DNA from: Calditrichota bacterium
GTDB lineage: Bacteria > Calditrichota > Calditrichia > Calditrichales > J004
Length of the DNA: 49,501 nucleotides
Assembly: GCA_003696775.1 (NCBI GenBank)
Contig: RFFS01000119.1
Location: 1 to 49,501 of the forward strand
Direction: 5' to 3'
Made by a program: the position numbers and the translations under genes. This document shows, piece after piece, positions 1 to 49,501 of this stretch. How positions within the stretch are numbered: position 1 is the stretch's first letter; each line of letters begins with the position of its first letter. Below the pieces are notes generated by a model. It saw only the letters and a program-made list of their open reading frames with translations. It ran no database searches and had not been told where the DNA came from.

Positions 1-103
1 CCGTATGGCTGACTCTATGTTTAAGCCAATTTTTATCTTTATTTCCAGCATCCCACTGGAAGCCTGTACTCTCTTGTAAGATTTTCTTTATTTCAATTTT
101 CAT
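1..103 (-). CDS. BrnT-family (DUF497) toxin, N-terminal part, cut by window edge
   Basis: An open frame runs from an ATG at 103 leftward off the window; 34 residues are visible. It begins with a lysine/isoleucine-rich segment (MKIEIKKILQ), followed by a GFQWDAGNKDKNWLKH segment. This matches the F-x-W-D-x-x-N-K-x-K-N-x-x-K-H signature at the start of BrnT ribonuclease toxins of BrnT/BrnA type II toxin-antitoxin systems. The partner antitoxin gene normally lies just downstream, which here is outside the window. Upstream DNA is very AT-rich (104-160). No clear ribosome binding site is seen. The family call rests on the short motif only; the catalytic region is not visible. Confidence 0.6.
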   Translation of the reverse strand, partial: MKIEIKKILQESTGFQWDAGNKDKNWLKHRVSHT

Positions 104-233
104 TTACAAAAGTATATATTATAAATATACAAATATCAAATAAAATCTTACAGGAACTTCTGATACTGATAGTTGATCACCCTACTTACCTATTATCGGC
201 TTGTCCAAATCTAAACGACTGTTTTTTTGATTT

Positions 234-242
234 TGGTATAAT
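234..242 (+). promoter_or_regulatory. Extended -10 promoter candidate for tex
   Basis: A perfect TATAAT lies at 237-242, preceded by TGG, which gives the TGnTATAAT extended -10 form. It is about 66 bases before the tex start codon. No good -35 hexamer is present at the usual distance, which fits an extended -10 element. Vegetative promoter consensus differs among FCB bacteria, so this is tentative. Confidence 0.4.
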
Positions 243-307
243 TGGCCGGGAAGAGTAAATTATACGCCCTTTTGTTTAAACCGCGAATTTTTTATAGAAG
301 GAGAATC

Positions 308-2476
308 ATGAACGACGCCGCTATGTTTCAACGCATTGCCGAAGAATTGGGATTAAACCCGCTGCAGGTTAAAAACACCGTTGCCCTGTTGGATGACGCC
401 AAGACGGTGCCCTTTATCGCCCGTTACCGTAAAGAACACACCGGCTCCCTGGATGAGGAGCAGATACGCGCCATAGAAGAGCGCATGCACTATTTACGGG
501 CCATGGAAGCGCGCCGTGAAACGATTTTGCATTCCATTGAGGAACAGGGCAAGCTGACTCCCGAATTGAAGGCGCGCATTGAAGCGGCGGAAAAAATGCA
601 GGAACTGGAAGACCTCTACCTGCCCTATAAACCCAAAAAACGTACCCGGGCCACCGTGGCGCGCGAAAAAGGACTGGAACCGCTGGCCGAAATGTTGTGT
701 GGCCGGCGGACAACGGAACTAAACGATCCCATTGCTTTGGCCGAAACCTTTGTCGATGCGGAAAAAGAAGTGCCCGACGCCAACGCCGCCCTGCAAGGCG
801 CCAGGGATATTATAGCCGAATGGGCCTCCGAGGATGCCGATATCCGTAACGATATCCGTGAAGCTACATTTCGCGACGGCCTGCTGATTTCCGAAGCGCG
901 TAAGGTGGAAGGACGCACGCCGTTTGAAATGTATTATGAATTCAGCGAACCGGTTTCCAAAATCGTACCGCATCGCATACTGGCGTTAAACCGCGGCGAA
1001 AAGGAACAGGTATTACGGGTCAGCGTCGCTACCGACGAAGCAGCCATGCTCCATCTGATGGAAAAGCGTTTTATGCCAGATGTCCCCGCGTCTTTTAGCG
1101 AAATTGTTCGCGAAGCGCTGACCGATTCCTATAAAAGGTTAATCGGCCCTTCGATGGAACGGGAAGTGCGCAACGCTTTAACGGAAAAAGCCGACGAGCA
1201 CGCCATCGAAATTTTTGCCAAAAACCTGAAAAACCTGCTCTTGCAACCACCGGTGCGCGGCAAAAAAATCATCGGGATCGATCCCGGTTTTCGCACGGGA
1301 TGCAAGGTGGCCGTGATCGATGAAACGGGTAAATATCTCGAGGGCGCCACCATCTATCCCCATCCGCCTCAAAATCAATATCTCAAGGCGAAATCCGACG
1401 TGCGCCGCATGGTGGAAAAATATGACGCGGACATCATCGCCATCGGTAACGGAACCGCCAGTCGGGAAACGGAACAAATGGTGGCCGAACTGATCAGCGA
1501 TGTAAAGGCGGAACGGCAGCTGGAATACATCATTGTAAGCGAGGCGGGCGCTTCCGTCTATTCCGCGTCTCGCGTGGCCCGGGAGGAATTCCCCGATCTG
1601 GAAGCCAGCATGCGCGGTAACATCAGCATCGCCCGCCGTCTGCAAGACCCGCTGGCGGAACTGGTGAAAATCGATCCCAAAAGCATAGGTGTGGGACTCT
1701 ATCAGCATGATGTGAATCAAAAACGGTTAAGCGAATCGCTGGCACATGTGGTGGAAAGCTGCGTGAACGCCGTGGGCGTCAACCTGAACACCGCTTCGGC
1801 CTCTTTGTTGCGTCATATTTCAGGTTTAACCAGCCGCACCGCGCAAAATATTGTAAAATACCGCGACCAGCATGGTAAATTTGTCAACCGCCAGCAACTG
1901 AAACAGGTGGAAGGTATCGGCGAAATCGCCTTTGAACAGGCCGCCGGTTTTTTACGCATCCCGGACGGGGACAATCCCCTGGACAACACCTCCATCCACC
2001 CCGAATCGTATGAAGCCACCCAAAAATTACTGGCCAAATTCCATATCGATGATATAAACGGCAGTGGATCGGTGTTGCGGCTGAAGCTCAAAACATTTAA
2101 AGAAAACCTGAACACCCTGCTCGAAGAGCTGGGCATTGGCGAGCCGACTTTCCGTGATATTATTACCAACCTGGAAAAGCCGGGGCTCGACCCGCGCGAT
2201 AATTTGCCCAAGCCCATATTAAAAAGCGATGTATTGAAAGCGGAAGACCTGAAAGAAGGCATGTGGCTGAAAGGCACCGTGCGCAATGTGGTGGATTTCG
2301 GAGCCTTTGTGGATATTGGCGTCAAACAGGATGGTCTGGTTCATGTCAGCCAGATGGCCGCGCGTTACGTTAAAAATCCGCTGGAAGTGGTAGCCGTGGG
2401 TGACATTGTGAATGTGAAAGTGGTTTCCATCGATCTGGAAAGGGGGCGCATCGGCCTTTCCATGAAGAAAGATTAA
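308..2476 (+). CDS. tex: Tex family RNA-binding transcriptional accessory protein
   Basis: Tex is a cytoplasmic nucleic-acid-binding protein that affects transcription and RNA turnover. The 722-aa product has the usual Tex order. An N-terminal helical Tex domain carries a VPFIARYRKE segment. A YqgF/RuvX-like RNase H fold lies in the middle (KIIGIDPGFRTGCKVAVID). Helix-hairpin-helix motifs follow (VGVNLNTAS...LLRHISGL, then VEGIGEIAFEQAAGF). A C-terminal S1 domain closes the protein (GTVRNVVDFGAFVDIGVKQD). The start is set at 308 because AGAAGGAGA lies just upstream; the open frame extends to a TTG at 242, but the extra 22 residues have no family support. It is monocistronic and converges tail to tail with the receiver gene 18 bases away. 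Family identity is very secure. Confidence 0.95.
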   Translation: MNDAAMFQRIAEELGLNPLQVKNTVALLDDAKTVPFIARYRKEHTGSLDEEQIRAIEERMHYLRAMEARRETILHSIEEQGKLTPELKARIEAAEKMQELEDLYLPYKPKKRTRATVAREKGLEPLAEMLCGRRTTELNDPIALAETFVDAEKEVPDANAALQGARDIIAEWASEDADIRNDIREATFRDGLLISEARKVEGRTPFEMYYEFSEPVSKIVPHRILALNRGEKEQVLRVSVATDEAAMLHLMEKRFMPDVPASFSEIVREALTDSYKRLIGPSMEREVRNALTEKADEHAIEIFAKNLKNLLLQPPVRGKKIIGIDPGFRTGCKVAVIDETGKYLEGATIYPHPPQNQYLKAKSDVRRMVEKYDADIIAIGNGTASRETEQMVAELISDVKAERQLEYIIVSEAGASVYSASRVAREEFPDLEASMRGNISIARRLQDPLAELVKIDPKSIGVGLYQHDVNQKRLSESLAHVVESCVNAVGVNLNTASASLLRHISGLTSRTAQNIVKYRDQHGKFVNRQQLKQVEGIGEIAFEQAAGFLRIPDGDNPLDNTSIHPESYEATQKLLAKFHIDDINGSGSVLRLKLKTFKENLNTLLEELGIGEPTFRDIITNLEKPGLDPRDNLPKPILKSDVLKAEDLKEGMWLKGTVRNVVDFGAFVDIGVKQDGLVHVSQMAARYVKNPLEVVAVGDIVNVKVVSIDLERGRIGLSMKKD

Positions 2477-2490
2477 CCCGTTGTCACGGG
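2477..2490. terminator. Weak hairpin between convergent genes
   Basis: CCCGT and ACGGG can pair across a 4-base loop in the 18-base gap between tex and the receiver gene. There is no clear U-tract on either side, so it would be a weak bidirectional terminator at best. Confidence 0.25.
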
Positions 2491-2494
2491 GAAA

Positions 2495-2860
2495 TCATCC
2501 GATGATGGCACGCGCCGTTTCCATTAAATCTTTCATGGTAAACGGCTTTTTAAGAAAAGCGTGCGGCGCGGACGGATTCAGGGCTTTGATTTCCCCGGAC
2601 ACATCATAACCGGACATAAAAACCACCGGTACATCGGGCAGCAACGCGCTGATCCGACGGTAGGTTTCCTCGCCGTCTATTCCGGTTAAATTCATATCCA
2701 GAAAAATCACGGAAAAACGATTGGGATTTTCCTTACAGGTTTCGATCGCCTGTTCGCCGGAACCAACAGCGACGGATTCAATTTCCATGTGACGCAGGAC
2801 TTCACATATAATTTCCTGTAACGCCACTTCATCATCAATAACAAGTGCGGTGGACGGCAT
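2495..2860 (-). CDS. Single-domain response regulator (receiver only)
   Basis: This 121-aa protein is one complete CheY-like receiver domain with no output domain. The acidic pair is D9-D10. The phospho-acceptor aspartate is D55 in FLDMNLTG, the switch serine is S83 in FMSGYD, and the conserved lysine is K105 in LKKPF. The sequence resembles receivers that sit at the C-terminus of hybrid histidine kinases (GIDGEETYRRI, PDVPVVFMSGYD). The start at 2860 has AGGAA seven bases upstream. There is no kinase beside it, so it may act in a phosphorelay or as a protein-binding switch with a partner encoded elsewhere. The fold is certain; the pathway is unknown. Confidence 0.88.
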   Translation of the reverse strand: MPSTALVIDDEVALQEIICEVLRHMEIESVAVGSGEQAIETCKENPNRFSVIFLDMNLTGIDGEETYRRISALLPDVPVVFMSGYDVSGEIKALNPSAPHAFLKKPFTMKDLMETARAIIG

Positions 2861-2984
2861 GAATGTTTCCTGAATTTATTAGTTGTGTTAAATCTATCGG
2901 ACAATAAAACATCTTTGTTACATAATAAATGAAAATACCTCTATATTTGGTGTGATCAAATCAACGGGAGAGCAGGTAAAAAGT

Positions 2985-4481
2985 ATGGACATCAGTAATA
3001 TTGACATTGCGGTTATCATTGTTTATTTGATTGCCATTGCCGTTTTCGGTTCCCTGATGGGCGGCACGCAAAAATCCACAAACGATTATTTCCTGGGTGG
3101 CCGCAATGTGGCCTGGTGGGCGGTGGCCTTTTCCATCGTCGCGGCGGAAACCAGCAGCCTGACTTTTATCAGCATCCCGGGGCTGGCCTATCTGACCAAT
3201 TTGAATTTTTTACAGCTTACGCTCGGTTTTGTGGCCGCGCGGATCATCATCGCCTGGGTGTTTTTACCTGCATACGCCAAAGGGAAAATGGAAACGGCCT
3301 ATACTTTTCTGGAACATCGTTTCGGCCTGCGCACCCGCAAACTGGCCTCCGCTATTTTTATGCTGACCCGTATCGCCGCCGATGGCGTACGCTTGTTTTC
3401 CACGGCCATACCTTTGGCTTTGATTTTTAAAACCATCCCCGCATTGTCCGGCTGGAGCACCGTGCACATTTATATCGCATCCATCATTGTCATTGGTGCC
3501 GTTTCTCTGATTTACACCTACACGGGCGGCATCAAAGGCGTTATCTGGGCGGATGTGGTGCAAATGTTCATTTACATCGGCGGGGCATTGCTGGCCCTGT
3601 TTGTTCTTCTTGATGACGGCGCCACGCTAACACCGGCGATTGAAGCGGGAAAAACTGCATTGTTCAACTTTGATATCGGCGGGGCGTTCAGCGGTATTTT
3701 TACACGTCCCTATACCTTTTGGGGCGCCTTTATCGGCGGCGCCTTTCTTTCCATGGCCTCGCACGGCACGGATCAGCTTATTGTACAACGCCTGCTGACC
3801 ACCAAAAATTTAAAAGACGGGCAAAAAGCGATCATCAGTTCCGGCGTGATTGTGATGGGTCAGTTCACCCTTTTCCTGTTCATCGGCTTGTTGTTATACA
3901 GTTATTACGGAGGGATGGCCCTCACCGATACCGCCGCGCCGTTCCATAAGGCCGATGAAATATTTCCCTATTTCATTATCCATACCCTGCCAACCGGCGC
4001 CAGGGGATTGATCATCGCCGGATTGTTTGCCGCGGCCATGTCCACGCTGGCCGGGTCCATGAGTTCCCTTTCCAGCGCTTTTATTATGGACTTCCGCTCT
4101 TCCCGCAAAGGAGATAACAAAAACCCCTTGCACACATCGCGCAAGGTAACCATGTTGGCCGCCGCGATATTGATGGGCATTGCCATGTTGTTTATTCCCC
4201 TTAGTCATTCGGTTGTGGAGGTGGCGCTGGGCATCGCCTCCATCACTTACGGCGGTTTGCTGGGCACATTTTTAATGGGCCTGTTGAGTAAAACCGCCCG
4301 CGAACGCAACGCCCTGGCCGGTTTTACCGGTGCGGTGCTGGTGATGCTGGTAGTCAGCCTTTATCCGTTGTTTACCGGCCAACCGGCCTTGATGCACTGG
4401 ACATGGTATGTATTCACAGGCACGCTTGTCGCGCTAACCATAGGTAAAATCACCGATTGGATACCCGCCGCTTCCGAATGA
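2985..4481 (+). CDS. Sodium:solute symporter (SSS/SLC5 family)
   Basis: This 498-aa inner-membrane protein has about 13 hydrophobic segments and should couple sodium influx to uptake of a small solute. Family marks include NDYFLGGRNVAWWAV near the N-terminus, the sodium-site helix AAETSSLTFISIPG, YTYTGGIKGVIWADVVQ, and FAAAMSTLAGSMSSLSSAF late in the protein. These resemble the SLC5 group that carries sugars, monocarboxylates or vitamins, but the substrate cannot be told from sequence. The start is taken as the ATG at 2985 with a purine-rich GGGAGAGCAGG stretch before it; a GTG at 2952 would add 11 residues. The yqaA-like gene follows after 10 bases, so the two are probably cotranscribed. Confidence 0.9.
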   Translation: MDISNIDIAVIIVYLIAIAVFGSLMGGTQKSTNDYFLGGRNVAWWAVAFSIVAAETSSLTFISIPGLAYLTNLNFLQLTLGFVAARIIIAWVFLPAYAKGKMETAYTFLEHRFGLRTRKLASAIFMLTRIAADGVRLFSTAIPLALIFKTIPALSGWSTVHIYIASIIVIGAVSLIYTYTGGIKGVIWADVVQMFIYIGGALLALFVLLDDGATLTPAIEAGKTALFNFDIGGAFSGIFTRPYTFWGAFIGGAFLSMASHGTDQLIVQRLLTTKNLKDGQKAIISSGVIVMGQFTLFLFIGLLLYSYYGGMALTDTAAPFHKADEIFPYFIIHTLPTGARGLIIAGLFAAAMSTLAGSMSSLSSAFIMDFRSSRKGDNKNPLHTSRKVTMLAAAILMGIAMLFIPLSHSVVEVALGIASITYGGLLGTFLMGLLSKTARERNALAGFTGAVLVMLVVSLYPLFTGQPALMHWTWYVFTGTLVALTIGKITDWIPAASE

Positions 4482-4491
4482 ACAGCCGCTC

Positions 4492-4917
4492 ATGACTTAT
4501 CCTTATCTAACCTTATTGGCCAGCAGCTTTCTGGCGGCCACCATTTTGCCTTTTAGCTCGGAAGCTCTGTTGCTTTTTTTAGTGGAAAAGCAATTCAACA
4601 TCCCCGCGTTATTGCTCACGGCATCCATCGGCAATATCGGCGGGGCGCTGGTCAATTATTATCTGGGACGCCTGGGCAGCCGCAAAGCCCTGCACACCTG
4701 GCTGCGGATGGACGATACGGCCATTCAAAACGCCCGGCGGCGTTACAATAAATGGGGCGTATGGAGTTTATTACTGGCCTGGGTACCGGTTATCGGCGAT
4801 CCGTTGACCGTCGCGGCGGGCCTGTTCGGCACATCATTTCCGCTATTCCTGTTGCTGGTTACCCTATCCAAAGCCGGGCGATACATCTTTCTGGTTTACC
4901 TCTGGGGCTGGTTCTGA
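4492..4917 (+). CDS. yqaA: YqaA family (DedA/SNARE-associated-like) small membrane protein
   Basis: This 141-aa protein is largely hydrophobic and matches YqaA, a short relative of the DedA (SNARE-associated/VTT) family. The marks are FLAATILPFSSEALLL near the start, GNIGGALVNYYLGR in the middle, and the loop WGVWSLLLAWVPVIGDPLT. That loop corresponds to the re-entrant segment containing the G-D-P motif of the family. The protein acts in the inner membrane. DedA proteins are linked to lipid flipping and membrane homeostasis, but YqaA itself has no settled function. It sits 10 bases after the symporter and probably shares its transcript. The length is typical of the family. Confidence 0.82.
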   Translation: MTYPYLTLLASSFLAATILPFSSEALLLFLVEKQFNIPALLLTASIGNIGGALVNYYLGRLGSRKALHTWLRMDDTAIQNARRRYNKWGVWSLLLAWVPVIGDPLTVAAGLFGTSFPLFLLLVTLSKAGRYIFLVYLWGWF

Positions 4918-5000
4918 TTGCCCGGATACTTACAAAGTAAATCCCGGATTTTATTATGTGTATGGTCTGATGCAGACATCCCCGGGCATTTTAGCTTTGC

Positions 5001-5600
5001 TCAGGCTTGCGGAAGTTGCCAACGCAATCGTATGGCCAGTACACGCAAGAGAATAATGCTACCCACCATTAGCAAGCCGGCCACGGATGAAGAAAACCCT
5101 CTTTGCAACAGCAGCGCATAGACTACGCCACCCGCCAAACAAACCGTGGCATACACATCCCGGGAAAAGATAAGCGGCGTTTCATTACACAGCGTATCCC
5201 GTATCACACCGCCAAATACAGCGGAAACAGCGCCGAGAATAATCGCCACGGGCATGGACAAGCCCGCCGCGAGTGTTTTTTCCAGTCCGATCAGGGAAAA
5301 AACCGCGATGCCGATGGTATCGAACAAATGCATCGTATGGCGCATCTTTTCCAGTGTACGGCCCGCCATCAGCACCAGGACCACACCCAGGACAATCAAC
5401 CATAAATAGGCGCTATGCCGTAACCAACCCACGGGCAGCGTGCCAATCAGCACATCACGCAGCGTGCCGCCCCCTATGGCGGTCACAAAAGCAATCACCG
5501 CCGCGCCGAACCAGTCAAACCGTTTGTAGCGGGCGGTCAGCGCACCGCTGATGGCAAAGGCCAGCGTTCCGGTATAATCCAAAATATTTATCAGATTCAT
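5001..5600 (-). CDS. TRIC-like cation channel family protein (UPF0126/YicG)
   Basis: The 199-aa product has about seven hydrophobic helices arranged as two similar halves, typical of prokaryotic TRIC/UPF0126 (YicG, YadS) proteins. The paired glycine-rich signatures are seen. AFAISGALTARYKRFDWFGA followed by GGGTLRDVLIG lies in the first half; GIAVFSLIGLEKTL followed by FGGVIRDTLCNETPLIF lies in the second. Archaeal and bacterial TRIC homologues form trimeric potassium-permeable channels in the inner membrane; in most bacteria the physiological role is unproven. The gene is monocistronic and converges with yqaA. Upstream it diverges from the rof-like gene across 105 bases, where any promoters must lie. 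Confidence 0.87.
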   Translation of the reverse strand: MNLINILDYTGTLAFAISGALTARYKRFDWFGAAVIAFVTAIGGGTLRDVLIGTLPVGWLRHSAYLWLIVLGVVLVLMAGRTLEKMRHTMHLFDTIGIAVFSLIGLEKTLAAGLSMPVAIILGAVSAVFGGVIRDTLCNETPLIFSRDVYATVCLAGGVVYALLLQRGFSSSVAGLLMVGSIILLRVLAIRLRWQLPQA

Positions 5601-5705
5601 ATTTTCCCGAGGAATTAATTGTAAAAGTCCTTACATTTTAAAATCTTAAATGTAGCCCTCCGGCTGCCCCGCTTCAAGTTGTATCTGTAAACACAGGAAA
5701 ATACA

Positions 5706-5948
5706 ATGAAACCATACAAAAGCATATCATGTGATTTTTATGATCAACTGGAAATTTTTGCCATGCGCGGCACGATAGTGGAAATCGTCCACAGCGATGA
5801 GACGGGCCGACGGATCACCCTGCGCGGACGCATACAAACCATTCTTCAGGAAAAGGGCGCGGAATATCTGCTCATGGAAGACGGACAACGTATCCGTCTG
5901 GATTTTCTGATAGCGGTCAACGGCCCGGATGCCGGTTTATACTGTTAA
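5706..5948 (+). CDS. rof: Rho-binding antiterminator-like protein (Rof/YaeO family)
   Basis: This 80-aa protein resembles Rof (YaeO), a small Sm-like protein that binds the Rho primary RNA-binding domain and blocks Rho-dependent termination. The match lies in the opening pattern I-S-C-D-F-Y-D-Q-L-E followed by a strand with VEIVHSDE, then a GRIQTIL strand, and the acidic turn MEDGQRIRLDFLIAVNG. Length fits the family. The start at 5706 has AGGAAAATACA upstream; a second in-frame ATG at residue 20 would remove the signature, so it is less likely. It is alone between two genes on the opposite strand. The call rests on pattern recall; Rho inhibition by this protein is inferred. Confidence 0.7.
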   Translation: MKPYKSISCDFYDQLEIFAMRGTIVEIVHSDETGRRITLRGRIQTILQEKGAEYLLMEDGQRIRLDFLIAVNGPDAGLYC

Positions 5949-5968
5949 TCCGCGCGACCGAAACAGCT

Positions 5969-6622
5969 TTATTTCTTCTTCAATTTATCCTTAAATTGCT
6001 TGCGGAACTTTTGCACCTTGGGATCGATAACCAACCGGCAATACCCCTGACCGGGATTGAGACGGTAATATTCCTGATGATAATCCTCCGCCGGATAAAA
6101 ATGCGTAAAGGCCGTAATTTCCGTGACAATCGGATTGGGATAGATACCCGCCTGTTCCATGGCTTTTTTAGAAGCTTCGGCGATCTCTTTTTGTCTGTCA
6201 TTATGATAAAATATCGCCGAACGGTATTGGGTGCCCACATCGGCACCCTGGCGGTTCAGTGTCGTGGGGTCATGCGTGCGCCAAAAGATGTAAAGGATGT
6301 CCTCGTAACTGATTTCCCGCGGATCAAAATAGATATTGACGGATTCGGCATGCCCGGTTTCACCGGTGGTCACTTCCCGATACGAGGGATTCGGCACATG
6401 CCCGCCGGAATATCCGGAAACAGCCTGTACCACGCCGCGCACATCTTCATAAATGGCCTCCACACACCAAAAACACCCGCCGGCCAATGTGGCCACTTCC
6501 AGTTCACCTTTCGCCACTTTGGCGTCCAATTCTTTCATAACCGTTTTCCCGTTTTGAGTTCCTGCCTGTGTACATCCAAAATACAACAAAGCCGACAACC
6601 AAATCAAAAGTGTTTTAAACAT
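5969..6622 (-). CDS. msrA: Peptide methionine sulfoxide reductase MsrA, lipoprotein form
   Basis: MsrA reduces the S form of methionine sulfoxide in proteins. The catalytic cysteine lies in GGCFWCVEAIYEDVRGV, followed by the GYSGGHVPNPSYREV and GHAESV segments that bind the sulfoxide. HTHFYPAEDYHQEY and a resolving-type cysteine in GQGYCRLVI close the domain. The start is fixed at 6622 by AAGGAG eight bases upstream. This gives 217 residues beginning with a short hydrophobic stretch and a lipobox ending LLYFGC, so the enzyme is probably an envelope lipoprotein repairing oxidised exported proteins. The longer frame to 6664 would spoil the signal. It lies 38 bases after moeA on the same strand and may be read through from the Moco operon. 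Confidence 0.93.
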   Translation of the reverse strand: MFKTLLIWLSALLYFGCTQAGTQNGKTVMKELDAKVAKGELEVATLAGGCFWCVEAIYEDVRGVVQAVSGYSGGHVPNPSYREVTTGETGHAESVNIYFDPREISYEDILYIFWRTHDPTTLNRQGADVGTQYRSAIFYHNDRQKEIAEASKKAMEQAGIYPNPIVTEITAFTHFYPAEDYHQEYYRLNPGQGYCRLVIDPKVQKFRKQFKDKLKKK

Positions 6623-6660
6623 GGCTTTACTCCTTTTCAGAGAAATATGGCGCCGAGAGT

Positions 6661-7887
6661 TCATAAAAAGTTCACGCCCTTCTGAAAAGTATATACCTGT
6701 ACACGGTCGCCGGCCTTAAGCCGCGCGTTGATATCCAGTTGAATATAACCGTCGGCATGTGCCACGGTGGTGGGCATATGCGAGGCCTGTCGGGCCAGTA
6801 ATTGTGCTTTCCAATGACCGTCATTGCCCTTGTGCAGCGTGACGCGGTTGAGTTGAACGCGGTTGGAACGGTTGGCGGCGTCTTCCTGTAAAAGGGCGCT
6901 TATCATAGGTCGTTCATAGGGCTGGGCCTGCATAAAGGCAAGCAGGGGTTGGAGATAGTGGGTATAGCCCATAAAGGCCGACACCGGGTTGCCGGGCAAC
7001 CCCACCAGCAGCGTGTTACCTTTACGTGCGGCAAACATGGGCTTACCGGGTCGCTGACGTATTTTCCAGAACAGCGTGTCAAATCCGCAAGTTTGCGCGG
7101 CGGCGCGTACATGGTCATGGTTGCCCACGGAAACACCACCGGTGGTGATGATTACCCCGGCCTGTTCCGCCGCTTCATCCAAGGCGCGGGCGATTTTTTG
7201 CGGGTCGTCGCCCAAACGCCATTCTCCCACAACATGGGCGCCATCCCGCTCCAAGGCGCTGTGCAGCATCGGGCCGTTGGAATTGCGCACCTGACCGAAG
7301 ACGGCCTGTTCGTTATGTTCCACCAGTTCCGATCCGGTGATGCACAAAGCTACGCGCGGCGCGGGAATGATCAATGGCTCATCCCGGCCCACAGAAGCCA
7401 GCAGAGCGATACGTGCCGGAGTTAATAGTGCCCCTTTTTCCAAAATGGTCTGCCCCCTGGCAAATTCCTCGCCCCGAAAGCGTATATGTTGATGTTTCGC
7501 GCGGGCCTGCAATATGCTTATGGTAGCATCATCTTTTTGAACCGTGTCTTCCACCGGTACAACCGTGTCCGCGGAATCGGGTACGGCCGCACCCGTGCTG
7601 ATCCGGATGGCCTGACCCCTTTGCAACCGGCCGTTAAACGGCGTTCCGGCACTGCTTTCTCCCACAAGCGTCACATCGACCGGCAAACCACCCGCCACCG
7701 TCTCGATATCCTGCCAACGCACGGCGTATCCGTCCATCGCGCTGTTATTAAAAGAAGGCGAATCGAAGGACGCTTTCACTTCTTCCATCAGGGTGCGACC
7801 CGAGGCGTGCATCAAGGGCACCCGTTGCGGTTGGGCCACCGGGGCGTTTTCTTTAAGTATCTCCGTTGCCTGTTCAATGGTAATCAT
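6661..7887 (-). CDS. moeA: Molybdopterin molybdenumtransferase MoeA
   Basis: MoeA inserts molybdenum into adenylylated molybdopterin to give the active cofactor, in the cytoplasm. The 408-aa product shows the family order. Domain 1 carries LMHASGRTLMEEV and SPSFNNSAMDGYAVRW. A beta-rich domain carries GTPFNGRLQRGQAIRISTGA and DTVVPVEDT. The MPT-binding domain carries ITTGGVSVGNHDHVRAA, GKPMFAARKG and VGLPGNPVSAF. A C-terminal barrel ends the protein. The start at 7887 is supported by AAGGAG about ten bases upstream. The stop codon of the moaC/moaB fusion gene is only five bases away, so moeA is the last Moco gene of the operon. Complete and typical. Confidence 0.96.
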   Translation of the reverse strand: MITIEQATEILKENAPVAQPQRVPLMHASGRTLMEEVKASFDSPSFNNSAMDGYAVRWQDIETVAGGLPVDVTLVGESSAGTPFNGRLQRGQAIRISTGAAVPDSADTVVPVEDTVQKDDATISILQARAKHQHIRFRGEEFARGQTILEKGALLTPARIALLASVGRDEPLIIPAPRVALCITGSELVEHNEQAVFGQVRNSNGPMLHSALERDGAHVVGEWRLGDDPQKIARALDEAAEQAGVIITTGGVSVGNHDHVRAAAQTCGFDTLFWKIRQRPGKPMFAARKGNTLLVGLPGNPVSAFMGYTHYLQPLLAFMQAQPYERPMISALLQEDAANRSNRVQLNRVTLHKGNDGHWKAQLLARQASHMPTTVAHADGYIQLDINARLKAGDRVQVYTFQKGVNFL

Positions 7888-7892
7888 TCGTC

Positions 7893-8852
7893 TTACTCTC
7901 CTTCCGTGTGGCCGGGCTTCAACCAGCGTTTAGCTTCACCATGTCCGCCGCCCCACATCATGGGAAAGGCGTGTAGCAATCCAGGGAAAAGCGCCTGCAT
8001 GCTTTCCAGGGCACCGCGGCTGCTGCCGGGTAAAGTGATCATTACCGTGGTACCGCGCAAACCGGCTATTTCCCGCGACAACATAGCGTACGGAGTGCGT
8101 TCCTTACCGTGTTTGCGCAGCGCCTCCACAATCCCCGGCGCCTCTTTTTCCAGCAATGGTTTCACCGCTTCCGGCGTTTGATCCTTGGGCCCGAATCCCG
8201 TACCACCCGTGGTGATCACCAGGTCCAGCCCGTCATCGTCACACAATTTTTTCACTTTTTCGGCGATCTGTTGCACATCATCGGGCAAAATTTCATACAC
8301 CGGCACTTCCACTCCCTGCTTTTCCAAAAACGACTGAATGACACGACCGGATTTATCTTTACGGGTACCGGCATGGGTTGAATCGCTGATAACCAGTACC
8401 GCGGCTTGCAAAGGATGCGCGAAAGAGTCTTTATAATCGCTTTTACCGCCTTTCTTTTTCACCAGCCGTATATCGCCGAATGAGAGTTCGGCATCAAAAG
8501 GTTTCAACATGTCATAAGCGTTAAGCAGGGCGGCGCTTACCGCGGTCATCGCTTCCATTTCCACTCCGGTTTTCCAAACCGCCCGTACTTCCGCGCGAAC
8601 GATCATGCGGTCTTCCAACAATTCAAAACGGATTTCCACCCAATCCACCGGCAGCGTGTGGCAAAAGACGATCCATTCCGCGCTACGCTTGGCGGCCTGG
8701 ATACCGGCGGCACGCGCCACCTGACGCACATCGCCCTTGGGTACCTGGTTGTCGCGAATTTTATTTATGATATCCGGCGTGGTGTACAAAATCCCCTCCG
8801 CCAAGGCATAACGCAATGTGTTGAATTTCGGGCTGACATCAATCATGACCAT
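7893..8852 (-). CDS. moaCB: Bifunctional MoaC-MoaB/MogA fusion (Moco biosynthesis)
   Basis: The 319-aa product fuses two steps of cofactor synthesis. Residues 1-145 are MoaC, cyclic pyranopterin monophosphate synthase accessory protein. It has KGDVRQVARAAGIQAAKR, a CHTLP histidine segment, KTGVEMEAMTAVS and KKGGKSDYK, so the MoaC lysine, histidine and acidic residues are kept. Residues from about 150 onward are a MoaB/MogA domain (VLVISDSTHAGTRKDKSG, LVITTGGTGFGPKDQTPEA, PGSSRGALES), which adenylylates molybdopterin before MoeA acts. The start at 8852 has GAAAGGA directly upstream and overlaps the end of moaE by 14 bases, so translation is probably coupled. MoaC-MoaB fusions are known in several phyla. 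Confidence 0.93.
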   Translation of the reverse strand: MVMIDVSPKFNTLRYALAEGILYTTPDIINKIRDNQVPKGDVRQVARAAGIQAAKRSAEWIVFCHTLPVDWVEIRFELLEDRMIVRAEVRAVWKTGVEMEAMTAVSAALLNAYDMLKPFDAELSFGDIRLVKKKGGKSDYKDSFAHPLQAAVLVISDSTHAGTRKDKSGRVIQSFLEKQGVEVPVYEILPDDVQQIAEKVKKLCDDDGLDLVITTGGTGFGPKDQTPEAVKPLLEKEAPGIVEALRKHGKERTPYAMLSREIAGLRGTTVMITLPGSSRGALESMQALFPGLLHAFPMMWGGGHGEAKRWLKPGHTEGE

Positions 8853-9291
8853 TTTTCCTTTCTTCTTCTATAAAAACCCGGCTACCGTCAGACCAGTGTT
8901 CTTCTTTCCATACAGGTACTTCGTATTTAATTTTTTCCACGATTTCTTCCAGGGCCTGCAGGGCTTCCCGACGATGCGCTGACGATACAAATATAAAAAG
9001 GGAAAGAGCGCCAACGGGTACAAATCCCGTGGAATGATACACATGTAAACAGCTTAAATTATGTCTGTCAAACGCTTCTTCCCGAATGCGGCTTATTTCC
9101 TTATTGGCCATCTCTTCGTAGGCACTGTATGCGATCCCGGTAACTGTCGCGCCCTCTTTTTCATCAGCGCGCACCTGACCCAAAAACAGGGCGTGGGCGC
9201 CGATACCGTGTTTTTTATTATGCGCTTCGATTTGTCGGGCTATAAATGCCGGCGAAACAGGACCCTTTATAAGATAATTTTTTGCGGACAT
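8839..9291 (-). CDS. moaE: Molybdopterin synthase catalytic subunit MoaE
   Basis: MoaE forms a heterotetramer with MoaD and transfers two sulfur atoms to cyclic pyranopterin monophosphate. The 150-aa product shows HALFLGQVRADEKEG near the start, AYEEMANKEI, GFVPVGALSLFIFVSSAHR, and the active-site region EKIKYEVPVWKEE with the conserved lysines. The ATG at 9291 shares one base with the TGA of moeB (TGATG) and has CGGAG upstream, so it is preferred to the GTG at 9294. Its end overlaps the moaC/moaB start by 14 bases. All genes here overlap or nearly touch, giving one translationally coupled unit. Confidence 0.94.
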   Translation of the reverse strand: MSAKNYLIKGPVSPAFIARQIEAHNKKHGIGAHALFLGQVRADEKEGATVTGIAYSAYEEMANKEISRIREEAFDRHNLSCLHVYHSTGFVPVGALSLFIFVSSAHRREALQALEEIVEKIKYEVPVWKEEHWSDGSRVFIEEERKNGHD

Positions 9292-10361
9292 CACGACTCC
9301 GTTTTTATGTAAAAATTTTCCAATGCATGCACACCGCCATGCAGACTATACACGCGGGAAAGGCCATTCTCTCTTAACCAACGCGCCATGCGCCGGCTGC
9401 CGGTTCCGTAACGGCATACCAGTACGCACTCTTTGTCCCCGGGGATATCGGCGGGGCTTAATTCACTTACCGGCAGCCATAGGGCCGGCCAGGGCAAAGG
9501 CGGTTCGGCGCTCTCCCGTATATCGATCACCTGTATGTGGGCCAGTCGCTCTTCCAGTTGTTGGGGACGCCATTCCAATTGCCGGTCACATTGAAAATCG
9601 TAAGATACAGCGGGCAGGCGTTCAAAATTTTGCCGGGCGACACGGCGTTGTTTTTCTTGCGGCGCCACCGTCATTTCCGTTGTTTGCAGGGTCAGCATAT
9701 CGGTTATCATCAAACGGCCGGCGGCAAACGGTAAGTGCAACACATAGTGCAATACACGATGCGCCAGGGCCAGACCGGCCATACCGGAAACGACACCCAG
9801 CATCCCCGTTTCCGAACAAGAGGGCGCCGTATCGGGATCGGGCATGTTAGGAAAGAGACAACGATAGGTCGCGCCGCCGTCCACATTACACACCATAACC
9901 TGCCATTGAAACCGGTCCAACGCGGCAAAAACAAAGGGCATGTCCAATCCGACGCAAACATCATTGATCAGATACCGGGTGGGGAAATTATCGCTGCCGT
10001 CGATAACCATATCATGTTTTTCCAACAGCCTGCGGGCGTTATCCGGCGTGAGATAACGCTCCACGACCCGTATATCAATTGCATCGTTTAATCGCGCAAG
10101 CTGTTTTCCGGCCGCGGCGGCTTTGTTTTTTCCGCAATCTTCAGCGCCAAACAAAATTTGACGCGGCAGGTTGCTTGCCTGTACCCGGTCGCCGTCGATC
10201 AGGGTCAGGGTGCCGATTCCCGCCGCCGCGAGATACTGCGCCGCGGGACAACCCAGACCGCCCAAGCCGACAACGGCCACACGGGCCCGCGATAGTTTTT
10301 CCTGTCCGTCCCGGCCGATTTCCGGAAGAAGCATTTGCCGCTGATAACGTTCCGCAAGCAC
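9291..10361 (-). CDS. moeB: MoeB/ThiF-type adenylyltransferase with C-terminal rhodanese domain
   Basis: This enzyme should adenylate the C-terminal glycine of MoaD; the rhodanese part could then deliver sulfur to form the thiocarboxylate. The E1-like domain (about residues 1-240) has RYQRQMLLPEIG, the nucleotide loop GLGGLGCPAAQYLAAAG, DGDRVQASNLPRQIL and DGSDNFPTRYLIND. The rhodanese domain ends the protein with active loop CRYGTGSRR. The start is set at the GTG at 10361 because GGAGG lies six bases upstream, inside the last codons of moaD; a TTG at 10367 would sit right on that site. Oddity: the usual structural zinc cysteines are mostly missing. TYRC stands where CYRC is expected, and the second CxxC is absent. 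Confidence 0.88.
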   Translation of the reverse strand: MLAERYQRQMLLPEIGRDGQEKLSRARVAVVGLGGLGCPAAQYLAAAGIGTLTLIDGDRVQASNLPRQILFGAEDCGKNKAAAAGKQLARLNDAIDIRVVERYLTPDNARRLLEKHDMVIDGSDNFPTRYLINDVCVGLDMPFVFAALDRFQWQVMVCNVDGGATYRCLFPNMPDPDTAPSCSETGMLGVVSGMAGLALAHRVLHYVLHLPFAAGRLMITDMLTLQTTEMTVAPQEKQRRVARQNFERLPAVSYDFQCDRQLEWRPQQLEERLAHIQVIDIRESAEPPLPWPALWLPVSELSPADIPGDKECVLVCRYGTGSRRMARWLRENGLSRVYSLHGGVHALENFYIKTES

Positions 10362-10363
10362 GT

Positions 10364-10591
10364 TCAACCTCCGGCAAAGGGCGGCAATAAAGCCACCTCA
10401 TCCTCCGGCCGGATCATGGTATCGTCCCCGGCCAGGGAATGATTGACCGCCACGCGAAATGTATAGGCCTTCAGTGCCGGATATTGTTCATATAATTCAT
10501 CTAAAAACGTACGAACATCGAGCGGCGTTTCCAAAGGCCGTTCACCGCTTTGCAATTCGCGGGTCAACGCGCCGAAAACCAACAATTTCAT
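10364..10591 (-). CDS. moaD: Molybdopterin synthase sulfur carrier subunit MoaD
   Basis: MoaD is a ubiquitin-like sulfur carrier whose C-terminal glycine is thiocarboxylated and donates sulfur to the pterin in the MoaD/MoaE complex. The 75-aa product has the beta-grasp pattern (MKLLVFGALTREL, FRVAVNHSLAGDDTMI, EDEVALLPPFAGG) and ends exactly in the required Gly-Gly. The start ATG overlaps the stop of the transporter gene (ATGA). The last codons GGA GGT TGA contain the GGAGG that serves the next gene, moeB. Length and ending are typical. Confidence 0.94.
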   Translation of the reverse strand: MKLLVFGALTRELQSGERPLETPLDVRTFLDELYEQYPALKAYTFRVAVNHSLAGDDTMIRPEDEVALLPPFAGG

Positions 10592-11823
10592 GTTTTATCC
10601 TCTTTAAAATGATACAAGGTACGTAACAAGGGAACGGATGCCACCGGTTGACGCCAGATGGCATAAAAGGCAGGCATGTTTCGGCGTTCCCGCCAGCGTG
10701 GGGCAAAAAGCACGCGTTCCACCAACAAGCCCAAAAACAATGCCAGGGTGAGATTTCGGGTCAAAAGAGAGACCAGGGCCACTGTTACGGCTGTCAGCCA
10801 TTGGTAGCCCCATTTCAGGTTTTTAATAAGCACCGCCATGCGCAGGGCATCCAGAGCAAGCAGGGCTCCGAGAAGCGGCACGGGTATATAGAACAAGGCA
10901 TCGGCGGCGCCGAACAGGGCCAGCACCACAAGCAGGCTGCCCGTGATGATAACAGTCCCCCCGGTGCGTGCGCCAAATTGCTTATACGCGCCCATCCCCC
11001 CCGCGCCGTGGCACATGGGGAAACCACCGAAACCGCCAATGAAGATATCGAACACACCTATGGAAATCCCCAACTTTTTCGGCGATACCCGACGGGCGCG
11101 TTCCGGCCAGAAATGATGGCACACATCCGAGGCAGCATACATGGCGTTACCCAAAGTCAACGGCAATTGGGGAATGATCAGGGCGATCAGCAGGTTGCCG
11201 GTAAGCCCCCAGGAAGGCCGCACCGGATGAATCAGCGTAGCCCAATTCGGCATATGCAGGGGCACCGCTCCACTTAACAAAGGGTATCCCATAAACATAA
11301 GCACCGCCAGCAAGGCCACCGGCACTGTGTAGCGCCGATTCACCCAATATAACAATGGCGCCAGTATCAACAGTGCCAGCAAACCAGGCATGCCGCTTGC
11401 CGCTTGCTGATGCAGCCACCATCCCTGTACAGTTACCAGTTCCAATGCTTTTTGAAGTAAAATAAGCCCGATACCTGTTTGAATCCCTGTAACAATGGCC
11501 GGGGAAAACCAACGTTGTAAAACATCCACCATGCCGCTTAAAGAGAGTAGCAGCAACAAAAAACCATACAGGACGGCGGCGGTGGACAACCACGCGCCGG
11601 GCATCGCGGCGGCGATGGCTATGACACTCATCGCCTTTAAGGGTTGCACGGAAATGGGCAAACGGAACCACCAGCCGCTGATGATATAAACAATGCCCCA
11701 CAAGAAAAAAAGGGAAACAGCCTGCATGCCGTTAAAATAAGCCAGCGCAAAGGCCAGGGGCAGCATGGTACCCATATCGGCGATCGAGGCGTTCCATTCC
11801 GATAACGTAAACCGGTTGCGCAT
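10588..11823 (-). CDS. MOT1-type molybdate (sulfate-like) transporter
   Basis: This 411-aa inner-membrane protein has about ten hydrophobic segments and matches the MOT1 family, a SulP-related group of high-affinity molybdate transporters (annotated MFS_MOT1). Family marks are EWNASIADMGTMLPLAFAL near the start, FRLPISVQPLKAMSVIAIA, and GGFGGFPMCHGAGGMGAYKQF with the Gly-rich loop and C-H pair. Its place between moaA and moaD strongly supports molybdate as substrate, replacing the ModABC importer that is not seen here. The ATG at 11823 is chosen because AGGAGG lies six bases upstream, inside the final codons of moaA. The specificity is inferred from context. Confidence 0.88.
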   Translation of the reverse strand: MRNRFTLSEWNASIADMGTMLPLAFALAYFNGMQAVSLFFLWGIVYIISGWWFRLPISVQPLKAMSVIAIAAAMPGAWLSTAAVLYGFLLLLLSLSGMVDVLQRWFSPAIVTGIQTGIGLILLQKALELVTVQGWWLHQQAASGMPGLLALLILAPLLYWVNRRYTVPVALLAVLMFMGYPLLSGAVPLHMPNWATLIHPVRPSWGLTGNLLIALIIPQLPLTLGNAMYAASDVCHHFWPERARRVSPKKLGISIGVFDIFIGGFGGFPMCHGAGGMGAYKQFGARTGGTVIITGSLLVVLALFGAADALFYIPVPLLGALLALDALRMAVLIKNLKWGYQWLTAVTVALVSLLTRNLTLALFLGLLVERVLFAPRWRERRNMPAFYAIWRQPVASVPLLRTLYHFKEDKT

Positions 11824-11825
11824 CC

Positions 11826-12815
11826 TCAACCTCCTATTTGCGCCATGGAAGCCAACGGGAAACGGTTCGCTTCTTCCGCCTCAAAGCCGTCGCGCGCTTT
11901 GGCGCCTATGATTGCGCGCAGGGCTTTCACGACTTCCGTGTCGTCGGCATGTTCCAGCATATCACGTATGTTTAGGGCGGACGGCGCGTATAAACAGGTT
12001 TGTACACCGCCGACGGGGGTTATGCGGATGCGGTTGCATTGCCCGCAAAAGGTACGGCTGTATGCGGCGATGATCCCCACCCGACCCTGGAATCCCGGCA
12101 CGGTAAACATGCGCGCCGTGGCGCTGCCGGGCGCGGCATGCATATCCGGCATGAACCGGCGCAATCGTTCTTCCATGACCCGCGCGGAGAGAAAAGTGGC
12201 ATTATCCCCGTGGCCGTTAAAAGGCATTTGTTCGATAAAACGCACATCCAGCGGTTTATTCCGGGCTAATAAACAAAAAGCCTCCAACTCATCATCATTG
12301 ACGCCACGCATCACCACCATATTGATCTTCAGCCGAAAACCGGTCTGCAAGGCTTTTTCGATGGTATCATAAACAACATGAAAGGGATCCCGGCGGGTGA
12401 TTTTATAAAATCGCCCGGGATTGAGGGAATCCAGGCTGATATTGAGGCCATCCACGCCGTTTTCTTTTAATGCATTTAAATGGGGCGCCAGGCCGACGCC
12501 ATTGCTGGTAATATGCAGGGCCCGGATTTCGGGGAATCGGCTTTTTAGTGACGTGATAAAATCCAGACTGCCTTTCCGGACAAACGGTTCTCCCCCGGTA
12601 ACACGGATTTTGCTAACACCATGACGGGTTAAAATAGCCAGCAAACGGTACCATTGTTCGTAGCTTAACAGTTTATCTCGGGGAATAAAAGGCGGGCCGG
12701 CCTCAGGCATGCAATACGTGCAGCGTAAATTGCAACGGTCTGTCAACGCGATGCGGGCATAGGTAATGGTTCGGCCGTAGGCATCTGTAAAGGGTTGCCA
12801 TGTAAGGGGTGGCAT
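11826..12815 (-). CDS. moaA: GTP 3',8-cyclase MoaA (radical SAM)
   Basis: MoaA carries out the first Moco step, converting GTP to 3',8-cyclo-7,8-dihydro-GTP, using two [4Fe-4S] clusters. The radical SAM cysteines are in DRCNLRCTYCMPE; VTGGEPFVRKG is the SAM-binding segment. The second cluster is bound by CGQCNRIRITPVGGVQTC near the C-terminus. The protein ends in Gly-Gly, the diglycine tail needed for activity in the family. The start at 12815 gives 329 residues and has AAAGGAG about seven bases upstream. A longer frame to 12878 would run through the structured leader and has no family support. It is the first gene of the Moco operon; the transporter begins two bases after its stop. Confidence 0.96.
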   Translation of the reverse strand: MPPLTWQPFTDAYGRTITYARIALTDRCNLRCTYCMPEAGPPFIPRDKLLSYEQWYRLLAILTRHGVSKIRVTGGEPFVRKGSLDFITSLKSRFPEIRALHITSNGVGLAPHLNALKENGVDGLNISLDSLNPGRFYKITRRDPFHVVYDTIEKALQTGFRLKINMVVMRGVNDDELEAFCLLARNKPLDVRFIEQMPFNGHGDNATFLSARVMEERLRRFMPDMHAAPGSATARMFTVPGFQGRVGIIAAYSRTFCGQCNRIRITPVGGVQTCLYAPSALNIRDMLEHADDTEVVKALRAIIGAKARDGFEAEEANRFPLASMAQIGG

Positions 12816-12920
12816 GTTCGGGCTCCTTTCCAAGTTCGGGAGGCGCATCCGTTTCCGGAAACACCCTTTCGGCCTCATCCCATTTCCGTTGCCGGCGGAG
12901 GCAGGGATTTTGGCTCGGAG
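12816..12920 (-). promoter_or_regulatory. Candidate Moco riboswitch in the moaA leader
   Basis: The 105 bases before moaA are GC-rich and strongly structured, unlike the AT-rich DNA further upstream. On the minus strand a GCCTC (12902-12898) can pair with a GAGGC (12876-12872), and a CCG-GCAA-CGG hairpin (12895-12886) has a GNRA loop. A second GNRA-type loop, CC-GAAA-GG, follows. A GCCTCCC (12844-12838) could pair with the same GAGGC in an alternative fold, or its CTCC could pair with the GGAG of the ribosome binding site. Conserved-looking strings (CTCCGAGCC, GCCTCCG, GATGAGGCCGAAAGG, GCGCCTCCC) resemble, from memory, the Moco RNA motif found before moaA genes. No covariance search was possible. 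Confidence 0.6.
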
Positions 12921-13021
12921 TTAATTGTCTTTAATTTACAAACAAAATACCCTTAATGTTAATAAAAATAATATTTTTAAGTGTGTCCGGAAAAAGATAT
13001 AAAAGGATATGTAATATAATT

Positions 13022-13053
13022 TAGAAAAAATCCCCACGATTTTCATCGTGGGG
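13022..13053 (-). terminator. Rho-independent terminator of the T9SS cargo gene
   Basis: A perfect 8-bp stem, CCCCACGA with TCGTGGGG, closes a 6-base loop. On the minus strand it is followed by a run of six T. It lies 52 bases after the stop of the T9SS cargo gene and separates it from the moaA leader. Confidence 0.88.
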
Positions 13054-13105
13054 AAAGTTGCCTATCCTACATGGTATTACCCTGCTTTCGGAATGCGTTC
13101 GGCGA

Positions 13106-13912
13106 TTAACGGATTAAGGACATTTTACCGGTAAGCGTACGACCCGCGGCGCTTAGGCGATAAATATAAACACCGGAAGGTAAATTGCCGGCGTGGAAGG
13201 TTACATCGTGCGCGCCGGCGGTCAGGGCTTCGTCAATAAGTCCGGCCACTTTTTTGCCAGTTAAGGAAAAAACATCCAGACGAACATGGGCGGTAGCCGG
13301 CAGGTAAAAACGTATCCGTGTGGAAGGGTTAAACGGATTGGGATAATTGCCGGATAACGTCAGTTGTTGCGGCAGAATGCGTTCGTTTTTGATTGCGGTG
13401 GGACTGACAACGGTAATGGTTTTACTTTCCGCGAAATTCCAGGCGTCGCCGCTGTTGGTGCCGCTTAAATTCACACTTTTGCCATTGGCGGCCATGGTCA
13501 CTGTTCCGGCTGCTTGCGGCGCCGTATAGGTGAATGCGAAGGTCACTTTACCATTAGCAGGTAATTTGGGAGCGGTATGGGTTAATTCACCGTTCAACAA
13601 CTGCAAATCACTACCCGTGGTATTCAGCGTGCCGGAAGAGACGGCGACATTCGTACCGGCGGATTTTAACGGCCCGCCGCTGATGGTAACGGTATAGTTT
13701 GCGGTCTCACCGACCTGTAATGTATCCACGCCGTCAAGCGTAACGGTTACCGAGCTGGAAGGGGTACTGCTATGGCAGGTACACCCCGGTGAAGCACTGA
13801 GCTTAGTGACGCCTGTTTTGCCGCCGGATCGCGCCCAAAGCAAAGTCACAATCACTAACAATCCGCCGGAAAGAAACTTAACAAATAATGAACGGCTCAT
13901 ACGTTCAATCAT
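13106..13912 (-). CDS. Exported choice-of-anchor-V-like protein with T9SS sorting domain
   Basis: The 268-aa product has an N-terminal hydrophobic export signal (FLSGGLLVIVTLLWA). A motif GKTGVTKLSASPGCTCHSS follows, then about 140 residues of beta-rich sequence ending near TITVVSP. The C-terminal 80 residues are a type A T9SS sorting domain (LSGNYPNPFNPSTRIRFYLP, then VRLDVFSLTGKKVAGL and PSGVYIYRLSAAG). The domain directs outer-membrane translocation and surface attachment or release. The front part resembles Reeler-like 'choice-of-anchor V' proteins, which usually carry a CxxCH haem-like motif; here the spacing is CxCH. The start at 13912 has AGGAG upstream. It follows mobA by 17 bases and ends in a strong terminator. 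Ligand and role unknown. Confidence 0.8.
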   Translation of the reverse strand: MIERMSRSLFVKFLSGGLLVIVTLLWARSGGKTGVTKLSASPGCTCHSSTPSSSVTVTLDGVDTLQVGETANYTVTISGGPLKSAGTNVAVSSGTLNTTGSDLQLLNGELTHTAPKLPANGKVTFAFTYTAPQAAGTVTMAANGKSVNLSGTNSGDAWNFAESKTITVVSPTAIKNERILPQQLTLSGNYPNPFNPSTRIRFYLPATAHVRLDVFSLTGKKVAGLIDEALTAGAHDVTFHAGNLPSGVYIYRLSAAGRTLTGKMSLIR

Positions 13913-13929
13913 AACGTCTCCTATAAATA

Positions 13930-14544
13930 TTATTGGGTTTTGTATATGGATGTTTGCGGCGGGTGCAATCGTTGCATGGCCAGTTCCAGATCATTTTTAT
14001 AATTGATATTGATAAACCATTCTTCCTTATAACCCGGCATGTGTGTATGCACATCCACGATGGTGGCGTTTTGATTACGAAGAATTTCATACAAACGGTA
14101 TGCGCCGTTTTGAATGGCCTGTTCAAAAACATCTTTGGTGTCCGCGGGCCATAAGCTCACCAATGGCTCCAGTCCTTTATGCGAACGGGCCACAACCGGA
14201 TGGCCCTGTCGAACCAAAGGATATAAAAACCGATATACGGAGGCATCCAGCAACGGCATATCCACGGGCATGACGGCCAGCCAGGGTTTGGAACAATAAT
14301 GCAAGGCCGTGTAAATACCGCATACCGGGCCGCATCCGCTTACCAAATCCGGATGAACGGCGGAAACTCCCTCGGGGCGTTCCTCCATCCTGCCAATCAG
14401 GATCACATCTTCGGAAACCCGTCGCGCAATGTCCACCGCATGTTCCAACAGGGTTTTGCGTGCTAAGAGGGCTTCCGTTTTAGGCGCGCCGAATCGTCTG
14501 CTTTTTCCCCCGGCTATGATGGCAATACTGACCTGATCCAACAT
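13930..14544 (-). CDS. mobA: Molybdenum cofactor guanylyltransferase MobA
   Basis: MobA links GMP from GTP to Mo-molybdopterin, giving the guanine dinucleotide cofactor used by the DMSO reductase family. The 204-aa product has IAIIAGGKSRRFGAPK (the nucleotide-binding loop), SGCGPVCGIYTAL, and VMPVDMPLLD with the metal-binding aspartate. A typical closing segment is FININYKNDLELA. It is separated from the main Moco operon by the T9SS cargo gene and its terminator, and is probably expressed with that cargo gene. Only a weak purine stretch (GGAAAAAAA) precedes the ATG at 14544. Its presence implies that the organism has molybdopterin-guanine-dinucleotide enzymes; none is in the window. Confidence 0.93.
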   Translation of the reverse strand: MLDQVSIAIIAGGKSRRFGAPKTEALLARKTLLEHAVDIARRVSEDVILIGRMEERPEGVSAVHPDLVSGCGPVCGIYTALHYCSKPWLAVMPVDMPLLDASVYRFLYPLVRQGHPVVARSHKGLEPLVSLWPADTKDVFEQAIQNGAYRLYEILRNQNATIVDVHTHMPGYKEEWFININYKNDLELAMQRLHPPQTSIYKTQ

Positions 14545-14589
14545 GGTTTTTTTCCAAATATATATTCGATATTATCCGTTGCCGAAAAC

Positions 14590-14621
14590 ATTAAAAATAA
14601 AATGGGCCTTTTCCAGGCCCG
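14590..14621 (-). terminator. Rho-independent terminator after the UshA-like gene
   Basis: GGGCCT and AGGCCC form a perfect 6-bp stem over a 5-base loop (14604-14620). On the minus strand it is followed by a T-rich tail (ATTTTATTTTTAAT). It lies about 100 bases after the stop of the 5'-nucleotidase gene and ends the 14.7-24.1 kb gene run. Confidence 0.78.
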
Positions 14622-14723
14622 TTGCAAATAAAAAATTCTATGGAATGTTTTCAGCTTTTTCAGGCACGACGGTAAAAAACATACACGGATACACTAAGGC
14701 GGTCTATGACAGATATCAAAGCG

Positions 14724-16349
14724 TTATTGCTTTACCCAACGGCCGTCGGTTTTAATTTTAAGCGGCGAATGGTTGCGCACATATTCCGTAACCGCTTCAC
14801 GCAGGATGATTCCCGTTCGGTCGATGCGCTCTTCCGGTACTTCGGCCAAAGCATCCAGTCCGGAATTACCTTCCGCCAGATAGTCCGTGGTGGCCACCTT
14901 ATACCAGGCATTATCATCCAACGGTTTACCATTTATTGTAAACGAAACGATTTTTTGACCGTCGGGCGCGTTACGTTTATAAACAACCCGGCCTCCGCCA
15001 ATGGCCATGCCGGAACGGTTACCACGTACTTTCCTTTCGATCAGGCCGCGTAACATGGCACCGCGTATTTTAAGCACCACGATGGCGTTACCGAATGGCA
15101 ATACACGGAAAATATCACGCGGCGTAATAGGACCGATGGGTAAATCCGAGCGGATGCCGCCAAAGTTGGTGAACGCGAAATCGGCGCCGCTTGCTTCCAA
15201 CATGGCGTCACAGATCAGGTTATTCATGGGTGATTCGCCCTGGGCGCGTGTTAAAGCCTGTTCCGTTACACCAATCACTTCGTCAAAGCCCTTTTCCACT
15301 TCGGCCTGGCGCTTACGTATCAAAGCCGCCATCTCCGGATCGGGCCAGTATTCATCGGTAGTCAGCAACAATAACCCGCTGTTATCCGAGGGCAGCTCAT
15401 ATCCGGCAATGGTGTGTGTTGCTTTGTCGATTAAAATTTCCGCCATGCCCAGGTTCCCGCCGTTGCCGTAATTCTGAAAACAGATGGTATGATTTTCCGG
15501 ATCGACCCAGGGTTGAGGATAGCCTTTGTGAATATGGCCGCCCATCAGGATATCGATGCCTTTCACATAATGAGCCAGCTCCATGGCATTGAGATAGGAA
15601 GTTTTATGGATATTTTGCCGAATTTCTTCCTGCAATTGACGCCAGCCTTCTTCCGTATTATAAGGCAGGCCCATGTGCACCAGACCGATGACGATATCGG
15701 CGCCCATGGCGCGCAGGGTGTCCACCGCACGCTGGGCGGCGGGCGATTCATCGGTAAAATCCAGCCCTTTGATATGTTCCGCAAAGCTCATGTTTTTGGT
15801 CGCTTCGGTGGTCAATCCGAAAATTCCGATTTTAATTCCCTGTTTATCCAGCAGGGTCCACGGCTTTACATATCGCCAGGGTTTACCTGTCTCTTTTTCG
15901 ATAATATTGGCGGACAAGATCGGGAAACGGGCGCGCTCCACCAGCCTGGCGAGATTGTCCTTGCCGAGATCAAAATCATGATTACCCGCGGATACGGCAT
16001 CATACCCGACGGCATTCATATAATCGATGATCGCCGTGCCGCCGGTGCGGGTGCCCAGGGGAGTTCCCTGAAAAATATCACCTGCGTCGAGCAGCAAAAC
16101 CGCCGCGCCTTCCTTTTGGGCGCGTTCACGTACATTTTTAATGATGGCCGCGGCACTGGCGCCTCCCCCGAGTACCGGAGGAAAGTTAGGATTCAAAAAG
16201 GTCGCTTCCGTTTCCACGATACCGCCGTGTACATCGTTGGTATAAAGGATATATAATTTTCGGTTGTCGGCTTTATCCGCGGCGTTCAGGGCCAGGGTTG
16301 CCATCCATAACCAGCCGGCTATCGCCCGCCAGCGTGTTAAATATTTCAT
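14724..16349 (-). CDS. UshA-like 5'-nucleotidase/metallophosphatase, exported
   Basis: The 541-aa product has a signal peptide (WLWMATLALNAAD) and the two domains of the UshA/5'-nucleotidase family. The N-terminal metallophosphatase has YTNDVHGG, LLDAGDIFQGTPLG, SAGNHDFDLG, GLVHMG and GGHIHKGY, which supply the dimetal site. The C-terminal substrate domain has SPMNNLICDAM, FTNFGGIRSDLP, DIFRVLPFGNAIV and YLAEGNSGLDAL. Such periplasmic enzymes remove phosphate from extracellular nucleotides so that nucleosides can be taken up. It is the last gene of a run of five exported proteins, 11 bases after the FadL-like gene. The exact substrate (nucleotide, nucleotide sugar, cyclic nucleotide) cannot be fixed. 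Confidence 0.9.
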   Translation of the reverse strand: MKYLTRWRAIAGWLWMATLALNAADKADNRKLYILYTNDVHGGIVETEATFLNPNFPPVLGGGASAAAIIKNVRERAQKEGAAVLLLDAGDIFQGTPLGTRTGGTAIIDYMNAVGYDAVSAGNHDFDLGKDNLARLVERARFPILSANIIEKETGKPWRYVKPWTLLDKQGIKIGIFGLTTEATKNMSFAEHIKGLDFTDESPAAQRAVDTLRAMGADIVIGLVHMGLPYNTEEGWRQLQEEIRQNIHKTSYLNAMELAHYVKGIDILMGGHIHKGYPQPWVDPENHTICFQNYGNGGNLGMAEILIDKATHTIAGYELPSDNSGLLLLTTDEYWPDPEMAALIRKRQAEVEKGFDEVIGVTEQALTRAQGESPMNNLICDAMLEASGADFAFTNFGGIRSDLPIGPITPRDIFRVLPFGNAIVVLKIRGAMLRGLIERKVRGNRSGMAIGGGRVVYKRNAPDGQKIVSFTINGKPLDDNAWYKVATTDYLAEGNSGLDALAEVPEERIDRTGIILREAVTEYVRNHSPLKIKTDGRWVKQ

Positions 16350-16360
16350 AGATATTCCGT

Positions 16361-17620
16361 TTATAAATGTATGGTCAAATCGATTTTTGCCAGCGTTTCA
16401 TTCCATTGCACACGATCATTATCACTTCGGGACGTTTCTCCATACAGGGCGTTATCGTACAGGTCCGCCTGAAAAAATTCCAGGGCGCTCCAGGCAAAAC
16501 CGGCATTCCATTCCAGACGGTTCATTCGATACCCTATTCCTGTGGTTAAGCGTGTACGGGTTAATTCACGGTTTTCACGATCGGTTTCGAAGCTGTAACC
16601 GGCGCGGAAGGCGAAATCATCAAAAAAGACATGCTCCACGCCGATGCGTGCGTTGTAGGTATTGTTAAAAGCTTGCGACGGGTCGGCACTGTCTTCAAAG
16701 CGGCTCCAAAACGTGTAATAAAAATCAACCATCAGGCGCGCCTGTAAAATATTACGGAAGCGATAGTCTAACCCCACGCCGACCCGCGCCGGATAACGCA
16801 TCGCGCTCCGTATGCGGTAGGTGGTATCCGTCGAACTGTAAGTAAGGGTTTCATCAATAGTAAAAGGTGTACGGAAAGAAGCGCCGACGGTCAACCGTTC
16901 ATTCACCCGCCAGGCGGCCCCCAATGTGGCCAACGCGGGTAAAACTTCCGTTTTCCGGCTAATTTGTACATCCCGGGCGATATCTTCCACCGACAGGGCC
17001 TTGGGCTCAATCCGGTCGCTTCCATCGGGATCACCGTTGAGCACGGCCACGCTCACCCCGGCGCTGACAGTCCCATAAGAGGCGGCAAGTGTCAGGGTAT
17101 TTCGATAGCGGTAGCCATTTGAGGTTTGTTCATTATAGGCCAGCAAATTATCGCCAAAACCGCTGCTGCGCACTTCTTCGAAATAGGTGTAATTATAATC
17201 GATAAACGGTTGAACGGAGGTGCTTAATACCATATTCAACCCGCTATACAGTGGTGGCAATTGCCAGGCAATCTGCACCGCCGCATGGAATACGCTGTTA
17301 TCCTGATAATAAAAGGAACCGTAATCGACAAAGCCGTTAAAATTATCGTAATAGGGAAAAGAACGGTCTTCGGTCAGGGCCGCATATCCACTGCCCAGCC
17401 AAAGGGTCAAACCGCTATCCGCCCGCGCGGCCAGCGCCGGGTTATAGCCCGCGGCCAGGGCAGGATTGCCCGCCGCCAGTCCCGCGCCGCCCATGGAAAG
17501 GCTGCGCGCCGAAGGCGCAAAAATTGTCTCGCCGTAGCGCATTTTCAACAAATTCAGATTGCCCTGTTGCGCCCAAAGGGTCAATGTTCCCGCCAATAGC
17601 CAAAATAGAATGCGTTTCAT
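16361..17620 (-). CDS. FadL/OmpP1-like outer-membrane beta-barrel protein
   Basis: This 419-aa protein starts with a signal peptide (MKRILFWLLAGTLTLWAQQ). An N-terminal segment LLKMRYGETIFAPSARSLSMGGAGLAAGNPALAAGYNPAL follows in the part I can read, with the SMGGAG...NPA pattern of FadL and PorV relatives. The remainder alternates aromatic and polar residues as in a barrel of about 14 strands (YARIGVEHVFFDD-like turns, LTTGIGYRMNRLEW). It probably sits in the outer membrane and passes small or hydrophobic compounds. It lies 15 bases after the HhH-barrel gene and 11 before the nucleotidase gene, so it belongs to the same transcript. The cargo is unknown; nucleosides would fit the neighbours, but that is only inference. 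Confidence 0.75.
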   Translation of the reverse strand: MKRILFWLLAGTLTLWAQQGNLNLLKMRYGETIFAPSARSLSMGGAGLAAGNPALAAGYNPALAARADSGLTLWLGSGYAALTEDRSFPYYDNFNGFVDYGSFYYQDNSVFHAAVQIAWQLPPLYSGLNMVLSTSVQPFIDYNYTYFEEVRSSGFGDNLLAYNEQTSNGYRYRNTLTLAASYGTVSAGVSVAVLNGDPDGSDRIEPKALSVEDIARDVQISRKTEVLPALATLGAAWRVNERLTVGASFRTPFTIDETLTYSSTDTTYRIRSAMRYPARVGVGLDYRFRNILQARLMVDFYYTFWSRFEDSADPSQAFNNTYNARIGVEHVFFDDFAFRAGYSFETDRENRELTRTRLTTGIGYRMNRLEWNAGFAWSALEFFQADLYDNALYGETSRSDNDRVQWNETLAKIDLTIHL

Positions 17621-17635
17621 GCCATCCCCGTATCG

Positions 17636-20158
17636 TTAAAAGGTGTAATTCATTTCCAAATAAACTGTGTTGTTGTTGCTCCGCGCATAATCGGCGTTGT
17701 AAAGCCGGCCGATTTCCGGAGAATTAGGATTAAAATTGATATTCTGAGCCGGTGCCTGAATATCCAGGGTGTATTTCAGTCGCAGACTAAAATAGCTGCT
17801 TAAACGGCTGTACATGGACAACCAGGCGCGCATGGCCCCGCGGTTACTGTCCGTTACGATGAATTGCGTATCCTCAAAATTCCAGATAAAGCCCTTGTAA
17901 AACAGAAAAAAACCGCTCAGCTTGAGGTTTGTGTTCACATTATGCGTGAAGCCCGCGCCATAACCTTCGCTATCCAGAACAATATCGCCAAAAACACGCG
18001 GCCGCGGATGCACCAGTGTTTTGCTGTTTATATAAATTAAATCCATGCTACTGAAATTGGATAGACGGGCACGCATGCGTCCCCGGAATTCCAAACTCTT
18101 AAAATAACGCAAAGAGATGTTATTCTGGGCATCGCGGGCCTGCCATTTTTGCCTGAACTGAAATTGCAGGGGAAAAATCGGCCGGTAATTCAGCCAGCCC
18201 ACCAGCCGGTATTGCGCGGCCTGATCGGCCAGACGTGTCCATTGGTCGTATTCAAAGCGGGTGGTCCACTGACGACTGATCTGGTAATAGCTGTTCAGAT
18301 AAAAACCCTCTTCGCTTTGCGGTTGAACGGCGTTGGTGTAAAGCTGCCCGTATAACGCCGATTGCAGATAGTAGTAATCTTCGTATATGGTGCCCTTAAA
18401 GCGACGGTAATTGGAAAACGACCGCTGATAGGGATTATCGTAAGCCACATCGTAATGACGGTACAAAGCGAGCAAATTAAAACTGGGATATTGCAGATAA
18501 GCGGAAAGCGTGAGCGCTTTGGGATCATCGCCAGGCTTAAACAGACTGCCGCCCTTATCCAGTTCGCCGTATTCACCCATTAGGGCCAGATTCCCGATGA
18601 CTGACTGGAAATCGACTCCGTAAACCCGACGAAACGACCGGGCTTCGGACCATAACGGGCTGCTGCCCCGGCTCACCGGCCCGCCGTAGGCCTGCTTGAT
18701 TTCACTGTCCGTCGTTACCTGGCGCCGTTCCCAGTTGTTTCCGGCAACGATTTCCTCCGGATTGGGCTCCAGGTATCGATCGTAGGCGCTTTCGTACCAG
18801 GTAACGCCCAGCCAGGTACCGGGCCAAAAATCGTATTGCAGGTGGCCGCCAAGGGTTAGTTCGTTCACGGCATCCAACCAGGAAAGATTGGTTTGATCGG
18901 GCAGCCGACCGGCATCATCCCCGGCATAGGGGAAACGCTGGTCAAGCACAATCAATTGGTTAAAGGCACGGTGGCCGGCTGAATCCACGGCGGCACGGTT
19001 TAATATGGCGTCCCGTGGCGCCAGCGAAGCAAAACCGATGGCGCTGAGATTGCCATAAGCCAACTCCGCCGCCACGCCGCGCAGGGCAAATTGCCGTGTC
19101 CGGGAATTATCACCGGCCAGCCCTTTAAACCGCTTACGGAAACCAAAGCCGGATTTACGCGGGGTAAAAAAGTCGGTATTTTCCATCACCACACCCTGCC
19201 CAAAGGTGACACTGTAATTCCCGACATAGAGCTTGCGCAGCTCCAACGGCGTACCGCCCATATCCCATTGCATATTTTCCAAACCGGCAAACCATTTCAT
19301 TTTGGGCAGCATTTTCCCGGAATCGTAATAAAAGACAGGCTCTCCGAGATAATGATTGTACGAAAAGCCGAATTTATAGTGCCGGTGCCAGGAAAAACGT
19401 CCCTTTACAAACTGGTTGGGATAGGTATTGGCCTGCGACACCAATCCGCCGTTGCTGTTGAGCAGATTAACCTCGGTGCTCACATCGCTTTCATCGGCAA
19501 ACAAGGGTGTATTGTCCACGCGTACCGTTACATGGCCATGCCAGGCGGGACCGTCTTCCGCGGGTGCTTCATAATCCACAAAATTGCGGGCATTGGCGTA
19601 ACCGTAATAACTCAGTCCGGGAACACCGCGTAAATCACGCATATTGCGGATGCGACCGTTATCGTGCCTGTAATTCAGGATGGCCACGGCATCCACGGGC
19701 GATACATTCTGTAAATTGATCAGCGCGTCATAACGGGTATCATTAATGTTGATGGGATCGAGGGCGTTTTCAATCCACAGGTCGATCAGGGCATCACTTA
19801 CCCCTTCGTTACCACTCCAGCGGTCCAGCCGGAAATACATCTGTTCGATGCGTTGCTGTGTGGTGCTGCGCATCCGAAACGGTTCTACACGGATCAGGTC
19901 GCGGATTTTCAGAAACAGTTGCTGATCAACACCTTCTATGCGTTTCAGATCATACACATTGCGCAGATCGCCACGATAGGTGAGGTAATTGTAGATATTT
20001 CGGGACACCTCTTTGGACACCGGCAGTTGTTCAATTTCCTCCAGTGTGGCATTATTGATATCCAGACGGTTATCGGGTGTATAGGTCTGGGCTCCTGCCA
20101 GGGAAGCCAGGATCAGCAGCAACCATAAAGGGCGATATAAACGGATTTTCAGTTTCAT
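17636..20158 (-). CDS. Outer-membrane beta-barrel with N-terminal helix-hairpin-helix domains
   Basis: The 840-aa product has a signal peptide (WLLLILASLAGAQ). Two ComEA-like helix-hairpin-helix domains follow: residues about 31-90 (LDINNATLEEIEQLP, RGDLRNVYDLKRIEGV) and 134-196 (ININDTRYDALINLQNV, IRNMRDLRGVPGLSY). After about residue 200 it becomes a long beta-strand protein rich in Tyr, Trp and Arg and ends in YLEMNYTF, a typical aromatic barrel terminus. HhH domains bind DNA backbone without sequence preference, so an outer-membrane protein with two of them at its periplasmic end could hold or pull in DNA. Proteins of this build occur in FCB genomes with no assigned function. It lies between the PorV-like and FadL-like genes with 15-base gaps on each side. 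Confidence 0.8.
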   Translation of the reverse strand: MKLKIRLYRPLWLLLILASLAGAQTYTPDNRLDINNATLEEIEQLPVSKEVSRNIYNYLTYRGDLRNVYDLKRIEGVDQQLFLKIRDLIRVEPFRMRSTTQQRIEQMYFRLDRWSGNEGVSDALIDLWIENALDPININDTRYDALINLQNVSPVDAVAILNYRHDNGRIRNMRDLRGVPGLSYYGYANARNFVDYEAPAEDGPAWHGHVTVRVDNTPLFADESDVSTEVNLLNSNGGLVSQANTYPNQFVKGRFSWHRHYKFGFSYNHYLGEPVFYYDSGKMLPKMKWFAGLENMQWDMGGTPLELRKLYVGNYSVTFGQGVVMENTDFFTPRKSGFGFRKRFKGLAGDNSRTRQFALRGVAAELAYGNLSAIGFASLAPRDAILNRAAVDSAGHRAFNQLIVLDQRFPYAGDDAGRLPDQTNLSWLDAVNELTLGGHLQYDFWPGTWLGVTWYESAYDRYLEPNPEEIVAGNNWERRQVTTDSEIKQAYGGPVSRGSSPLWSEARSFRRVYGVDFQSVIGNLALMGEYGELDKGGSLFKPGDDPKALTLSAYLQYPSFNLLALYRHYDVAYDNPYQRSFSNYRRFKGTIYEDYYYLQSALYGQLYTNAVQPQSEEGFYLNSYYQISRQWTTRFEYDQWTRLADQAAQYRLVGWLNYRPIFPLQFQFRQKWQARDAQNNISLRYFKSLEFRGRMRARLSNFSSMDLIYINSKTLVHPRPRVFGDIVLDSEGYGAGFTHNVNTNLKLSGFFLFYKGFIWNFEDTQFIVTDSNRGAMRAWLSMYSRLSSYFSLRLKYTLDIQAPAQNINFNPNSPEIGRLYNADYARSNNNTVYLEMNYTF

Positions 20159-20173
20159 CGGCGGCTTGTCCCT

Positions 20174-21034
20174 TTAAAATGCGTACATCAGACTGAAACT
20201 GTGTGTTTCGGCCAGTGTGGGGTGATTGCGAAATCCATAATCCAGTCGGAAACCGGCGTAATGAACACCCAACCCGGCGCTGAAACGATTGGGTTGTGTA
20301 CTGGCGCCAAAGCGCAGGTCCAACACATCCATGAGGTTGAATTCAAAACCCGCTTCAATCATTGCCGGCAGATTGATGGTTTTATCCATGGCCAGCGTGG
20401 TGGTCAATCCGGAATAGGGTCGGTAGGCGGCGCCCACCACTATGCGGCGTTGCAATGTACTGTTACCGCCAACGCCAATGTTCGGGCTGTTGAAATTAAA
20501 AACGGTCACACCAAGATACGTCCGTTTATAAATCGAAGCCATCAGCCCCACATCCAGCCCCACGGTACCCGCGGCACCCAACTCCCGGCCTTCCACGGAT
20601 TGTCCGAGCTTCCAGTAATAATACTTCAGGTTGTATCCCACGGATAAAGTGGTATGGATATCGTTCAGCAGATAAATACCGTGCGCAATACCGACCGTGG
20701 TTTCCTGACTTAATGTTTCCCCTTTGTAATTCACGCCGAAATTATCCACAATCACACCGGCGGTGCCGTATTGCGCGGACAGGGGTATCACGGCGGCGCC
20801 AAACACCGTATTAAAAAAGGAATAGCCAAAAGGACGATGATATGCGGCGCCGACTTGCATGCCGTTCACCTGCGCCAATCCGGCGGGATTATAATAGGCC
20901 GCCCAGGCATCGTTGGCAACCGCCACAAAAGCGTTGCTCATCGCGGAAGCACGGGCCGATGGTGTGCGGTCGTCAAAAGCGCCGGCATTCAATATCGTTA
21001 ACAGGGTCAACAGAGATATCAGTATGCGTTTCAT
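20174..21034 (-). CDS. PorV/PorQ-like outer-membrane protein
   Basis: The 286-aa product has a signal peptide (ILISLLTLLTILNAGAF). The PorV/PorQ opening RTPSARASAMSNAFVAVANDAWAAYYNPAG is read in part: S-A-R-A-x-x-M, then A-x-x-x-N-P-A-G. A barrel-like remainder ends in SFSLMYAF. PorV shuttles T9SS cargo from the translocon to attachment; PorQ and many paralogues have related folds but other or unknown jobs. The start at 21034 has GGAAAGAG upstream; a longer frame to 21070 lacks this. It follows the large lamin-tail/OB gene by 63 bases. It could be the outer-membrane partner of that secreted protein, but this is inference. Confidence 0.78.
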   Translation of the reverse strand: MKRILISLLTLLTILNAGAFDDRTPSARASAMSNAFVAVANDAWAAYYNPAGLAQVNGMQVGAAYHRPFGYSFFNTVFGAAVIPLSAQYGTAGVIVDNFGVNYKGETLSQETTVGIAHGIYLLNDIHTTLSVGYNLKYYYWKLGQSVEGRELGAAGTVGLDVGLMASIYKRTYLGVTVFNFNSPNIGVGGNSTLQRRIVVGAAYRPYSGLTTTLAMDKTINLPAMIEAGFEFNLMDVLDLRFGASTQPNRFSAGLGVHYAGFRLDYGFRNHPTLAETHSFSLMYAF

Positions 21035-21097
21035 AAAACTCTTTCCGTTTAAATGGCTAAAAAGGGCCATGATGTTCGGGTCTATATTATTTATGTT

Positions 21098-24000
21098 TTA
21101 ACGGGACAGCAGCGTACCCACCACAACAGGCGCTACTTTTACGGTTTTATCTCCCGTCTCTTCGTTTACTACTTCATAATGCAGAATATAACTGCCCGGT
21201 GTCAGACGATCGCCCAATTCGTTGCGACCGTCCCACTTAAAGGTTACCGCGATAGGGATACCGTCCCCGTCACGAAGCGTGGCCACCAAACGGCCGGCCA
21301 TGTCAAAAACACGCAGGGTTACGTGAGTACTGCCACCGCCCGCGCCGTAAGTAATCGGCAATTGTTCACCCTGATCCGGCGCAAAGGGACGCGGCGGCAC
21401 ATCCAGGGTGACCGGTAAACTGGCGATATCCACCTTGCTGATATCTTCCTGATAACCCACGAGTATCTGCCCGGCGTCACGGAAAACACCATGTGCCCCC
21501 TTCACTTCAATCAGATCGCCCACGGCGATATCATCCAGATTTAATCCGGCTGTATCCCACACCCGGACGGTGGTTTCACCGCTGCCGTCGTCCATGTAAA
21601 TATTGGTGCCGCCACCGGCCACGCTTTTTCCGGTCACGATACCCTGAACGGTTACCCAGCTCCCTTCATAATCGGTCAGGGCTGCTTCCGCCGTGGAAAG
21701 CCTGATCGGATCGGGCAGCGGCACATGTCTTGCCAATACGGTTGTTGTGTAATTCTCAATTTCCAGAACGCCGTTGTATAAGGTCAGCGTGCCCTGCAAC
21801 ACAACAAGGTTGCCGCGGGCAATATCGGGATCGGCGCCGCCGGCGCGGAAGATGTTCAAACCCACGCCGTTTTCATCGGCGATGTAGGCGGAAGTCAAAT
21901 CGTTGCGCAATATCCCGGAACCGATGACAATGGTCCCTTTCACGGCCACACTGCTACCGTCACCCCGTTGCCGGGCTTCTTCCATCTTAATAGTCGGAAT
22001 GGTGGTGCCTTCCCCCACCAAAACAATCGGCGAGGCGGCCACCGGCGCAAGCAGACCTCCCTCGCCGGCCGTATAAGCGTTGAATGTGGATACTTTGTCA
22101 CTATTGGGTGCGGTGAGGTTTTTAAGGGTTAAGGTGCCTTCAAAGCCGCTTTCCAAACTAAAATCACTTAAAAGAATGGTGTTGCCGTTAATGGATATCG
22201 AGGCGTCCGAGAAGTCGCCGCCTGTTGTCACATCGTCAGCGGAAGCGCTGAACCCCCAGTCGTCGGGTATATCCACCCGCGCCTGAACAAGGGGTCCGGC
22301 ATCAGAGGGTGTAAAGGTAAACAACAGGTCGGTGGAAGCATTTTTCTCCACCTGCGCCGGGGATACGGTAACATTGCCGCTTCCATCCACCGGGACATAC
22401 AGGTCACTGAACCGGATATCATCATCATAAGCCACCAATAACTGGGCGCTGCCGTTATAAATATCGATTACACCACGCATGGCCACCGTATCGCCCAAGG
22501 CATACGGCGATAAATCCACGCCGCTGCTTTCCCAAACACGTGCCACCAGAGAGTTGGCGCCGTTGGTCAGTGTTACGTTATCGCCTCCCCCCACATTAAA
22601 GATATCGGTAATCACACCACTGACTTCCACCATGGTACCTTCCAGCGATGTATCCGCCGCAGTTGCGAGAGACACCTGGGACACCGCGGGCACATCAAAC
22701 CCACTGCCTTCTACTGTCACGCCGAAATTGGTGATTTCCGTGGTACCGTTATAGGTATCCACCGTGCCGGTGATGGTCACTTTGTTGCCCCGTTTTAAAT
22801 CCGGTGTTAAATCGGGAGAACGAAAAACATTTATGCCCCGTCCACTTTCATCCTGTACATACGCATCGGTCCAGGAGGTCGTGGTGACGCCACTGCCTAT
22901 GCTGACCACACCCTGTACGGTTACTTCCCGTCCCAACCACTCACCTACGTTGTTTTGGATATCGGCGATGGTTGTCGGTTTAAACACAAAAACAGAAGGA
23001 AACGAAGCGATGGGCGTCAACCGACCACCGCCGACAGCGGTCAATACGGGAAAAGATGTGGTTTCCGACGCGTCCGGCGCGGTTAAACCGGCGATGGTGA
23101 TTTCAGCGCCTGCATTGTCAATCAGCGCCGTATTATTGATATGGATTGTGTCCGCGCTTACCACCAGTTCCCCGGAGGGCGCCGACAACGAGACATCCGC
23201 GCTGCTTCCGCTGAACGTCCAGGATTCTGGAATAACAATTGCGGCGCTTTCCAGTGTGTAGGGCGCGGTTCCGGTAAGGGTAAAGGTCAATGTAACCGCC
23301 GTGGCGGCATCCACCGTATCCGGAGTGACCGTGGCGGTTCCGCTGCCATCGCCGGGCACTTCACTAAAACTGCCGGGAGACGGGGTGGATAAGGCAAAGG
23401 TTTGCGCCCAGTCTTCGCTGGTTTCATCATGTCCTGAAATCCCATTGCCACCGCTGGTTGTTTCGCCCGGTTCTTCCGCATTGGAGCGTTGGTAGCTGTT
23501 GCCGGTTGTCGGCGAAGCCAGTGCCTTTTGCGATGATTTGGCTGTTTCGTTTTGATAGACGGATGGCGTGCTGTCCGCATCCGGGCCATCCATGGACACC
23601 CCGCTTTTATCCATCCATCGGTCTTTAAAAAAAGAGAGGCCCCAGGCCAGATAATCTTCATCATAAACAAGGTCATTGGCGCCATTCCAATAAAAAAGAA
23701 TGGCCATGCCGGCACTGGGGTCCAATGTGATGTTTCCACCGGCGTAATGCACCACCATATCAGACGTATTGTCATCATCGCCGGATATCTCATAATCGGC
23801 GTTTTTACCATAGGCCGACCTGAACGCGGCGCCATATAAAGCGACGGTACGGGTTCCGTGTGGCGCGATAACGGCTCCGGCCGGAAATTGAACCAAAAAA
23901 TCACTGGTGGTATTGCTGAATGTGGCTGTTACCACTTCGTAATACTGGTTATAATTGGAAAGATAGATGCTGTCCAGGGGTACGGTTTGATCACCCGGAT

Positions 24001-24124
24001 TATAAATTTCAATAAAAGCCTTTTGCTGATCCGCCGAAGCGGGGATATAAATTTCGGAAATAAGCAAATGGCTTTGCGCCCAGGCGAGTACGGGCAGGAA
24101 TATTAACACAACTAAGAGACGCAT
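21098..24124 (-). CDS. Large secreted lamin-tail domain / OB-fold repeat protein
   Basis: The 1008-aa product has a signal peptide (LLVVLIFLPVLAWAQ) and a lamin-tail-type domain at about 17-175 (LISEIYIPASADQQKAFIEI, YNPGDQTVPLDSIYLSNY). Two copies of a three-part module follow: Ig-like strand domain (260-381; 580-703), OB-fold of the YhcR/DUF5689 kind (385-472; 706-798) and a second OB-fold (485-573; 808-895). The end (905-1005) is FlgD-like and works as a T9SS-type C-terminal region (LRVFDMAGRLVATL, PGSYILHYEV). Lamin-tail and OB domains together are common in extracellular nucleases, but no nuclease domain is visible. The start at 24124 has GGAG six bases upstream. It is the first gene of the five-gene run. 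No function assigned. Confidence 0.78.
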   Translation of the reverse strand: MRLLVVLIFLPVLAWAQSHLLISEIYIPASADQQKAFIEIYNPGDQTVPLDSIYLSNYNQYYEVVTATFSNTTSDFLVQFPAGAVIAPHGTRTVALYGAAFRSAYGKNADYEISGDDDNTSDMVVHYAGGNITLDPSAGMAILFYWNGANDLVYDEDYLAWGLSFFKDRWMDKSGVSMDGPDADSTPSVYQNETAKSSQKALASPTTGNSYQRSNAEEPGETTSGGNGISGHDETSEDWAQTFALSTPSPGSFSEVPGDGSGTATVTPDTVDAATAVTLTFTLTGTAPYTLESAAIVIPESWTFSGSSADVSLSAPSGELVVSADTIHINNTALIDNAGAEITIAGLTAPDASETTSFPVLTAVGGGRLTPIASFPSVFVFKPTTIADIQNNVGEWLGREVTVQGVVSIGSGVTTTSWTDAYVQDESGRGINVFRSPDLTPDLKRGNKVTITGTVDTYNGTTEITNFGVTVEGSGFDVPAVSQVSLATAADTSLEGTMVEVSGVITDIFNVGGGDNVTLTNGANSLVARVWESSGVDLSPYALGDTVAMRGVIDIYNGSAQLLVAYDDDIRFSDLYVPVDGSGNVTVSPAQVEKNASTDLLFTFTPSDAGPLVQARVDIPDDWGFSASADDVTTGGDFSDASISINGNTILLSDFSLESGFEGTLTLKNLTAPNSDKVSTFNAYTAGEGGLLAPVAASPIVLVGEGTTIPTIKMEEARQRGDGSSVAVKGTIVIGSGILRNDLTSAYIADENGVGLNIFRAGGADPDIARGNLVVLQGTLTLYNGVLEIENYTTTVLARHVPLPDPIRLSTAEAALTDYEGSWVTVQGIVTGKSVAGGGTNIYMDDGSGETTVRVWDTAGLNLDDIAVGDLIEVKGAHGVFRDAGQILVGYQEDISKVDIASLPVTLDVPPRPFAPDQGEQLPITYGAGGGSTHVTLRVFDMAGRLVATLRDGDGIPIAVTFKWDGRNELGDRLTPGSYILHYEVVNEETGDKTVKVAPVVVGTLLSR
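21440..22387 (-). repeat. Second copy of the Ig-OB-OB module in the 1008-aa protein
   Basis: This stretch encodes residues about 580-895. It parallels residues 260-573 domain by domain, including GSGNVTVSPAQV against GSGTATVTPDTV, IGSGILRNDLTSAYIADENG against IGSGVTTTSWTDAYVQDESG, and YNGVLEIENY against YNGTTEITNF. The likeness is at protein level and diverged, so the duplication is old. Confidence 0.75.
22406..23347 (-). repeat. First copy of the Ig-OB-OB module in the 1008-aa protein
   Basis: This stretch encodes residues about 260-573, the upstream copy of the module described for 21440-22387. The two copies are adjacent in the gene, with only a few residues between them, which is what a tandem duplication followed by divergence would leave. 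Confidence 0.75.
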
Positions 24125-24416
24125 GCAGCACTCCGGTTTCGAGTCAGGGTTGTAGTCATCATTTTTAGAAAAAGGAATTCAATTTAGCAAGATGATACAG
24201 GAAAATCAATGAATGGCCGGTATATCTAACACAAAATTAACACAATCATTTGATGCCTGTAGATACACATATACATGATCGAAACGATATTTTTAAAACC
24301 ATAACAGAAACCCAACCAATCGTCCATTACAAACGGTGTTTTGATTTTCAGGAGGGATGAGAATAAAGCGGACTTTCGGCCCGGGATTAGGGTTAAGGCC
24401 CGGTTAAGCGATAAAT
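24125..24416. other. 292-base gap before the large secreted-protein gene
   Basis: No convincing coding frame is seen. On the minus strand TAATTTTG at 24239-24232 fits the TAnnTTTG -7 element described for Bacteroidota promoters, though no matching -33 TTG is at the right distance. Near the left end of the sigma gene, two direct GGCCCGG repeats occur (24379-24405) without a terminator-like U-tract. The promoter of the five-gene exported-protein run must lie here or be within the upstream sigma gene. Confidence 0.35.
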
Positions 24417-24992
24417 TTATTTCTTAAGGCGTGTTTTTTCGGAGATGTAACCATGTTGGTCAGCGTAAGTCCATAACTGGCGTTGCAACAGTTTACGCCC
24501 GCGATATAACCGGGACATCACCGTTCCCATGGGACAGTTTATCATCTGCGCGATTTCGCTATAAGTGAACCCTTCCACATCACACAGCAATACCACCAAT
24601 CGAAAAATGTAAGGCAGTTTGATGAGCGCGTTATGCACATCATCAGTAAAAAAATATTCACGACCGCCCACAGCGGGGGCCGACATATCCGGGATTTCAA
24701 CCCGATGTTTATGCAGTGTAAACTCTTCCACATCTTCAAAACGCACTTTTTGCGGCTGACGGATATGTTTGCGATACGACGTGATATAACTGTTGACAAG
24801 AATTCGAAATATCCAGGCGCGGAAATTGGTGTTGGGCTGAAATTGATTGAGCGAGCGGTAAGCCTTATAAAGTGTTTCCTGCAAAAGGTCTTCGGCATCC
24901 GTTTTTTTACGCGTCATGCGCAACGCGGTATTTTTAAGGGACGCCATATGCGGTTGCACCCATTCAGCAAAAAGAGCCTGATTGGAATTCAT
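24417..24992 (-). CDS. ECF-type RNA polymerase sigma factor
   Basis: This 191-aa protein has the two domains of extracytoplasmic-function sigma factors. Sigma region 2 is at about residues 10-80 (KKTDAEDLLQETLYKAYRSL, NFRAWIFRILVNSYI), which binds the -10 element and core polymerase. Sigma region 4 is at about 120-180 (FRLVVLLCDVEGFTYSEIA, GTVMSRLYRGRKLLQRQL), which binds the -35 element. No anti-sigma gene is adjacent. It lies directly upstream of the five-gene exported-protein run on the same strand, so it might regulate or be cotranscribed with it across the 292-base gap. Only a weak ribosome binding site (TAGAG) precedes the ATG. Confidence 0.9.
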   Translation of the reverse strand: MNSNQALFAEWVQPHMASLKNTALRMTRKKTDAEDLLQETLYKAYRSLNQFQPNTNFRAWIFRILVNSYITSYRKHIRQPQKVRFEDVEEFTLHKHRVEIPDMSAPAVGGREYFFTDDVHNALIKLPYIFRLVVLLCDVEGFTYSEIAQMINCPMGTVMSRLYRGRKLLQRQLWTYADQHGYISEKTRLKK

Positions 24993-25066
24993 TTTTTAGC
25001 TCTATAAAATTGAAAGATATAAAAGTATAACGAATAAAAATATTTGTGTCAACAAATAAATATTGG

Positions 25067-26257
25067 TCACGATTTGGGCAACAGGATACGGAACGTACTG
25101 CCCTGGCCCGGCCTGCTTTCTACGAGTAGTAATTTTCCGGAATGATATTCTTCCACGATACGTTTGGCCAGGCTCAGCCCCAGGCCCCAGCCACGTTTTT
25201 TGGTGCTGAAGCCGGGTTTAAAAATGGCGGTTTTGTGTTTGGCGGCTATCCCCTTGCCGCTGTCACGGATATCAATGATGTAATGATGGTTTCCCTCTTT
25301 TACACGGATGTTTATCTCCCCGCTTTGATCAACTATGGAATCAATGGCGTTTTTGATCAGGTTTTCCAGCACCCATTCAAACAAATCGCGGTTGATTTTA
25401 GCCTGCAACTCGCCGGTAACTTCCGCGGTGATAATGATGCGTCGGTTCAGGTGGGGCAACCGGCGGTTAAAGTAGGTGACGGTGGAGGTTATCAGTTCCG
25501 TAAGAGACCGCTCCTTTAGTTTGGGAATCGATCCGATTTTCGAGAATCGATTGGCGATTTTATTCAAACGTTGCAGGTCGTTTTCCATTTCACCCACAAT
25601 TTCCGAGGTGTTTTCAGGCGTGCTTTTCAGCAACTCCACCCAACCGGACAAGGAACTTAACGGTGTGCCTAACTGATGGGCTGTTTCCTTGGAAAGCCCC
25701 ACCCAGATAGAACGTTGTTCGCTTTTTTTGATGTAGGTAAACCCAAAATATCCCAACAAAATAAAGATAATCCCGATAAAGAAAATGACAAACGGTAAAC
25801 TGCGCAGCTTATATATTTCCGGCGGATAGCCATAATAATAATAGCCTAAAACCGCATCGTTATAGGTGATGGGAATCGGAGTGTTTTCCGTGGCGATCTC
25901 CTTAAGTTTCGCGGCAAGGGCCAGAGAATCCTCTGCAGTGAAGAAATGCAATGTGTCCAGGCGGCTGTCGATGTTTTTCCAGCTTTGGGGAATGCCGCGA
26001 CTGTCCGTATAGATGATGGGATAATCCGCGCGCCGGATAACTTCATTGAAAAAGAAATTAACATCCGAGTTTTGGCTGGGGTTATTGATATTCTCTTCAA
26101 ACAGCCGGATACGGAAGCGGATATATTCGGTGGATTTTTCCTTAAGGGAATCGACCAGCTTTTGGGTGTACCACAAAACGCCGATGCTGATGAGAATGCC
26201 AAATAAAAAGAGCAGCCCCTTAAATCCGGCGCTGCTCCTGGGCAACAGTTTTTTCAT
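25067..26257 (-). CDS. Membrane sensor histidine kinase without HAMP domain
   Basis: The 396-aa protein has two membrane helices (about 12-32 and 154-175) flanking a periplasmic sensor region of about 120 residues. No HAMP or PAS domain is seen. The phospho-acceptor is H194 in SKETAHQLGTPLSSLSGW, a variant H-box typical of FCB kinases. The ATPase part has the N-box VLENLIKNAIDS, G1 box DIRDSGKGI, F-box FKPGFSTKKRG and G2 box GLGLSLAKRI. No response regulator is adjacent. It is 15 bases after the TPR gene and probably belongs to the HEAT/cyclophilin-TPR-kinase transcript. Signal unknown. Confidence 0.9.
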   Translation of the reverse strand: MKKLLPRSSAGFKGLLFLFGILISIGVLWYTQKLVDSLKEKSTEYIRFRIRLFEENINNPSQNSDVNFFFNEVIRRADYPIIYTDSRGIPQSWKNIDSRLDTLHFFTAEDSLALAAKLKEIATENTPIPITYNDAVLGYYYYGYPPEIYKLRSLPFVIFFIGIIFILLGYFGFTYIKKSEQRSIWVGLSKETAHQLGTPLSSLSGWVELLKSTPENTSEIVGEMENDLQRLNKIANRFSKIGSIPKLKERSLTELITSTVTYFNRRLPHLNRRIIITAEVTGELQAKINRDLFEWVLENLIKNAIDSIVDQSGEINIRVKEGNHHYIIDIRDSGKGIAAKHKTAIFKPGFSTKKRGWGLGLSLAKRIVEEYHSGKLLLVESRPGQGSTFRILLPKS

Positions 26258-26272
26258 GGATTATTGTAAATC

Positions 26273-27019
26273 TTATAAATCTTCAAGCCGCTCACGGGCG
26301 GTTGCTTTATGTCCGGCATCCCGGGAGGTGGTTTCCGGCAGAGACAGCACCGTTTCAAATTCCTTTTTGGCCAGTGCGTCCCGGCCTTCCATCTGGTAGG
26401 TAATCCCCAATTCCAGATGATGATTGATGTATTGGGGATTTATTTCGATGGCTTTTTTAAAATTGGCAATGGCTTTTTCCATGGAGGCGTCCTGGGGCAC
26501 TCCCCCCAAGAACATATCGGCGAAACCTTTTTCTATCCAGCTTAAATTGGATATTTTACGATGCCAGCGGGCCAGAACATGATAGGCGATATCATTTTGG
26601 GGATTCAGAGCGATGGCCTTTTCCGCTTCCTTGCGAATCTCCTTAGACATTTTCACGCGTTGCCTGGCGCTGGCATCCAGGGCCACACGTCCCAAGGCTA
26701 CCGATAAAAACAAATGACCGTTGCTGCCATCGGGTTTTAATTCCACCGCTTTACGGGCATAAAATGCTCCTTTTTCATAAAGGGCCGCCCGGGCATCGTC
26801 ATCTTCCGTGTCTTCTCCTACATTCACGCAAACGCGGGCCAGCTTCCATGCCAGCTCATAATCATCGGGATGTTCGGCGTATGCCTGTTCGTAAAGCTGC
26901 ATGGCTTTATGGTCATCAAAGGCGTTAAAAGCGCTGTCACCGGCTGCGGTTACGGGATTTTGCCCCCATAAAGGCATTAAAAACAGTAGGGCGCTGATAA
27001 AAACTAAACGTAAGAACAT
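26273..27019 (-). CDS. Exported TPR-repeat protein
   Basis: The 248-aa product starts with a signal peptide (LVFISALLFLMPLWGQ) and then consists of tetratricopeptide-like helical pairs. Examples are FDDHKAMQLYEQAYAEHPDDYELAWKLA-type spacing, AFYARKAVELKPDG, EKAIALNPQND and FKKAIEINPQYI. The middle region with GFADMFLGGVP resembles TPR proteins of the mitochondrial RMD/PTPIP51 kind that are also found in FCB bacteria. It is likely periplasmic and binds partner proteins. The start is set at 27019 because GAGAGG lies seven bases upstream; an ATG at 27034 has no such site and overlaps the preceding stop. It lies between the HEAT/cyclophilin gene and a kinase gene. Confidence 0.8.
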   Translation of the reverse strand: MFLRLVFISALLFLMPLWGQNPVTAAGDSAFNAFDDHKAMQLYEQAYAEHPDDYELAWKLARVCVNVGEDTEDDDARAALYEKGAFYARKAVELKPDGSNGHLFLSVALGRVALDASARQRVKMSKEIRKEAEKAIALNPQNDIAYHVLARWHRKISNLSWIEKGFADMFLGGVPQDASMEKAIANFKKAIEINPQYINHHLELGITYQMEGRDALAKKEFETVLSLPETTSRDAGHKATARERLEDL

Positions 27020-27033
27020 GGACGGGCCTCTCA

Positions 27034-29001
27034 TTATTGTATCGGAGTTATTTTATAAATTAGATCACCGGGCAGGATATTGTCAACAATTTCCATTCCT
27101 TTTATTACTTTTCCAAAGGCGGTATAGTTTCCATCGAGGTGTGGCTGGACCGAATGGCAGATAAAAAACTGGCAGCCGCCCGTATCATATCCGGCCGTGG
27201 CGATGCCTACGGTACCCCTTTCGAAGGGCATTCCGTCTTCCGAGGGAATCATATAGCCCGGCCCGCCACTACCGTCACCGTTGGGATCGCCGCCTTGGAT
27301 CACAAAATCCGTGACCACACGATGGAAGGTCAGGTTATTATAAAATCCCTTAGAGGCCAGTTTTAAAAAATTCAGACTGGTTAACGGTGTCTCTTTAAAA
27401 TCCAGCAACACATCCATGTCCCCGCGGGAGGTGCTGATACGCACCAGGCGCGGCGCCGGACGGTAATGCATCACCGAATCCACAGCAAGATAAAGCGGGC
27501 GGTTTTCACCTACCGGATCGGGTGGCGCCAAGGATGCCTGAAAGAAGTTGTTATAAACATCAACAATTGCCCGGGTTTGCAACGCGCTTTCCAGCATTTT
27601 CCGTTGAGGGTCGGTTAGCGTCGCTTTTTTCATGGACAAAATTTTAAGCACCTGTTCCTGGACTTCAAAATGATCCGGCGCATTAAAGCGATTCAACACA
27701 TCCAACAGCGTGTGCACATCAACATATCGCTTGTGTTGCCGTTGCCAGTCAAGCGCGTCATACACAACACCCGTTTCCGGTCTGCTTAGCAGCTTTTTAA
27801 CATCAGAAAAACGCAGCGTTTTCCTGGACTCCAGCAGTGTAAAAGCTTTGTGCACCAACAAGGGATCGCGGGTATTCAAAAAGGAACGGATAATGCGTCG
27901 GGACTGATTGTTATCGATTATGGCAAGCACATCCAAAAGCCGGGCTTTAAAGGCGCTGTGTCCCTTGTCCAGATATCGGTTAACCAATTGATAAGCCAAA
28001 CTCGGGCGGATACGGGCGATGAGTTCCATCAATAGGGCTTTTTCCATCAGCTCATCCGTTTTTTTAAGTGTTTCCAGATAAAAAGTCAGAGCACCCGCGC
28101 CATTGATGGTATAAAAAACACTCAACGCTTCCATCCGTACATGCCGGTTGGGCTGACGGGTCATGGATGTTACAAAAGGAAGGGCGCTTGAGTCGGCCAT
28201 GCTTTCCAGGACCCTGAGCCCGTGATAAAGATGACGCCAGCTTTTGTTTGCCTTGTCACCCAATAACCTGATCACCCGCGCCTGCCATTGGTTCCGCGCG
28301 GAATCTTCCAACGACGGGCTTTGTTTCAGCCATTTTTTCAGTGTTTTAAGATAATAGACAGCGGCCTGATTTTTTGACCGGGGCAAATAGCGTTGCAACA
28401 CCGGCCCGTCCTTTTTGGAAACGGTGTTATACAAATAATACGCCGTGCCTAATGACGCTCCCTTTTGCCAGGTGGAATCACTGATAATTTGGGTAAGCAC
28501 CCGTGTATCCGTTTTTTTACGCGCCAGGATACCGGCGGTCATCAACGCCTGTTCACGTAAGATATCGTTGTTTAGCGCGGCTTTTAGTATCGGCACGGTC
28601 GCCGCTCCGCCGCACAACGCCAACGCTTTCAACGCATGGATTTTCAATGTGTCGGACAGGTGCTCGTAATGTGCCAGGAGAATTTTTTCCGCGCGCAGGG
28701 TGCGGGCCTGACCAACAGCATACAAAGCGCGTTTTTGCAACCCGGGGTTTAAACCGGCCGCGAGCAAGGAGTCCAGCAACGGCAAAACAGGCGCGGGACG
28801 CATGTGGCTTAACGCGCGCAAGGCTTCTTGCTTTATATTCTCCGATTCGGAAGGTTTAAAAAACGGTTGCCAGGCTGTTATCCGAGTATCACGACGGTAT
28901 TCCAGATCATGAATAGCTTTACTTTCCCGCGCGGGCGGGGTTTGTGTCCGACACGCTGTAAAAATGAGCGTTGAAGTGAAAAAAACAATCCAAAATTTCA
29001 A
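27034..29001 (-). CDS. HEAT-repeat lipoprotein with C-terminal cyclophilin-type peptidyl-prolyl isomerase
   Basis: The 655-aa product begins with a lipoprotein signal ending TLIFTAC. About 420 residues of HEAT-like helical repeats follow ([41 protein letters not shown]). The last 170 residues are a cyclophilin domain with [25 protein letters not shown], containing the catalytic arginine, and [25 protein letters not shown]-type closing. The position of the cyclosporin-contacting tryptophan is a histidine here. It probably folds or scaffolds envelope proteins. The start codon is TTG at 29001 with AAGGA eight bases upstream. Its promoter must share the 132-base divergent region with the 562-aa gene. 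The fusion of a long HEAT array to a cyclophilin is unusual. Confidence 0.87.
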
Positions 29002-29049
29002 GATGGTATTCCTTTAAATTAGACTTTCATATTTGACGAACGTTAAGGT

Positions 29050-29078
29050 TTGACATTAATTTGGCTTTTACTTAATTT
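29050..29078 (+). promoter_or_regulatory. Possible promoter of the 562-aa gene
   Basis: A perfect TTGACA (29050-29055) is followed after 17 bases by TAATTT (29073-29078), which is only a partial -10 match. It lies 56 bases before the ATG at 29134, which has a strong GGAGG. It shares the intergenic region with the divergent HEAT/cyclophilin gene. Confidence 0.35.
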
Positions 29079-29133
29079 TTAAGCTGATTTCTTTTAATAT
29101 ACTCACTTTCAGAATATCAAGGTTGGAGGCGTA

Positions 29134-30822
29134 ATGGCTACTAAATCGGGCAAAGGCTCACCGTTATTTATTTTATTGATTGTTCTGCTTTCGGCAGCGC
29201 TGATCATTGTATTGACGGTACCCACACAAATTTGGGAAAAAGAGAAATTAGACAAGGAACAGGCTCAATACAATATGAGCAGTATTTATGAAGCGGAAAA
29301 ATTTTATCACCGTTTCACCAAACACTATACAACGGAACCGGATACCCTGCTCTCTTTTCTGGCAAAAGATTCCACTTTAAAGCATGCGGAAAAACTGGTG
29401 CGTTACACCAATGAACTGCGTGACCTGGTCGATGAATACATGAACATTCCGTTTGTAAAATCCCTGCTGGCGATCAGCCAGAATATCAACAGCATTACGG
29501 AAGACCTTGAAAACAACAAGCGCTATTTCAAAATGAACGGAGACATTTTGAATGAAGCCGATCAACTGAATCTGAGTCTCCAAGTGTTTCATAACGACAT
29601 CAAATTGCCCAATTTTGTTTCGGTTGTAACCACTCTGGATAGTATATACCAATTACGCCGAGACCTCTCCGACTACAACCTGCAAACCGCCGCCACCATG
29701 TTCAGCCAGATGACTCAAAGCGTGAACACCGGTTTATCCAATGTTGAAATGGATAATTTCAACGAACAATGGGGGCCGCTGACCGCCCGGATCGAAACTT
29801 TCGCCAAAACGGTCATCAATTCGCCTATTTCCAAGGTAACCAGTACCGGTGACCGCATTCGTGATTTTAACGGAACTGTCAATAAAAATCTGGACATCAT
29901 CAGCCGGACGGACATCAACGCCAATGTATCCCATGCCAATGATGTGCAAACCCGACTGGAAAATGCGTATCAAACCTATCTTAAGGATTTTATCGTCACC
30001 AACCGCACGGCCCAATATCGCCTGGCCGAACAGGATTCACAGGTACTTTATCTTAAAAAAGAAAATTTCTTCAGCCCGGTTAATCAGCAGCCATATCTGC
30101 TGATGATCGACGCCGATTCCGCTGATGTAAAAGTGGAAAGCCCCGTTTTACTGGAAGACCTGCAAAACATGGTGCGACCGGTGGCCGATGAAGTGAAAGG
30201 CTTGACCTTTACCGCGCCTTTTGGTGCCTATGCCGACAGCCTAAAGAGCATCATGAACAAAGCGCTCGGGATTAAGAAAAAAATCCGTCGCAATATCGAC
30301 ATCACCATAAAAAACAAAGAACTGGAAGAAGTTGTCGGGAAATATAATAATAGCAGCGAGTATGGCGCGTTCGGCAATCTTAAACATTTTGTGGATGTCG
30401 CCGGCCGGTCCAACAGCTTTAGCGATATTACCACCGCCAGTGAAGACGGCCGTAACGCGCTGAGTATTTTCCGCCAGTTATACGGGGATAAACTGTTTAA
30501 CAACATCGATTCCATACACACACAAATCCGCGGTCATCTCGAAGAATATAACGCCATCCTGGGCCGTATACGCCGCCTGCCGCGCGGGGTTACCAATTTT
30601 GAAAAAGACCTCGCGGGTCTGGATGCCCTGGTGGAACAAATGAAAAGCGCCCAATCCTCCGTGGACCTGAATCAATTGGATCAATTGCAGAAAAAACTCG
30701 AAGAGGCGATTATCTTTTCCAAGGAAGGCAAAACACTTCCCGTTTACGGAATATTTGAAACCACCATCAAAAATTTCGGATACATATATAAAAATGTGAA
30801 AAGCTGGGAAGAAGAAAATTAA
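29134..30822 (+). CDS. Membrane-anchored helical protein of unknown function
   Basis: I do not recognise this 562-aa protein. It has one N-terminal membrane helix (about 11-29, LFILLIVLLSAALIIVL). A long, mostly helical region follows, with coiled-coil-like stretches (KLDKEQAQYNMSSIYEAEKF, LENAYQTYLKDF, QLDQLQKKLEEAIIF) and scattered beta-like segments (QPYLLMIDADSADVKV). The topology suggests a short cytoplasmic tail and a large periplasmic body. It is followed by a PilM-like and a PilO-like gene, and single-helix periplasmic coiled proteins such as PilN/PilO are their normal partners, so it may be a third component of one complex. A strong GGAGG precedes the ATG. A terminator-like hairpin lies between this gene and the next. 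Confidence 0.6.
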   Translation: MATKSGKGSPLFILLIVLLSAALIIVLTVPTQIWEKEKLDKEQAQYNMSSIYEAEKFYHRFTKHYTTEPDTLLSFLAKDSTLKHAEKLVRYTNELRDLVDEYMNIPFVKSLLAISQNINSITEDLENNKRYFKMNGDILNEADQLNLSLQVFHNDIKLPNFVSVVTTLDSIYQLRRDLSDYNLQTAATMFSQMTQSVNTGLSNVEMDNFNEQWGPLTARIETFAKTVINSPISKVTSTGDRIRDFNGTVNKNLDIISRTDINANVSHANDVQTRLENAYQTYLKDFIVTNRTAQYRLAEQDSQVLYLKKENFFSPVNQQPYLLMIDADSADVKVESPVLLEDLQNMVRPVADEVKGLTFTAPFGAYADSLKSIMNKALGIKKKIRRNIDITIKNKELEEVVGKYNNSSEYGAFGNLKHFVDVAGRSNSFSDITTASEDGRNALSIFRQLYGDKLFNNIDSIHTQIRGHLEEYNAILGRIRRLPRGVTNFEKDLAGLDALVEQMKSAQSSVDLNQLDQLQKKLEEAIIFSKEGKTLPVYGIFETTIKNFGYIYKNVKSWEEEN

Positions 30823-30851
30823 AAACTAATTGCTTTAAATATTAAAAAAAC

Positions 30852-30898
30852 AAAGGTTTCATTCGAATAAGACTACATTATTCGAATGAACCTTTTTT
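30852..30898 (+). terminator. Strong hairpin terminator directly before the PilM-like gene
   Basis: A stem of 15 pairs with one bulged T (GGTTTCATTCGAATAA with TTATTCGAATGAACC) closes a 7-base loop and is followed by six T. A flanking AAA also pairs with the start of the T run. It is 30 bases after the stop of the 562-aa gene and ends only six bases before the next ATG. Confidence 0.85.
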
Positions 30899-30904
30899 AA
30901 ATCT

Positions 30905-31780
30905 ATGCAGCACATTGGTACCTCATTTACAAATCGTTTCTTTGAAATTCTGATCCCCGGTACATCCGCACCAAATGAGGTTATGGTATCTCAACGATGT
31001 GACTATGGAACAAACGATTCCGATTACCGACTTCTGACGGATGACAATCTGAATACATGGCGGGATGAACTTAAAAGGTTCATGACAGAACAAGGTTGGG
31101 AAGAAGCCCGTCTCAGTATTGCCCTGCCCTATAATCAGGCCTATGTCACATGGGTATATGTCCCGGCCGACGCGGATAAATCCGTCAAAAAGCAGCAAAT
31201 AGAATGGGCCATAAGCCAGCAACTACCGGCACCTGTTTCCGAATATAAGATTTCCGTCCTGGACGAAGATAAGGATAGTGAAACCAGCCTGCGTATTCGC
31301 GTGGTGGCCATGGAAAAACGCTTGATAAAAAAACTGATTGGCATAACCCGTACATGCAACCTGACTTTAAAAGCGCTGTTAATAAACAGTTTTGCTCTGG
31401 AAAACTTTATTCAGAGCACACACAATGACTCCGGTTTGATGCATATATTGAAAATCACACCGAGAATAATCGAGAACCATCTTTTTGAAAACGGCCGTTA
31501 TCGTCAAACCTACTTGCATGACACTAAACAAGAGGATTTTACCAATCCGGGACAAATCGCGGAAATCATTAACAGCGCCAACAAAAAGTACGGGCAATAC
31601 AACCCGGAAGCCGCCGATTTGCCCACACAGGCACTGATATATGGCGTTGATGAACTTGAACATTTAATGCCCGAACTGGCAAAAAAAACCAATTTTCCCG
31701 TGCACATTCCCGAAGTGGTGCACCAATCGTCGGGAGAAAGCGCCGTGCTGGCCATCGAGGCTTTGGGCGCACTGTTATAA
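30905..31780 (+). CDS. PilM-like (actin-fold) protein
   Basis: The 291-aa product resembles the PilM/GspL cytoplasmic actin-like proteins of type IV pilus and type II secretion platforms. It starts with a short IGTSFTNRFFEIL strand pair. A segment ARLSIALPYNQAYVTWVYVPADADKSVKKQQIEWAISQQLP follows in pattern, equivalent to the PilM region before the E-W-x-I-x-Q-x-L-P motif. It then has VVAMEKRLIKKLIGITRTCNLTLKALLINSFAL, similar to PilM's l-x-x-a-g-l-x-p region, and ends with an oscillating ALIYGVDELEHLMPELAKKTNFPV segment. Divergence is large, so this is a fold-level call. It has no Shine-Dalgarno site and a hairpin ends just upstream. The PilO-like gene follows after 26 bases. Confidence 0.62.
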   Translation: MQHIGTSFTNRFFEILIPGTSAPNEVMVSQRCDYGTNDSDYRLLTDDNLNTWRDELKRFMTEQGWEEARLSIALPYNQAYVTWVYVPADADKSVKKQQIEWAISQQLPAPVSEYKISVLDEDKDSETSLRIRVVAMEKRLIKKLIGITRTCNLTLKALLINSFALENFIQSTHNDSGLMHILKITPRIIENHLFENGRYRQTYLHDTKQEDFTNPGQIAEIINSANKKYGQYNPEAADLPTQALIYGVDELEHLMPELAKKTNFPVHIPEVVHQSSGESAVLAIEALGALL

Positions 31781-31806
31781 TTGCAGTTTTTTAAGCGGAG
31801 AATCAC

Positions 31807-33063
31807 ATGGCCAAATATAATCTTTTGGATGATGATGACATTTTTGATGATAATGATGACTTGTTAAAAGACGACGAGGACAGCGATGTAGCCGACCTGC
31901 TGAATGAAGTGGACGAACAGCAGGAAGAAATTACAGGCATTGACGAAGCCGAACCCGAGACGCCCGAAACTCCTGCTGCCGCAAACGAATCGGATGCGTT
32001 TGACATTGACATCGACGACGAGTTGTTAAATTTTGAACCGTCCGAAGACCTGGATGCCTCCACATTCAGTGAAGAAGAAGACCTGGATATCTCCAGCGAG
32101 GCGCCCGTTGCCGGGGTTGACATACCGGAACCGGAACCGGAACCGGAACCAAAACCCGTAGAGGATGAACAACCGGCCGAAGAACCGGCGCCTAAAAAAG
32201 AAGCCTCAACCGTTGACCTTTCCATGGATTTTGAAGATGAAAAACAGGAAGGGATCAACTACAAACCCATAGTGATGGGTATTTCCGGTATCATCCTGTT
32301 GATTCTGATCTATATAGGCGTGGATCACTTTTTCCTTTCCGGCCCCACGGATGAACCCGTAACAGACAATCCTCCTGCAAAGGAAGAGACCACCGGGAAT
32401 GATCAACAAAAACCACAAAGTGCCGCGGAAGCTCAAAAACAACGCGCGGAACAGGAGAAACAAAAGGCATTAAAGGATATATCATCCGAAAACAACCAGA
32501 GGGTCAGCCAGATGCAACAGGTCATCGGCGCCATCGGTAAAGATGCCCGTCTTTCCAGCCTGTTGTTATACGATGAAAATCTCTTGTTTGAAGTATATGC
32601 TCCGGATCGCGCCGGACTGGCTCGCTATAATATGGCGTTAAAAGAAAAGAATCTGCCCTTTAAACTTGTTTCCTCATCCGGGCGCCCCGGTAGCAAGGGT
32701 GGTATTCTGGGCGTGTACAAAGGCAAAGTAACCGGTAGCGGATCGGGAAACACCGCGACCATCCAACAGGTTTCATCCATCAATGCATTGGAAAGCGCCC
32801 TAAAGACCAAAGCCCGTTCCGCCGGACTCTCTGTCCGGAATGTGAAAAGCCGTTCCATGGCTTCCCTAAATAAAAAATCCCTTAAAGGCTATGAAATCAA
32901 CATGGAAATGAGCGGCAGCCTGGACGCAACCAAAAAATTCATCGCTTCCCTGGGGGCAATGAGCCAGGTCCGGGTTTATAAATGGGTGGAAAGCGCCCAG
33001 GATCAAAGTGCCTTTTCATCAAAAAATTACCGTGTTCAATTGATCTTACACGCCTTTATCTGA
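31807..33063 (+). CDS. PilO-like bitopic membrane protein with acidic cytoplasmic tail
   Basis: The 418-aa product has a very acidic N-terminal third (LLDDDDIFDDNDDLLKDDED; a PEPEPEPEP tract near residue 110) and one membrane helix at about 157-176 (VMGISGIILLILIYIGVDHF). A charged coiled-coil region follows (AAEAQKQRAEQEKQKALKD). Two small alpha/beta domains end with YEINMEMSGSLDATKKFIAS, VRVYKWVESA and YRVQLILHAFI. That ending fits the ferredoxin-like domain of PilO/GspM. With the PilM-like gene upstream it would form an inner-membrane platform. The acidic tail is far longer than in normal PilO. The stop is one base before the rsmD start, so it is tied to the housekeeping genes that follow. 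Confidence 0.6.
   Translation: MAKYNLLDDDDIFDDNDDLLKDDEDSDVADLLNEVDEQQEEITGIDEAEPETPETPAAANESDAFDIDIDDELLNFEPSEDLDASTFSEEEDLDISSEAPVAGVDIPEPEPEPEPKPVEDEQPAEEPAPKKEASTVDLSMDFEDEKQEGINYKPIVMGISGIILLILIYIGVDHFFLSGPTDEPVTDNPPAKEETTGNDQQKPQSAAEAQKQRAEQEKQKALKDISSENNQRVSQMQQVIGAIGKDARLSSLLLYDENLLFEVYAPDRAGLARYNMALKEKNLPFKLVSSSGRPGSKGGILGVYKGKVTGSGSGNTATIQQVSSINALESALKTKARSAGLSVRNVKSRSMASLNKKSLKGYEINMEMSGSLDATKKFIASLGAMSQVRVYKWVESAQDQSAFSSKNYRVQLILHAFI
32125..32148 (+). repeat. CCGGAA hexanucleotide repeat, four perfect units
   Basis: Four uninterrupted CCGGAA units encode the Pro-Glu tract in the cytoplasmic tail of the PilO-like protein. Unit length is a multiple of three, so gain or loss of units would change the tract length without shifting the frame. 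Confidence 0.8.
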
Positions 33064-33064
33064 T

Positions 33065-33625
33065 ATGCGGGTCATTTCCGGTCTTTACAAGGGTCGTAAA
33101 CTGCAGGCAGGAAAGGACATGGCCATACGGCCTACCACAGACCGGGTTAAGGAATATATTTTTACCATTCTGGATGACTATATCCGGGACAAAAACGTGG
33201 TGGATATCTTTTCCGGCAGCGGAAACCTAGGCATTGAGGCGCTAAGCCGCGGCGCCCGGCATGTCACATTTGTGGAAAAAAGCCGCACCTCCATACGCGT
33301 TATGCGTAAGAATCTGGAGGCCCTGCCCATCGCTCCCCGGTCCTATGATATCATACATCAACCGGCGGAACGGTTTGTCCTGCAAAACCGCCGTTCCTTC
33401 GATATTTATTTTCTGGACCCCCCGTTTGATATCCCCGGTTTACAAGGGCTTATGGATACGCTGATGCAGGCGCCCTTTCTCGACCTCCGCGACCTGGTCG
33501 TCATCGAACATGAAACCAGCAATCCCCTGGCGCTCACCTCCCCGTTGTATGATCTTTTCCGTCAAAAAAAGATGGGACGCAGTTTGATTTCTTTTTTACA
33601 AAAAAAGGAAAAGGATGATGAGTAA
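33065..33625 (+). CDS. rsmD: 16S rRNA (guanine966-N2)-methyltransferase RsmD
   Basis: RsmD methylates G966 of 16S rRNA in the assembled small subunit. The 186-aa product has MRVISGLYKGRKL at the start, RPTTDRVKEYIFTIL, the SAM-binding loop VDIFSGSGNLGIEALSRGA and the catalytic DPPF in IYFLDPPFDIPG. All are standard for the family. It begins one base after the stop of the PilO-like gene and overlaps the coaD start by 11 bases; the rsmD-coaD pairing is common in bacteria. Confidence 0.94.
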   Translation: MRVISGLYKGRKLQAGKDMAIRPTTDRVKEYIFTILDDYIRDKNVVDIFSGSGNLGIEALSRGARHVTFVEKSRTSIRVMRKNLEALPIAPRSYDIIHQPAERFVLQNRRSFDIYFLDPPFDIPGLQGLMDTLMQAPFLDLRDLVVIEHETSNPLALTSPLYDLFRQKKMGRSLISFLQKKEKDDE

Positions 33626-34106
33626 AAACATAACAGCCATTTATCCGGGCACCTTCGATCCCATCACATTGGGTCATATCGATATCATTAATCGGGCGGC
33701 CAATATTTTCGACAATGTGATCGTTACACTGGCCGTCAACACGGCTAAGAAACCTCTGTTCACTCTCGATGAACGGCTGGAAATGATGCATGACGCCGTG
33801 GATCGGTTTGAAAATGTCTGGGTGGCCCATTTTGACGGCCTGCTGGTCGATTTTGCACGGTCCAACAACGCCTGTGTGATCATTCGCGGTTTACGGGCTA
33901 TATCCGATTTTGAATATGAATTTCAAATGGCATTGATGAATAAAAAACTGGCCGGTGAGATTACCACCGTTTTTTTAATGCCTAATGAAAAATATACCTA
34001 TTTAAACTCTACCATTGTTAAATCCGTGGCAAAATTTCATGGAAATATAGATGCATTTGTTACTAAATTAGTGGCTGCCAAATTACATCAAAAGTTTACA
34101 GCATAA
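33615..34106 (+). CDS. coaD: Phosphopantetheine adenylyltransferase CoaD
   Basis: CoaD makes dephospho-CoA from 4'-phosphopantetheine and ATP, the fourth step of coenzyme A synthesis. The 163-aa product has the nucleotidyltransferase motif YPGTFDPITLGHIDII with the T-x-G-H, IIRGLRAISDFEYEFQMA, and the late YTYLNSTIVKSVAKF segment that corresponds to the ISSTxxR motif. Two adjacent ATG codons (33615, 33618) could both start it; purine-rich AAAGGAAAAGG precedes them. It overlaps rsmD and is 12 bases before pta. Confidence 0.95.
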   Translation: MMSKNITAIYPGTFDPITLGHIDIINRAANIFDNVIVTLAVNTAKKPLFTLDERLEMMHDAVDRFENVWVAHFDGLLVDFARSNNACVIIRGLRAISDFEYEFQMALMNKKLAGEITTVFLMPNEKYTYLNSTIVKSVAKFHGNIDAFVTKLVAAKLHQKFTA

Positions 34107-34118
34107 AGGTTTTTTAAC

Positions 34119-35093
34119 ATGGATTTTATTCAATCGGTTCAAAACAAAGCGGCACAAAACCCCGACCGAAAAATAATTTTTCCGGAAAGCACGGATGTAA
34201 GAATTTTAACGGCGGCATACACATTACATCAAAAACGATTGGTCACCCCGGTTTTGCTTGGGGAACAATCGGCCATCGAAGCGGCCGCGGCTACCCATAA
34301 ACTGGATATATCCGGTATCGAGATTGTGGATACCGCCCGACTGGATACAAGTGAATACGCCCGACAGTATTTTGAAATGCGGCAGCATAAAGGGATGACG
34401 GCGGAACAAGCCCGGGAAGTGTTGAAACAGCCTTTGTTTATGACGGCTTTTCTGGTACGCGATGGCTTTGCAGCGGGCGCCGTGGCGGGGGCCGTGCATA
34501 CAACCGGCGATGTATTGCGCGCCGCCATTCAGGTTATTGGCTTGGCCCCGGATATTAAGGTGGTTTCTTCCTGTTTTGAAATGGTTTTAACCGACGGCCG
34601 CGTTTTTTCTTATGGTGACTGCGCGGTTATGCCCAATCCCACGGCGGAACAACTGGCCAGCATAGCCTTAAGCACGGCGGAAACGCACAGCCGGTTGACG
34701 GGTGAGCTGCCGCGCGTGGCCATGCTTTCTTTTTCCACGAAGGGCAGCGCCCGGCACGATGATGTGGACAAGGTTATTGCCGCCACCGGGATGGTTAAAC
34801 AACTCAACCCCGGCCTGGATGTGGACGGTGAATTGCAATTTGACGCGGCCCTGATGCCGGAAATCGGCGCGCGCAAGGCGCCGGGCAGTCCGGTGGCCGG
34901 CAAGGCCAATGTATTCATCTTTCCCGATCTCGACGCGGGAAACATCGGCTATAAAATCACGGAACGGCTGGCCGGCGCCCAGGCCATAGGCCCGGTGATT
35001 CAGGGACTGGCCAAACCGTTTAATGATCTTTCACGCGGATGTAAAGCGGAAGATGTGGTAAATGTTGCTTGTATTTGCAGTTTATTGTCGTAA
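34119..35093 (+). CDS. pta: Phosphate acetyltransferase Pta
   Basis: Pta interconverts acetyl-CoA and acetyl phosphate. The 324-aa length fits the single-domain class. Family segments are KIIFPESTDVRILTAAYTL near the start, AGAVAGAVHTTGDVLRAAIQ, the SYGDCAVMPNPTAEQLA region, LSFSTKGSARHDDVDKV, and FDAALMPEIGARKAPGSPVAG with VFIFPDLDAGNIGYK near the end. No acetate kinase gene is next to it. It sits after coaD and before fmdB and citrate synthase, so the row groups CoA and acetyl-CoA metabolism. Phosphate butyryltransferase is a less likely alternative. Confidence 0.93.
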   Translation: MDFIQSVQNKAAQNPDRKIIFPESTDVRILTAAYTLHQKRLVTPVLLGEQSAIEAAAATHKLDISGIEIVDTARLDTSEYARQYFEMRQHKGMTAEQAREVLKQPLFMTAFLVRDGFAAGAVAGAVHTTGDVLRAAIQVIGLAPDIKVVSSCFEMVLTDGRVFSYGDCAVMPNPTAEQLASIALSTAETHSRLTGELPRVAMLSFSTKGSARHDDVDKVIAATGMVKQLNPGLDVDGELQFDAALMPEIGARKAPGSPVAGKANVFIFPDLDAGNIGYKITERLAGAQAIGPVIQGLAKPFNDLSRGCKAEDVVNVACICSLLS

Positions 35094-35108
35094 ATTAAGG
35101 AGAAACCG

Positions 35109-35378
35109 ATGCCCACATACGAATACCAATGTTTGGAATGCGGACATACCTTTGAGGCTTTTCAACGGATGTCGGACGAGCCGTTATCCCAATGCCCGCA
35201 ATGTGACGGCGAGGTGAAACGGAAAATCGGAACCGGAGCCGGTTTACTGTTTAAGGGAAGCGGGTTTTACGAAACCGATTACAAAAAAAGTAATCAACAA
35301 ACATCTAAAACCGGGGGGAAATCAAAAACAGAAAACGCTTCCTCATCCGAGACCAAGAAAACGAAAAGTGAAGACTGA
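35109..35378 (+). CDS. FmdB-family zinc ribbon protein
   Basis: This 89-aa protein has the FmdB zinc-ribbon start MPTYEYQCLECGHTFEAFQ followed by CPQCDGEVKRKIG, giving two CxxC pairs to bind zinc. GLLFKGSGFYETDYK follows, then a polar low-complexity tail rich in Lys, Ser and Thr. The family is widespread and its role is unclear; links to regulation of formamidase or amidase genes are historical. It lies 15 bases after pta. Confidence 0.9.
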   Translation: MPTYEYQCLECGHTFEAFQRMSDEPLSQCPQCDGEVKRKIGTGAGLLFKGSGFYETDYKKSNQQTSKTGGKSKTENASSSETKKTKSED

Positions 35379-35412
35379 TTTTCCCTAAACTACAAACGGA
35401 AAGGATGTTACA

Positions 35413-36717
35413 ATGTCTAAATTAAAACAAAAGCTCGCGGAAAAAATTCCCGCCTCGCGGGAACGTATCAGCAAACTGGTAAAAAATCACGGAAAGGTAA
35501 AAGTGGATGAGGTCACCATCGCCCAGATTTACGGCGGCATGCGCGGCCTGAAATCACTTAGCACCGACATATCTTATCTCGATCCCGAAGAAGGCATCCG
35601 TTTCCGTGGTTACACCATTCCCGAATGTCTGGAAAAACTGCCGCGCGCCGAAGGCGCCGAAATGCCTTATGTGGAAGGCCATTTTTACCTGCTGCTCACC
35701 GGCGATATTCCCACTCAGGAGGATATCGAGGATGTGCTGGAAGAATTCCGCGCCCGGCGCCGCGTGCCGCAATATGTGTTTGACCTGCTGCGGGCCATGC
35801 CGCGTGACGCGCATCCCATGAGCATGTTTTCCGCCGCCGTGGTCGCCATGCAGCGCGAATCGGTGTTTGTAAAACGCTATAATGCCGGCATGACCAAAAT
35901 GGATTACTGGGACCCCATGTACGAAGACGCCGTGAATCTGCTGGCCAAATTACCGGAGATCGCCGCCTATATCTATCGCATGAAATACAAAGGCGATACA
36001 CCTATCGCTTCGGACCCGAATCTGGATTTTGGCGCCAACTTTGCCCATATGATGGGGATCGATCATCCTTATGATGAAATTTCACGTCTCTATTTTATCC
36101 TGCACAGCGATCATGAAAGCGGCAATGTCAGTGCGCATACCACCCACCTGGTGGCCACGGCCCTTTCCGACGCTTACTATTCGTTTGCCGCCGGTTTAAA
36201 CGGCCTGGCCGGCCCCCTGCATGGCCTGGCCAATCAGGAAGTACTGCGCTGGGTACAAAACCTGATGTCCAAAATGGATAAAACACCGACCAGGGAAGAC
36301 CTGAAAAAATATGTGTGGGATACCCTGAACAGCGGCCAGGTGATTCCCGGTTACGGGCACGCGGTGTTACGCAAAACCGACCCGCGTTATACAGCACAGC
36401 GTGAATTTGCCCTCAAACATCTGCCGGATGATGACATCTTTAAGGTGGTCAGCATGCTTTACGAAGTGGTTCCGCCGATCCTTAAAGAACACGGCAAGGC
36501 CAAAAACCCCTGGCCGAATGTGGATGCCCATTCCGGCGTTATCCAATGGCATTACGGTGTCAAGGAATATGATTTTTATACAGTGATGTTTGGCGTGGGG
36601 CGGGCCATCGGTGTGCTCAGCAACATCATCTGGGATCGCATCAACGGTCAGGCCCTGGAACGGCCCAAATCGCTGACAACGGCAATGCTGGAAGAAATCG
36701 CCCGGCAAAACAGTTAG
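35413..36717 (+). CDS. gltA: Citrate synthase, eukaryotic-like type
   Basis: Citrate synthase condenses acetyl-CoA and oxaloacetate. The 434-aa product has the catalytic histidines in HSDHESGNVSAHT and GYGHAVLRKTDPRY and the catalytic aspartate in NVDAHSGVIQWHYG. The N-terminal ITIAQIYGGMRGLKSL-like helix and GIRFRGYTIPECLEKLP are closest in pattern to mitochondrial-type enzymes rather than the hexameric E. coli type, which is common in several bacterial phyla. AAAGGATG lies upstream of the ATG. It ends in a strong terminator and closes the 33-36.7 kb gene row. Confidence 0.94.
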   Translation: MSKLKQKLAEKIPASRERISKLVKNHGKVKVDEVTIAQIYGGMRGLKSLSTDISYLDPEEGIRFRGYTIPECLEKLPRAEGAEMPYVEGHFYLLLTGDIPTQEDIEDVLEEFRARRRVPQYVFDLLRAMPRDAHPMSMFSAAVVAMQRESVFVKRYNAGMTKMDYWDPMYEDAVNLLAKLPEIAAYIYRMKYKGDTPIASDPNLDFGANFAHMMGIDHPYDEISRLYFILHSDHESGNVSAHTTHLVATALSDAYYSFAAGLNGLAGPLHGLANQEVLRWVQNLMSKMDKTPTREDLKKYVWDTLNSGQVIPGYGHAVLRKTDPRYTAQREFALKHLPDDDIFKVVSMLYEVVPPILKEHGKAKNPWPNVDAHSGVIQWHYGVKEYDFYTVMFGVGRAIGVLSNIIWDRINGQALERPKSLTTAMLEEIARQNS

Positions 36718-36732
36718 AAAACAAACAAAAAG

Positions 36733-36760
36733 AAAAGGCGCCCCCGTGGCGCCTTTTTTT
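36733..36760 (+). terminator. Rho-independent terminator after citrate synthase
   Basis: AAAAGGCGCC pairs with GGCGCCTTTT around a 5-base loop and is followed by further T (seven T in all). It lies 16 bases after the citrate synthase stop and separates that gene from the convergent regulator gene. Confidence 0.93.
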
Positions 36761-36810
36761 CGCTACCGGTTCAATGAGCCCGGTGTGTCTCTTAAGCCCC
36801 CTGTCCGGAT

Positions 36811-38167
36811 TTATGGTTTAAACTGCTCTTTTTCGATGCCGTATTTTTTCATTTTTTTAAACAGGGTCGTGCGCTCGACATCCAGAATTTCAGCCGCTTT
36901 GTTCAATTTACCGGCAACACTTTGCAGCACATTCAAAATGTGTTTCTTTTCTTCAAAAGCAATCTTATCCTTTAATTTCATGGAGGGGGCAGACTATTCG
37001 AAAGAAACTCATTCTCGATGGCGTTGAGCACGGTTTGCGTGCTTACGGTTGCCTCGTCCGAAAAAATAGCTGTTTTTTGAATAACATTTTTCAGTTCCCG
37101 TACATTGCCGGGCCAATCGTAACTCAACAAAACATTCAGGGCCTGGGGAGAAATACGTATCAATTTTTTATTATAATGTTGCGCCCATTCGGATAAAAAA
37201 TATTCCGCAAGCGGTTTGATATCTTCCTTACGGTCACGCAGCGGCGGAATATGTATTTCAAACACTTTTATACGATGATATAAATCCTCGCGGAACTGTC
37301 CATCGGCGATCATCCTTTGTAAATCCTTATTGGTGGCAGAAATAATGCGGACATCGGTTTGTATGGCATCATGACTGCCGATTTTTTCTATCACGCCTTC
37401 CTGCAAGACCCGTAGCATTTTGGCTTGCAACCGGGAATCCATATCACCGATTTCATCCAGAAACAGCGTTCCGCCATTGGCAATTTCAAATTTTCCGGTA
37501 TGATCACGAATCGCGCCAGAAAAACTCCCCCGCACATGTCCAAACAATTCACTTTCCATGAGTTCACTGGGAATGGATGCACAATTCAACGTTTCAAAGC
37601 GTCTTCCGCTGCGTTTGCTGTTATGATGCAGGGCGCGGGCCACCAACTCCTTGCCGGTTCCGGTTTCGCCTGTAACCAGCACCTTGGCGTCGGAAGGACC
37701 CATTTTTTTATATCAAGTAACAACTTTTTCAATTGTGTGCTGTTGCCGACAATTCGGTATTGTTTGAAAATTTCATCCAACAGCACATTTTTCTCAATCA
37801 GCCAGTTTTTTTTCTCCAGCGCTTTTTGGATGGTGATAAGCAAGCGTTTGGTTTCGATGGGTTTTTCCAGAAAATCATAGGCCCCGAGATGGATGGCTTC
37901 CACGGCAATGGAAAAGGTGCTTTCACCAGAAACCATAATCACCGGCAACAAAGGAAAGGATTCGGAAATACGTTTAAGCACATCCAAACCGTTTGTGCCC
38001 GGCATGGCTACGTCCAGAAGCACGCAATCGAAATCATGTTCGCTTAAAACGGAAATCGTCTGAACAGGATTGGAAAGGGTCACCACGGTATGTTTATTAT
38101 ATTCCAGAGTATTTTGCATGGCCATCAAAAAGGCCGTATCATTATCGATCACCAAAATGTTACTCAT
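36811..38167 (-). pseudogene. NtrC-family sigma-54 response regulator, interrupted by two frameshifts
   Basis: Three pieces in different frames add up to one regulator. The receiver part (38167 to about 37710) has D52 in LLDVAMPGTNG, S80 and K102. The AAA+ part (37703-36978) has Walker A GETGTGKE, a GSFSGA loop in place of GAFTGA, Walker B GGTLFLDEIGDM and the arginine finger region FREDLYHRIKVFEIHIPPLRDR. A Fis-type helix-turn-helix of 56 residues follows (36981-36811; LNKAAEILDVERTTLFKKMKKYGI). The first break is at an A7 run (plus-strand T7, 37703-37709), the second at a C5 run (plus-strand G5, 36985-36989). Adding one base at each gives a 452-aa product. The gene begins two bases after the adjacent kinase reading frame ends, so they form a pair. 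It may be intact in reality. Confidence 0.82.
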
Positions 38168-38169
38168 AA

Positions 38170-40639
38170 CTATTTCCTAAAAGCTGGCAGGGTGATGCGG
38201 AAAACCGTGCCGAAATTTTCCCTGGAAACCAGTTCAACACGACCGTCGTGGTCATGTATAATTTTCCGGGCAATGACCAGCCCCATGCCGGTACCATCTT
38301 TTTTGGTCGTAAAAAACGGTTCAAAAACCTGGCCCTGTACTTCCCATGGAATGCCCGGCCCGTTATCCGCAATTTCAATTTCCAATTCGTTTGCAAAATT
38401 CCGCCCCAAATTTTGTGCCAAAACCGTGGAAATTAAAATTTTCCCTTTCCCGTCAAGCGCGTCGATACTGTTTTCTATAAAGATTTGCAGCGCCATCTCC
38501 AATTGACGGGGATCGGCATGCACGGTATGCGGTTCCTGTTCCATAACACATTCTATCTGGACACCCTGATCAATAAAAGCCTGAAACGGCGCCAATGTTT
38601 TGTCCAACACTTCATTAAATTGCAGGGGCCGGATATCGAGTTCCTCCAGCTTTGTGAATTTCAAAAACTGACGGGCCATTTCCTGTATGCGCCGAATTTC
38701 TGACATGGTCATGGCAAAATCATCAGCGGTTATTCCGGCCATATCCGGTGACGAATCTTCCAGCTTTTGTTGAATTCTTTCAATATTGAGCAAAACCGAA
38801 CCCAATGGCGTTTTGATGCCGTGCACAATCTTGCGCACCGTATGGCTCCAGGTTTTATGACGGTCGCTTAACAACGGACCGCTGAAATCCTGAATTTCCA
38901 TCATCCAGGCGATGATGCGCCCAAATTTTGTTTTGAAGGGACGGGCCATAATCCGTCCGTGTATTTCCGCGCTTTCCGAACTTATAAACAATTCCTTACG
39001 CTGAACCTCGCCGCTGGTCAGGCTTTCTTTTATAAAAAGCATAATTTCCGGAAAAGCGCTCAAAGCTTCACGGTATGTCCGTTTTTTTTGTAACAACCCA
39101 TTGGTGTTGAGCAAGGACTGTAAACGGTTGTTAAAATAAAAGATGCGTCCGCCAGGTAGCAGTATCAGGATGGCGTTGGGCGTTTCTCTGACGGAATAGA
39201 CAAAATAACTGAAATAGATATAGAGCCGGGTGGCCAGCCTGTTAGCATAAAAGATTATCAGGGTTAAAAGTATAAGAAGAACGCTGAACAAAGCCGGCAG
39301 CCATTTAAAAAGCGGGTTGCTAATGGCCCGAAACTGGTAAAAACGATCCTTGGCGCTGACGCCGATTTCCGGCGGCAGATTGGGGCCACGCAGACGCACG
39401 GAAAGAAAAACAGGGCCGGGTAACACTTTGTGGGCCAGCAGATTAAAATACTGATCGAATATCCAGACACCGTTTTCCGATTCGATCAACAACTCCGCCT
39501 GTCCGTCCCAATCCATATCCCGCAGGAGAATATTATTCAGGCTGGTATTGGCGACTTCTTTAACAGTTAATGTATTGGCCAAAATATCGTATTTCGCCAA
39601 CGTTTTGTTATTAAACGTCATGAATAATTGACGCGGGTTATCCCTGTCGTCGGGCGCCAAATTAACATTTGCCATATTGGGAACGGCAAAATACCGGCGG
39701 CGTTTAAAATGGCCGCGGCTGTCCACCAGATAGACACCCAGCGGTTTTTGGATGAATTCCTTCCCAAGCCGGTGATGGACAATAAGCAGGTAGGGTTTAT
39801 CCTGAATCTGAACCGGCAGAACTTTTGAGACGGAGGGATAAGCGCCGTATGGCAGCGACGGGAAACGTTCTTTTAAATGAGGGTCTAACATAAATAGCCA
39901 GTTTTTATGATCGGTGAAGGGAACGTCTTCCGGACCGTTGCCGTTCGCTTTGCCCATAACGATGATTTCATCCCGTCCGTCTCCGGTCAAATCACAGAGT
40001 AAAAAATTATCCTTGGATGAGGGGTTCTCGAAACGGTTGATAATGGCTTTTTTCTCAAGATCAAAAACATACAAACCGCGCGGCTGCAACGCCCGGCCCG
40101 GATGCAGGGTAAAGAGCAGTTCTTTACGGGAATCGTTATTGATATCATGGAGCTTTGCGGCGGTAACCCTTGCGAATTTATGTTCCCTGGGGATACGGAT
40201 TACGAATTGACGGTCAATTAATATACTTTGTTTAATTACGTTAAACACATATATAAAACACCGAATCTTGCTTAAATGTAAAAATCAGGCACTCGTCGTA
40301 GCCGTCGCCGGTGTAATCGCCGTAAAAAATCTGCTCGGGTACAATAAATTCACGTGTATTGCATTGATCAATCACGGCCCCTTCGTGGTTATAGAAGAGG
40401 ACATAATGAGTCGATCCGTTGCTCACATTATTATTGGCAATTTCAAGGAATTCCGAGAAACCGTCGTGGTTTAAATCTCGGAATTCCGCTGGTCTTCTGA
40501 TAAGACCGGGATTGGATTGAGCGCTTTCCAGTTTCCATGGGGTCAGGTTAAAATAAAGAAACAGAGTGATGCTTACCGAGAGCAGCAGAGCAAGAGAAAA
40601 CAGACCGATTTCCAGGGGATTGGGTCGGCGTACTTTCAT
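38170..40639 (-). pseudogene. Membrane histidine kinase with FG-GAP-like sensor, interrupted by one frameshift
   Basis: Two pieces form one kinase. The front (40639-40241) has a membrane helix (about 12-30) and FG-GAP-like calcium-loop motifs DLNHDGFSEFLEI and DYTGDGYDECLIF. The rest (from about 40255 to 38170) continues with DINNDSRKELLFT, DLTGDGRDEIIV and DMDWDGQAELLI, which are more of the same repeats. Then come a membrane helix (WLPALFSVLLILLTLIIF), a PAS-like region (ETPNAILILLPGGRIFYF), the H-box IVHGIKTPLGSVL and the ATPase boxes (FIENSIDAL, ADNGPGIP, EPFFTTKKDGTGMGLVIA). The break lies at a T4/ATATAT run (40249-40258); dropping one base restores about 822 residues. AAGGA precedes the start. 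It precedes the NtrC-type regulator gene, whose partner it should be. Confidence 0.82.
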
Positions 40640-40652
40640 TACAAAAATCCTT

Positions 40653-41783
40653 TTACAAAGAAAAGTTTAAGTTTTTTAAGAATTCCGCGGCCGGGAACAT
40701 ATTTACATTATTTTTTGTTTTTTTCTTCCATAAATGCAATACGATCTGGACGGCTTTTGCCGTAGGCAGGCGTTTGCAAAAATAAAAAAGCGCCGGCGAA
40801 AAGGATGCATCGCTTAGTTTTATCTCCACCATAAACCTGGGTGTATTATCCACGGAAATTAGAAAATCAACTTCTCTTTTTTCTTTATCCCTTAGATAAT
40901 GTAAGGCGTAACGACTTCCGGTGGTATCTTCCAAATAATGCACTTCTTTAATAAAAGCGCAGGCGGCAAGATTCCCCAGTTTCGCCCCGTCATCCCCTTC
41001 CACTGCACCTGTGTCGTAAAAATAGTATTTAGTTCCTTTTAAAATGCTACGCGTAATATTAGTATGATAGGTACGGACTGGAAAGATAATATAAAGGTTT
41101 TCAAGAATCTGCAACCAATGTTTTATGGTTGGAGATGAAACCTGCAGGTCTTCCGCCAAAGACTGATAGGAAACGACGGAGCCTACGCGGGTGCGCAGTA
41201 AATCAATCAACAGTTCAATGGATTTAATATCCCTTACCTTTTCCAGGTCCAACAGGTCTTCCCGAACAATGGTTTCCAAATGTGATCTTCACCATCGTCT
41301 GGCAAAAACTTCGCTATTTTTAAGGAATGGCTCGGGGAAACCGCCGAACAACATCAGCCGCCGGACGGCTTCATCAGGAGGTATATCACTAAAGGCGCAG
41401 ACTTCTTTTACGGAAAAAGGATGAAGTCGGTAAGAAAAATACCTTCCGGCCAACGAATCGCCCCCTTTTTTGTATATGTCAAGCCGGGCGGAACTGGTTA
41501 CCAGCAACGCCGGGGGGATGCCTTCCGTATCATAAATCCCTTTAATCCATGATTTCCAATTTTTCATTTTATGAAGTTCATCAAATATAACAAGCTCAAC
41601 ATCTCTGTTCCATTCTTCATTTTTAATAATCCGCCTGTCTTTTAGCGAATCAAAATTAAAATAGGCCTGTGAAAGATTTAGACTCCTGGCAAGGGTGGTT
41701 TTGCCAACCTGTCTTGGGCCGGATAAGAAAACAATCTTTTCTTTTAAATCGGGATATAAGGCGTCTTCGAGGTATCTTTTCAT
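40653..41783 (-). pseudogene. AAA+ ATPase with DUF4143 domain, interrupted by an in-frame TGA
   Basis: The gene encodes a member of the large family of ATPases with an ATP-binding front and a DUF4143 end. The first 164 residues have Walker A SGPRQVGKTTLARSL, Walker B ELVIFDELHKM, SSARLDIYKKGGDSLAGRY and LFGGFPEPFL. After a TGA at 41291-41289 the same frame continues with LETIVREDLLDLEKVRD, VSSPTIKHWLQILENLYIIF, and REVDFLISVDNTPRFMVEIKLSD, the nuclease-like end of the family. No frame change is needed, so this is a single nonsense codon. Family members act in unknown roles, often in mobile or variable regions. The gene is 13 bases ahead of the kinase gene. Confidence 0.8.
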
Positions 41784-42068
41784 ATGACTATATTTAAAGC
41801 ATACTTTAGAAAAGTCAAGACTATTCTAAATTACGCTATAGTTTGGTCGGATACCCGCCTGCATGACACCCCACTTTTTATGAAAGAACCCTCAATTATC
41901 TGGCGGCACGGCCCCTGCCTGTTGATATTATTCAAGAACAAAAACATGTATGTTGATATTTTTCAACATTTCGGGTTCTGTTGTGACGACTGTTTTCCGA
42001 CTTTCCATCCCCCCACAGGTGTCGCGGATATTAGTTTCTTCCTAGCCCGCCCTTTCGTAAATTTACTT
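41784..42068. other. 285-base gap between the ATPase and tsaE
   Basis: This divergent region holds no recognisable gene. An open frame runs through it into tsaE (from 41784), but the extra 95 residues have no family likeness. A string CGGCACGGCCCCTGCC at 41904-41919 has the GG-N10-GC spacing of sigma-54 promoters and points toward tsaE; chance is not excluded. AT-rich DNA near 41784-41840 could hold the ATPase promoter. Confidence 0.35.
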
Positions 42069-42497
42069 ATGCAATTAATTGAACAACGACATACCACCGA
42101 TACGGACGACCTGGACAGGCTGGCAAAAGATTGGAGCGCGCTCTTTCAACCCGGCGATATCATTCTGTTGAACGGTCCCCTGGGCAGCGGCAAAACCACA
42201 CTAGTACAACATCTTTGCCAACATTGGGAGGTAAGGGAAGCGGTAACCAGTCCCACCTTTACCCTGATGCAGCATTACACGGGCCGCTTTCCCGTGGTGC
42301 ACATGGATTTATATCGTCTGGAAAGCGACCTCGATCTGCATGAACTGGGCTGGGAAGAATGGTTGAATGGCGATACCATCGGCTTTGTGGAATGGCCGCA
42401 GCGCCTGGAGCCTTTTTTAACATCTTATTACAGCATACACATTAAACGCGATAATGAAAAACGACTCTACGAACTTTATCGCGGAGGGCGGCCATGA
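42069..42497 (+). CDS. tsaE: tRNA threonylcarbamoyladenosine biosynthesis ATPase TsaE
   Basis: TsaE is the small ATPase that regulates the TsaBDE complex making the t6A base of tRNA. The 142-aa product has a Walker A loop NGPLGSGKTTLVQHLC, the switch-like SPTFTLMQHY, HMDLYRLESD and the late FVEWPQRLEPFL, as in all TsaE proteins. The ATG at 42069 fits the family length; no clear Shine-Dalgarno site is seen, and the same frame is open back to 41784. It overlaps tsaB by 4 bases (ATGA). Confidence 0.92.
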   Translation: MQLIEQRHTTDTDDLDRLAKDWSALFQPGDIILLNGPLGSGKTTLVQHLCQHWEVREAVTSPTFTLMQHYTGRFPVVHMDLYRLESDLDLHELGWEEWLNGDTIGFVEWPQRLEPFLTSYYSIHIKRDNEKRLYELYRGGRP

Positions 42498-43173
42498 TTC
42501 TGGCCATTGAAAGCAGTGACCGCTTATGCAGCGTTGCCCTGTGGCATGAGGGACAAACCGTTATCGCCTTTGAAAGCGAACTACCCATGCAGCATACCCG
42601 TCTGCTTGGTGGTTGGGTGGAACAGGCTCTGGCTTTTGCCGCGGATCAACCGGCATTTCAAAACCAGGCTCCCCGGGCGGTGGTGGTGGCCAACGGCCCC
42701 GGATCGTTCACCGGTTTGCGCATCGGCGTCAGTTACGCCCGAGGTTTTCCTATGGTCGGGACTTGCCCGTCGTGGCCCTCTCCAACCATCAGATATTGGC
42801 CGTGCAGCACCCACACTTCGGCCTTAAAGACCCCGGTATCAGCCTGATCCGTAGCCGGGCGGGTGAAGTATATATGGCCCGCATGGAGAGTGACAGCGGC
42901 TATCCGCGTATCCTGGAGCATAAGGTGATGGCGCTGGATAAGGTACGGGAAGCACTGGAAGGCATAGGCTGGATCACTCTTTCACCCTACCTGCATGTGG
43001 ATGAAAACAGAAAAGCCGAATGGCAAACAGAAGATAGAATCGTCCACACTAAAACCGCTTATCATGCCGCGCTTCTGGCGCCGTTGGGTCAGCTCAAACT
43101 GGAACGCTTTGGCGCGGATGAGGACAAAGCGCTGGACCCGCTCTATATTCATCCCTTCGCGGGGCGTTTATGA
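42494..43173 (+). pseudogene. tsaB: TsaB, t6A complex subunit, with an apparent single-base frameshift
   Basis: TsaB is the inactive paralogue that pairs with TsaD to make t6A, an essential tRNA modification in most bacteria. The front (42494 to about 42750) has ILAIESSDRLCSVALW, the MQHTRLL segment, and VVVANGPGSFTGLRIGVSYARGF. The rest continues in another frame with YGRDLPVVALSNHQIL, IRSRAGEVYMARM and a tail ending LYIHPFAGRL. The break is at a T4 run (42745-42748); one extra T gives a 226-residue protein reading ...GFSYGRDLPVVAL, close to the usual length. Since the gene is normally essential, a sequence error is the simplest explanation. It overlaps tsaE and rimI by four bases each. Confidence 0.85.
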
Positions 43174-43607
43174 GTCTCCGCTTCCGGCGCATGCACCCGG
43201 AAGACCTGGACCGGGTTTGGGCCATCGAACAGGCGGCGTTTACGGACCCCTGGACGCGGGATATGCTGGCCGCCGAATTACAACCGGACTATTTCCGGCA
43301 TCCCATCGTACTGGAAATGCACAACCGCGTGGAAGGCTATGCTCTGTTATGGGTGTTTGATGATGAAATATATCTGAACAATATCGCCATAAACCCGGAA
43401 AATCAAAGAAAAGGTTTGGGCTTGAAATTTTTAAACTATATATTTGAACGCTTCCGTTCGGGAGGCATCCTGCATCTGGAAGTGCGTCCTTCCAATAAAG
43501 CCGCCGTTCAGTTATATTCCCGTTGCGGTTTCGCCCCGGTGGGCATCCGTCGCGGTTACTATTCCGATGGCGAGGACGCGTTGATTATGCAAAAAGAATT
43601 AGAATGA
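43170..43607 (+). CDS. rimI: Ribosomal protein S18 alanine N-acetyltransferase RimI-like
   Basis: This 145-aa GNAT acetyltransferase matches RimI, which acetylates the N-terminus of S18. It opens with FRRMHPEDLDRVWAIEQAAFTDPWT, has EIYLNNIAINPENQRKGLGLKFL (the acetyl-CoA binding loop Q-R-K-G-L-G), and HLEVRPSNKAAVQLYSRCGFAPVGIRRGYY near the end, all typical. It overlaps tsaB by 4 bases; the tsaE-tsaB-rimI order is common in bacteria. Confidence 0.93.
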   Translation: MSLRFRRMHPEDLDRVWAIEQAAFTDPWTRDMLAAELQPDYFRHPIVLEMHNRVEGYALLWVFDDEIYLNNIAINPENQRKGLGLKFLNYIFERFRSGGILHLEVRPSNKAAVQLYSRCGFAPVGIRRGYYSDGEDALIMQKELE

Positions 43608-43616
43608 GGCACAGCT

Positions 43617-44471
43617 ATGGATTGGTTTAAACGTAAAAAGAAAATAAGCACCTCGGCGCCCAAAAAGGATGTGCCGGACGGTTTATGGGTTAAATGCGAC
43701 GGCTGCGGAACCATCATCTATAAAAAAGAACTGGAAAAAAAATATTACGTATGTTCGCAATGCGACCACCATTTTCGCGTGGGCAGCGATGTCTATATCG
43801 ATTTATTGTTTGATGAAGGCACCTTTAAGGAATTCAACGCCGATATCGCTTCCGATGACCCACTGGACTTCACCGATGTCAAAAGTTACCGCGATAAATA
43901 TCAGGCCACCGTTAAAAAAACCGGCCTTAAAGAAGCGGTGATCACCGGAACGGGCAAGATGAACAAAATACCCGTTGTGGCGGCATTGATGGATTTTCGC
44001 TTCATGGGCGGCAGCATGGGCTCGGTTGTGGGGGAAAAAATCGGCCGGGCCATCGATATGGCCTGGAAGAAAAAACAGCCCTTAATCATCCTTTCCGCTT
44101 CCGGCGGCGCGCGCATGCACGAAGGGGTGCTGAGTTTGATGCAACTGGCCAAAACCAGCGCCAAGCTGGCCCGCCTGGCGGAGCGCAACATCCCCTATAT
44201 CTCACTGTTGACCAACCCCACTACGGGCGGCACCACCGCCAGTTACGCCATGCTGGGCGATGTGCATATCGCCGAACCGGGCGCGCTGATCGGTTTTGCC
44301 GGGCCGCGGGTGATCAAGCAAACCATCGGGCAGGATTTGCCGCCCGGTTTTCAGCGCAGCGAGTTCGTTCGGGATCACGGCTTTTTGGACCTCATCGTCC
44401 ACCGTCATGAACTGAAACAACGCATCAGTGACATACTGGCCTTCTTCAAACATAAAAATCCGGCCAAATAA
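43617..44471 (+). CDS. accD: Acetyl-CoA carboxylase carboxyltransferase subunit beta
   Basis: AccD forms the carboxyltransferase with AccA and starts fatty acid synthesis by producing malonyl-CoA. The 284-aa product has a four-cysteine zinc ribbon (CDGCGTIIY and CSQCDHHF) near residues 28-50. The crotonase-like part has MDFRFMGGSMGSVVGEK, ILSASGGARMHEGVLSL, TGGTTASYAMLGDVHIAEPGALIGFAGPRV. GAGG precedes the ATG. It is 9 bases after rimI and ends in a terminator. accA is not in the window. Confidence 0.95.
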   Translation: MDWFKRKKKISTSAPKKDVPDGLWVKCDGCGTIIYKKELEKKYYVCSQCDHHFRVGSDVYIDLLFDEGTFKEFNADIASDDPLDFTDVKSYRDKYQATVKKTGLKEAVITGTGKMNKIPVVAALMDFRFMGGSMGSVVGEKIGRAIDMAWKKKQPLIILSASGGARMHEGVLSLMQLAKTSAKLARLAERNIPYISLLTNPTTGGTTASYAMLGDVHIAEPGALIGFAGPRVIKQTIGQDLPPGFQRSEFVRDHGFLDLIVHRHELKQRISDILAFFKHKNPAK

Positions 44472-44477
44472 TATTCG

Positions 44478-44500
44478 GGGCTCTTTGCGAGCCCTTTTTT
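44478..44500 (+). terminator. Rho-independent terminator after accD
   Basis: GGGCTC and GAGCCC pair perfectly over a TTTGC loop and are followed by six T. It lies six bases after the accD stop. Confidence 0.9.
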
Positions 44501-44543
44501 GTTTAACATCCTTTAAACTCCGGTATAAAAGAAGGGAACCCTT

Positions 44544-45305
44544 ATGCCTTCCATATTAGTGGTCAATGACGACGGCATTTACGCTCCCGGCATCAAGGCG
44601 CTGGCCGATGGTTTACGCGCCGTGGGCGAGGTCACCGTTGTCGCCCCCCTGGCGGAACGCAGCGCCGTGGGACACGCCATCACTGTTTACGATCCTTTGC
44701 GTGTTGTGGAAATAGAACGCGACGGCCGTTTTTTTGGCCATGCCGTCAGCGGCACGCCGGCGGATTGTGTTAAAATAGCCGTTAAATGCCTCATGAATGC
44801 CCCGCCGGATATCGTGGTGAGCGGTATCAATCAGGGTTCCAACACCGCCACCAACGTCATCTATTCCGGTACGGTATCCGCAGCGGCGGAAGGGGTCATC
44901 ATGGGCATTCCGGCCATCGCCGTTTCTCTGGTCAGCTTTGATAAAAAGGAATTCACCTATGCCGCGAAGGTGGCCGCGCATTTAACCGGCCTGGTGCTGG
45001 AAAAAGGTCTTCCCCCGCGCACGCTGCTTAATGTGAACGTACCCGCCCTGCCGGAACAGGAAATTAAAGATGTGCGGCCCTCCCGCCAGGGCGAAGGACG
45101 GTATGAGGAATGGTTTGACAAACGTCATGACCCGCAAAACCGACCCTATTACTGGATGGCGGGCAAACGCATGATTTTGGACAATGAGGACGATGTGGAC
45201 GATGTGGTTGTGATGCACAACAACGTCGCCGTCACCCCGATTCAATATGACCTAACCCATCACGCTTTTTTAAAGGAACTGGCCTCGTGGAAACTCAAAC
45301 CTTAG
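44544..45305 (+). CDS. surE: 5'/3'-nucleotidase SurE
   Basis: SurE removes phosphate from nucleoside 5'- and 3'-monophosphates in stressed or stationary cells. The 253-aa product has the metal-binding start [70 protein letters not shown], and the late [12 protein letters not shown]. All key residues (N, D-D, S, N) are kept. GAAGGGA precedes the ATG. It overlaps the guaA start by 19 bases. Confidence 0.95.
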
Positions 45306-46840
45306 GACATGAAACCATACTGATCCTGGATTTCGGATCACAATACACGCAACTGATCGCCCGGCGCGTGCGCGAAGCGGGCGTGTTCTGTGAAATCCAC
45401 CCCTATAACCATCCCTGGCGGCAAAACCGCCCGGCCAGGCTTAAGGGCATAATTCTGTCGGGCAGCCCGTTTTCAGTGAATGATGAACAGGCCCCGTTGA
45501 TATCCGCGGACATCTACGACAGCGGCGTGCCGGTTCTCGGCATTTGCTATGGCTTGCAGCTCACCAGCCATCTGCTGGGCGGCCGGGTGGCCGCTTCTTC
45601 CAAAAAGGAATACGGCCGCGCCCGCCTGCATATCAAACAAAATTCCCCATTATTTAAGGATTTACCCCCTGCCTGCGATGTCTGGATGAGTCACGGTGAT
45701 AAAGTGTTGGAACTACCCGATGGATTTGAAGCCATAGCCACCACGGACAATTCCCCCTACGCCGCCATTCAACATCATTCACAACCGCTATACGGACTGC
45801 AATTTCATCCGGAGGTGGTACATAGCGAACACGGCGCGGACATCATTAAAAACTTTTTATTTCATATTTGCGGCTGCAGCGGCGACTGGTCGGCAAACTC
45901 CTTTGTGGAAGAAAGCATCCGTCATATCCGCGAGGTGGTCGGCGATAAGCAGGTGCTGCTTGGTTTAAGCGGCGGCGTGGACTCCAGCGTGGCCGCGGTT
46001 TTGATTCATAAAGCCATCGGCGATCAGCTTCATTGTATGTTCATCGATACCGGATTGCTGCGTCTCAATGAAGCCCGCCAGGTAGAAAAGATGTTCCGTG
46101 ACGCCTACAATATCCGCCTGACGGTCATCGATAGCGCGGCATCTTTCTACAAGGCGCTGAAAGGGGTTACCGATCCCGAGCATAAAAGAAAAATAATCGG
46201 GCATGAATTTATTAATGTTTTTGAGTCGGAATCCCGAAGATTGGGAGACTTTACCTTTTTAGCCCAGGGCACGCTTTATCCGGATGTCATCGAAAGCGTT
46301 TCTTTTAAAGGCCCCTCGGCAACCATCAAATCCCATCATAACGTGGGCGGTTTGCCGGAAAAAATGGGCTTTAAATTGCTGGAACCCCTGCGCGAACTTT
46401 TTAAGGATGAAGTACGCGCCGTGGGGAAAACACTGGGGCTGCCGGCGCATCTGATCGGACGCCACCCTTTTCCGGGGCCGGGTCTGGCTGTGCGCATCCT
46501 GGGCGAAATTACGCCGGAACGGGTTCACCTTTTGCAAAAGGCGGACGATATTTATATGGAAGAACTGCGAAAAGCCGGCCTGTACGACGCAATCTGGCAG
46601 GCCTTTGCCGTTTTTATTCCGGTTAACACCGTGGGCGTGATGGGTGATGAACGCACCTATGAGTCGGTTGTGGGCCTGCGTGCTGTGAACAGCGTGGATG
46701 GCATGACCGCCGACTGGTACCCGATGCCGTATGAGGTGCTGGGACGTGTCTCCAATCGAATAATTAACGAAGTAAAAGGAATCAACCGGGTGGTGTACGA
46801 TGTGAGTTCCAAACCGCCGGCCACCATCGAATGGGAATAA
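45287..46840 (+). CDS. guaA: GMP synthase (glutamine-hydrolysing) GuaA
   Basis: GuaA aminates XMP to GMP. The 517-aa product has a class I glutamine amidotransferase front ([18 protein letters not shown], the nucleophile loop GICYGLQL, and [11 protein letters not shown]). An ATP pyrophosphatase domain follows ([19 protein letters not shown]), then the C-terminal dimerisation part ([27 protein letters not shown]). The start is GTG at 45287, inside the end of surE; no ATG fits the family start. It is 17 bases before glmS. Confidence 0.96.
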
Positions 46841-46857
46841 ATCAGGGAGAATGAGTT

Positions 46858-48684
46858 ATGTGTGGAATTGTAGGATATCTCGGTAAAAAAGAAGCCGCGC
46901 CCATATTGGTAGGCGGACTGAAACGGCTTGAATACCGCGGCTACGACTCCGCAGGCATCGCCGTGCAAAATGGCACGGGTATTCATGTCGTAAAGGAAGT
47001 AGGCAAAATCCGCAATCTGGAAGAAGCGGTCACGGATCGCGAACTGAAAGGCGTGGTGGGTATCGGCCACACACGCTGGGCGACACACGGGGAACCCAAC
47101 CGGGAAAACGCCCACCCCCATACCGACAGCACCGGTAATATTGTGCTGATTCACAATGGCATCATCGAAAATTATGCCGCGCTCCGGCAAATGCTTAAGG
47201 AAAAAGGGCATACCTTTAAATCCGAAACCGATACCGAAGTGCTGGCGCACCTTATCGAAGAGTTTTACACCGACGATATCGAAGCCGCCATTCGCAACGC
47301 CCTGCACGAAGTGGACGGCACCTATGGCGTGGCGGTGGTCAGCGCCTATCAGCCCAATCATATCTTTGTGGCGCGCAAAGGCAGCCCTATCGTTATCGGC
47401 GTGGGCGAGGGCGAATATTTTGTGGCCTCCGATGTAACGCCGCTGGTCCCCTACACCCGCGACGTGTTCTATCTTGATGATTACGAAATGGCGATCATCA
47501 ATGAAAAAGGGATTGCCACCAAAACCATAGAAAACAAAAAAATTAAAAAGAAGGTGGAACGCGTCACCATCGAGCTGGAATCCATTGAAAAAGGCGGATT
47601 CGACCATTTCATGCTCAAGGAAATCTACGAGCAGCCCAAAACCATCATGGATGCCATGCGCGGCCGCATCATCAAGGAAGAAGGTATCGTTAAGCTGGGA
47701 GGGCTGGCCGCCGTGGAAGACCGCCTGGTAAATGCCAACAAAATCATCATCACCGCTTCCGGCACATCCTGGCATGCCGGTTTGATCGGCGAATATCTGA
47801 TTGAGGAATTTTGCCGTATTCCCGTGGAAGTGGAATACGCCTCGGAATTCCGCTACCGCGACCCCATCGTGGGTGAAAATGATGTGATCATAGCCATATC
47901 GCAATCGGGTGAAACCGCCGACACCCTGGCCGCCCTGCGCGAGGGCAAGCGCAAGGGAGCGCTGGTTATCGGCGTGGTGAATGCCGTGGGCTCCACCATC
48001 GCCCGGGAAACCGACGCCGGTGTGTATATCCACGCCGGGCCGGAAATCGGCGTGGCCAGCACCAAGGCCTTTACTTCCCAGGTCACCGTTCTTTCATTAA
48101 TCACAATGATGATCGCCCGCCGTCGAAACATGAGCGCTGAAATGGGCCGGGACATGGTAAACGAACTGTTGCGTATTCCGGAAAAAGTCCAGATCATTTT
48201 ACATCAAAACGATTACATCCGCGATTTTGCCCGCCGTTATACCAACGAGCGGAACTTCCTTTACCTGGGCCGCGGGTACAACTTTCCGGTGGCCCTCGAA
48301 GGCGCCCTGAAGCTGAAGGAAATTTCCTACATCCACGCCGAAGGCTATCCCGCCGCGGAAATGAAACACGGCCCCATCGCCCTGATCGACAAAGACATGC
48401 CGGTGGTTTTTCTGGCCACCAGGGACGCCATCTACGATAAGGTGATCAGCAACATCGAAGAAGTAAAGGCGCGCGGCGGACGTATTATTTGTATTGCCAC
48501 GCAGGGTGATGATAAAATTCAAAATTACGCCGATCATGTGATCTATGTGCCGGAAACGCTGAATGCGCTGATGCCCCTGCTTTCGGTGATTCCCCTGCAA
48601 CTGCTTTCCTATCATGTGGCGGTCATGCGCGGCTGCGATGTGGATCAACCGCGTAACCTGGCCAAAAGCGTAACAGTGGAATAA
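46858..48684 (+). CDS. glmS: Glutamine-fructose-6-phosphate aminotransferase GlmS
   Basis: GlmS makes glucosamine-6-phosphate, the first step to UDP-GlcNAc for peptidoglycan and lipopolysaccharide. The 608-aa product starts MCGIVGYLG with the catalytic Cys after Met. It has RLEYRGYDSAG, HTRWATHGEPNRENAHPH, two SIS sugar isomerase domains (SGTSWHAGLIGEYL, ISQSGETADTLAALR, STKAFTSQ, YLGRGYNFPVALEGALKLKE) and the end QPRNLAKSVTVE. GGGAGAATG precedes the ATG. It is 17 bases after guaA, so no glmS ribozyme precedes it, and it ends in a terminator. Confidence 0.97.
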   Translation: MCGIVGYLGKKEAAPILVGGLKRLEYRGYDSAGIAVQNGTGIHVVKEVGKIRNLEEAVTDRELKGVVGIGHTRWATHGEPNRENAHPHTDSTGNIVLIHNGIIENYAALRQMLKEKGHTFKSETDTEVLAHLIEEFYTDDIEAAIRNALHEVDGTYGVAVVSAYQPNHIFVARKGSPIVIGVGEGEYFVASDVTPLVPYTRDVFYLDDYEMAIINEKGIATKTIENKKIKKKVERVTIELESIEKGGFDHFMLKEIYEQPKTIMDAMRGRIIKEEGIVKLGGLAAVEDRLVNANKIIITASGTSWHAGLIGEYLIEEFCRIPVEVEYASEFRYRDPIVGENDVIIAISQSGETADTLAALREGKRKGALVIGVVNAVGSTIARETDAGVYIHAGPEIGVASTKAFTSQVTVLSLITMMIARRRNMSAEMGRDMVNELLRIPEKVQIILHQNDYIRDFARRYTNERNFLYLGRGYNFPVALEGALKLKEISYIHAEGYPAAEMKHGPIALIDKDMPVVFLATRDAIYDKVISNIEEVKARGGRIICIATQGDDKIQNYADHVIYVPETLNALMPLLSVIPLQLLSYHVAVMRGCDVDQPRNLAKSVTVE

Positions 48685-48718
48685 TCCTTTCACCCTGAGC
48701 AAAACATCATTTCTCCTT

Positions 48719-48747
48719 AACCCGGATAGTCCTTATCCGGGTTTTTT
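48719..48747 (+). terminator. Rho-independent terminator after glmS
   Basis: AACCCGGATA and TATCCGGGTT form a perfect 10-bp stem over a GTCCT loop, followed by T-rich DNA. It lies 34 bases after the glmS stop. Confidence 0.93.
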
Positions 48748-48937
48748 ATTTTCAACCACGTCATATATTTTACCCATGAGCTACCCGGACGTCCCATGCC
48801 GGTTCCTCCTGATTCAACGGCCCCCACCATCCCTTTGTCGCAACATAGCGACTCTCTTTCCGCACCCCATGTCGGCATTTAAAGACAAGCAGGGACGAGA
48901 CTACCATCTAAGCTCAATAAAAACAACGTGACGCCTT

Positions 48938-48953
48938 TTGGCATAGTATTTGC
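48938..48953 (+). promoter_or_regulatory. Sigma-54-type -24/-12 promoter candidate
   Basis: TTGGCATAGTATTTGC matches the sigma-54 consensus TTGGCAYR-N4-TTGC with the exact GG-N10-GC spacing. It predicts a start near 48965, 30 bases before the ATG at 48995. An NtrC-family activator is encoded in this window at 36811-38167 (interrupted as read), which makes a sigma-54 regulon in this organism likely. Confidence 0.5.
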
Positions 48954-48994
48954 GTTTCAAGCATGACCGTCCACATTTAAGAAAGGAGAGCGTC

Positions 48995-49501
48995 ATGTTT
49001 CGCCGATCAATGCTATATGCCTTGTTTTTAACCGCGTGGTGCGCGGCGGGCCAACCGACCTTGTCATTCCCGCCGGGTTACGAAGAGGGGTTGCGTCCCG
49101 TAAAAGCCCTTACCGGACACATCCCCGAGCCCTTTCTTCCTTCTCCCGACAACCCGACTGCCCTTCAGGAGGCAACCGGTCGCCACGCCCCTACCGAAAC
49201 GCCTTTGCTTAAAACAACATTGGGGGGCGAAGTTCCGGACAGTGTTATTTACCGGTTATCTTCCACGGATGTATATAAGGAAACATTTACCTTTGATGCC
49301 CGGGGAAATATATTGGAGCATACTTTACAATATCAAAATCCTCAAACCCTGGCCTGGGAAAATGACAGCCGTTATAGTTATACATACGATGGTCAGGGGC
49401 GGATTGAAAGCTATATGGACGCATACTGGAACGCCAATTCTTCCAGTTGGGAAAAAAGCACCCGTACCGTTTACGCATATAACGAGCAGGACTTATTACA
49501 A
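48995..49501 (+). CDS. Secreted protein with YD-repeat-like segments, runs off the window
   Basis: The frame is open from the ATG at 48995 to the window end (169 codons). A strong AAGGAGAG precedes the start. The product begins with a signal peptide (MLYALFLTAWCAAGQ) and a proline-rich stretch of about 60 residues. Repeats follow that resemble RHS/YD-type units: ETFTFDARGNILEHTLQYQN, RYSYTYDGQGRIESYMDAYW, and TVYAYNEQDLLQ. In FCB bacteria similar proteins are exported, often with a T9SS sorting domain at the end that is not visible here. It is preceded by a sigma-54-like promoter. Function unknown. Confidence 0.72.
   Translation, partial: MFRRSMLYALFLTAWCAAGQPTLSFPPGYEEGLRPVKALTGHIPEPFLPSPDNPTALQEATGRHAPTETPLLKTTLGGEVPDSVIYRLSSTDVYKETFTFDARGNILEHTLQYQNPQTLAWENDSRYSYTYDGQGRIESYMDAYWNANSSSWEKSTRTVYAYNEQDLLQ

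Follow-up and report, generated by a model that had tools for sequence, protein, structure and literature searches.

DNA binding by HhH domains relies on the GhG hairpin, and in YhcR a 5'-nucleotidase is joined to OB domains. In Flavobacterium, genes encoding substrates of the type IX secretion system (T9SS) are often located beside cognate shuttle genes, which determine how the substrates are secreted and localised (PMC12618676). In Riemerella, transposon screening identified two adjacent genes, RA0C_RS04920, encoding a DUF5689 protein, and RA0C_RS04915, encoding a predicted outer-membrane barrel, both being essential for natural transformation (PMC8459023). For the BAM complex of the Bacteroidota type, BamG was shown to hold the surface lipoprotein BamH (PMC12578637, PMC12611786). 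Here, we provide an analysis of an operon at positions 14724-24124 of a Calditrichota contig, the window being the whole stretch of 49,501 nucleotides that was analysed. It comprises five ORFs on the minus strand, transcribed in the order gene 1 to gene 5:

Gene 1, 24124-21098, minus strand: 1008 aa, secreted lamin-tail (LTD)/tandem OB-fold protein (DUF5689-like) with a C-terminal FlgD_ig domain (T9SS-type)
Gene 2, 21070-20174, minus strand: 298 aa, PorV/PorQ-like outer-membrane protein, start probably Met13; putative shuttle/anchor
Gene 3, 20158-17636, minus strand: 840 aa, two N-terminal HhH_3 domains followed by a large outer-membrane barrel of ~24 strands
Gene 4, 17620-16361, minus strand: 419 aa, FadL-family outer-membrane protein
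Gene 5, 16349-14724, minus strand: 541 aa, UshA-like metallophosphoesterase/5'-nucleotidase with intact metal ligands
Upstream intergenic region, 24125..24416, minus strand: 292 bp, presumed promoter region of the operon

The genes are separated by 27, 15, 15 and 11 bases. With the internal Met13 (MKRILISLL...) as start of the PorV-like gene, the first gap increases to 63 bases, and the range of 11-63 bases given in the original prediction results from counting this gene from the internal start. The ORF coordinates confirm the five same-strand genes with these gaps, a hydrophobic signal peptide is visible by eye at the N-terminus of all five proteins, and the domain matches support the predicted composition of an LTD/OB protein, a PorV-like protein, a double-HhH barrel, a FadL-like and a UshA-like protein. 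Scans for sigma-70 promoters and terminators gave no excess compared to shuffled sequences. Upstream and on the same strand (window 24417-29001) are genes for an ECF sigma factor, a histidine kinase, a TPR protein and a HEAT-repeat cyclophilin, which could be candidate regulators of the operon. On its other side the operon is flanked by a molybdenum-cofactor cluster (window 5969-14544, minus strand; MoeA, a MoaC/MoCF fusion, ThiF-rhodanese, a MOT1-type molybdate transporter, radical-SAM MoaA and MobA). Elsewhere in the window, the plus strand encodes a Tex-family protein unrelated to the operon (242-2476), in which an HhH_3 domain scores strongly (7.9e-29), and a protein with weak similarity to T2SS GspL/PilM (30905-31780), adjoining ORFs of 562 and 418 aa for which no Pfam matches were obtained.

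Gene order was scored with profiles of all five proteins at 59 loci, 28 from Calditrichota and 31 from other phyla, all counts being conditional on the HhH barrel, which served as the search query. The four-gene core OB - PorV - HhH barrel - FadL is present at 25 of 28 Calditrichota loci and at 21 of 31 loci outside the phylum. All five genes are found in order at 14/28 and 15/31 loci, respectively, the latter including four loci at which the UshA gene is incomplete or out of place: a partial, displaced UshA-like match is all that three related genomes have, and in a fourth genome the UshA gene lies 1.5 kb further on. Several of the loci with missing operon genes are contig ends. Across the loci, the gaps between operon genes often range from -11 to +30 bases, and overlaps of 4-11 bases are frequent, suggesting translational coupling of neighbouring genes. 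Within the named genome collection, the relatives that were matched are Calditrichota, nearly all searched members of which have homologues of the HhH barrel. Outside this phylum, homologues were found in 35 genomes from at least 22 GTDB families, two weak partial matches being excluded from this set. Distant homologues, which are shorter (~680 aa), are found in the Bacteroidota phylum, several of them having an adjoining PorV-like gene, and the group of G242 is probably Bacteroidota, as judged from strong SprA and BamG matches. Calditrichota also encode a second, shorter HhH-barrel protein (~640 aa; L157, L162, L171) resembling the Bacteroidota type. The operon neighbourhoods revealed no sixth component common to the phyla, except for an ABC solute-binding protein, the gene of which precedes that of the OB protein in five genomes from four families (L104, L106, L091, L094, L113). 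The arrangement is far beyond chance, because the HhH barrel is present in at least 22 families, the order is kept in dozens of genomes and the genes often overlap or nearly touch. We found no published description of the operon in the open-licence literature, in agreement with the original prediction, which knew of no described system of this exact composition. It is a real operon with wide conservation that, to the extent of this literature, has not been described.

The sequence of gene 1 points to a link with type IX secretion, which is encoded in the window genome as judged by matches to SprA (SprA_N, 1.2e-36) and PorU (6.4e-244). Besides LTD (3.9e-9) and OB-fold (4e-9) domains, gene 1 has a FlgD_ig domain (7.6e-7) at its C-terminus, a T9SS-type domain that was overlooked in the original prediction; the genome contains 44 FlgD_ig matches. 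The same region also has a weak match to the T9SS sortase (PorU) model, within the C-terminal part of the latter, and relatives of gene 1 also carry a FlgD_ig/Por_Secre_tail domain there. The T9SS sorting-domain models are not reached by gene 1 of the window and match its relatives only, and weakly. Amid the molybdenum-cofactor genes (window 13106-13912, minus strand) there is an ORF of 268 aa whose product has a T9SS sorting domain (Por_Secre_tail, 1.8e-7). Gene 2 matches PorV_fam with 2.4e-19 and 70.1 bits, which is below the curated cutoff of 90, and we therefore call it PorV-like only. By analogy to the Flavobacterium pairs, the OB/PorV-like pair would fit the logic of T9SS cargo/shuttle gene pairs. 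Outside Calditrichota, SprA_N was detected in 32 of the 35 genomes with an HhH barrel and in 53 of the 312 genomes lacking one (Fisher p 6e-19, uncorrected for relatedness), and PorU was above the cutoff in 14 of 17 carriers tested, being absent in the three genomes lacking SprA. One of these, G171, also lacks the OB/CTD gene. In G279 (L102), neither SprA nor PorU was detected, yet the four-gene core is kept, which speaks against a strict dependence on the T9SS.

Gene 3 contains two HHH_3 copies (1.3e-17, approximately residues 30-195) and a conserved G[DN]YxxxFGQG motif, and its AlphaFold model, which is of modest quality (mean pLDDT 68), shows N-terminal helices followed by 24 strands. Foldseek searches with this model returned generic large barrels only (TM ~0.3), with 24-strand FimD ushers on top and SprA being absent from the listed best matches. 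These data bear on a rival explanation according to which the HhH barrel serves the adjoining C-terminal-domain protein as a SprA-like translocon, with the PorV-like protein as shuttle. The order of large barrel, PorV-like protein and CTD cargo mirrors the SprA-PorV-cargo logic and persists in G279, and an usher is among the closest folds; however, the structural matches are generic, most carriers have a full T9SS and there is no obvious place for the UshA and FadL genes. We therefore regard a dedicated translocon as unlikely. The same low probability applies to the broader proposal that the HhH barrel represents a new outer-membrane translocation channel with its own PorV-like shuttle and CTD protein, i.e. 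a compact system parallel to SprA/T9SS, found in more than one phylum and capable of lasting where SprA and PorU are missing.

The original prediction considered the HhH and OB domains as binding extracellular DNA, which our data do not support. Hairpin 3 of the HhH segment is a near-invariant (N/G)VSPVDA across core members and lacks GhG; the other hairpins are without the second glycine, the sole GhG being that of a single hairpin in one core member. The HhH segment has a mean net charge of -6 and a median pI of 5.0 in the family, and the LTD/OB protein of the window has a pI of 4.1 with every segment, including each OB domain, being negatively charged. In contrast, the HhH domain of a separate ComEA encoded in the same genome is strongly basic (net charge +11, pI 11.1) and has glycine-containing hairpins. 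Salt adaptation can be a source of acidic surfaces, yet this ComEA is not acidic. Judged by their sequences, the key domains do not resemble DNA-binding domains. As the original prediction had stated, no nuclease domain is visible in the OB proteins scanned, neither in that of the window nor in its operon relatives; gene 1 reaches 38.6 bits against the ExeM model (cutoff 300), and no nuclease was found in the neighbouring LTD proteins. The broader DNA/nucleotide reading is only partly supported: the exported proteins, the unusual composition, the conserved order, which the original prediction had proposed to check, and the intact UshA-type site agree with it, and DNA binding, judged by the residues of the HhH and OB domains as the original prediction had asked, is not supported.

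These features also weigh on the proposal that the operon is an outer-membrane DNA-uptake machine in which the OB protein captures DNA, the HhH barrel imports it and the UshA-like enzyme scavenges nucleotides. It draws on the analogy to the transformation-essential Riemerella pair, on the HhH_3 and ComEA-type matches and on OB proteins of this operon from other genomes matching DUF5689 with up to 48.4 bits/1.4e-12 (gene 1 of the window: 17.1 bits, cutoff 28.6); conversely, some DUF5689 proteins match the operon OB profile with up to 4e-11. Ten Bacteroidota loci with strong DUF5689 matches (L205-L214) mostly have an adjoining ORF of 910-959 aa in the layout of the Riemerella pair, and near one of them (L207) a secreted protein is encoded whose start is EEP-nuclease-like. 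However, models of the HhH barrel did not significantly match the large barrels beside DUF5689 in Bacteroidota (E ~1 or worse), so the HhH barrel has no detectable homology to the Riemerella-type barrel, and the comparison supports a functional analogy only, by which a nucleic-acid role of the operon would be possible. The lost GhG hairpins and the acidic HhH and OB domains, as well as the separate ComEA, ComEC and PilQ-like secretin of the same genome, argue against DNA uptake. The presence of ComEC in 77 of 80 genomes counts in favour of uptake, but neither ComEC nor the PilQ-like secretins (70/80) distinguish carriers and non-carriers; we therefore rejected competence co-occurrence as evidence. 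DNA uptake is thus a doubtful explanation, albeit the most probable of the rivals.

Gene 4 matches Toluene_X/FadL (1.2e-4) and PorV_fam (3.5e-14), and its model (pLDDT 92.8) is a confident FadL-type barrel. The best Foldseek matches are FadL homologues and BamG with TM values of 0.6-0.7 (FadL-type structures, E 1e-17 to 1e-12, TM ~0.65). The match to the BamG structure 9hiv_F (TM 0.68), together with a weak sequence match to BamG (4.7e-9) and the known pairing of BamG with a surface lipoprotein, raises the question whether the operon is an accessory of a Bacteroidota-type BAM complex, i.e. a BamG/BamH-like module. We rejected gene 4 being BamG itself, since it reaches 35.8 bits at a cutoff of 250 and the genome has a far better candidate elsewhere (G000:C164, 4.5e-48). 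Moreover, no lipobox is seen by eye in gene 1. All this makes a BAM accessory very unlikely.

Gene 5 contains a Metallophos (1.9e-10) and a 5_nucleotid_C domain (9.8e-38) and the metal ligands D39, H41, D91, N123, H124, H225, H272 and H274 are intact, consistent with the predicted identity as UshA-like 5'-nucleotidase, although it does not reach the cutoff of the UshA equivalog (211.7 bits versus 600). The ligands are intact in most other copies too. Several of them have been substituted in the copies from eight Caldithrix-order genomes (G006, G007, G009, G010, G011, G016, G018, G020), which retain the UshA-like gene and the C-terminal arginine R400; these copies (L056, L037, L039, L048, L040, L038, L035, L049) are probable pseudoenzymes encoded within the operon. 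The loss of ligands in genomes keeping the gene means that, at least there, phosphate release or catalysis is not the sole reason for UshA retention. This decay of the active site in one order is a further point against DNA uptake.

The conserved order, the domain content and the co-occurrence with SprA lead us to favour the operon encoding a conserved surface complex of the outer membrane that is assembled with the aid of the T9SS, to which we assign a probability of about 0.5. According to this model, gene 1 would be exported by the T9SS via its FlgD_ig-type C-terminal domain and, as in the Flavobacterium pairs, be retained by gene 2, its cognate PorV-like partner, at the surface, where it may act as an extracellular receptor or lid atop the large HhH barrel of gene 3. 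The acidic N-terminal HhH pair of gene 3 would form a periplasm-facing plug or docking module rather than a DNA clamp, the FadL-family barrel of gene 4 may serve as a side channel or structural partner, and the UshA-like protein of gene 5 could act in the periplasm by processing or binding a phosphorylated ligand. The operon would most likely serve in the uptake or processing of a phosphate-containing ligand. The pointer to the ligand is the UshA family name, and against it stands the degenerate active site of this enzyme in one order; nucleotides or nucleic acid are possible ligands and the leading, but unproven, candidates. If a nucleic-acid role holds true, the operon would be a candidate outer-membrane entry route for DNA or nucleotides outside Bacteroidota. 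The order being kept in lineages of more than one phylum and the large barrel belonging to a family without a name other than that of its HhH domain suggest a hitherto unstudied basic function in the envelope. The domain names HhH and OB suggest DNA handling, and the contrary evidence from charge and motifs corrects this tempting inference.

Compared with known systems, the T9SS cargo and cognate shuttle/anchor pairs (PorV for type A, PorP/SprF for type B) share with the operon a secreted protein, here with a candidate C-terminal domain of sorting type, adjoining a small barrel of the PorV/FadL kind; the operon differs in three further genes, encoding a large HhH barrel, another FadL-family barrel and a UshA-like enzyme, and in its PorV-like protein remaining under the PorV-family cutoff. 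The Riemerella/Flavobacteriaceae pair RA0C_RS04915/RA0C_RS04920 likewise places a surface OB-type protein, a DUF5689 protein in that pair, beside a large barrel, but the Riemerella barrel carries a carboxypeptidase-regulatory domain and the pair is without PorV, FadL and UshA genes. ComEA has the HhH_3 fold in common with gene 3, presumably in its periplasmic part, whereas the HhH domains of the operon are acidic, have lost GhG and are fused to an outer-membrane barrel. BamG/BamH resembles the operon in combining a FadL-family barrel with a surface protein in an outer-membrane complex, gene 4 being only a distant paralogue. Finally, ExeM/NucH share lamin-tail and OB domains (ExeM-type) with gene 1; compared to these and to YhcR, the operon is without a nuclease domain, distributes its parts over separate proteins and includes outer-membrane barrels.
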